A DNA stretch of 37,435 nucleotides, from NCBI GenBank assembly GCA_029262055.1, contig JAJDAD010000076.1:1-37435 (forward strand). Reading direction: 5' to 3'. Below, one piece after another: positions 1-37,435 of the stretch; positions within the stretch are counted from its first letter, which is position 1; each line of letters starts with the position of its first letter. The stretch is from Candidatus Zhuqueibacterota bacterium (GTDB taxonomy: Bacteria > Zhuqueibacterota > Zhuqueibacteria > Oceanimicrobiales > Oceanimicrobiaceae). The notes under the pieces were generated by a model, which was given only the letters and a program-made list of their open reading frames with translations, did not search any database and had not been told where the DNA came from. A program made the position numbers and the translations under genes.

Positions 1-2
1 TA

Positions 3-446
3 GATTCACTAGATTTCGAAATGAAGATAAATGTTTTTGGCCTTATGCAAATGGCACAGGCCTTTGCCCCCATTCTAAAAGCAAATGGCGGTGGGGCATT
101 CGTTCAGCTAAATTCCGTCGCATCAATAAAGTCCTTTTCCGATTTCGCAACCTACTCAGCATCCAAAGCCGCTGCTTATTCCATCACGCAAGCATTGCGC
201 GAATTGCTTGGTCAACAGGGCACCGCCGTCCTCAGTGTACATCCCGGGCCAATCGCCACCGAAATGGCCGATGCAGCCGGTCTGACAGAAATCGCCGAGC
301 CTCCCTCGTTCGTTGCCGAGGGAATTGTTGCCGCTTTGAAAGCTGGGGATTTTCACCTTTTTCCTGACTCGATGGCCAAACAGGTTGGGAGTGTTTACCG
401 GAGCTTCGCTGAGAATATCGTCGAAGCCGACTTGACGGAAGGATAA
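3..446 (+). CDS. SDR family oxidoreductase, C-terminal part (5' end outside window)
   Basis: This is the C-terminal part of a short-chain dehydrogenase/reductase, an NAD(P)-dependent cytosolic oxidoreductase whose substrate cannot be read from the sequence. The frame is open to the left window edge: codons from position 3 run into the ATG at 21 with typical SDR sequence, so that ATG is internal and the Rossmann GxxxGxG half lies outside the window. Numbering from that ATG, the helix-alpha4 motif MKINVFG is residues 1-7, the catalytic-serine strand NSVAS is residues 31-35, and the active-site YSASK has Tyr45 and Lys49. The segment HPGPIATEM near residues 74-82 is the usual post-catalytic loop. 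A DoxX gene follows 47 nt downstream on the same strand and may share the transcript. The SDR call is firm; the substrate is unknown. Confidence 0.93.
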
Positions 447-493
447 AAACCAACAGAAAAGGATCATCGAAAAAGTTGGAGGTATGAGGAAGC

Positions 494-994
494 ATGAATA
501 CGAAGGCCATTCGAGTCACCACAAATGACAAACTTGCAGCAAGTGTTCGTCTGATGCTCGCAATTATTTTTCTTATGACAGGCCCAATGAAGTTGTTTAT
601 GCCGCAGCTTGCAGAGGCCTGGTCTGGGCAACTGCTCGCTGCTCAGATACCTTTCTATGAAATTTCATGGTGGGGGGTTCCGTTCCTGGAGTTGGGTTTG
701 GGTCTTATTCTAGCGGTCGGGTTTTTCGCTCGCCCCGGTGTTGTCGTGGTCATCGGAATTATGATTGTCGCAACCTATGTGCATTCCGTTGTCGACAATC
801 CATCTCTGTTCCCACTCCAACCCAAGGAACCGATTATTCCAATCGTCGTTATCGTGATGAGCATCTTTATTTTATGGCGCGGTGCCGGTGCCTGGAGTAC
901 GGACTTAAAATCCACCAGCTCAAGATCGCTCGACACATCAGAGACCAAAAATGTATCTGTGACCTTACAACCCCCAAAGGTCGATGCTGCTTAG
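494..994 (+). CDS. DoxX family inner-membrane protein
   Basis: A 166-residue protein with about four hydrophobic segments (roughly residues 18-38, 55-78, 82-102 and 112-130), typical in length and layout for the DoxX family. The Gly/Pro-rich first helix (FLMTGPMKLF) and the motif ELGLGLILAVGFFARP fit that family. DoxX proteins sit in the inner membrane; some are linked to thiosulfate:quinone oxidoreductase or oxidative-stress complexes, but most have no assigned reaction and none can be assigned here. The ATG at 494 is preceded by a GGAGG at 479-483, which supports this start. The tail after residue 130 is polar and probably cytoplasmic. It follows the SDR gene closely and converges on the next gene, leaving a 17-nt gap that contains the palindrome ATACTAGTAT. 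Confidence 0.88.
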   Translation: MNTKAIRVTTNDKLAASVRLMLAIIFLMTGPMKLFMPQLAEAWSGQLLAAQIPFYEISWWGVPFLELGLGLILAVGFFARPGVVVVIGIMIVATYVHSVVDNPSLFPLQPKEPIIPIVVIVMSIFILWRGAGAWSTDLKSTSSRSLDTSETKNVSVTLQPPKVDAA

Positions 995-1011
995 ACGATA
1001 CTAGTATAGGA

Positions 1012-1686
1012 CTATTTTATGGTTAGCATTTGCTTGGAGACAATGGGGTCGCCGTAGATCTTCAAAGTGTAAAAGTAGGAGCCGGTCTTCAGTTCTTTGC
1101 CCCGGTCATCCTTGCCGTCCCAGCGTACTGCGTAGTTGCCGGCGTCTTTTTCGCCGTTGATGAGCGCACGCACCGCTTCGCCGTCGGTGTTGAAAATTGT
1201 GAGTTTCACATAGCTGGTTTCGGATAGCTGGTAGCGGATAAATGTCCCCGGGTTAAACTCGGTCGCTGTGTCGGGGCCGAGCTTCGACGTTGAGTTCGGC
1301 GCAATCTCGATCTCGAGAGTGGGGGAGTAGAGAGAAGAGCCGTCTTTATGGGTTTGCTTCAGCCGATACTGGTAGCTGCCCACCCCGGCCTTGGCGTCGA
1401 CATATTCATAGGAGTGTGCCTGCGCGCCGTTTTGCCCGCGCACGAATCCCAGAATCTCCCATTTGTTTTCGTTGGTTTCACGCCGCTGTACTTCAAACCG
1501 CAGCCGTTCCTTTTCTTCCGAGGTTTCCCAGTTGATCACAACTTTCCGGTTGAGTTCTTTTGCATTAAAAGAAACCAGGCCTGCTGACAGGTCTTCCATG
1601 TTGCCGGCTTCGTTGCCGAAACCCGGTGTTGTGAGTAGGGCGATGCTTAAGAAAAGTCCCGAAAGAGCTGCGATGATGTTTGGCAT
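1012..1686 (-). CDS. Secreted protein with fibronectin-like and FlgD-like C-terminal domains
   Basis: A 224-residue exported protein. It has an N-terminal signal peptide (residues 1-24, ending near GFGNEA). Residues 35-130 look like a beta-sandwich domain (VVINWETSEEKERLRFEVQRR), as in the fibronectin-like modules that precede sorting domains. Residues 135-224 form a FlgD-Ig-like C-terminal domain: TSYVKLTIFNTDGEAVRAL, then AGNYAVRWDGKDDRG and TGSYFYTLK. In FCB bacteria this C-terminal module often serves type IX secretion or surface attachment. No enzymatic domain is visible, so it is probably a small surface adaptor. The start is ATG with GGGGA about 9 nt upstream. The bacilliredoxin gene lies upstream on the same strand, separated by 272 nt that contain a strong hairpin. 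Confidence 0.8.
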   Translation of the reverse strand: MPNIIAALSGLFLSIALLTTPGFGNEAGNMEDLSAGLVSFNAKELNRKVVINWETSEEKERLRFEVQRRETNENKWEILGFVRGQNGAQAHSYEYVDAKAGVGSYQYRLKQTHKDGSSLYSPTLEIEIAPNSTSKLGPDTATEFNPGTFIRYQLSETSYVKLTIFNTDGEAVRALINGEKDAGNYAVRWDGKDDRGKELKTGSYFYTLKIYGDPIVSKQMLTIK

Positions 1687-1880
1687 AAAGAGTTCCCCGA
1701 AAAGTTCATGTTAATTTGCGATAACTTTTCCTATTAATAGCAAACGCGGTGCCATGACTTTGTTTTGACTGGAAGTGTTTGGTAAGAATGAAGCTACGTC
1801 AAATTTCGTGCGCCTGTGAAGGGTCTGTTCTTGAGTGGCGACTAGACACTGTTTTAGATTGAGACAGTAATGAGGGAATG

Positions 1881-1942
1881 TGAGTCCTGGCAGAGTTCCG
1901 CTCGCTCCCGGACGGCTGTCCAGGCGACCCTGCCAGGGCTCA
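1881..1942 (-). repeat. Inverted-repeat hairpin downstream of the bacilliredoxin gene
   Basis: Positions 1881-1893 (TGAGTCCTGGCAG) pair with 1930-1942 (CTGCCAGGGCTCA) over 13 bp with one G-U wobble. A smaller GGAC/GTCC hairpin sits inside at 1910-1921. It begins 17 nt after the bacilliredoxin stop codon on the minus strand. No U-tract follows it on either strand, so it may be a Rho-assisted 3' end, an mRNA-stabilising structure or a dispersed repeat rather than a classical terminator. Confidence 0.55.
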
Positions 1943-1958
1943 CGCACTGGGGAACGCG

Positions 1959-2378
1959 TTAACTGCAGTGCTCCTGGAAAGTGTTGACCAGCAGGGCTGC
2001 GACCTGGTCGGCGGTGTTGTCTTCTATCTGATGGCGCTCGATCATGGCAGCCAGTTCGCCATCTTTAAATATAGCCATGGCCGGTGAAGATGGCGGATAA
2101 CCGGGGATGTAGGAGCGTGCCTGCGCGGTCGCCTCGATGTCCTGGCCTGCGAAGACTGTGACCAGACTGTCGGGCACAACATTGTTGGTCAGGGCCAAAG
2201 CGATTCCCGGCCGGGCTTGTCCGGCGGCGCAGCCACAAACGGAGTTGACCAGCAGCAGGGTCGTCCCCGTGGCATTCTTCAGTTTTGCATCTACTTGCTC
2301 CGGTGTTTTGAGCTCATTAAAACCGATGCTGGTCAACTCGTCGCGCATCGGTTGTATCATGGTCGGGTCATATAACAT
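1959..2378 (-). CDS. BrxA/BrxB family bacilliredoxin
   Basis: A 139-residue cytosolic protein of the BrxA/BrxB (YphP/YqiW) family, thiol-disulfide oxidoreductases that remove bacillithiol from S-bacillithiolated proteins. The family's Cys-Gly-Cys motif is present in VNSVCGCAAGQARPG (Cys48, Cys50), on a thioredoxin-like fold; the N-terminal MLYDPTMIQPMRDEL and the length also match. The ATG at 2378 has AGGAG about 9 nt upstream. If the host makes bacillithiol, which is known in several FCB lineages, this protein would act in redox repair. No bacillithiol biosynthesis gene is in the window, so that part is inference. It stands alone, divergent from the kinase gene at 2828. Confidence 0.93.
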   Translation of the reverse strand: MLYDPTMIQPMRDELTSIGFNELKTPEQVDAKLKNATGTTLLLVNSVCGCAAGQARPGIALALTNNVVPDSLVTVFAGQDIEATAQARSYIPGYPPSSPAMAIFKDGELAAMIERHQIEDNTADQVAALLVNTFQEHCS

Positions 2379-2827
2379 ATCTATTAACTCCTATGTTAAT
2401 CACATCTGTGAGTAATTTACCTGGTTTTTCTTCTAACCTGAAGAATTCACGAATCTGCGTATTGGGCACCAATCAAACAGCCACAGTCATTCAGGAGGAA
2501 TCCTTTTTGGGCAGATCCGGCAGCGCCCAACGGCCCCGGATTCTATCCAAAAAGATCCTGCCGAGATGACAAAAAAGGCAGTTTATGAACTGTGCTAAAA
2601 AAACATGCGCAAGTCTACGAAATTCTAAGCAATTTTTCAATAGTCACTTTTCTTACTAATTCAGTGAACTTTCCTTAACAACCGGCAGCATTGCGTTATT
2701 TCGTTACTATATTATCCAGTACCGTTCAGGCATGTATTTCACGCCAACGAGCTACCGCATCTCAAGCTGCCTGATCTGCAAGCTGCACCAGCCACGTCTG
2801 ACCATATATTAAGGGGAACCTCTCAAA
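2379..2827. other. Gene-free divergent intergenic region
   Basis: About 450 nt separate the bacilliredoxin gene (minus) from the kinase gene (plus), and no coding frame is convincing. The region must hold the promoters of both. The first part carries a long imperfect hairpin (2496-2559, listed separately). The second part, from about 2580, is A/T-rich and includes TATATTATCC near 2707, a possible -10 region for the kinase operon, but I see no well-spaced -35 for it. Confidence 0.5.
2496..2559. repeat. Long imperfect inverted repeat
   Basis: The arms 2496-2520 and 2536-2559 are near-perfect reverse complements. ATCCGG pairs with CCGGAT, TTTTTGG with CCAAAAA, and AGGA/TC with GATCCT, interrupted by a short internal mismatch and two bulged bases. 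The loop is about 15 nt. It lies between divergent genes, so it is not a terminator for either. It could be a small palindromic repeat element, a structured 5' UTR or a regulatory site. Confidence 0.55.
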
Positions 2828-5227
2828 TTGCGATTCACCGCGCTTCCCAGGCGACTGCTTTTGATTCAAGTCGTTTTGCTGCAAGCCTGTCTTGACGCCG
2901 ATTCGCTCGCTGCCCAGACGCATGAAGAGATCGCCGAGCGTTATCTGCAAGCCGGGCTGAGAGCCTCGTCTATCGACGACGCCATTGAGAAATACCGGGA
3001 AGCGCTTGAGCACGCCCCCACCTTGCAACCCGCCATTTACCGGTTAGGCGTTTCCTACTTCAGGAAGGGTGACTATCACAATGCCATCGAGACCCTCGAA
3101 AGAGTGGACAGTTTTGATTCCACCATCGGGAACAACTGCCGGCTTTATCTGCGGAATTCGTACACACTGCACGGCCAGAGCTACTTAGATGCTGAGGAGT
3201 TCGGACAAGCGATCCTGTGCGCACGCCAGGCGCTCGACATCGATCCGGCCTACGTCCCCGGACGCATGACCCTCGGCAGAGCATACTTATCCGCCGGAAA
3301 GTTGAAAGATGCGATTGGGGAGTTCAAGCAGGCGCTTGCCCGGGACCGTAACCAGGAACAGGCCTGGCTCGCGCTCGGCGAAGCGTTCCTGCGTTCCAAT
3401 CGTGCCGCAGACGCCGCCAATGCCTACCGCTACGCTCTCAGCCTGAATCCCAGATCCGCCGATGCTGCGCTGTACCTGCAACAGGCTGAGGAGCAAACGG
3501 CGCCACAAGCGTGGCTCGGGGACTATGAAGCCGCGTACGAGCAGGAGGACCCGGAGCGCGCCCGTCAGGTCCTGGATGAAGCGCAAAAGAAGTTTCCCGG
3601 CGATTCACTGCTGGCGGGTTTGCGGCAGCAACTGTTGGAGGAGGAGAACTACCGGGCGGGTGTGCAGGCGTTAGCCGGGCGCCAATGGCAGGCCGGCATC
3701 GCGTTTCTGGAAAAAGTGAATCCTGAGTTCAGAGATGCCAAGTTGCGCCTCGAAGAGGCCCGCGCTGAAATCACGCTTTCGGCAGCGGCCCAATCTCCGG
3801 GCTCACCGGCAAAACAGACTCGTGTTACCGGACGTTCAACCCCGCGGCCTGTCAGGGTAGCTGCGACAGGGGCGGCAGCAAGTGATGGGGGAAGGCTGCG
3901 GTTGTCCGGGCTGTCAGCGCCAAGACGTCCGCCTCCAGTCAATCCTGCCCCTGCCACCAGGGACACACTCCGCAGGCAACTGCAAGCGCGCGCCAGGCCT
4001 CTGGTGCAATCAAGCGCCCTGCTGCAACCCGAGACCTCTGCCGGGCTGTCTGCCCGGGCAGGCGAACGGACGACCCTGGTTTGGGTTGCTTTGGGCCTGT
4101 TTGTCTTCGGTTTCGGATTTCTGATGAGGCGGCGTTTTGCGAAAGCCGCTTCGCCGCACGAGCGGGAAACGAGTCAAAGCGATGAGGCGCCGGTTGTACC
4201 CGAGGCTGTGGGTGCGACAACCCCGGATCCTCTGTCGACCCAGGAATTGTTCCAGGCTGAGCTTGTGTCGGAAACGATCAGTTTTTCTCCTGCAGCCGGG
4301 GTGGCCGGTGGCAACGGCTCGGCAGAGCTGTTCGTCGGTGACGACCCTTTGCTGGCAGAGACTGTGAGCATGAGTGGCAGGGTTATCGCCGCAGAACGGA
4401 TTGGCCGCTACTATGTGGAGAGACAGATTGGGCGTGGGTCGATGGGGCTTGTTTTTATGGCCTGGGACCCAACCCTGGATCGGACGGTGGTGATCAAGAA
4501 CGTTGCTCTGGATTCCTACTCCAAAAATGAACGGACGATTTTACGGGATCGTTTGCATCGCGAGGCGAGCGCTGCCGGCAAGCTGAGCCATCCCAATATT
4601 GTGACCATTTATGATGTAGGGGAAGAGGCGGGCCATTCATACATCGTGATGGAGTACCTGAAGGGGCTGAACCTGCGCGTGCTGTTGGACCGGGAAGGCA
4701 GCCTGCCTCCGCAACGGGCCGCCAGGATTGCGCTGGCGATTTGCGACGCGTTGGATTTCGCCCACTCAAACGGAGTCGTGCATCGCGACATCAAACCCTC
4801 CAACATCATTATCACCGACGACGACCGGGTGAAGGTCGCCGATTTCGGCATTGCCAAGTTGCCCAAACTCGATACTCTGACCAGGCCGGGAGATATCGTA
4901 GGTACGCCGTTTTACATGTCGCCGGAACAGATCGAAGGGCGGCAACTCGATGGCCGCTCAGATATTTTCTCGACCGGCGTGTTGCTGTACGAGATGCTCA
5001 CCGGCACCCGCCCTTTTGAGGGCGAGAACATCCCGGAAATCGTCTATAAGATTGTTTACCAGCCCTGGCGGCCCCTGCCGGCTGTCAACGAGATGTTAAC
5101 GGAATCTTTCGACGCTATTCTCCAGCGGGCCCTCGCCAAAGAGCCGACTGCCAGATACCAGTGCGCCGGAGAACTCGCTGAAGCCCTTCGTCAACATGGA
5201 GCGGTGATGTCAAATGATCTGTCCTGA
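2828..5227 (+). CDS. TPR-repeat receptor-like Ser/Thr protein kinase (N-terminal TPRs, TM, C-terminal kinase)
   Basis: A 799-residue membrane kinase. Residues 1-30 form a signal sequence (RRLLLIQVVLLQAC could also be read as a lipobox at Cys21). Residues 31-310 contain TPR units, for example PAIYRLGVSYFRKGDYHNAIE and AWLALGEAFLRSNRAADAA. Residues 320-410 are a Pro/Arg-rich linker, and a transmembrane helix spans about 417-433 followed by RRRF. Residues 524-795 are a complete Hanks-type kinase: GRGSMG loop (535-540), Lys557, HRDIKPSN (His652, Asp654), DFG (Asp672) and GTPFYMSPEQ. The topology implies TPRs outside and the kinase in the cytoplasm, with domain order reversed relative to PknB. The start is a TTG at 2828 with AAGGGGAA just upstream; no ATG fits. 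It overlaps the next gene, a phosphatase, by 14 nt, so the two are translationally coupled and probably act on the same targets. Confidence 0.92.
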   Translation: MRFTALPRRLLLIQVVLLQACLDADSLAAQTHEEIAERYLQAGLRASSIDDAIEKYREALEHAPTLQPAIYRLGVSYFRKGDYHNAIETLERVDSFDSTIGNNCRLYLRNSYTLHGQSYLDAEEFGQAILCARQALDIDPAYVPGRMTLGRAYLSAGKLKDAIGEFKQALARDRNQEQAWLALGEAFLRSNRAADAANAYRYALSLNPRSADAALYLQQAEEQTAPQAWLGDYEAAYEQEDPERARQVLDEAQKKFPGDSLLAGLRQQLLEEENYRAGVQALAGRQWQAGIAFLEKVNPEFRDAKLRLEEARAEITLSAAAQSPGSPAKQTRVTGRSTPRPVRVAATGAAASDGGRLRLSGLSAPRRPPPVNPAPATRDTLRRQLQARARPLVQSSALLQPETSAGLSARAGERTTLVWVALGLFVFGFGFLMRRRFAKAASPHERETSQSDEAPVVPEAVGATTPDPLSTQELFQAELVSETISFSPAAGVAGGNGSAELFVGDDPLLAETVSMSGRVIAAERIGRYYVERQIGRGSMGLVFMAWDPTLDRTVVIKNVALDSYSKNERTILRDRLHREASAAGKLSHPNIVTIYDVGEEAGHSYIVMEYLKGLNLRVLLDREGSLPPQRAARIALAICDALDFAHSNGVVHRDIKPSNIIITDDDRVKVADFGIAKLPKLDTLTRPGDIVGTPFYMSPEQIEGRQLDGRSDIFSTGVLLYEMLTGTRPFEGENIPEIVYKIVYQPWRPLPAVNEMLTESFDAILQRALAKEPTARYQCAGELAEALRQHGAVMSNDLS

Positions 5228-6881
5228 TTGTGACCACACGGTGAAGACCCAGAACTTGTACTGTGACTCTTGCGGCTGCAGGCTTTTCAAGTCGAGGTTG
5301 CGCATTGTTTTTGAAAACGGGACAAATCAAACCCGGCATCTTTTCTTGCGGGACTACAGGATCGGGCGTGGGCCGGAGAATGATATTTTGCTCACCGACC
5401 CATCGGTGTCGCGCCGGCACGCGGAGATCAAATACGCCAATGGCGAGTTCCGAATTGAGGACGTCAGCAGTAAGAACGGCTCCCTGCTGAACGACAGTGG
5501 TTTCGCCAACTCGCACCTCAAACACCACGATCGCATCCAGCTGGGAAACGTGCTTTTGCACTACTATGATGCCGAGGCGCCCGGCCGGGAGAGATGCCGG
5601 CCCGGCGAAGAGACAGCTTTTTATCGAACCGAGTACATGAAGCTGGTTGAAGACCGCCTGGTCTGCTTCGGCGCGCGCGAAACCATTCTGGGCACGCTCG
5701 AACTTATGATGTCGCTTGCAACTGCGAGCCATGCCCGCCTGTACCAAACCAACGATTCCGGGGGTTTGACGTTTTCCCTCGGCCGAAAACTGGAAGACTC
5801 GGAGTCAGTGCCCGGAGACCTAAGCCCTGGGGAAAGCGATCTGCTGCAGGCTGTCGTGGCAAGTGCAGGGCCGCAATTCGTGCCTGATTCGGTTGCTGTA
5901 GCGCAGGCGCGGGCAACAGCCATCTTCACAGCGACCTGGACCCGGGCGGCAATTCCTCTCGTCAAAAGTACCCGGAACGGCTCGAAGTCCTCCGGCTTGA
6001 CGGGCGTGTGCTATCTGTCCCGGCCGGCGGCTGCGGATATCTCGGAAGGGAAAGAGGAGTTGTTTCTCAGACTTGTGCAGCAATTAGCTTTTGCCGTGGA
6101 AAATGAAAAGCTGGAGCGCCGCGCCCTCGAACATAAGCAGATCACGGAGGAGCTGCAGCGCGCCCGCGATGTGCAACTGAAATTGTACAGTGTCGACGAT
6201 GAGCGTTTGCAGCAATTCGACATAAAGACCATAGCCAGCCCGTGTCGGTCCATCAGCGGCGACTATTTCGACGTCATACCGATATCGAACGACCGGGTTG
6301 TTTTTGCGATCGGAGACATTTGCGGCAAAGGGGTGCCGGCAGCCCTGGTGTCGTCGAGTGTGCAAGCCGCAATCCGATCGCAGACAAGGTACTCAGTTTC
6401 GCTCAGACAGATTCTCGACAATCTCAACCGCCTGCTCATGAAAAGCACCGCCGAGTCAACATTTGTGACCCTGTTTATTGCTGTTCTCGACCTGAGCAGC
6501 AACCAGATGCAGTACCTGAACGCCGGCCATCCGCCACCTTTCATGATTTCGGGTAAGTCCGGATTGCGAAAACTCGGCAGTACAAATCCACCCCTGGGCG
6601 TAGTCGACCAAAAGTATGGCCGGACCAGGAAAGTGCGATTTAGGACGAGCGATGCGCTGGTAATGTACACCGATGGCGTCATTGAAAGCCAGAATGGAGA
6701 CAAGCATATCTTCGGGACGGAGAGGTTGATCAAGCTGCTGAAGACTGCATCAGCCAGGGAGCCGTCTAACCTGTCCCGACACTTGGTCAAGAGCGTGCAA
6801 AAGGGTGTTTCCAGGTTTGTGAACGGCGCGGGGCAAAGTGATGATCTAACCTTGGTCGTGGCCCGGAGGCTGCCTGCATAA
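5214..6881 (+). CDS. Zinc-ribbon/FHA/GAF/SpoIIE-type (PPM) serine phosphatase
   Basis: A 555-residue soluble signalling protein. Residues 3-22 form a zinc ribbon (CPDC and CDSC pairs). Residues 30-115 are an FHA phosphothreonine-binding domain (RIGRGPENDILL, then SVSRRHAE and SSKNGSLLN). Residues 140-300 look like a GAF-type sensor domain. A coiled linker with RDVQLKLYS precedes a C-terminal RsbU/SpoIIE PPM phosphatase. Its metal-binding acidic residues are in place: SGDYFD (Asp350, Asp353), GDICGKG (Asp368) and SDDLT (Asp543-Asp544), plus the NAGHPP motif. The enzyme should dephosphorylate phosphoserine proteins such as anti-anti-sigma factors, and the FHA domain could dock it on kinase-phosphorylated threonines. 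The ATG lies inside the end of the kinase gene (14-nt overlap). No STAS or HATPase partner lies nearby, so the substrate is unknown. Confidence 0.92.
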   Translation: MICPDCDHTVKTQNLYCDSCGCRLFKSRLRIVFENGTNQTRHLFLRDYRIGRGPENDILLTDPSVSRRHAEIKYANGEFRIEDVSSKNGSLLNDSGFANSHLKHHDRIQLGNVLLHYYDAEAPGRERCRPGEETAFYRTEYMKLVEDRLVCFGARETILGTLELMMSLATASHARLYQTNDSGGLTFSLGRKLEDSESVPGDLSPGESDLLQAVVASAGPQFVPDSVAVAQARATAIFTATWTRAAIPLVKSTRNGSKSSGLTGVCYLSRPAAADISEGKEELFLRLVQQLAFAVENEKLERRALEHKQITEELQRARDVQLKLYSVDDERLQQFDIKTIASPCRSISGDYFDVIPISNDRVVFAIGDICGKGVPAALVSSSVQAAIRSQTRYSVSLRQILDNLNRLLMKSTAESTFVTLFIAVLDLSSNQMQYLNAGHPPPFMISGKSGLRKLGSTNPPLGVVDQKYGRTRKVRFRTSDALVMYTDGVIESQNGDKHIFGTERLIKLLKTASAREPSNLSRHLVKSVQKGVSRFVNGAGQSDDLTLVVARRLPA

Positions 6882-7195
6882 AGCCGCCGATCCAGGCGAT
6901 ACTCCTCAATTTCGTCATTGTTATCCACGCAATCTTGACGCAATGTTTGGGCCTTGCCTGCGCCGACTCGTGAACCGACTGTCACGTAGTTGATGATTCC
7001 TTCGTTTGTTTGATCCGGGCCAAAACGCGCCGATAATAAGATCAGGGTAGTTTCGTTATTGCTGCAGGTGACGTTCAGCGTTTCAGCACCGGTGCCAGAA
7101 TAGGTGACTTTCGGCTTCCCGGTCCGGCTTCCTCTGTCATTCAGGTCTCTCCACAGAATTGGAATTAAGCAGGAAACAGGGAGCGTTTTCAGTAG
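6882..7195. other. Intergenic region with an antisense protein-like open frame
   Basis: About 314 nt lie between the phosphatase and patatin genes, and there is no plausible plus-strand gene. On the minus strand, roughly 7125-6895, an open frame reads with protein-like composition (for example GKPKVTYSGTGAETLNVT and ARFGPDQTNEG), unlike the arginine-rich shadow translations around it. It lacks a credible start and stop of its own and runs on into both neighbouring genes. It could be a decayed gene remnant or chance. No terminator is visible after the phosphatase gene. Confidence 0.3.
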
Positions 7196-8092
7196 ATGAA
7201 AAGAAGAGCTAAGGTTGCCCTGGCACTTGGCGGCGGTGGTGCAAGAGGGTGCGCTCACATCGGCGCCTTGAAAGTGCTGCAGCGCGCCGGCATTCAAATC
7301 GATATGGTTGTCGGCACCAGTATCGGCGCGGTCGTCGGGGCTGGTTATGCGGTGTCGGCGGATGCGCACGAGGTCGAGAGCCGTTTCAACGCGTTCCTGC
7401 AAAGCCAGGAGTACAAGAAGAGCGGGCTGGAAATGTTCAAACGCAGGGAGCCTGCGGAGAACTTTTTCGGGCAAGTTGCAACCACCATCAAGCAGCGTGT
7501 GGTCGTGAACCTGGCACAAAGCAAGACATCCCTAGTTGGGGAAAAGCGCCTGAAAAATGTGATGGATGTTCTGATTCCTGACGGCCGCATAGAGGACACC
7601 AAGATCCCGTTTTACTGCGTTGCGTCAAACGTTTCGACCGGCAAGCCGGTTTTGTTCGAGGAAGGGGACATGCGTACTATCGTGTCGGCCAGCGCTTCTA
7701 TTCCCGGCTTTTTGCCGCCGTATCAAATCAATGGCTACGTTCTTGTGGATGGCTCCGTTGTTTGTCCGATTCCGGTTTTGCCGGCGCGCGAGCTTGGGGC
7801 TGATGTGATAATCGCGATCGATGTCGGGCAGAGATTGAACGAAAATCCCCCCCTGGACAATGTGATAAACGTCCTGTTCCAAACCCAGCACATGACGGCC
7901 CGGCACTACAATCTCCTGCTGCTCGAGAACGCTGATGTTGTGGTCCGTCCCGATGTTGGCCTTGTGCACTGGTCGGAGTTTAAGCTTCTGCACTACATGA
8001 TCGAGGAGGGAGAGCGCGTAACCGAAGAGGCATTGCCAGCGATTAAAGAGGCTATCTCGGAGAATTCCCGGAAGTGGTGGCAGTTGTTTTAG
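7196..8092 (+). CDS. Patatin-like phospholipase (RssA/YlbK type)
   Basis: A 298-residue cytosolic serine lipid acyl-hydrolase of the bacterial patatin family. The oxyanion-hole loop GGGGARG is residues 12-18, the nucleophile motif GTSIG has Ser42, and the catalytic-dyad aspartate is in LVDGS (Asp185). It has no signal peptide and no membrane segment, and its length matches the short RssA/YlbK group, which hydrolyses acyl esters. The physiological lipid is unknown. The ATG at 7196 has only a distant purine stretch (GGGAG near 7176), so initiation may be weak. It follows the kinase/phosphatase pair on the same strand after 314 nt and could be co-regulated, but the gap is too long to assert one operon. 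A PorV-like gene converges on it from the other side. Confidence 0.92.
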   Translation: MKRRAKVALALGGGGARGCAHIGALKVLQRAGIQIDMVVGTSIGAVVGAGYAVSADAHEVESRFNAFLQSQEYKKSGLEMFKRREPAENFFGQVATTIKQRVVVNLAQSKTSLVGEKRLKNVMDVLIPDGRIEDTKIPFYCVASNVSTGKPVLFEEGDMRTIVSASASIPGFLPPYQINGYVLVDGSVVCPIPVLPARELGADVIIAIDVGQRLNENPPLDNVINVLFQTQHMTARHYNLLLLENADVVVRPDVGLVHWSEFKLLHYMIEEGERVTEEALPAIKEAISENSRKWWQLF

Positions 8093-8121
8093 GAACCGGC
8101 GACGGCCCCGAACTGCATCGC

Positions 8122-8286
8122 TCGCAGAGCCGCAAAGCACGCAAAGGAAAAACATCAGTCTTGCATTTGGTTTTGAGTAATACTCGGCTTTTGCTTCCAA
8201 TAGCTTTCTAAAGAATCCGGGGGGCTTAGCCACTGAAAATAAATGCAAAGGCAGGACATCTTTGCGATCAGTGCGCCTTTGCGAGA
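8122..8286. repeat. Inverted GCAAAG-type intergenic repeat
   Basis: The arm at 8121-8146 (CTCGCAGAGCCGCAAAGC and following) and the reverse complement of 8260-8285 agree at about 20 of 26 positions. They bracket about 115 nt between two convergent genes. Sequences built from CGCAAAG/CTTTGCG units are common dispersed intergenic repeats in many bacterial genomes. This one may be a small non-coding repeat that also serves as the shared 3' region of the patatin and PorV-like genes. A minus-strand open frame over it is an artefact. Confidence 0.5.
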
Positions 8287-8304
8287 ACTGTTTCCTGAAT
8301 TGAA

Positions 8305-9321
8305 TTAGTAAATCCGTCCTACCGGCGCAGCAACTTTTGGCGTACCCCATGCAATGTCCATTCCGAAGCGAAACAGGTTCTCGATATTTCCGACCCGGTA
8401 GGCTGTGTTGATACCAACCGTGTAGCGGTCCAGAACGTTGCGCAGCACGCCCAACCCAAAACTCCACCGCCGGTTCAAATCGGTCGTACCGAGATTGTTG
8501 GAGAAGCCCGCACGCAGTACAAGGAAATCAGAGAATCGCTTTTCAGCGCCAAAGTAGGTACGATTTGCGGTATCGCTGTGCAGGTTCTTACGCAAGTCAA
8601 ACGCGATGGTGAGTCCGTTAAGATTGTAGGCCCCACCGAACCTCAGGGTTGCGGGGATATCCTCGGAGTAGCTGCCGCGCACTGAAGAGTCCCACCTGAA
8701 AGAATCAATGACGTCTTTGGCGGTGACGCCCAGCCTGAGGTTTTGGTTCACGATCAGCACGTACCCGAGGTCGATGGCGTAGCCTTGGCCCGACCCGGTC
8801 ACCTGCATTGGCCCACCGTCGGCATTATTGCCAAACGAGGCCCAACGCCCTTTGACGGTGATCCCAAAAGACATTTGGTCAAAATAGATTTCGCGCGCGC
8901 CGATGCCGATGTTGGGCAGGGTAAAAGCGAAAGCCAGGCCCAGGGTGTTTTCCATGAGAGCGTCGTCGCCCACAAACAAGAATCCTGCTCCGAGCGAGTA
9001 TTTGCGGTTCACGGGATACATCAAGCCGAAGTAGCCGGACGGGACAAGACCGAAAAGCTTGGCGTAATTGGCGGTGAATGCCGGCCGGTTGCCTGTCAGG
9101 AGTCCAGCAGGGTTGGTGAGAAATGCATTGGCGTCATTGGAGAGGGCCGCATAAGCCTGGCCCATGCCCGCCGGCCGCGCACCGAAACCGGACTCAGTAA
9201 ATGCACCGGGAATGTTGGAGACCTCCTGTCCTGCCAGCGTGCCGGCCAGGAAGATCAGGAAGCAAACGATCGTGCTTGGTTTAGCGAAGCCTGAATGACT
9301 TGTCATAAGTTTCCGTTGCAT
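8305..9321 (-). CDS. PorV/PorQ family outer-membrane protein
   Basis: A 338-residue outer-membrane beta-barrel protein of the PorV/PorQ family (UPF0164), related to the FadL-like barrels used in type IX secretion. It has a signal peptide (hydrophobic stretch about residues 16-31, cleavage near LAGQE). Next comes the family signature SGFGARPAGMGQAYAALSN and the NPAGL motif near residue 71, then alternating barrel strands to the C-terminal region. In type IX systems PorV escorts cargo with sorting domains, and this gene follows a 1642-residue FlgD-tailed protein by only 32 nt, which makes that protein a candidate client. The ATG at 9321 is used here; the ATG five codons in (9306), with ACGGAAAC before it, is a possible alternative. 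It is the last gene of the three-gene minus-strand block. Confidence 0.88.
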   Translation of the reverse strand: MQRKLMTSHSGFAKPSTIVCFLIFLAGTLAGQEVSNIPGAFTESGFGARPAGMGQAYAALSNDANAFLTNPAGLLTGNRPAFTANYAKLFGLVPSGYFGLMYPVNRKYSLGAGFLFVGDDALMENTLGLAFAFTLPNIGIGAREIYFDQMSFGITVKGRWASFGNNADGGPMQVTGSGQGYAIDLGYVLIVNQNLRLGVTAKDVIDSFRWDSSVRGSYSEDIPATLRFGGAYNLNGLTIAFDLRKNLHSDTANRTYFGAEKRFSDFLVLRAGFSNNLGTTDLNRRWSFGLGVLRNVLDRYTVGINTAYRVGNIENLFRFGMDIAWGTPKVAAPVGRIY

Positions 9322-9353
9322 ATCCTAAGATATCGTGCGGTGCGATCCCTGCT

Positions 9354-12300
9354 CTATTTTATCAAAACAACCGATTTCATTTCGTCCGTTCGGTCCGCCG
9401 GATCTTCCAGGACTGCCCTGACCAAGTAACGACCGTTTCTGGCGAGAGCCCCGCTGTCGGTCCGGCCATCCCAATTGATCACGGATCTGCCTCTCGGGAA
9501 CGGTGTGTGATCGTGCAACAGCCGCACCAGGTTGCCTTCCATATTATAGATTTTCAAAGTCAGAAGCGGGTTAGGCGCAGCACTCGAGGACAGGTCGAAT
9601 TCGATCCGTAACCCCGGCAAGCCATCGACCTCGACGAATGGCGAGAACGGATTGGGCGTTACCACCAGGTTGTCAATGCCCAGTGGCTTTGCCAGAGCCA
9701 ATGCGACATATTCACCAGTGGCCTCAATGTTCGCTGCAACCAAGCCGGATGCATCGCTGCTGCCCAGGAGAAACCACTCGCTGTTGACCTGGTCCCAGCG
9801 TGCGATAAAACGCCGCTGCCCTTCCGTGTTGACCGGGGGCGGCAGCATGAGGCGGACGTTGTTCTCAAACAATAGCTCCGCTGGCTTGATGACAAAGGAT
9901 GAGTCTGTGGTAAAAAGTTCGGCACGCCCTTTTTTCGCCGGTGCCAAGGGGATCTGTGAAACCAGGAGATCCGCCCGGGAAAGAACTGAGTTTTTGGAGA
10001 GCTGTAAACGCAGCCCGCGATCGTCAAACAGCACGGTTTCAGTGACCGAGTCGACTGACGCGAAAACCTCTACCGGCAACAGGCCCAGGGCCGTGTTGCG
10101 CCCATCGCTTACCATGATGGTCAAATCTCCAAAGAAACCCGGCTGCAAACTGAGACAGCCGGCGGAGTCGATGCCGGCGGCGCCGCCGGAAACATCCAGC
10201 GACCACTCGGGCGCCCCGATGTCGATGGGCCGGTTGCTGGCATCCAGCGCCGACGCCAGGTAGCAGTGAGTCTCAGCGTTCGATATTTTTGGGCGGTCAT
10301 TCTGGTCTGCCCGGCTGATGAGAATGACAGCAACCCTCTGTGGCTCCAACCTGAAATCAGCCCCGGTTACCGTGTCGGTTTCGGTTACTTCCACTTGTGG
10401 GAAGACAGCTTCGGTCTTATGGTAGGTAAGCGCCGCGTCTGTTTTGTAGAAATCGGCTACGAGCCTGAGCAAGTAGTCGCCGTTGCTATCACTTGTCGTC
10501 CGGGCGGTCCGTCCCTCGCCACCGAGCGGCAGCGCGGAAACAGTGACGCCGCCCAGTCGCTGCCCGCTATCGCTGTTGCTCACCGTTCCTTTGATAAAAC
10601 CGTATTTGCGCAGCACTGCGATGGCGATGGTGCTGTCGCCTGGCGATACCCCTGCCAGCGTGGCCGGAAAATATCCGATGCGTTCAACTTTCAAAGTGTA
10701 GCGCTGTGACGGTACCAGGTTGAGCAGGGTGAAAGTCCCGGCACTGTCGGAGAAAGCGATGCTACGGCTACCCCGGCCATTTGAGGCCTCGACGCGGGCT
10801 GCGTTGATGGGTTCGTCCGTGTCGATATCGCGCACGGTCCCTGTTGCGCTGCCGGTCCTGCTGACCAGCTCGAAGTCGACGCCTGCGACGGCCGGAAGCA
10901 CGCCTCTCACCGGCGCGGGGGTGAAGAATTCTTGTTTGAAAGCAAATACGGTGTAAGCCTCTCCGGGGAGGACCGGCAGGCGTGTCAGAGAATAATCACC
11001 GAGACTGTTTGTGGTGGTGGAGAAGAACACGTCCGAATTGCCACTGAGTTGTGCCGAGACAGTGGCATCGGCAATGGGCGTGCTGTCCACGGATGAATGC
11101 ACATTCCCGCTGATGAAACCGTCGGCCGGATACATTACGACATCAACGCTGGCGTCCTGCGATTCACCTAACAAGAGAGATCGTGTTGGTGCGTACAGCC
11201 CCTCTCTTGTCAGGGTAAGCGTAGACACACCCGCGATGATGCCGCGCAGCGTAAAGGTTCCGCCGCCATCGCTGACTGTCTCGATAGTCTGATCGTTGTT
11301 TTCCAGCGTGATGCCGGCAGCGGCAACCGGAGTGTCGCTTGTGTCCCGCACCGCGCCTGTGAGGGAGGCAAAACTTTCCTGCAGGATAAAGTTGATATTG
11401 TCATGTAAATCGCCTTCGTTTACCACCAGAGTGGTATCACTGCTTTTGAAGCCCGGCCTGGACGCCTCTACGCGAAAGATGCCGCTGTTTAAACAAAGCT
11501 CATAGCGCCCGCCTGAGTCGGACACAGCCGAGAAAGTGGTATCGCCGATGGCCTGGATTTGCGCCGACGGAATTGGTCGTCCTGCAGGATCGGTGATCAC
11601 GCCGGTGATTTGACTTTGTAGTGGCTGCAGAATAGTGTTAAGCTGTTGCGCAGCGCCGGCAATCAACTCGAAGGTGGTTGTGGCTGAGAAATGACACGCC
11701 TTGCTGAAATTCAGTGTGTAGTTTCCCGGGGCGATTTCCAGGGAAAACTCGCCGGCAGCGTCCGTTGTGGTTGTGATGCCGAGTTCGGGAATGGTCACCA
11801 GCACGTCGCTGATGGGTGCGAGACCATCGGTGACTCTTCCCTGCACGATGCCCGAGAGTGCGCTCAGGAAGAAGTCGTTCCCGCGCATGGTCTGCCCCGA
11901 AATGGTGGTAACCGTTTTAGCGCCACCTGACTTAAAGCCTGCGAGAATTGCGTCTATTTGGAAGGGGCTCCCCGGCGGCAGGCCGATGATGTAGTTGCCA
12001 TCCCCATCCGCTTGCGCGTTCATGCTCGAGTCATGCAGAGCCACGACCCGGGCCCCGACTGCCGGTCCGGCAGTTTCGACGTTGACAACTTTGCCCGAGA
12101 CAAATCCTGCCTCTGTCAGCGTGAAGTCTTTGCGCAGCGATTGTCTCGGGGTCACCGTTTGGTCCACCCGGATGTTCAAAAAAGATGCATGCCGGACTTC
12201 CAGTTCATATTGTCCCTGCAGCAGCCCCAGGGAGTACTTGCCGTGCACGTCAGTGGTTGCGACCTGTTCGAGGACGCCGGTGTTTTTGCGGTACGCCCGT

Positions 12301-14282
12301 ACTTCGGCCTCCTGCACGCCGAGACGGTCAAACTTCACCGTGCCATAGATCAGACTGCCGGAAAACAGATTGAACGGGGCAGCGATTTGTTGGTCTTCGG
12401 TCAGGCTGAATTCGTACTGTGGTGGTGCGGCGGAGTAGACGTCGGGTTCGACGGTAAGCTGCCAATCCCCCGGTCCGGCCGCGATTCTGTACCCGCCCTG
12501 GACAGTCGTGCTCGTGGTGTAGACTTGCTCATCTTGTCGTAGATTGACGCGAATACCTTGCAGCGGGCTGCCATTGTCAGCGAGGACGATTTGTCCGGAA
12601 ATGATGTTGGTCGCAGGGCGTAATTGAATTCTGTCCAGAATGGCAGCGTCCCCTTCGCTCAGTGAGATCTGCAAGGCTGCGGATTGAACAAACCCTGTTT
12701 TGCGGGCTGTGATGGTCCATAAGTCCGGACGCAAAGAAACTGAATACGTGCCTGTTTCGTCAGTGGTCGCTTCTTCAGTGGACTCCTGGGATCTCAGTTG
12801 AACGATGGCGCCGGACAGGCTTTGTCCCGCCGCATCGACCACCTGTCCGGAGACAGTGGTTGTCCCTCGTGTAATTTCAAACGAAATGCGGGTGGTGCGG
12901 TTGTCCGAGACTGAAAACACTGCCTCAGGCGTCGTCCTGAATCCAGGCCGTGAGGCCCTGAAGCTGTACGCTCCGTCTGGCAGTCCCAGACGTGCGAAGC
13001 CAAGGGTGTCGGTAACCACCGGCAGCAGTATTTTGCCGTCGCTTGCATTTTTGATCTCAATGGCGACGCGCGACATCCGGCCTTCCGGCGACGTGGCATT
13101 AAACGCTACCCAGCCTGCGGGGCCGGCATAGTCGAACCGGCGCGTGGCGCTGGCAGAAAGGGCGGAGTTGTTTTCCGCGACCACGCGCCATTTGTAGCCG
13201 GTCCTGACCAACAAGTCACCTGGGTCTAGCCAAAACTCAGTGCTGGTAGTTGCCTGACTTAGAAAAATGTATTCGATCTCGCTATCCTGGAACTCCGCGG
13301 ATTCGAACAGAAAAAAGCGGTAAGCCGTTGCCCCCGGAACCTCGGACCATTGGAAATGGAGCTGTCCGTCTGTCACCGTGGCCCCGTCCGCGGGAGTTAC
13401 CAGCGTTGGAGTTTGCGCCAGTGTCGTCCGGTTTACCTGAAAAAATGATGGCGCAACCGGGGCGACGCCGGTCGTGATAAAATCCGGGTTGGGGCCATAA
13501 CTGTTAAGGACCACCCAGTTGTACTCAATTCCTGGCAGCAGCGGCGGGACATTGTTATTGCTGAAGCTGCCGCTCGGATCAGGCTCGCCGTAACGCAGAA
13601 AGGTTGACGGCGTAATGGCCACCCAGATCAGGTTAACGCCGGCGAGGCCGGTCACCTTGCCCGCATCATTTTTTTCCAGGGAAATGGGGCCTTCGGACAA
13701 CATCACCAGGTAATACGGGACACCGTCAACCGGGTCCCACCTGAAAAGCGGCGCTCCCTGTTGCAGACTGATGTTGCCCACCGGACTCGCTACGATTGGC
13801 GTAGAGCTGGCCTCCACGATGATGCGAAATTCCACCGACGTGGCCGTGCTGTCAGTACGCGAGACCAGGATACAGTAGTAGAGGCCGGCGGCGATGCCTT
13901 CGTTGAACGGATTCAGGGTAAGAGTGCCGGCCCCGGTCGCTTGCATGGTGTTAGGGTAGTGATTTGCCAGATCACGGTTTCCAGGGACGGTATCGTAGCG
14001 CAACTCGGCGACTGTCTGCGGCTGCCACTGAATCTGCTTTTCACTGGTGACATCCCCAGCCAGGAAAAGCTCGCGGGGTACTTTGGTGAGTACAAGCGCG
14101 GCATCCTGGTTGGCTGCACTGGCCACCAGACCCGGGTTTATGCCGGTGCCGCCGATCTTCACTTTTGGCGTAATTGCGGATTGCCCGAAAATCAGGCACG
14201 GGCAGAGCAGGAAACAGGCTGACGCCAGTGCGCCGAAAAAGCGGGCCTTACTGGAAAGCAGGTTGTGGTACTTGAATGACAT
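9354..14282 (-). CDS. Giant secreted protein with about eleven carboxypeptidase-regulatory-like repeats and FlgD-like C-terminus
   Basis: A 1642-residue exported surface protein. It has a signal peptide (residues 1-34, ending FGQ). Residues 35-385 are beta-rich and include a fibronectin-type module (TPTLVTPADGATVTDG, then FQWSEVPGATAYRFFL). Residues 386-1300 hold about eleven tandem carboxypeptidase-regulatory-like/Cna-B-type beta-sandwich repeats with the recurring pattern G-x-V-x-D...P-x-x-x-A-x-V...D-x-x-G-x-Y. Two of these end in nearly identical SRPGF segments. Residues 1300-1530 form a non-repetitive beta-rich region, and residues 1545-1642 an FlgD-Ig-like C-terminal domain (TLKIYNMEGNLVRLL, INWDGRTDSGALARNGRY). 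It probably forms an extended rod or adhesin exported by a type IX-like route. It sits between two outer-membrane protein genes. The start is ATG without an obvious Shine-Dalgarno. Confidence 0.88.
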   Translation of the reverse strand: MSFKYHNLLSSKARFFGALASACFLLCPCLIFGQSAITPKVKIGGTGINPGLVASAANQDAALVLTKVPRELFLAGDVTSEKQIQWQPQTVAELRYDTVPGNRDLANHYPNTMQATGAGTLTLNPFNEGIAAGLYYCILVSRTDSTATSVEFRIIVEASSTPIVASPVGNISLQQGAPLFRWDPVDGVPYYLVMLSEGPISLEKNDAGKVTGLAGVNLIWVAITPSTFLRYGEPDPSGSFSNNNVPPLLPGIEYNWVVLNSYGPNPDFITTGVAPVAPSFFQVNRTTLAQTPTLVTPADGATVTDGQLHFQWSEVPGATAYRFFLFESAEFQDSEIEYIFLSQATTSTEFWLDPGDLLVRTGYKWRVVAENNSALSASATRRFDYAGPAGWVAFNATSPEGRMSRVAIEIKNASDGKILLPVVTDTLGFARLGLPDGAYSFRASRPGFRTTPEAVFSVSDNRTTRISFEITRGTTTVSGQVVDAAGQSLSGAIVQLRSQESTEEATTDETGTYSVSLRPDLWTITARKTGFVQSAALQISLSEGDAAILDRIQLRPATNIISGQIVLADNGSPLQGIRVNLRQDEQVYTTSTTVQGGYRIAAGPGDWQLTVEPDVYSAAPPQYEFSLTEDQQIAAPFNLFSGSLIYGTVKFDRLGVQEAEVRAYRKNTGVLEQVATTDVHGKYSLGLLQGQYELEVRHASFLNIRVDQTVTPRQSLRKDFTLTEAGFVSGKVVNVETAGPAVGARVVALHDSSMNAQADGDGNYIIGLPPGSPFQIDAILAGFKSGGAKTVTTISGQTMRGNDFFLSALSGIVQGRVTDGLAPISDVLVTIPELGITTTTDAAGEFSLEIAPGNYTLNFSKACHFSATTTFELIAGAAQQLNTILQPLQSQITGVITDPAGRPIPSAQIQAIGDTTFSAVSDSGGRYELCLNSGIFRVEASRPGFKSSDTTLVVNEGDLHDNINFILQESFASLTGAVRDTSDTPVAAAGITLENNDQTIETVSDGGGTFTLRGIIAGVSTLTLTREGLYAPTRSLLLGESQDASVDVVMYPADGFISGNVHSSVDSTPIADATVSAQLSGNSDVFFSTTTNSLGDYSLTRLPVLPGEAYTVFAFKQEFFTPAPVRGVLPAVAGVDFELVSRTGSATGTVRDIDTDEPINAARVEASNGRGSRSIAFSDSAGTFTLLNLVPSQRYTLKVERIGYFPATLAGVSPGDSTIAIAVLRKYGFIKGTVSNSDSGQRLGGVTVSALPLGGEGRTARTTSDSNGDYLLRLVADFYKTDAALTYHKTEAVFPQVEVTETDTVTGADFRLEPQRVAVILISRADQNDRPKISNAETHCYLASALDASNRPIDIGAPEWSLDVSGGAAGIDSAGCLSLQPGFFGDLTIMVSDGRNTALGLLPVEVFASVDSVTETVLFDDRGLRLQLSKNSVLSRADLLVSQIPLAPAKKGRAELFTTDSSFVIKPAELLFENNVRLMLPPPVNTEGQRRFIARWDQVNSEWFLLGSSDASGLVAANIEATGEYVALALAKPLGIDNLVVTPNPFSPFVEVDGLPGLRIEFDLSSSAAPNPLLTLKIYNMEGNLVRLLHDHTPFPRGRSVINWDGRTDSGALARNGRYLVRAVLEDPADRTDEMKSVVLIK

Positions 14283-14410
14283 AAAACCGGCGCTGACAAT
14301 TACGGTTTGAAATCCTTGTCTACCATTTATTAATCTAAGATCTTAAAACTGAAATGTCCATGATTCAGTTTACATTACCCGGCAAATGAGCAGGTGAGGG
14401 GGCTGAGTTT

Positions 14411-15919
14411 TCAAAGGCGATATGTTGTGGAGAATCGTAAAAAGGAAGAGTTGAACGGCGTGGCAACATAGTCCAGGCGAAAGCGGGAGTTCAGGTTTAC
14501 GCCGCCACCGAGAGAGAAGAATGGCAGAAAAAAACGGTTGCGCTCTGAAACATCCGGTTCTAATTCATCATCTTCGATAGTCACCTTAAAAGTCTCCGCG
14601 AACACAATGCCAAGCCCCAAAATCAATGGTTCCACACCGATGCCGATGCGCAGGGCATTGCTGAACTCGATGCCCTGGTGGATTTCGCCGCCGTCGGTGC
14701 GCGTGCCCAGACTGTCGAAGCGTTGGTAGTTGAAGCGATAGGAAAGTTCGTCAAAGTATCTGGTGAACACGGCAGATGCCACATAATTGCTCCACCTGGA
14801 CGAGAAGCCGAGAGCAAGTGAGCCGGGCAGGCTCAAATCGATTCCGGGCACAGCGGTGATTTTCTTTTCAGTCTTTGTCAGGTTGTCTTCCACCAGGATG
14901 TCGACATCGAGGATGTCTTCGTCGGGCCCGGCGTTGAGGTTGAGCGCACGAATGTCATTGTGGATCATGCTAAACGGGCCGCTCAAATCCATGGTGACCG
15001 GAAGCGCCAGGGTCGCATCGAAGCTGACATCTCCGTTCAGGTGATAGCCTGCTCCCCAGCGCAGTCGGGTCGCATTGCCCTCCCAATCGCCTTTTAGCAC
15101 GGCAAAAAGACTGTCGTACTGAATGCCCACCGGATCGTTGAAATCCCGGCTGTCACCGCCGGTGCTGGTGATGGTGCCTTCCGGCAGGAATGTCCCCTCG
15201 AAACCCATTTCGCCATTGAAATTATCGTACACCATGCCGACTGAAAGATGTTCCAGAATTCGCGTTCCAAAGCCGATGCTGGAGACTTCGATGTTCAGCG
15301 CCATACTCAAATTGCCGTTGATCGTGCCGAACAGGCGTTGGGTTTCGCTGCCGTTGTCGTCGAGAGCGGCAGCGAGAAATTCGCCGCCCGACATATTCAA
15401 TTGCGTTTCCAGGCGAAAAGGCTGGTGGAATGAGGCCGCCAGTCCGAACGCTGGATTGGCATACATGACAGCCCCTCCTTTAAGGCCGCCACGCATGTCG
15501 AGTTCGCTGTTTACGGCCGCATTTTCCACTACCCCCGGCTGCAGCACACCGTTCGGGGAATTATCTTCTGCCGTTTCAATGAGGGAATCGTTAATCCGGC
15601 CTTCGATATTGAAAATAGACGCCGGATCGATGGTTAGCGGCGGCGCCCAATCGAATGTTATCGAGAAACCATTGGCAAAGCCGAGCCCGGCGGGGTTGGA
15701 CGAGATCGACTCGGCGTCCGGGAAAAGGGTGCTAATGCTTCCCCCTAGAGCATTAGCCCTTGACCCTAATCCCGAAAAGCCTTGCCCCGACCACTTGAAA
15801 TCGAGGCCGATTATACCGCCCCGCAAGCGGTCGATGCGACTGCTGGTGTTTTGTGAGAAAACCGTTTGGTGCGATATGAGGATGAGGAGTGCTACGACTC
15901 CTTTGCAGCAAAATGCCAT
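14411..15919 (-). CDS. Outer-membrane beta-barrel protein (FadL/PorV-like)
   Basis: A 502-residue predicted outer-membrane barrel. I place the start at the ATG at 15919, because it gives a clean signal peptide (MAFCCKGVVALLILIS to VFSQ). The longer frame back to a TTG at 16069 adds 50 residues that look untranslated. The mature part begins with GFSGLGSRANALGGSIS and SISSNPAGLGFANG, the NPAGL signature seen in FadL/PorV-type barrels. Alternating polar/apolar strands follow, ending in the aromatic YVATPFNSSFLRFSTTYRL tail. It is the first gene of a minus-strand block with the 1642-residue repeat protein (128 nt downstream) and the PorV-like gene. Its role may be transport or assembly for the repeat protein; no substrate can be named. 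Confidence 0.82.
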   Translation of the reverse strand: MAFCCKGVVALLILISHQTVFSQNTSSRIDRLRGGIIGLDFKWSGQGFSGLGSRANALGGSISTLFPDAESISSNPAGLGFANGFSITFDWAPPLTIDPASIFNIEGRINDSLIETAEDNSPNGVLQPGVVENAAVNSELDMRGGLKGGAVMYANPAFGLAASFHQPFRLETQLNMSGGEFLAAALDDNGSETQRLFGTINGNLSMALNIEVSSIGFGTRILEHLSVGMVYDNFNGEMGFEGTFLPEGTITSTGGDSRDFNDPVGIQYDSLFAVLKGDWEGNATRLRWGAGYHLNGDVSFDATLALPVTMDLSGPFSMIHNDIRALNLNAGPDEDILDVDILVEDNLTKTEKKITAVPGIDLSLPGSLALGFSSRWSNYVASAVFTRYFDELSYRFNYQRFDSLGTRTDGGEIHQGIEFSNALRIGIGVEPLILGLGIVFAETFKVTIEDDELEPDVSERNRFFLPFFSLGGGVNLNSRFRLDYVATPFNSSFLRFSTTYRL

Positions 15920-16049
15920 CCCTGGAGAATCGTTTCTTTTTTTCAATTCCAATGAAAGTCTATTCTTGCTCCGGAAAATTAAGTGGGGAGATTCTACGCG
16001 AGATGTGTCGAAGTAATATCCGTGAAAAACAAGTGCGTAGAATATAGAC

Positions 16050-16107
16050 AAGCCTCGTCTTCTAGTCAATACTAAAGTTGCGCTAACCTTAGCTTTTTGC
16101 GAGGCTT
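16050..16107 (-). terminator. Nested hairpin after the CHAT protease gene
   Basis: The outer stem AAGCCTCG/CGAGGCTT (16050-16057 with 16100-16107) encloses an inner 8-bp stem (16072-16079 with 16085-16092, one G-U pair, 5-nt loop). It lies 14 nt after the CHAT gene stop on the minus strand and before the barrel gene. There is no run of U after it, so it is a likely transcript end or processing structure rather than a textbook terminator. Confidence 0.42.
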
Positions 16108-16120
16108 CGTAAAAAATTGA

Positions 16121-19100
16121 TCAAATCTTCTTCTGTCTATTACGAAAATAATGAAGTGTGGCGACCACAAGGCTTAAACATAACAGAGAGCCGCAAATGA
16201 GCAGTAGATGTCTGTCTCGGGGTTCTCCCGGATCTCCGTACAGCACGAACGACGCCCAAAAGAACGGATGTTGAAAATGGTATCGGCCCGGAGTTGCTTC
16301 CTGGTTTTGCAGTACTTCCCTTTTTGCCAGGGCGAGGGCCTCCGCTTTTGACGCGCCCCGCTGGAAAAGATGTTTGTAAAACAATGGCATAAGATAGGCA
16401 GCAGATCGATCGTCAACCTTCCACTGGGTCATTAAAACCGAGCGTGCCCCTGAGGCAAGAAAGTGTCTCGGTAAGGCAAGGATGCCCTCCCCCTTAACCC
16501 GCCTGCCCAAAGCTGTTTCACAGGCACTAAGTACGATTAGGTCCATGGACAACCGGGTATCGAGGATTTCGTAGCCCATCAGAATGCCATCGCTGGAGTC
16601 TTGGTCCGCCGCCAACAGGATTCCGGAAAAGAGATCGAAAAGGGTATCTGAGAAGGCGTGGGTAGCGAAGTGCACAATATCATAGCTTGCTCCATGCAAG
16701 AGGTGCCTTTCATGGGCGAGAGCGCGCTCTTTCAGAGTCGTTTCCGGGTGGTAGTTCAGGATGCCCTTCATTTCTTTTTGAGAGAAGGGCAGTGGCGTAA
16801 ATGTCAGTCCATTTGGCAACTTTGCATAGGAGCTTTCTTCTGTAAATGGATTTCCAAGAATGAGCATTCTGGCATTACTAAATGAATGCTGTTGTATGTC
16901 CAAATGCGCCAGGCCCGGGCTGTACACCAGAGTGAAATGGTTTTGGACAAAGCTCCCGGCATAGTCAGGGGGATCAGTTGGTGCATAACTGTCTTTTTCA
17001 GGCGACCGGGTCAGGAGAAGCTCAAACGGTAAATTGCTTAGAAGCAGGTCCGGGACGATGATTAGGCGTTCGGGCAGGTCCATTACCGTAGCAATCGGTG
17101 CCAGGAGCTGGTCGTAGATCTGGTAAGCCAGTTTCGCTCGGAAGGGAATATGATCAAAGTTCTGAGGGCTGGCGTTGTACAAGGGGGCAACCAGTTTTTT
17201 GACTGCTAAAGCCAGATCTCGGGATCGCACATTCAGTCTCAGTATCCTGAAGTTCTGCCCGGTAGCCACAAGGGCGAAGGAGTGTTGGTCTTCGATGTGG
17301 TACAGTACGAGAGCGTAACCGGTCGGGGCAAGGCGTCCCATAAGAGCTTGTACGGAAAGAGGACGGACCGTGTGTGCCGGCCGGCGTGCCAGCCTCAGTC
17401 GGTGGGAAATCAATTCATACTTTGCGGCATTGTATAGCGGAAGCAAATCTTCGGCGTGAGTGGGATCCTGCCGACTGAGCCGTTGAATCCGGGTGAGTTT
17501 GTCAGAGGCAGCCCGGTACATTCGGTACTCCCTAAGGTCTTGCGATTGCGCGGAGCTGGATGATTTTTCGATGGCAATCTCGTGCAGCACTCGTGCCTGA
17601 CTAAGGGTTTCATAATAAAGGACACTGTCCGCAAACACCCGTTCGTGGCCAGACTCGAATAATTGAAAGAAACAGGCTGCGAGTTTGCGATAAACGTCGT
17701 AGCGCGTGCTGAAGTAGCCCATTCGGAACATGTCTTCTTCAAGTCGTTGGCGCGACTTTTCTATGATGGCCGCTGCGTTTTTCAGAGACCTGATAGCAGC
17801 AGCCAGGTCACCGGTGCGCAGGTGCATCTCCGCCAGACCGGAGTAGGTTTCCGACAGAATCTCGAAGTTGCTGTCTGCCGCAGCTAGACGCTGGGCTGTT
17901 TTTAATTGCTCTGCACTCTCTTGAAGATTTCCTTGGCGCAGTGCTACTTCGCCGATCCTCAGCCTGTAGAGCGCCTCATATCTTTCGGAATCTGCTTTTT
18001 GGGCGAGCCTGAGCGCTTGCACATATACTTGCTGCGCGCTGTCAAAATGTGTCTCCTGAAAATACGTTTGTGCGATCATGCCCAGGTTGTACGCACGTTC
18101 CAGAAGATCGCCGTATCGACTACCGAAGTTGATATATTCCCGGTATAGTTTGCGAGCTTGCAGATTTTTCCCTTCGAGGAGCAGGACGTCGGCGATTCTG
18201 ACCTTGGCACGAAATTGTTCATCCGTCAGATTCCTGGAGATGGCAAGCTCGAGGGCCTCGGTATAGACCTTTTTTGCCAATTGGTTTTGCCGCAGGAACA
18301 GATAAAGGTCACCTTTGTCTTGTTTAACCAAAATGAGCCTTCTTAAACTGTTCGCCCTGGCGGCATGCTCTTCACTGAGGTCGTAGGCCTTGAGTGCTTC
18401 GCTGTATTTTTCTTGAAAGTAGAGGGCATGAGCATAACCGGAATACCACTTGGCTGAGTCTCCGAACGAGTGGAGCGCAGATGCTATTTCCGCGGCTCGT
18501 TTGTACTGTACTTCAGCCTGCTGGAAGTCAGCCTGCTGTCGACTGAGGCTGCCGCGGTGGGCGGCCACCAAATGCATAATCCTCAACGAGTGGGTTTCCG
18601 CTGCCAGGGTTGCCGCCTGGTCCGAAAGTCTTTTCGAGTCAGGATAGTTTCTCAAGAACTTTTGCGCAACACCGCGTAGCAACAAAAAGCGTGCTTGTAG
18701 CGCTCTGTCGCCGCTCGATTCGGCACTGGTGAGAGCAACCTGCCAAACGGAATCTGCCCTGTCGGGTTGTAGAAGATGCCGAAAGCAATTTCCCAGCACG
18801 TCCAGGATTGCCAGGTGCTCATAGGCCGGCTTTGCCAGGGGCGAAAGTATCCGCATTGCTTGTCGATAGTCAAGGTCCTCGAACAAGTAGAAAGCCTGAA
18901 TAATTTGTTTGCTTGTGTGGCTGGACGAATCGATGTATGGGGCAATACTATCAAACTTTCGTCCGCTTTGGTGACAGAAGTTGACGAAGTCCTTCAAGAG
19001 AAAGGTATTGTGGAGGGTATCGGAGTCGATCGCACGAAGAAAAGCATTGAACGCTTCCGTTTCATGCTCCAAATAGTCCAAGGTCTTGGCCAGCGCCCAA

Positions 19101-19429
19101 TAAGCGTTGCTGTGTACTGTGGAACTGCTGAGCCGTCTAAAAAAGGAGCGGCCCCGTTGCACCGAGCCGGCACTAACATAGAGGTCAAACAGCCTGTGAT
19201 AGGCCGGCTCGAATTGCGGGTGTGTCTCGACATAGTCTTCAAGGGCACGGATATGGTCGCTGCTACTGTCGGATAGCAACTCTTTGAGATACTGGTAGAA
19301 GCCACTGAGTTCGGATGTAGCACCGATTGCCTGGCCAAGCCCACTGCCTGCAGTGAACAAACAGCAGCTCAGGTAGATGATGACCAGGATTCTCTTCCGG
19401 CCACGCTCTCTTTCAGTCGTCTCCGCCAA
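16121..19429 (-). CDS. TPR-repeat CHAT-domain protease, predicted exported and membrane-anchored
   Basis: A 1102-residue protein. Residues 13-37 form a hydrophobic signal or anchor (ILVIIYLSCCLFTAGSG). Residues 45-610 are many tandem TPR units (for example ALKAYDLSEEHAARANSLRR and YEALYRLRIGEVALRQGN). Residues 740-1065 form a CHAT (caspase HetF-associated with TPRs) domain with the catalytic dyad intact: HFATHA (His924) and LSACETALG (Cys970), followed by GARSVLMTQWKVDD and a conserved HPFFWASFVLYGDPG. A C-terminal helix near 1073-1093 is followed by RNRQKK. CHAT domains are clan CD cysteine peptidases. Here a signal at one end and a helix with basic tail at the other place the protease in the periplasm, which is unusual. 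It starts at a TTG 13 nt after the lipoprotein stop; no ATG fits, so translational coupling is likely. Last gene of the sigma operon. Confidence 0.92.
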   Translation of the reverse strand: MAETTERERGRKRILVIIYLSCCLFTAGSGLGQAIGATSELSGFYQYLKELLSDSSSDHIRALEDYVETHPQFEPAYHRLFDLYVSAGSVQRGRSFFRRLSSSTVHSNAYWALAKTLDYLEHETEAFNAFLRAIDSDTLHNTFLLKDFVNFCHQSGRKFDSIAPYIDSSSHTSKQIIQAFYLFEDLDYRQAMRILSPLAKPAYEHLAILDVLGNCFRHLLQPDRADSVWQVALTSAESSGDRALQARFLLLRGVAQKFLRNYPDSKRLSDQAATLAAETHSLRIMHLVAAHRGSLSRQQADFQQAEVQYKRAAEIASALHSFGDSAKWYSGYAHALYFQEKYSEALKAYDLSEEHAARANSLRRLILVKQDKGDLYLFLRQNQLAKKVYTEALELAISRNLTDEQFRAKVRIADVLLLEGKNLQARKLYREYINFGSRYGDLLERAYNLGMIAQTYFQETHFDSAQQVYVQALRLAQKADSERYEALYRLRIGEVALRQGNLQESAEQLKTAQRLAAADSNFEILSETYSGLAEMHLRTGDLAAAIRSLKNAAAIIEKSRQRLEEDMFRMGYFSTRYDVYRKLAACFFQLFESGHERVFADSVLYYETLSQARVLHEIAIEKSSSSAQSQDLREYRMYRAASDKLTRIQRLSRQDPTHAEDLLPLYNAAKYELISHRLRLARRPAHTVRPLSVQALMGRLAPTGYALVLYHIEDQHSFALVATGQNFRILRLNVRSRDLALAVKKLVAPLYNASPQNFDHIPFRAKLAYQIYDQLLAPIATVMDLPERLIIVPDLLLSNLPFELLLTRSPEKDSYAPTDPPDYAGSFVQNHFTLVYSPGLAHLDIQQHSFSNARMLILGNPFTEESSYAKLPNGLTFTPLPFSQKEMKGILNYHPETTLKERALAHERHLLHGASYDIVHFATHAFSDTLFDLFSGILLAADQDSSDGILMGYEILDTRLSMDLIVLSACETALGRRVKGEGILALPRHFLASGARSVLMTQWKVDDRSAAYLMPLFYKHLFQRGASKAEALALAKREVLQNQEATPGRYHFQHPFFWASFVLYGDPGEPRDRHLLLICGSLLCLSLVVATLHYFRNRQKKI

Positions 19430-19442
19430 CAGAGTTTCGGAG

Positions 19443-19859
19443 CTATTTCTGCGTGAACGATTCTTTTGGTACGTAGGTAAGTTTGACCCGTGTTTTGTGG
19501 TTCGAGTCAGTCATCAGCTTCGCCTGGAATGAGTACTCTGTTTTCTCTTCGACACAGGGAGGCTGCCCCTCTCCTCCACAAGGCACTTCAAAACAGATCT
19601 GAACCATGCTGGTATCGGCACCACTCGGCGGCCTGGCCTCTTCTTCGCCGCCTTGCTCTTCGGATGCATAGTCGGTGGAGACACTCGATGTGTCCGCCCC
19701 GCTCGGTGGCCTGGCGAAAAGTGTTCCATCCAGCGCCTGCCAGGCGTCATTTCCGGCAGTGTCGTCTTCAACCTGGTTGCCGACGCATGCCAGCGCAAAC
19801 CCAAGAATGAGGCCCAGCGCGATTACGGTGAGCCATTGTCCGTGAATTTTCCTGCCCAT
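19443..19859 (-). CDS. Small lipoprotein with duplicated ARPPSGADTS motif
   Basis: A 138-residue lipoprotein. I choose the ATG at 19859 because GGGAGG lies 8 nt upstream and it leads directly into a signal sequence (LTVIALGLILGFALAC, lipid-modified Cys25); the longer frame to 19904 would overlap the previous gene. The mature part is acidic and low-complexity, with the decapeptide ARPPSGADTS present twice (residues 49-58 and 75-84) and a spacer that includes EEQGGEEE. Three further cysteines (89, 94, 102) and a short beta-like tail (TEYSFQAKLM, TRVKLTYVP) follow. No known family is recognised. It is encoded between the anti-sigma-like protein and the CHAT protease, with gaps of 32 and 13 nt. 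A role as sensor partner or substrate of the protease is inference. Confidence 0.78.
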   Translation of the reverse strand: MGRKIHGQWLTVIALGLILGFALACVGNQVEDDTAGNDAWQALDGTLFARPPSGADTSSVSTDYASEEQGGEEEARPPSGADTSMVQICFEVPCGGEGQPPCVEEKTEYSFQAKLMTDSNHKTRVKLTYVPKESFTQK

Positions 19860-19891
19860 GATCAACCTCCCTCTTATGTGATTATGTGAAT

Positions 19892-20815
19892 TTAATCCGA
19901 CCATCTGCGGATCAGTTTCTGACTTTTTTGATAATAGGTCGTGCCTGGGGCAATCTCCCGAAGCAGGGACTTAGCCCTCTCTTTTTGATCAGAAAAACCG
20001 TATGCCAATGCCCTGAAAAAACGAATCCGGTTGAAATACTCGTGTTCATCACTATTGGTTTTTGACTGTGCCTGCTCTAGCAATCGGCTGGCCTCTTGCA
20101 CAAAATGGGATCTCTGCGGCCCGCCGATAAGCTGCATCTTACTCCTGGCAAGTGCCAGATTCGTCAGTCCGTGATAGAAGAAATAATCCCGAAACATGCG
20201 CCGTTGCGATTCGTCGGAAAATCGCTGTTGCAACACCTCGGCGTCTGTTGCAAGCCGCTGCATCGCTTCGAGGCCGCGGAGGTAATCCGTACTTTCGTAG
20301 TCAGAAATCGCGAGCTCAAAGCGCGACTTAAAAGTCCGGAGTTCTTCCTCCGAATCTGAATCTACTTCAGCGCCACGCAACGCCCTCGGCTCATATTCGA
20401 ATGGGACGTTGTCACTATATTCAAACTGTTCCCAGAATCTTGCATCGTCGTAGATGAGGTAGCCTTTGTATGACGCAAAGATCACCGTCAGAATACTTGC
20501 CACGGCAAGACCGTAGTTCCAGGCAGGGCGGGGTAAGCTCCACCAGGGTCGGGAGGGCTCGTGCCGTGCTGTCTTAGTGGTTTGCATTTCCCTTTTTTTT
20601 GCAAAATACTCAGCTTCCAGTTCTGCACTGTTTTTGGCCAGCGATTTCAATATTTTGTCGCGCACCTGCAGTTCTTCGAACAAAGCTTTGTCGTCATAAC
20701 AGCGGTCTTCGAACATGAGACGCTCCTCAGCAGAAAGCTGTTCAAGCAGGTATCGATCGAGCAGGTCATCCCACTTCGGTTCGAAACTCGTGAAATTTTT
20801 ATAATCTGAAGCCAT
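19892..20815 (-). CDS. Single-pass membrane anti-sigma-like protein with periplasmic helical domain
   Basis: A 307-residue membrane protein. The N-terminal cytosolic part (residues 15-60) carries LLDRYLLEQLSAEERLMFEDRC, the pattern of anti-sigma N-terminal domains but without the zinc His-Cys-Cys set. A basic stretch is followed by one transmembrane helix at about 100-122. Residues 140-307 are predicted periplasmic and alpha-helical, TPR-like (YFNRIRFFRALAYGFSDQKERAKSLLREI), so they could sense an envelope signal or bind the TPR protease. It lies 43 nt downstream of the sigma factor gene, the usual position for a cognate anti-sigma factor. The assignment rests on position plus the N-terminal motif; direct sigma binding is inference. 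Confidence 0.75.
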   Translation of the reverse strand: MASDYKNFTSFEPKWDDLLDRYLLEQLSAEERLMFEDRCYDDKALFEELQVRDKILKSLAKNSAELEAEYFAKKREMQTTKTARHEPSRPWWSLPRPAWNYGLAVASILTVIFASYKGYLIYDDARFWEQFEYSDNVPFEYEPRALRGAEVDSDSEEELRTFKSRFELAISDYESTDYLRGLEAMQRLATDAEVLQQRFSDESQRRMFRDYFFYHGLTNLALARSKMQLIGGPQRSHFVQEASRLLEQAQSKTNSDEHEYFNRIRFFRALAYGFSDQKERAKSLLREIAPGTTYYQKSQKLIRRWSD

Positions 20816-20858
20816 GGCGCTTATCCACTTATTCTCCGGTACCGGGAAAAAATTGCAT

Positions 20859-21446
20859 TTATAATAATTTCTTCATCCTTTTCTTGATTTTGGCCACTGC
20901 TTTGTACTTGAGGTCGTAGACTGTCTGTGGCTCCAAGTTAAGGTCCGCCGCAATCTCAGCCATCGATAGACCCTTGCTCAGCCGCAGGTAGAGGATCAGT
21001 CTCTCGTTCGGTTTCAGGCTGGCCAGGGCCCTCTCGTAAAGCTCCTTCTCCTCCTGCCTGATCAACTGTTCTTCCGGACCCGGTGTGGTGTCGGGTTGCG
21101 TCGCAATTTCATCTATCTGCTCATTTCTGCTTCCCGCTTCCGGATGTGCTATTCGGGCACTGTGTCTGATCTTTTGAGTCAGGTAATCATTCGTCTTGTT
21201 TCTCTGAATCGCGGCAATGAAGGTAGAGAGTGCAGCTCTGTTTGGATCGTACCTGCCATTTCGCAAACTTTGGATAACAGCGATCATGATATTCTGAACC
21301 AGGTCATCCAGACCCTGGTCGTTGAATCCAATCGCCCGCCCGGCAAAGTACCGAATCCGTTCCGAGTACTCGGAAATGAGTTCCGCTTCAGACTGCGAGT
21401 TGCCGTCCTGAATACTCTCAGACCACTGTTTGTCCTGTAAATTCAT
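20859..21446 (-). CDS. ECF-type sigma-70 family RNA polymerase sigma factor
   Basis: A 195-residue sigma factor with region 2 (about residues 20-95: YSERIRYFAGRAIGFNDQ, DDLVQNIMIAVIQSLRNGRYD, ALSTFIAAIQRNKTNDYL) and region 4 (about 135-190: LASLKPNERLILYLRLSKG, MAEIAADLNLEPQTVYDLK helix-turn-helix). The absence of region 3 makes it ECF-like. It should direct RNA polymerase to its own promoter set. It is the first gene of a minus-strand operon with the anti-sigma-like protein, the lipoprotein and the CHAT protease, so autoregulation is likely. The ATG at 21446 has no clear Shine-Dalgarno. The linker between regions 2 and 4 (residues 95-132) is acidic and rather long. Confidence 0.92.
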   Translation of the reverse strand: MNLQDKQWSESIQDGNSQSEAELISEYSERIRYFAGRAIGFNDQGLDDLVQNIMIAVIQSLRNGRYDPNRAALSTFIAAIQRNKTNDYLTQKIRHSARIAHPEAGSRNEQIDEIATQPDTTPGPEEQLIRQEEKELYERALASLKPNERLILYLRLSKGLSMAEIAADLNLEPQTVYDLKYKAVAKIKKRMKKLL

Positions 21447-21747
21447 GCTGTTTTGGGGCTACCCGGATCTGTTCATAGGTCCTCCCAGTGGCTTCACGCG
21501 GTCGCGGATGGGGCGCAGCTGAATAGGGGGTTTTGTCGGGTAGTGGGAGGTGTTAGGAAATGGTAACATTTTCCACAATTTGAATCAAGCAAAAAGTCCA
21601 ACGGCAAGGTCTGCTATCTGACTCCACTTTTTGAAAATTATTGTGCGAGATTTTTGGAATCACACTGAATAAGGGGATAAGGGTTCGACAAGCTTGTCAA
21701 GACCCCGCAGATTACCGATGACATCACCCAGTGTAAGGAGAGGGACC
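21447..21747. other. Divergent intergenic region between sigma operon and methyltransferase
   Basis: About 300 nt with no coding potential. The sigma-proximal half has G/C-rich runs; the middle (21555-21700) is A/T-rich and holds the candidate promoter and palindrome listed separately. I see no well-spaced plus-strand promoter for the methyltransferase. The in-frame TTG at 21694 is not the likely start of that gene. Confidence 0.45.
21556..21588 (-). promoter_or_regulatory. Candidate promoter with overlapping palindrome for the sigma/CHAT operon
   Basis: On the minus strand, TTGATT (plus positions 21583-21588) and TACCAT (21560-21565) are spaced by 17 nt, a weak sigma-70-like pair about 110 nt before the sigma factor start. 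An imperfect inverted repeat (21556-21574, GGAAATG/CATTTTCC) covers the -10 and part of the spacer, as an operator would. Both are motif-level observations; a promoter for the sigma factor itself could lie elsewhere in 21447-21747. Confidence 0.3.
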
Positions 21748-22713
21748 ATGACGTCTTTGCCGGGACCATTGACTTCAAACAAGTTACTTTCGAAATCCAG
21801 CTCCGGGCTGGCCACTCTTAACGAAGCGGAGCCTTACTTGCACCGGCCAGTGACGGTATCCAGAGGTATGGAGATTCTCATGCAAGGCCTGCTACTCAAG
21901 AGATGCTCATCCGGCAGTGAAGAATGGCGTGCCTTTTGTGAACAAGTTTGCCGCCGACATCCAATTTACTCACTGCTTCAGCAGGATCCGATCACGCAGC
22001 GTGCCGCCACCAAACCCAGGGGATATCCCGGTGACGCTGTTTTGTTGGATTTGCTTTATCAGGATTCGTCGGTTCAGAGCAAGATCAGAAGAAGTGGTGA
22101 AATCGGGAGAGCCATTTATGCTTACCTGACCCAGTGTCCCTCCGCTGCCTCGGTTCGTTGGCGCCGTGCCTTTCTGGCAAGGCTGATCGACGAAACTGCC
22201 GAGCGTGTTTCTTCCGCCGAAATTTTGTCCATCGCCTGTGGGCACTTACGGGAATCAACAGAGTCGACGGCTGTTTGCGAGAGCCGTCTGAAAAGGTTGG
22301 TTGCCCTGGATAGTGATGCGCGGAGCTTGGAAGAAGTCGCAGCGTCGAAGAATGGCTGGAACGTAGAGTGTGTGCAAGGTGACATCAAGGACCTTCTGCG
22401 CGGAAGAAACAGTCTGGGGCGGTTCGACCTGATTTACTCCGCCGGTCTGTACGACTATCTCAACGATTCAACCGCGGGCTTCCTCACCCGCGTTCTTTTT
22501 AAAATGCTCAAAACGGGTGGCAGATTACTCATCGCCAACTTTATGCCTCAGAATAATGAACGGGCCTACATGGAGGCCTTTATGGATTGGCAATTAATCT
22601 ACCGGACAGAGCGTCAATTCGAGCAGATCGCCAGTCCATTGACCTGCCACATTCGAAGGATATTCCCGGATGACAATCGCTACGTCGTCTATCTGGAGTT
22701 GGAAAAGAGCTGA
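21748..22713 (+). CDS. Class I SAM-dependent methyltransferase (PhcB-like)
   Basis: A 321-residue cytosolic protein. The N-terminal helical part contains the family motif KPRGYPGDAVLLDLLY (around residues 86-101). A class I Rossmann methyltransferase follows, with motif I ILSIACGH near residue 160, an acidic strand VALDSD, VQGDIKDLL and FDLIYSAGLYDYL, and then a C-terminal GGRLLIANF segment. Proteins with this N-terminal motif are often annotated after PhcB, the methyltransferase making the 3-hydroxypalmitate methyl ester quorum signal of Ralstonia; the substrate here is unknown. I start at the ATG at 21748 because AAGGAG lies 7 nt upstream; a TTG at 21694 and an ATG at 21718 are in frame but poorly placed. 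It is divergent from the sigma/CHAT operon and is followed by a hairpin and a small unknown gene. Confidence 0.83.
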   Translation: MTSLPGPLTSNKLLSKSSSGLATLNEAEPYLHRPVTVSRGMEILMQGLLLKRCSSGSEEWRAFCEQVCRRHPIYSLLQQDPITQRAATKPRGYPGDAVLLDLLYQDSSVQSKIRRSGEIGRAIYAYLTQCPSAASVRWRRAFLARLIDETAERVSSAEILSIACGHLRESTESTAVCESRLKRLVALDSDARSLEEVAASKNGWNVECVQGDIKDLLRGRNSLGRFDLIYSAGLYDYLNDSTAGFLTRVLFKMLKTGGRLLIANFMPQNNERAYMEAFMDWQLIYRTERQFEQIASPLTCHIRRIFPDDNRYVVYLELEKS

Positions 22714-22745
22714 TTTTGTCTCAGGTCAGCAGGAATTGCGATAAA

Positions 22746-22773
22746 GCCCGGCTGTTCACCCGGAAAGCCGGGC
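22746..22773 (+). terminator. Hairpin after the methyltransferase gene
   Basis: A perfect 8-bp G/C-rich stem, GCCCGGCT (22746-22753) with AGCCGGGC (22766-22773) and a 12-nt loop, lies 32 nt after the methyltransferase stop. No U-tract follows, so it may pause or protect the transcript rather than end it. The next gene starts 117 nt further on. Confidence 0.4.
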
Positions 22774-22802
22774 AGAGGCTCACTGGAAAAAGGAGGTTGC
22801 TC

Positions 22803-22832
22803 ATGCGTCTTTGTCGAGATCCTACCAGCTGA
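22803..22832 (+). CDS. Possible 9-codon leader ORF with perfect Shine-Dalgarno
   Basis: AAAAAGGAGG ends 5 nt before TCATG, and the ATG at 22803 opens a frame of nine codons (MRLCRDPTS) closed by TGA. The ribosome site is stronger than those of most full genes here. It sits 58 nt before the small unknown gene at 22891, so it could be a translated leader controlling that gene. It could also be a decoy or a degenerate gene start. Expression is not shown by sequence alone. Confidence 0.35.
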   Translation: MRLCRDPTS

Positions 22833-22890
22833 ATCAGTTGGTCCATAATTAAATACTGACTTCTTACATAAACGTGAAAAGGGGAAAACA

Positions 22891-23289
22891 ATGGCCGCAA
22901 TATCAGGTGCAAAACTGACCATCAAAAGAGACACCAGTCGAAATACGGCTGATGTAAAAGTAACTTGTAAAGTGCATTTCACCGGGCTGGAGCTCTGCTT
23001 GATGAAATTGTGTGCGAAATCACCCTGGTTTAAGCTGAAGTGTCAATTGTGGGGTGCAGACTCCGGATTGACGGGATCAGATGATTTCCTTTACGCTTTC
23101 GCGCCGTACTACTTCCCGGATGGGACGCCGTCCGCGACTGAGAGCCGCTCTTTTGATGTCACGGTCGGGGAGAGCCTGCTCGACGAAGATCTGGGCAAGG
23201 ATGAAGTTTATGGCCGGCTCATTCTTACGAACCTGTTCAACAGGATCGACACTCGTAAGAATACGAATCAGGTTACGGGGCACTTCTAG
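22891..23289 (+). CDS. Small beta-rich protein of unknown function
   Basis: A 132-residue protein with no signal peptide, membrane helix or recognised motif. The alternating pattern (AKLTIKRDTSRNTADVKVTC, FKLKCQLWGADS, RSFDVTVGE, YGRLILTNLF) suggests a beta-sandwich. It has four cysteines in its first half and a conserved-looking LLDEDLGKDEVYG turn. The ATG has AAAAGGGG upstream, a clear ribosome site. It follows the methyltransferase by 177 nt on the same strand, with a hairpin and a mini-ORF in between, and is followed by a strong hairpin. Position beside the CHAT/sigma locus raises the possibility that it is a cytosolic partner or target, but nothing in the sequence proves this. Confidence 0.75.
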   Translation: MAAISGAKLTIKRDTSRNTADVKVTCKVHFTGLELCLMKLCAKSPWFKLKCQLWGADSGLTGSDDFLYAFAPYYFPDGTPSATESRSFDVTVGESLLDEDLGKDEVYGRLILTNLFNRIDTRKNTNQVTGHF

Positions 23290-23317
23290 CCTGTCTTCCG
23301 TCTGTGAGCTCGCTCAC

Positions 23318-23353
23318 TTTAGGCCCGTTAGTCGAAAGGCTTTCGGGCCTAAA
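23318..23353 (+). terminator. Strong hairpin terminator after the small unknown gene
   Basis: A perfect 10-bp stem, TTTAGGCCCG (23318-23327) with CGGGCCTAAA (23344-23353) and a 16-nt loop, begins 28 nt after the stop of the 132-residue gene. It is followed by ATAATTTG, a weak U-rich tail. The palindrome GTGAGCTCGCTCAC (23304-23317) directly precedes it. It should end the methyltransferase transcript before the Rieske gene. Confidence 0.65.
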
Positions 23354-23442
23354 ATAATTTGACTTTTGGCCGCAGGATTGTATATTTCATTCTATTCAAT
23401 GAAATAATCAGAGTAGTTTCAGCCTGTTTCGGAGGAATAAAC

Positions 23443-24129
23443 GTGGCAGAAGAGAAAGCCGAAGATCCTAACAAACCTGAAAACGCATCGAACCCGGAAA
23501 AAACGACCACTCCGGAAACAGGTGCAGAGACCGGGCCCAAAGCAGAAGCTACGGCTAAACCTCAGCGCCCTGCCAAGCCTAAAGAGGCGATCAAAACCGC
23601 AAGACCCTCGCCGAAGAACCCTGTGGCTGTTCAGGAACAAGGCACCATCTGGATGAGCCGCCGGAATTTCTTTAGCCGGGCAGGTTGGGTTGCTTTCTTG
23701 TCTTTCTGCGGATCATTCCTGATTGGCTCACTGCGTTTCATGTACCCGCGGGTCTTGTTTGAACCCTCCCCGGTGTTCAAAGCCGGGTATCCCGACGACT
23801 ATCCGGTCGGCACCGTATCGACCAAGTGGGTCAAGGCGCAACGCGTCTGGCTTGTGCGTAACGATGAAGGCATCTACGCAATTCTGGCCCTGTGCACACA
23901 CCTAGGATGCACGCCAAGGTGGTTGGATGCGGAGAATAAATTTAAGTGTCCTTGCCACGGCAGCGGTTTTACTCGAGAAGGAGTGAACTTTGAGGGACCC
24001 GCGCCACGTCCACTGGAGCGCGTGCAGGTGACCCTGGCCGAGGACGGGCAGCTTCTGATAAACAAGAGCATCAAGTTTCTGGAAGAAAAAGGCGAGTGGG
24101 GTAAGGCAGGAGCCATTCTGGCCGCATAG
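23443..24129 (+). CDS. Tat-dependent Rieske [2Fe-2S] protein
   Basis: A 228-residue iron-sulfur protein of the cytochrome bc/b6f Rieske type. I choose the GTG at 23443 because GGAGGA lies 7 nt upstream; the longer frame from 23359 overlaps the terminator region. Residues 1-66 are a low-complexity Pro/Lys/Ala/Thr/Glu extension. A twin-arginine motif SRRNFF (residues 72-77) precedes one hydrophobic anchor (about 81-100). The cluster ligands are CTHLGC (Cys151, His153, Cys156) and CPCHGSGF (Cys169, Cys171, His172), with Cys151, His153, Cys169 and His172 binding iron and Cys156/Cys171 forming the disulfide. Such proteins transfer electrons from quinol to a c-type cytochrome. No cytochrome b or c gene is adjacent. 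An intrinsic terminator follows at once, so the gene is monocistronic here. Confidence 0.92.
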   Translation: MAEEKAEDPNKPENASNPEKTTTPETGAETGPKAEATAKPQRPAKPKEAIKTARPSPKNPVAVQEQGTIWMSRRNFFSRAGWVAFLSFCGSFLIGSLRFMYPRVLFEPSPVFKAGYPDDYPVGTVSTKWVKAQRVWLVRNDEGIYAILALCTHLGCTPRWLDAENKFKCPCHGSGFTREGVNFEGPAPRPLERVQVTLAEDGQLLINKSIKFLEEKGEWGKAGAILAA

Positions 24130-24152
24130 TCGCCATAGATTTTGACTCATCA

Positions 24153-24188
24153 ATCCCGTTTTCGGATGTCCGATAACGGGATTTTTGT
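24153..24188 (+). terminator. Intrinsic terminator of the Rieske gene
   Basis: ATCCCGTT (24153-24160) pairs with AACGGGAT (24175-24182), extended by an inner CGGA/TCCG stem with one mismatch, and is followed by TTTTTGTTT. It begins 23 nt after the Rieske stop. This is the clearest Rho-independent terminator in the window. Confidence 0.88.
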
Positions 24189-24666
24189 TTGGTTTGCTGG
24201 TTGGAACCCGGGTCCACTACACTCCCCGGGAGTAAGACCCGTGCGCTCTTGGAAAGAACGCGGGCTGGTGGTTTCGAAGTGATCTGTATCGCCCTGTCCA
24301 ATTCCCCCGAAATTCCTTGCCGACGCAATGAACCGGGAAGTTCATCCCGGCAGCCAGTGCATTCTTAGCGGCTCAACCATCAAAAGGACAATCGTTCAAA
24401 GTCCGGTTTGAGGCTTATTCCCAAAACGGGATTCCGGCTTTGCGTGGGCGATTGTTTCGGCTGTCAGTTATGGATTGTCACTGTGTGGCTGGTGGTCTTT
24501 CAGCTCGTGCCTGGTCGTGTAAGCGGGGTCTCTCTTCCCTGCTCCCCACGCGTGTTTCCCATTTTAATGGTTACAGTAATAGCTATGCCAGTGCTGCTGG
24601 GACTGGACCTGGCTATATGCGGCCATGCGGTTCCCGAGCTTCCTTTGTTGCAGAAGCGGCTTGGGC
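24189..24666. other. Gene-free convergent intergenic region
   Basis: About 480 nt between the Rieske terminator and the 3' end of the aminotransferase gene. A second hairpin (CCCGGG at 24207-24212 and 24225-24230) and a third, less perfect one (about 24235-24270) follow the terminator. A 94-codon plus-strand frame at 24408-24692 overlaps the aminotransferase end and lacks a ribosome site, and I do not accept it. Nothing else is visible. Confidence 0.45.
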
Positions 24667-25959
24667 TTACATCTCATCGAACAACTCAATGAAGCGGTCA
24701 ATTTCCTGATGCGTATTGTAGATGTTGAGGGAGAACCGCAACACATTCCAGTCTGGAGCGTGAAACGCCCGGAAAACGTAACCGTGCTTTTCGTACATGC
24801 GCCGGAACACCTCCTGACTGCTTTCATCCACAACTTCCGCGGCGTAGAGCGACGTGCCGGTTTGCCAGTCTGCCGGCGACCGCCATTTGAGTTTCGGATG
24901 GCGAATCACAGCCTCACGGAAATTCTCGCGCAGGCCTTGCAGGCGCTCATCTCTTTTTCGCGAGTTAAATCTGGTCTGGTAGTCCACGGCGTCGCCAAGC
25001 GTCAGCAGTTCAGATAGATTGCGGGTGCCGTAGTCCTCGAAGATGCGGACGCTGCCGGCCCAGCGTTTCTGTCCCCAGGTCACCCACATTGGTCGCACCG
25101 CGGGTTGAACCGGCTTGCGCAGGTAAAGCAGGCCGATGCCCTTGGGTGACTGCAACCATTTGTGCGGGCTCATCGCGTAGAAGTCAACGCCCATCTCCTG
25201 CAGATTGACCGGAATCATCCCCACCGCCTGCGCGCCATCCACAGCGATGTAACGCACGCCTTTTTCCCGCGCCATCTTTGCCATTTGTCTCACCGGATAG
25301 CGAATGCCCACCAGATTGTCCACATGCGGGAGGACCAGCACCGTGGTCTTGTCCGTGATCCGGGCAGCATAAATGGCAACGATATCTTCAGGCGACAGCG
25401 ATGGCACCTCCCGGATTGGGAAGTCGAATTGGCGGACGGTATACCCTCTGCTCTGTGCGTGGTGGCGCCAGCACTGGCTTGCCCCTGCGTGATTCATGCT
25501 GCTGAACAACACTTCGTCGGTTTCTTTTAAATGCAGCCCGCCGGCGAGCAAATTGAATCCCTCGGTGGTGTTGTGGGTGAACGCCAACTCGTCAGGACTA
25601 CAATTCAGGAACTCAGAGACCCTGGCGCGGGTCTGCGCACGGGCCTCTTCCCAGGGTCCACCCCACATGTAGAGCCACGGGTTGGTTTCGCATAGCGCCA
25701 GGTACTCCTTGTGTGCTTGATGTACTGTTTTCGGGATCGTGCCAATTGAACCATGATTGAAGTAGGTGACGTCAGGGGCGAGCAGGTACTCACGGCGCAG
25801 CTTTTCAAAATCATCATTGCTGACGGCCGCTGGCGTCTCCGCAAGTTGTGTGGCAAACGTGCCGCGTACGGAGGCCAGCGATGCCAGGGCGCTGGTTACG
25901 GCAATGCCACTGGCGGTTTTCGACAGGAACTCCCGCCGGTTCATTTCAGTTGTTTTCAT
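24667..25959 (-). CDS. Tat-exported class V aminotransferase-fold PLP enzyme
   Basis: A 430-residue pyridoxal-phosphate enzyme of the class V family (isopenicillin-N epimerase / cysteine desulfurase-like group). The N-terminus is a Tat signal, NRREFLSK followed by a hydrophobic Ala/Ser/Val stretch to about residue 35. The PLP region is complete: NHGSIGTIP, FTHNTTEGFN, AVDGAQAVGMIPVNL (the Asp that pairs with the ring nitrogen) and SPHKW with the Schiff-base Lys267. I start at the ATG at 25959, which has TGAGGGAAAA just upstream; the TTG at 25974 lies in that ribosome site. Folding and PLP loading before export explains the use of Tat. The substrate is unknown. It stands alone between the Rieske and transporter genes. 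Confidence 0.9.
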   Translation of the reverse strand: MKTTEMNRREFLSKTASGIAVTSALASLASVRGTFATQLAETPAAVSNDDFEKLRREYLLAPDVTYFNHGSIGTIPKTVHQAHKEYLALCETNPWLYMWGGPWEEARAQTRARVSEFLNCSPDELAFTHNTTEGFNLLAGGLHLKETDEVLFSSMNHAGASQCWRHHAQSRGYTVRQFDFPIREVPSLSPEDIVAIYAARITDKTTVLVLPHVDNLVGIRYPVRQMAKMAREKGVRYIAVDGAQAVGMIPVNLQEMGVDFYAMSPHKWLQSPKGIGLLYLRKPVQPAVRPMWVTWGQKRWAGSVRIFEDYGTRNLSELLTLGDAVDYQTRFNSRKRDERLQGLRENFREAVIRHPKLKWRSPADWQTGTSLYAAEVVDESSQEVFRRMYEKHGYVFRAFHAPDWNVLRFSLNIYNTHQEIDRFIELFDEM

Positions 25960-26799
25960 TTTTCCCTCAGGCAAGTTTGCGAGTCGGGTTTGCGCTACTC
26001 CAGCATCATTATAAAGTCATCACCGAGCCCGGTCGATTCCCAACGCACGAGCGGGACTGGAATGACGCCTGCGCCATTGACCTCGTCCATGAACCCTGTG
26101 CGGGTAAAGTCATTACTAATATTTATCACTTGGTTTCTTCCGTCTGAGGCATCCGGTTTCCATGGGTAATCCCCTCAAACGCGCAACGCGCGCGGAGGGG
26201 TAGGTTCAAATCGCGTTCAGCGTTTTTGAACCGGGGTGGGTACGTCTGCCTGCCGCTAGTCATGCACCCACCCCTGATTCAAACTCTCTACGAGTTTGAA
26301 TCTGTCCCCTCGGGGGAGAGGGGATTTGCTTGACTTATGTAAAATCTGCAAGTAAGTGCTATTCATGAAGTGAGAAATGTCAGACATTACTTGGCTGCAG
26401 GGCGAGGCGTTCCGGCAGTTGTTCTATCAGTGCATTGCCGGTCACGTAACGTGCCCGCAAAAACTCAGTTCATATCTCATGTAAAAATCTTGTGTGTATC
26501 ACACCGCCGGCCTGCAACCTCCGGGCCAGGTCAGCACAAGATAGGTTAGTGCCGGACAAAAGGCAACTGCCGAGATTTGTGCCTTCGCCCTGATCGCGGT
26601 TGAGATATTGCCTGTGACCAGCGATTCTCACACTAATCGGTTGCACCGGTCCTGCTGTTTCAGTAGATTAGCGCGTCCTTTTCCAAGTCGAATGTGACTC
26701 CGGGTGAAACGCAGCCCGCTGGAGATCATAATCGACATCCTCTTCCGTTCCGAAGAACCGAACAATCAGCAGTAGAGACCGCCTGGGGGATTTGTGGCT
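25960..26799. other. Long gene-free region upstream of aminotransferase and symporter
   Basis: About 840 nt separate these divergent genes. The main content is the five-hairpin element at 26168-26326. Further right are two short near-perfect palindromes, CACGTAACGTG (26443-26453) and GTGTGTATCACAC (26492-26504), which could be operators for the symporter. The frames over this region have repetitive, basic translations and no ribosome sites, so I accept no gene. Confidence 0.5.
26168..26326. repeat. 159-bp element: five tandem hairpins within terminal inverted repeats
   Basis: The ends AATCCCCTC (26168-26176) and GAGGGGATT (26318-26326) are perfect 9-bp inverted repeats. Inside are consecutive stems. 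CCCCTC/GAGGGG spans 26171-26200. GGTTCAAA/TTTGAACC spans 26203-26232. GGGGTGGGT/ACCCACCCC spans 26233-26274. GATTCAAACTC/GAGTTTGAATC spans 26276-26302. TCCCCTC/GAGGGGA spans 26305-26324. There is no coding frame and no clear target-site duplication. It may be a MITE- or REP-like mobile repeat or a structured RNA. Confidence 0.7.
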
Positions 26800-28368
26800 A
26801 TGTTCTTATCGTTTATAGCCTTCACCGGCTTTGTCGCCGTCTTTTCATGGTACAAGTTGCGAAGGGAAGCGCTCGGTTCCCAGGATGGCTACTTCCTGGG
26901 CGGACGGAGCCTGACGGGGGTGGTCATTGCGGGGTCGATGTTGCTCACCAACATCTCGACGGAACATCTGGTCGGAATGAACGGCTCCTCGTACGTCAAC
27001 GGCTTTATTATCATTGCATGGGAGGTCACATCGGCGCTGGCGCTGGTTGTTGCCGCACTCTATTTCGTGCCGCGCTACCTGCGCATGGGACTCACCACCA
27101 TTCCGGAATACCTGGAGTATCGCTTCGACGGCTTCACCCGCACACTGGTCGCGATTTTTCTAACCATCTCTTACGTTGTCACATTGCTGCCCATCGTGCT
27201 TTTCACCGGCGCCATCAACCTGGAAAGCATTTTCGGCATTTCAGAACTGCTGGGCGTGAGCAAGACTGAGGGGTTGTGGGTAACGGTTGTTTTGGTAGGC
27301 GCGCTCGGATCGCTCTACGCGATTTGGGGTGGCCTGAAGGCAGTGGCGTACTCAGATACCATTAATGGTTGGGGCTTGCTCATCGGCGGGCTGCTCATTC
27401 CGGTACTCGCCCTGCTTGACATTGGCAATGGCAGCCTCCTGGCCGGACTTGCAAAGGTCTACCAGCATAGCCCGGAGAAGTTTAATGTGGTTGGCGCACG
27501 CGATTCCGTCCTGCCGTTCGAGGCTCTGTTTACGGGACTTGTGATCAATCAACTCTATTTCTGGTGCATGAATCAGACTATCGTCCAGCGCGCGCTTGGG
27601 GCAAAAAACCTGGTGGAGGCTCAGAAAGGACTGCTCTATACCGGCGCCTTGAAATTGTTGGTGCCGGTCATCATCGTCCTGCCGGGCGTCATCGGTTACT
27701 ATTATTTCGGCGACAGTCTGTATGCTGCACAGGACATGGTTTACCCGGAACTTGTAAAAAAAGTGCTGCCGGCGGGAATGCTGGGATTCTTTGCGGCAGT
27801 CGTCATGGGAGCCGTTCTGAGCACATTCAACAGCGCACTCAACAGCGCTGCAACCATCTTCAGCAGCGACGTCTACAAGCGCCACCTGAACAAGACTGCC
27901 AGTGAGAAAACACTGGTCCGTGTTGGCAAAGTAGTATCCGCCGTGCTCGCGGTGGTGGCGATCGCATCAGCCCCCATGGTCGCAAATGCACCGGAAGGAC
28001 TGTATCAACTGCTACAGCAGCTCAACGGTATTTTCTTTATCCCGGTTGGCTCGATTATGCTGGCCGGCTTCTTTATCCCCAGAATATCCGCTATGGCAGC
28101 CAGGGCTGCCCTGTTTGTCGGCTTGGCGTTCTACATCACCATGACTTTTATCCTGCAGGTCGACCTACACTTTGTGCACGTCTGGGGCCTGGAGTTTTTG
28201 CTCAATCTGGCAACCATGTTTGTGGTTTCGTACTTTTACCCCGTGCAAGAGCGCTTCGAGCTACCCGGCGCCGAAATTGTACCACTATCGCAATGGAGAT
28301 ACTCCAAACACATGGGAGTTGTCCTGGTCTTGCTAACCATCGGTGTTTACATCTGGCTTGGCCAATAA
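26800..28368 (+). CDS. Sodium:solute symporter (SSS/SGLT family)
   Basis: A 522-residue inner-membrane carrier of the solute:sodium symporter family with about 13-14 hydrophobic helices. Family features are the early SQDGYFLGGRSLTG loop, LTNISTEHLVGMNG in the first broken helix, WGGLKAVAYSDTIN and ALNSAATIFSSDVYKRH. The pattern is closest to the sugar/inositol (SglT-like) branch, but the substrate cannot be fixed from sequence. The ATG at 26800 is preferred because GGGGGA lies 9 nt upstream; a GTG at 26794 in the same frame is too near to that site. It is monocistronic as far as can be seen. The long upstream region may carry its regulation. Confidence 0.9.
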   Translation: MFLSFIAFTGFVAVFSWYKLRREALGSQDGYFLGGRSLTGVVIAGSMLLTNISTEHLVGMNGSSYVNGFIIIAWEVTSALALVVAALYFVPRYLRMGLTTIPEYLEYRFDGFTRTLVAIFLTISYVVTLLPIVLFTGAINLESIFGISELLGVSKTEGLWVTVVLVGALGSLYAIWGGLKAVAYSDTINGWGLLIGGLLIPVLALLDIGNGSLLAGLAKVYQHSPEKFNVVGARDSVLPFEALFTGLVINQLYFWCMNQTIVQRALGAKNLVEAQKGLLYTGALKLLVPVIIVLPGVIGYYYFGDSLYAAQDMVYPELVKKVLPAGMLGFFAAVVMGAVLSTFNSALNSAATIFSSDVYKRHLNKTASEKTLVRVGKVVSAVLAVVAIASAPMVANAPEGLYQLLQQLNGIFFIPVGSIMLAGFFIPRISAMAARAALFVGLAFYITMTFILQVDLHFVHVWGLEFLLNLATMFVVSYFYPVQERFELPGAEIVPLSQWRYSKHMGVVLVLLTIGVYIWLGQ

Positions 28369-29055
28369 CAAGCGCCTTGCAGGTTAGAGCATGGATATAG
28401 TCACCGACTTTCGTAAATTAGTTGCCCGAACATCCTTATATAAGATACATACCCCCACTTATGACACTGATCTCATAAGGATCTGTGCCAACCCATCCTG
28501 AGTCTGTTCACCTATTCTGTCCGTCTGTCCAGGCAGCTACCAGATCAACTACTAGCGTACATTGGGTCGTTTTTAATGAGATAGGCAGCGATCAGCGACA
28601 TTCCTCGTTGCAAGATTGGCGAACATAGCCCTAGGGACTGTGGTGTACGGGCTGGTTAATCCACACGAGTTTTGACATTTGAACTCACCCCCTTCAATTT
28701 GTGCCGTATAGGCTCCGCGGTTTCGCCGCAAAATTGTCCCCGTACCGACTATATTCGCTCGATTGACCCGAATGGGTCATGCTCTTCTCGTGACCACCGC
28801 AACCTATTCCGCCGAATGTTGCGCAATCGAGTCTCGGTGCGTAAATCGAGACATACGATTCGTCTGACTGCATAAATGTAGACTTGCTAGAGGCGAATAA
28901 TAGGGTTCTCTTCGTGTATAATCCTTAGCGAATTGTAACAATTTGCGTTTGTTCCAAACACCTATCCCTAATTGCAAAAGATTGAATTCGACAATTTCTG
29001 GTCAATGGGGTAAGCTATTCTCATTTCACATAATAACACGCGGGCGCGGTTCCCT
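28369..29055. other. Long gene-free leader before the response regulator
   Basis: About 690 nt with no credible gene; a 67-codon frame at 28672-28875 has no ribosome site. The sequence becomes A/T-rich toward the right. It contains a TATAAT box and a 19-bp palindrome, listed separately, about 110-135 nt before the response regulator start. I see no tRNA or intrinsic terminator for the symporter gene. Confidence 0.45.
28917..28946 (+). promoter_or_regulatory. TATAAT box followed by a palindromic operator-like site
   Basis: A perfect TATAAT at 28917-28922 has no convincing -35 at 17 nt. Six bases further, GCGAATTGTAACAATTTGC (28928-28946) is a palindrome, AATTGT-A-ACAATT with GC/GC outer pairs. 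A repressor bound there would cover the predicted transcription start. The likely target is the response regulator gene at 29056. Confidence 0.35.
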
Positions 29056-29469
29056 ATGGGTCAAATAATAGTTGTAGAAGACGACACGAACACCCGGCTT
29101 GGATTGGTGGAAATTCTCCGACTGGAGGGCCACAAGGTCTCAAGTGCAGAAAATGCCAAAGTAGCTTTGCGGCAGATCAAATGTCAGAAATTCGATGTAT
29201 TGCTAACGGATCTTCGATTGCCGGGGATGAGCGGCTTAGACTTGGTTAGCCATGTTACCGCTATTTCGCCCGAAACGCGTAGCATAATCATGACGGCTTT
29301 CAGCACGCCGGCTGATAAGCGCGCGTCGATACGGCTGGGTGTTTTTGCATACTTAAGTAAGCCGCTGAACCTCGAGTCTCTTTTCCACTACCTTCGGCGT
29401 GCTACGCGTGGGGACAGCAGCTTACAACACAAGCCTTTCCAATCGGGGATAATAAATCAATCTGTTTAA
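29056..29469 (+). CDS. Stand-alone response regulator receiver protein
   Basis: A 137-residue CheY-like receiver without an output domain. The acidic pocket is VEDD (Glu8, Asp9, Asp10), the phosphorylation site is LLTDLRLPGMSG (Asp52), and the switch residues are Thr80 (IIMTAF) and Lys102 (LSKP). The sequence resembles the receivers of NtrC-type regulators, but it ends about 20 residues after the domain with no ATPase or DNA-binding part. It would act by protein-protein contact or in a phosphorelay. No histidine kinase is nearby. The ATG at 29056 has no strong ribosome site (GGTTCC upstream). It is followed by a surface operon after 209 nt. Confidence 0.9.
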   Translation: MGQIIVVEDDTNTRLGLVEILRLEGHKVSSAENAKVALRQIKCQKFDVLLTDLRLPGMSGLDLVSHVTAISPETRSIIMTAFSTPADKRASIRLGVFAYLSKPLNLESLFHYLRRATRGDSSLQHKPFQSGIINQSV

Positions 29470-29534
29470 CCTTTGTACATCACTACTACAACAGGAGATT
29501 ATACAACAAAAACAAGATTGAAAGGAGGTGTCTC

Positions 29535-29549
29535 ATGATGGCTTCTTAA
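29535..29549 (+). CDS. Possible 4-codon leader ORF with perfect Shine-Dalgarno
   Basis: AAAGGAGGTG, a full complement to the usual 16S rRNA tail, lies 4 nt before ATGATG, but the frame stops after four codons (MMAS). The sequence AAAGGAGGTGTCTCATG closely matches the one before the other mini-ORF (AAAGGAGGTTGCTCATG at 22789). A second frame, 29559-29648 (29 codons, ATG to TAA), overlaps the following spacer. A regulatory leader upstream of the lipoprotein/TonB operon is possible. Confidence 0.3.
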   Translation: MMAS

Positions 29550-29678
29550 CGCAAACGCATGGAACGTGTCCTGGGTTTGCAGTGGCCACGCTGCTTCAGC
29601 GGTGTACGAATGGCCGCTTCATTTCAATATTTTCATCCTGAATTCTAATCACTCAGTCAAACTAAGGGAGGTATTTGT

Positions 29679-30359
29679 ATGAGTAGAGTAACTATGCTTG
29701 CCATGCTGTCAGCACTATTATCGCTGGCTTGGCTAGTGGGTTGTACGGACGTCCCGTCAAACGGTCCGACCCCGCCGACGCTCGAAGCGGAATATCGCGT
29801 TCTGAACGCCTCCGAATTAGCATCGGTGGATATGACCTTTGATTCTGGACCTGCCGCGAGTGGCTTGGGTTTTGGCCAGGCTAATTCGCACCAGACTTAC
29901 CCTGCTGGCAATCGCGTTGGTGTGATTGGCGGCAGCGGTGATACATTACGTGTTGCCATGACTACGGACCAGAGAGCGACGGTGTTGGTTTTGCCTCTCA
30001 CCAGTTCTTTCCGGGAATTCATTAAATTGGTTGAGCGCCGCATTTTTGATCCGGCCCAAACTGCCACAGGCAGGGTCCGTTTTGTACATGGCGCTGCGGC
30101 TGACAGCACTGCAGGACCGGATGTGGATGTAACCCTGGCTGGGTCTGATACCACGATTACGTTGTCAGGCATCTCCTTCAGGGATGTCGGAGGCTACCAG
30201 AGCGTACCGTCCGGCACTTATACCCTCAGTGTTTTTGCGGCAGGCGACACAACTGCTACCACGTCCGTATCGGTGGATGTCGGAAATACTCGCAGCACCT
30301 CTGTTTTGGTGAGTGACGCAAGTGGTGCCTTGTCTTTGGTGAATCTGTCGGACAACTAA
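29679..30359 (+). CDS. DUF4397-domain lipoprotein
   Basis: A 226-residue lipoprotein. The signal peptide ends in LAWLVGC, a good lipobox with Cys22. Residues 35-226 contain a DUF4397-type beta domain: YRVLNASELASVDM near the start, then GRVRFVHGAAADS, GPDVDVTLAGSD and GGYQSVPSGTYTLSVFAAGD, the usual repeated VRFVHA...VDV...Y...V-x-x-G pattern. DUF4397 proteins are secreted beta-sandwich proteins of unknown biochemical role. The start ATG has AAGGGAGG 8 nt upstream. It is the first gene of a plus-strand operon with the TonB receptor 65 nt downstream, so it may be the outer-membrane companion of that receptor. Confidence 0.85.
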   Translation: MSRVTMLAMLSALLSLAWLVGCTDVPSNGPTPPTLEAEYRVLNASELASVDMTFDSGPAASGLGFGQANSHQTYPAGNRVGVIGGSGDTLRVAMTTDQRATVLVLPLTSSFREFIKLVERRIFDPAQTATGRVRFVHGAAADSTAGPDVDVTLAGSDTTITLSGISFRDVGGYQSVPSGTYTLSVFAAGDTTATTSVSVDVGNTRSTSVLVSDASGALSLVNLSDN

Positions 30360-30424
30360 ACACTGGCGTTAAGTCAAATCTATCAATCCTAAATAACTGT
30401 AATGTGGACCCATGGAGGTAAGTA

Positions 30425-33400
30425 ATGATTCATAAACTATTTATAATCATGGTCGCCGTGCTCTTGTTGACCTCAGTTGCCTTTTCCCAGTCAGGAAAGA
30501 TTTCGGGGAGGGTGATTGATCGTGAAACTGGGGATGCACTACCGGGCGCCAACGTGATTATCGTTGGCACCACGTTGGGCGCGGCAACGGACGTCAACGG
30601 GGACTTTGTGATTCTGTCCGTTCCGACCGGTGCCTACGCCGTAAAGGGCGCGTTTATCGGCTATCGCGAGGTAACGGTTGACAAGGTCCGTGTGAACTCT
30701 GGCTTGACGACCGACCTGTCGTTCCAGTTGCCGAGCGAGGCCTTGGAAGTAAGCGAAATCAGCATCGTCGCCGAACGCCCGCTGGTCAACAAGAACTCGA
30801 CAAACGCTGTCCGGATTCGCGGCTACGAAGATATCAAGAATCTGCCTCTTCGTGGCGTTGGCGCAGCAGTGGCCTTGCAACCGGGTGTCATCACCGTGAA
30901 CAACAACATCTTTATTCGCGGTGGTCGTGAGAACAGCACCGGATTTTTCCTGGAGGGCGCAAATGTGCGCGACCGCATGGGTGATGGGGCAACTGCGTTT
31001 GGAGGGGACAGTCCCGTGACCGTAATCCCGGAAGCACTGGAAGAGTTCCAGATTCAGGCTGGTGGTTTTAACGCCGAGTTTGGTGGGGCAAGCGCGGGTA
31101 TTGTTCGTCAGACGTTGAAGAACGGTGGTTCCGACTACAACTTCACCTTTCAGTTTGAGACAGACGACTTTTCCAGTGAAGGTGAGGAATTTCTGGGGAC
31201 GAATACCTATGGCTACAAGGACTTTACCGCGACGCTGGGCGGACCGGTCCCCGGGTTTGGCAACAAACTGAGGTTTTTTGTCGCCGGAGAACGCACGTTG
31301 CTCGATGACAGGGTGCAACGGTTCAACAACGGATTCAACTTTCAGCATTCCGACACGCCCGATTTTGCTAACAATCGTTTTCCATTGGTATTGGAAACGA
31401 ATCGGGATGCGGATTTGGAGGCGCTTATTCAGGGGCGCGGTTTGGTGATGCCGGATGGCAATGTGCCGAATGCCGACAGGGAAGACTGGATTGTGAATGG
31501 CACCCTGGTATTTGACGCCAAGCCATTTATTTTGCGATTCGGCGCTTCTGCTTCCTGGCGCAAACAAGACGAGGTTCTAGGCGATATTACTGAGAATCTA
31601 TTCAACGATCGCAATGAACAGCAAGAGTTAAGTACCGGGTTGTACAATTTGAAGTTAACCCACCTGCTGAGCTCAAAGTCATTTTATGAAGTGAACCTTA
31701 ACGTGTTTGACCGTCGTGAGTCGCGTTATGACCCCGTGTTTGGTAACAATCACTTTGCATACTGGGATAGTACCGCCAGTGCAGCCAAGGGGATTGACTT
31801 TTTTAGTCGGGACCAAATTTGGCGCGGTGGCAGCACGCAGACGATGCAAATCTATGGCTTTGACTTTGAGCCACCCAACTCTATTGCGAGAATCGCACGC
31901 ACCAAACGCAAGCGTGGTTATGTCGGGGGTACCTTCAATTTCACGACCCAGCTTCCGAAACACGAGGTTAAGTTTGGGGCATCGTACGAACGCTGGACAG
32001 CGCGCAATTTTCAGTACAGTGGCACCGGAACACGTAATGCTCTGACCTGGGCGCGGCAGAACCCCGATAAGTTCCGGGCAGCCGTGGCAGGCGATCTTCA
32101 GGCTCAACGCGAGTACGCAGTCGGCATCGGAACAAGTGGCCGCTTTAGCTACGGTTATGATGTATTCGGCAATGAGATTGGCGGCAGCGGTGTGGATGCA
32201 CCGCGTCATCCGAGTTATTTTTCCGCCTACTTGCAGGACAAGTTTGAGGCCGACGATCTGGTTATCAACGCCGGTGTGCGAGTCGACGTGATTGACAATG
32301 ATGATTTTGAGTTTGTCGATCCGACGAGTCCACCGTGGGACAGGACGAATCGTGGCTTGTTTGAAGACCAGATCGTGGATGTAAGCGCGACCACGGAAAT
32401 CAGTCCACGCTTGGGCATAGCTTTTCCCGTTACCGACCGGACGGTTTTCCACATGCAGTACGGCCGGTTTGTGCAGGCGCCCCGTCTGACTGATTTGTAC
32501 AACGGTTCTGCCTGGTATGACGGCGTATTCACCGGCGGCACCTCGTTTCAGACAAATGTCACTGGCAACAACCTGAAGCCCGAGGTAACAACCCAGTACG
32601 AGATCGGCTTCAATCAGCAATTCAGTGATAATGCTGCCTTCGACGTCACGACGTTCTACAAGAACATCAAGGACCAGGTTCAGATTTCGCGTGTTGCCGC
32701 GGACCCGACCTCTCAGGCCGGCGATTACAACATCATGCAAAATGGTGATTTTGCCACGACAGCCGGGCTTGAATTGTCTTTGACATTGCGGCGGACAAGC
32801 CGGGTTGCGGCACAAGTCAATTACACTTTCTCCCGTGCTTTGGGTACTGGTTCGGTGCCGGCATCGGCGATCGCTGCCGTTGAGCTATTGTCAGAGATAC
32901 CGACAGTGGTCTCACCGCTGGATTTTCACCGGGCGCAAACGGGCTCGTTTAACCTCGACTATCGTTGGGGCCGTGGCGAAGGCGGCGCTCTGGAACAGTT
33001 GGGAGCCAACCTGCTGCTTACTTTCCGAAGCGGGCATCCTTTCACGTTTGCTGAGGGCGACCTGGGACAGCAGGATGAATCCATCGGTGGTCAGATAACG
33101 GACCCCCGCTCCCGGCGTCCACTCGAAAATCTCAATGCGTCGACCACGCCGTGGAATTTTCAGTTTGACCTGCGTGTGGACAAGACGGTTGCTCTGGGCA
33201 AGTTCAACACCAACATCTATTTCTATGTGCAGAACCTGCTGAATCGCCGCAATGTGATAAACGTCTTCAATCGAACCGGAAATGCTTTCAATGACGGGTT
33301 TCTTGACGATGCGGCTTTAAGTGCTTCGACCATTGCGGCACGCGCAGGTGAGGCCACGAAGAATGGTTTGGCGGCCAGTACCGGCCCGCAGGCATACGAG

Positions 33401-33529
33401 GCCCTTTACCGCGCCATCAACCTGGGCGGCAACGCATTCAATTTCCGCGACGACGCCAGTGAATTTCCCGGCCTGGAGGTCCTCGGACAGCCAAGGCAAA
33501 TTCGGTTAGGCGCTAGATTTGAGTTCTAA
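30425..33529 (+). CDS. TonB-dependent receptor with carboxypeptidase-regulatory-like N-terminal domain
   Basis: A 1034-residue outer-membrane receptor. The signal peptide is residues 1-21 (ending VAFSQ). Residues 23-105 form a carboxypeptidase-regulatory-like domain (ISGRVIDRETGDALPGANV). Residues 120-230 form a plug (LPLRGVGAAVALQPGVI, NIFIRGGRENSTGFFLEG, EFQIQAGGFNAEFGGASAG). The rest is a 22-strand-type barrel ending LGARFEF, with the aromatic C-terminal residue needed for assembly. Such receptors import ligands using TonB energy; the ligand is unknown and no SusD-like gene is adjacent. The ATG has GGAGG 7 nt upstream. A perfect 11-bp hairpin separates it from the next gene in the operon. 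Confidence 0.93.
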   Translation: MIHKLFIIMVAVLLLTSVAFSQSGKISGRVIDRETGDALPGANVIIVGTTLGAATDVNGDFVILSVPTGAYAVKGAFIGYREVTVDKVRVNSGLTTDLSFQLPSEALEVSEISIVAERPLVNKNSTNAVRIRGYEDIKNLPLRGVGAAVALQPGVITVNNNIFIRGGRENSTGFFLEGANVRDRMGDGATAFGGDSPVTVIPEALEEFQIQAGGFNAEFGGASAGIVRQTLKNGGSDYNFTFQFETDDFSSEGEEFLGTNTYGYKDFTATLGGPVPGFGNKLRFFVAGERTLLDDRVQRFNNGFNFQHSDTPDFANNRFPLVLETNRDADLEALIQGRGLVMPDGNVPNADREDWIVNGTLVFDAKPFILRFGASASWRKQDEVLGDITENLFNDRNEQQELSTGLYNLKLTHLLSSKSFYEVNLNVFDRRESRYDPVFGNNHFAYWDSTASAAKGIDFFSRDQIWRGGSTQTMQIYGFDFEPPNSIARIARTKRKRGYVGGTFNFTTQLPKHEVKFGASYERWTARNFQYSGTGTRNALTWARQNPDKFRAAVAGDLQAQREYAVGIGTSGRFSYGYDVFGNEIGGSGVDAPRHPSYFSAYLQDKFEADDLVINAGVRVDVIDNDDFEFVDPTSPPWDRTNRGLFEDQIVDVSATTEISPRLGIAFPVTDRTVFHMQYGRFVQAPRLTDLYNGSAWYDGVFTGGTSFQTNVTGNNLKPEVTTQYEIGFNQQFSDNAAFDVTTFYKNIKDQVQISRVAADPTSQAGDYNIMQNGDFATTAGLELSLTLRRTSRVAAQVNYTFSRALGTGSVPASAIAAVELLSEIPTVVSPLDFHRAQTGSFNLDYRWGRGEGGALEQLGANLLLTFRSGHPFTFAEGDLGQQDESIGGQITDPRSRRPLENLNASTTPWNFQFDLRVDKTVALGKFNTNIYFYVQNLLNRRNVINVFNRTGNAFNDGFLDDAALSASTIAARAGEATKNGLAASTGPQAYEALYRAINLGGNAFNFRDDASEFPGLEVLGQPRQIRLGARFEF

Positions 33530-33551
33530 ACGTTAGATTAATCAATGTCGG

Positions 33552-33581
33552 TTTCTGGCGCCCGTGGCAAGGCGCCAGAAA
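33552..33581 (+). repeat. Perfect intercistronic hairpin after the TonB receptor gene
   Basis: TTTCTGGCGCC (33552-33562) pairs perfectly with GGCGCCAGAAA (33571-33581) around an 8-nt loop. It lies 22 nt after the receptor stop and 36 nt before the next start. No U-tract follows, so it is more likely to shape relative expression or mRNA stability inside the operon than to end it. Confidence 0.65.
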
Positions 33582-33616
33582 TCATTGGTACTAAGGAAAT
33601 GGAGGTATAGAGCATA

Positions 33617-36600
33617 ATGAAAAAAGTTCGAAATCTACTGTCTTTCTTTCTGATACTGGTGTTGCTGACAACGCCAATACTCGCTAAGGAAGAAACAGGC
33701 CATAATGTTGACGCGCCGGTCTTAAATGGTGTGCGTCAAGGGAATACATTGAATCAAACCCTAGTTAATGTTGGGCAAGTAGCTATGTGGATCTATTCCA
33801 ACGGAAAATCTGCGATTACGCCGGGTGGTTGTAGCGGATTGATTTTTCCCAGGGGCAGTTCCCCCGCTACCGGTGCGATTTTTGAAGATGGTCCCATTTG
33901 GGGCGGCATAGTTAATGATGGGGCAGAGCCGGCTTTGCGCGTCGGGGGCGGAACTTACAGTGAGGGAACTGTCGCCGGTGCTATCTTGTCCAGGGGAGTT
34001 GCCGAAGATTTCTCTGATTTGACGAATGTGGACCGTGTGTGGCGCGTTCGGCGTGACTTCTTGACTGCCAACCTGCAGCAGGATGCGGCCGAAGTGTTTG
34101 GTACGTCCGCCAGCAGCGTAACCGCAGCACAGATTCAGCAGTTGCGGGATATCTATCGGCAGGATTGGGTCGATTGGCCTGCTCACAAAGGGGCTCCATT
34201 CTATGACGCTGATTCAAATGGCGTTTACGAACCACAGTTCAACAGTGACGGTAGCCCCAAGCTACATCCGGAAGCGGACGAACCTGGAACCGCCGATGCT
34301 GATCAGGTTGTGTGGATCGTTACTAATGATCTGGACGACGGATCTGTTCAAACCCTTTACGGTTCGCCTTCGATCGGAATGGAAGTTCAGACAACATTAT
34401 GGGCTTATAGCCGATCCGATGCATTGGGCCAGATCATATTTAAGCAATTCAGATTTATCTACAAGGGGACTTCTCTGACGCCCCCTGGTGCTACAATTGA
34501 CAGTCTCCATTTTTGCCAGTGGTCAGACCCTGACCTGGGTAGTTTCGGGGATGATTTTGCTGGGTCGGACACGACATTGAGCTTGATGTATGCGTACAAT
34601 TCGAGTTCGAGCGACGCAACCTACTCAGCTGCTGGCTTGCCACCGCCGGCGTCGGGCTATGATTTCTTTGCAGGCCCTCTCGTCCCCGATCCTTCCGGAG
34701 AAGCGATCTTTGGCTTAGAGAAACGATCGGGCTTTCGGAATCTACCGATGACATCAGCGGCCTTCTTTGCATCTGGAACTGTGGATACGGATCCCGTCCG
34801 CGGCGGGGATTACAATGGAACTCTACAGTGGTGGAACCTGCTGCGTGGTTTTCGGCCTATTCCGGAAAACCCGCCGGACCCCTGGCGAGATCCACAAGGC
34901 AATATCACAAAATTCAGGGTGCCCGGCGACCCGGTTACCGGTAGCGGCTGGATCGACAACAACCCAGGAGATCGTAGAATCCTGCTGGTGTCAGGACCGT
35001 TTACGATGGCGCTCGGAGATACACAAGAGTCGGTTGTCGCCGTCATGGCAGCCCTCGGTTCCGACCGCCTCTCCAGCGTATCCGTGTTGAAATTCACCGA
35101 CAGGTTTGCACAAGATGCTTTTGACAACCTGTTTGAGCTGGCAAAGGCGCCACCGAAGCCGAGCGTCTCAGCGTCGGAATTTGATGGTCAGATTCTTCTG
35201 AATTGGGCCGGCGATGCAGACGCTGTCAGCGGCACAGAGAATACGGTCGATAAAGGTTATGCTTTTGAAGGGTACAATGTTTACCAATTGCCCAGCGCAG
35301 GTGCGAACCTGGACCAGGGTATCAAGTTGGCGACGTTCGATGCCGTCAACGAGGTTACGGTCATTTCGCAGGAGGTTTTCGAGCAGTCTTCCGGACTCAT
35401 TCTCAATCTACCGGTTCAGTTAGGCTCCAACAGCGGAATCAACCGCACCTTTGTTGCCAGCAACGACGTCATTCGTGACCTGAACCTGGTAAATGGCCAG
35501 ACCTATTTCTTTGGAGTCACAGCATACAACTTCAATGCCGACGCGACGGTTAAGACACTTGAAAGCGTGCCGACTATCGTTACCGTCGTCCCGCAAGGCA
35601 CGAAACCTGGAGTAAGGCTTAGCAGTTCTGTTGGCGATACGTTGACAACTGAGCACGCAAGCGGTGTCAGCGACGGGAGTGTGACTCCACTGGTTGTAGA
35701 CCCCTCCGCCGCGATTGATGCGAGTTATGAGGTGGCGTTTTCTCAGGAAGATGACGGCCAGGGTGGTCTTAATTTCTTCTGGAGCTTGACTAACACTACA
35801 ACCGGTGAAGAGTTGTTGATAGACCAAACCAATCAGAGTGGTGATGCGAACTACTTGATTACTGACGGTATTCAGGTAGTGGTGGCCGGCCCGGCTTTAC
35901 AGGGCGCTGACTGGGATTTTGATGGCGACAGGTGGATAACTGGTGCCCCGTCAGATGCCGGTGGTTCCCCGGGTGGTTTGGTTTTCGGTGGTGCTTATCT
36001 CGGTAACCAGTTCCTCGGCAGCAGCATCGCGCCGGCAGATTTCCGTGATACACATTGGGAATGGGTCGCCAGGAGCGGTGAGACCGATTTGAATGGCAAT
36101 GGTCAGTATGACACAGGTGAGCCGTACACCTTAACGGCCGGTGATGGTCATCAAAAGGCCTCCCTGTATACTACCTGGGGTGCTGACAATTACGAGGGCT
36201 TTTTTGATGTACCGTGGTCTGTCTTCGATTCTGAAGTGGATCCGCCCCGGCAACTTCATTGTATCGTCCGTGACCGCGACAGCAATCTGCAGTGGGATAT
36301 GGATAAGCTATATGACCCTGCTGATGCAGATTTCGTTGACGTTAACGGAGGTGACCTCCAGTTTAATTATATTTTCGTGCAGAGCGATGATTACGATCCC
36401 ACCGGCGCAATCTATGATCCGACCACCGGCGGTGAAGACTTTATGGCTACTGCACTTAACGGTACCCAGAACACTCTTTGGGTTGGTTACTTTGGTAATA
36501 GGAGCCGGGAGCTGGGTCTCGCGCCATTTACCTTGGATCTGATCGCTCCGAACGTAAACACCCCGGATGATGTCTTTAGCTTTACGAGCTCAGGTCCAAG

Positions 36601-36949
36601 CAGCAGTCAGGCGCTGGCGCAACAGGATGCAGCCGAGATGGTGAATGTGTTCCCGAATCCGTACATGGGCGTGAATTCCTTTGAAGGGACTCGCTTCACG
36701 CGGTTCATTACCTTTAGTCACTTGCCGCAGCAAGCTACGGTTCGCATCTTCAACCTGGCAGGTATTCAGGTGGCAGTGTTAGAGAAGAATGATGACGCGC
36801 AGTTCATGAACTGGGACCTGCAGAACGAGAATGGTTTGCCGGTGGCCGGTGGTATCTATGTCGCGCACGTCGAGATGCCCGGTATCGGTGTGACCAAAGA
36901 CCTGAAGCTGGTAATCGTGCAGGAACAACAGTTCCTCCGCAACTTCTAA
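33617..36949 (+). CDS. Large secreted surface protein with type IX-like C-terminal sorting domain
   Basis: A 1110-residue exported protein. The signal peptide is residues 1-24 (ending LAKEE). The body is beta-rich without a recognised enzyme domain. Residues 510-640 include a fibronectin-like module (SVSASEFDGQILLNW and the FGVTAYNFNAD strand). Aspartate-rich loops such as DADSNGVYEPQF, DLNGNGQYDTGE and RDSNLQWDMDK resemble calcium-binding thrombospondin-3 or dockerin loops. Residues 1015-1110 form the C-terminal domain (NVFPNPYMGVNSFEG, TVRIFNLAGIQVAVLE, MNWDLQNENGLPVAGGIYV), as in type A sorting domains. The ATG has GGAGG upstream. Between a TonB receptor and a PorV-like gene, it is a probable cell-surface client of a type IX-like exporter. 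Confidence 0.85.
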   Translation: MKKVRNLLSFFLILVLLTTPILAKEETGHNVDAPVLNGVRQGNTLNQTLVNVGQVAMWIYSNGKSAITPGGCSGLIFPRGSSPATGAIFEDGPIWGGIVNDGAEPALRVGGGTYSEGTVAGAILSRGVAEDFSDLTNVDRVWRVRRDFLTANLQQDAAEVFGTSASSVTAAQIQQLRDIYRQDWVDWPAHKGAPFYDADSNGVYEPQFNSDGSPKLHPEADEPGTADADQVVWIVTNDLDDGSVQTLYGSPSIGMEVQTTLWAYSRSDALGQIIFKQFRFIYKGTSLTPPGATIDSLHFCQWSDPDLGSFGDDFAGSDTTLSLMYAYNSSSSDATYSAAGLPPPASGYDFFAGPLVPDPSGEAIFGLEKRSGFRNLPMTSAAFFASGTVDTDPVRGGDYNGTLQWWNLLRGFRPIPENPPDPWRDPQGNITKFRVPGDPVTGSGWIDNNPGDRRILLVSGPFTMALGDTQESVVAVMAALGSDRLSSVSVLKFTDRFAQDAFDNLFELAKAPPKPSVSASEFDGQILLNWAGDADAVSGTENTVDKGYAFEGYNVYQLPSAGANLDQGIKLATFDAVNEVTVISQEVFEQSSGLILNLPVQLGSNSGINRTFVASNDVIRDLNLVNGQTYFFGVTAYNFNADATVKTLESVPTIVTVVPQGTKPGVRLSSSVGDTLTTEHASGVSDGSVTPLVVDPSAAIDASYEVAFSQEDDGQGGLNFFWSLTNTTTGEELLIDQTNQSGDANYLITDGIQVVVAGPALQGADWDFDGDRWITGAPSDAGGSPGGLVFGGAYLGNQFLGSSIAPADFRDTHWEWVARSGETDLNGNGQYDTGEPYTLTAGDGHQKASLYTTWGADNYEGFFDVPWSVFDSEVDPPRQLHCIVRDRDSNLQWDMDKLYDPADADFVDVNGGDLQFNYIFVQSDDYDPTGAIYDPTTGGEDFMATALNGTQNTLWVGYFGNRSRELGLAPFTLDLIAPNVNTPDDVFSFTSSGPSSSQALAQQDAAEMVNVFPNPYMGVNSFEGTRFTRFITFSHLPQQATVRIFNLAGIQVAVLEKNDDAQFMNWDLQNENGLPVAGGIYVAHVEMPGIGVTKDLKLVIVQEQQFLRNF

Positions 36950-36962
36950 TAATGATGGCATT

Positions 36963-36999
36963 TTGCAGCGGCGTTTGTCTTTTGGCGACGCCGCTGCAA
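36963..36999 (+). repeat. Perfect intercistronic hairpin before the PorV-like gene
   Basis: TTGCAGCGGCGT (36963-36974) pairs perfectly over 12 bp with ACGCCGCTGCAA (36988-36999) around a 13-nt loop. It starts 14 nt after the sorting-domain gene and lacks a U-tract. It is the second such hairpin at consecutive junctions of this operon, though the two sequences differ. Confidence 0.65.
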
Positions 37000-37045
37000 C
37001 TGAATTGTAAAAGCCTGAATGAGAAGGCAAATAAGGAGAAAAGCA

Positions 37046-37435
37046 ATGAAAGGTATTTTTTGTAAATTGGTGGTTTTTTCTCTGGCCGTTCTTCTGCTGG
37101 CCGGCAGTGATGCCATCGCACAGGAGAACCGGATCGGAACCAACGGCGCCTCAGAGCTGCTGCTCCCGGTTGGCGCGCGCTATATTGCGTTGGGTGGCGC
37201 GCCAATAGCGACGGTGTCCGGCGTCGAGGCGATTTACTGGAACCCTGCGGGAATCGCCCGGTCTGACTACACGGCCGACGCGATGTTCACGCATATGACC
37301 CACATCGCTGACATCAATATTAACTATGCCGCCCTGAGCCTGAAGTTCGGCAGTGTCGGCACCTTTGGGTTTAGCGTGAAAGCTCTGGACATCGGAGATA
37401 TTCCGATAACGACTGAGATCGCTCCCGACGGTACG
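37046..37435 (+). CDS. PorV/PorQ family outer-membrane protein, N-terminal part (cut by window end)
   Basis: The first 130 codons of a gene that runs past the window. The ATG at 37046 has AAGGAG 7 nt upstream. Residues 1-25 form a signal peptide (VVFSLAVLLLAGSDAIAQ). The mature part starts NRIGTNGASELLLPVGARY, then IALGGAPIATVSGVEAIYWNPAG, the PorV/PorQ signature with the NPAG motif, followed by barrel strands (YAALSLKFGSVGTFGFSVK). It is the second member of this family in the window, after the gene at 8305-9321. In this operon it follows a sorting-domain protein, as PorV partners often do. Confidence 0.9.
   Translation, partial: MKGIFCKLVVFSLAVLLLAGSDAIAQENRIGTNGASELLLPVGARYIALGGAPIATVSGVEAIYWNPAGIARSDYTADAMFTHMTHIADININYAALSLKFGSVGTFGFSVKALDIGDIPITTEIAPDGT

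Follow-up and report, generated by a model that had tools for sequence, protein, structure and literature searches.

A sigma factor, anti-sigma factor, lipoprotein and TPR-CHAT protease gene set as a candidate proteolytic signal-transduction cassette

Two described systems join a CHAT domain to the control of a sigma factor. In Myxococcus xanthus the membrane anti-sigma factor DdvA contains a CHAT domain (PDB 8rot, 8rw5); the deposition calls it a "transmembrane anti-sigma factor" and gives the molecule name as "CHAT domain-containing protein". Its partner is the ECF sigma factor DdvS (PMC4374960), which regulates an antiphage island that includes a type III-B CRISPR system (PMC12288465). In the type III-E CRISPR system (Craspase) the TPR-CHAT protein Csx29 cleaves Csx30, the inhibitor of CASP-sigma (PMC10028731). 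With these precedents, a CHAT domain has twice been connected with sigma inhibition, in both cases in antiviral defence. The eukaryotic separases, held in check by securin, combine a helical superhelix with a caspase-type domain and cut after arginine, using acidic S1 residues (PMC4626109). Furthermore, EACC2/caspase neighbourhoods that also encode an ECF sigma factor and a TPR protein with DUF1822 have already been reported (PMC8195603).

Here we describe a locus in which a sigma factor, an anti-sigma factor and a CHAT protease are encoded by separate genes. It lies in a stretch of 37,435 nucleotides from a Candidatus Zhuqueibacterota bacterium (contig JAJDAD010000076.1), referred to as the window. 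Four open reading frames on the minus strand follow each other in the transcription order sigma factor, anti-sigma factor, small lipoprotein and TPR-CHAT protease. The features are:

20859..21446, minus strand: ECF-type sigma factor, 195 aa (TIGR02937, Sigma70_r2, Sigma70_r4_2)
19892..20815, minus strand: single-pass anti-sigma factor, 307 aa (orthologue alignment A3, AlphaFold model)
20372..20377, minus strand: R147-G148 codons, candidate site of proteolytic cleavage in the anti-sigma juxtamembrane linker (conservation in A3)
19443..19859, minus strand: small predicted lipoprotein, 138 aa (lipobox FALAC, Shine-Dalgarno)
16121..19429, minus strand: TPR-CHAT protease, 1102 aa (Pfam CHAT, AlphaFold, Foldseek; TTG start uncertain)
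16658..16660, minus strand: catalytic His924 codon (invariant in alignment A2)
16520..16522, minus strand: catalytic Cys970 codon (invariant in alignment A2)

The close packing described in the earlier note, with intergenic gaps of 43, 32 and 13 nt, is confirmed and exact provided that ATG 19859, which follows a Shine-Dalgarno of good quality (agaGGGAGGttgatcATG), is the start codon of the lipoprotein gene. Scanning the locus for terminators and promoters yielded sites no commoner than in shuffled sequence and was uninformative on co-transcription. None of the four proteins was usefully matched by a PADLOC model.

Profile searches matched the first protein to TIGR02937 (E 3.4e-26), Sigma70_r2 (E 5.7e-07) and Sigma70_r4_2 (E 4.1e-08). 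It comprises sigma-70 regions 2 and 4 only, the composition of an ECF sigma factor, which bears out the original assignment. Type III-E CRISPR CASP loci combine an RpoE-like sigma factor with Cas7-11/gRAMP, Csx30 and Csx31. Against the CAS_III-E_sigma model the window sigma factor scored 38.9, with a cut-off of 100, and the direct neighbours examined were not Cas-like.

The window anti-sigma factor on its own matches poorly (NCBIfam antisigma, E 8.7e-4, under the cut-off). Among its orthologues (alignment A3), 5 of 15 matched zf-HC2, the zinc HxxxCxxC anti-sigma domain, whose ligands are lost in the window copy (RCYDDKALF at the HxxxCxxC position). The AlphaFold model (mean pLDDT 86) shows three N-terminal helices and a transmembrane helix (96-129), followed by a flexible linker (130-154) and a periplasmic TPR superhelix (155-306). 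Foldseek with this model returned generic TPR and 14-3-3 matches only, none at E < 0.001. Taken from orthologues, model and synteny, the protein has an anti-sigma domain, one transmembrane helix, an extracytoplasmic domain and a sigma-adjacent gene, as class I anti-sigma factors do. The anti-sigma-like N-terminus and periplasmic helical domain proposed earlier thus held up, the window copy being zinc-less.

The protease matches Pfam CHAT (E 1.7e-56) over residues 767-1066, and all 14 CHAT sequences aligned (A2) keep His924 and Cys970. With this dyad, and with a TPR superhelix in front of the CHAT domain in the AlphaFold model (pLDDT 83), it has the make-up of a CHAT peptidase and is intact, as had been claimed. 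Searching phage records by tblastn revealed no counterpart of the window TPR-CHAT. The closest Foldseek fold is separase (E 2.9e-15); DdvA (E 1.6e-14) and Csx29 also stood near the top of the ranking. A W-x-V-x-D motif is kept in the CHAT domain, and by motif analogy only its aspartate (D1007) may correspond to an acidic separase S1 residue.

Furthermore, the protease carries an N-terminal signal-like segment, a predicted signal peptide, and a C-terminal transmembrane helix followed by RNRQKKI. Most CHATs that are linked to a sigma gene, both in the window clade and in Bacteroidota, share such a C-terminal helix with a basic tail. Judged from the C-terminal anchor and the signal-like segment, the CHAT domain and the sensor of the anti-sigma factor both appear to lie on the periplasmic side of the membrane. 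In this topology, which was predicted from hydrophobicity and charge only, the catalytic domain lies about 10 residues and linker residue R147 about 18 residues from the bilayer.

The earlier note had named conserved synteny as one test on which its proposal could fail, and co-occurrence was found both within the class and outside it. The same genome holds two further loci with a sigma factor, a zinc anti-sigma factor with a TPR-like periplasmic domain and a TPR-CHAT, in that order:

304-5180 of locus L007: sigma factor, zinc anti-sigma factor, TPR-CHAT
4223-9024 of locus L008: sigma factor, zinc anti-sigma factor, TPR-CHAT

Separate searches of 60 related genomes with the window CHAT and anti-sigma proteins gave adjacent-gene matches in about 10 contigs. 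We then took every CHAT gene at E < 1e-15 in nine genomes of the class and read its neighbours by hand. A sigma and an anti-sigma gene lay within about three genes of 18 of the 37 decidable CHAT genes, compared with about 6% expected from some 30 sigma genes in 6 Mb; the nominal binomial value of 6e-13 is indicative, since the genes are related. Searching GTDB contigs with a single window protein gave no relatives, but an alignment-based search did find them, and a sigma factor lay within 6 kb of 27 of the best 80 CHAT loci (Bacteroidota, Acidobacteriota and others). The reverse count started from profile A4, built from Bacteroidota TPR anti-sigma factors. In ten other genomes, mostly Bacteroidota, it matched 40 TPR anti-sigma factors at E <= 1e-20, and 34 of these had a CHAT domain within 8 kb, versus 1.1 expected. 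About 12 of the 40 were themselves A4 seeds from CHAT loci, and the excess is independent of them. Part of the tallying was manual, fragmented MAGs make up many of the relatives, and about half of the CHAT genes in these genomes lack a sigma partner.

Could these genes be chance neighbours in a gene-dense region? Both families are numerous, with 6 CHAT and 29 sigma matches in this genome. The co-occurrence is nevertheless far above expectation in two independent samples, and we therefore reject chance adjacency as highly improbable.

The fourth gene is less constant. Its product has a plausible lipobox (FALAC), in line with the lipoprotein proposed before, and two ARPPSGADTS repeats. A small secreted or anchored protein often directly precedes CHAT in relatives. 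In the class these are lipoprotein-like proteins (L048, L066, L063) or short N-anchored peptides with Pro-rich tails (L064, L067, L069/L082, L077, L181), and lipoprotein-like proteins also precede CHAT in Bacteroidota loci (L115, L137, L139, L141, L169, L170). The sequence of the small protein is unconserved between loci, it is absent from L007 and L008, and short ORFs are easily found; hence the evidence for its association is weaker than that for the sigma/anti-sigma/CHAT link. We regard the small lipoprotein as a candidate regulator or ligand of the CHAT protease.

We next turn to the linker between membrane and sensor. R147 is conserved in at least 90% of A3 and is, besides the start methionine, the sole highly conserved anti-sigma residue outside the TPR fold. 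It borders residues 149-151, which are modelled at pLDDT < 50. An arginine followed by glycine or serine recurs in the linkers of CHAT-adjacent anti-sigma factors, whose sensors are TPR-like or, in some, Ig-like. This R[GS] motif, first noticed in the class set, occurs within 60 residues after the transmembrane helix in 28 of the 40 class members (16 in shuffled linkers) and, out of sample, at 21 of 28 loci not used for finding it (7 when shuffled), many members being related. The control set, 27 zf-HC2 anti-sigma factors chosen regardless of CHAT and with different sensor domains, had it in 5 cases (8 when shuffled). A further set gave 20 of 35 against a shuffle mean of 9, and many of the others show a lysine, or an arginine followed by a different residue. 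The motif is also kept in 4 of 6 Bacteroidota anti-sigma factors without a nearby CHAT, so the residue marks an anti-sigma family rather than strict CHAT adjacency. Since no single residue of Csx30 is essential for cleavage by Csx29, TPR-CHATs need not rely on a fixed P1 residue.

Together, the recurrence across phyla, the shared predicted topology and the conserved candidate cleavage site strongly support the view that sigma factor, anti-sigma factor and CHAT form a single circuit. We propose a proteolytic signal-transduction cassette in which CHAT would act as the site-1 protease and so release the sigma factor, a reading to which we assign about an even chance. At rest, the anti-sigma factor would retain its ECF partner at the inner membrane, and the exported TPR-CHAT, anchored by its C-terminal helix, would keep its catalytic domain near the periplasmic face of that membrane. 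The small lipoprotein might bind or report to the TPR superhelix and so check the protease; alternatively, it might activate the protease upon envelope disturbance. On a signal, CHAT would cut the anti-sigma linker after the conserved basic residue, at R147-G148, and remove the TPR sensor. A general intramembrane protease would then finish anti-sigma degradation and free the sigma factor; three M50 protease homologues are found in this genome. The freed sigma factor would transcribe its own operon and a set of target genes. If CHAT is indeed the site-1 protease, cleavage should occur between R147 and G148 and depend on Cys970. A caspase-type protease may in this way couple envelope signals to gene activation. 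The envelope surveillance role put forward in the earlier note is a plausible guess, and analogy with DdvA and Csx29 suggests phage challenge among the possible inducing signals.

The strongest rival holds that CHAT is output only. A general protease would cut the anti-sigma factor after TPR sensing, and the sigma factor would then make CHAT, which would attack periplasmic or foreign proteins as an executioner or defence enzyme. Flavobacterium and others have the sigma/anti-sigma pair divergent from an operon with CHAT as its last gene, as would suit a target promoter. Downstream of CHAT some relatives encode secreted alpha-2-macroglobulins and CLCA/VWA proteins, which fit a periplasmic protease programme, and the antiphage genes under DdvS (PMC12288465) agree with a defence enzyme. 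Left unexplained are the conserved basic linker residue in anti-sigma factors with TPR- or Ig-like sensors, and the fact that anti-sigma factor and protease are kept together across phyla. We consider the output-only reading unlikely, while the roles of site-1 protease and regulon product can be compatible. The earlier suggestion that the protease is both output and possible trigger of sigma release is partly supported: the divergent promoters in Bacteroidota suggest the former, and the R-[GS] linker site suggests the latter, by way of a presumed cleavage.

Another reading is that CHAT and its TPRs serve the anti-sigma factor chiefly as a partner or sensor scaffold without proteolysis, as the CHAT region of DdvA might; that DdvA is both anti-sigma factor and CHAT protein fits this as well. 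Catalytically dead, membrane-anchored TPR-CHATs do exist in the same family (L011, L202, L206), but none of them has a sigma partner, and the sigma-linked CHATs in the dyad alignment keep His and Cys. We judge a mainly non-proteolytic role improbable.

How, then, does the proposed cassette compare with known systems? In DdvA, anti-sigma factor and CHAT are one polypeptide, whereas here the anti-sigma factor with its own TPR sensor, the lipoprotein and the protease are products of separate genes, and the window protease brings a predicted signal peptide and a C-terminal anchor of its own. In Craspase, too, a TPR-CHAT protease accompanies a sigma factor and cleaves a sigma inhibitor, yet the system is cytosolic and works with Cas7-11 on target RNA, and descriptions of Csx30 do not make it a membrane anti-sigma factor; here, the direct neighbours examined include no Cas-like partner. 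The EACC2/caspase neighbourhoods differ from the window cassette in architecture. The split, exported four-gene form with a TPR anti-sigma factor was not found in the literature searched, though CHAT beside ECF genes may have been noticed earlier. The statement that no described system has this arrangement needs qualifying: within the literature searched it holds for that form, with DdvA and Csx29/Csx30/CASP-sigma as precedents. The proposed order of cuts, first at site 1 in the periplasm and then within the membrane, would resemble RseA/DegS/RseP of the sigma-E pathway and RsiW, but the first cut would fall to a caspase/separase-type cysteine protease from the same operon rather than to a PDZ serine protease. 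The likeness to separase extends to superhelix, caspase-type domain and the proposed cut after arginine, and the small lipoprotein could, speculatively, be an analogue of securin. In its widest form, which we offer tentatively and think somewhat doubtful, periplasmic, membrane-anchored separase-like proteases would form a widespread class of dedicated site-1 proteases of ECF anti-sigma factors, cutting after a conserved arginine and gated by a securin-like lipoprotein, with DdvA and Craspase as offshoots.

Directly 3' of the CHAT protease gene, some relatives encode a protease trap of the bacterial alpha-2-macroglobulin type, and others a CLCA-like/VWA protein that is secreted. The CHAT protease is predicted to be periplasmic, and it may cleave these proteins as its targets or have them as partners. 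In the window, the second gene downstream of CHAT encodes a secreted protein in which some 11 carboxypeptidase regulatory-like domains are combined with a C-terminal domain resembling FlgD.

Genes downstream of CHAT (L-numbers denote loci with their own coordinates)
L068 622-6060; L078 1380-6000: alpha-2-macroglobulin
L065 1417-2946; L075 382-3732: secreted CLCA-like/VWA protein
Window 9354-14282: secreted protein, 1642 aa

At further loci, the sigma/TPR anti-sigma pair is followed by a 250-275 aa protein in place of CHAT. The respective genomes (G024, G012 and G050) have CHAT genes at other places, which would allow for a cassette that acts in trans. At three loci, TM-anchored TPR-CHATs of the same family as the window protein lack both catalytic residues, His and Cys, through loss; none of the three has a sigma partner, and those of L011 and L202 adjoin secD/secF-like genes.

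Pairs followed by the 250-275 aa protein, and dyad-less TPR-CHATs
L085 6014-7012; L182 6729-7700; L184 2024-2998: pair without adjoining CHAT
L011 6216-9356; L202 4434-7772; L206 6834-10139: dyad-less TPR-CHAT

A very divergent sigma-like family was found as well. No sigma Pfam matched any of four members tested, and the sigma-factor profile TIGR02937 matched two of three (E ~1e-4).

Loci of the divergent sigma-like family
L065 8762-9394
L067 1242-1895
L070 9503-10183
L071 2176-2805
L075 9705-10442
L076 9004-9654
L181 5692-6351

Here the sigma-like gene precedes two others: one for a separate protein of 130-176 aa, the other for a TPR protein of the membrane. The zinc motif (HLNDCxxC) is usual in the small protein and mostly lost from the membrane TPR protein; the anti-sigma domain may thus have been split off as a gene of its own.
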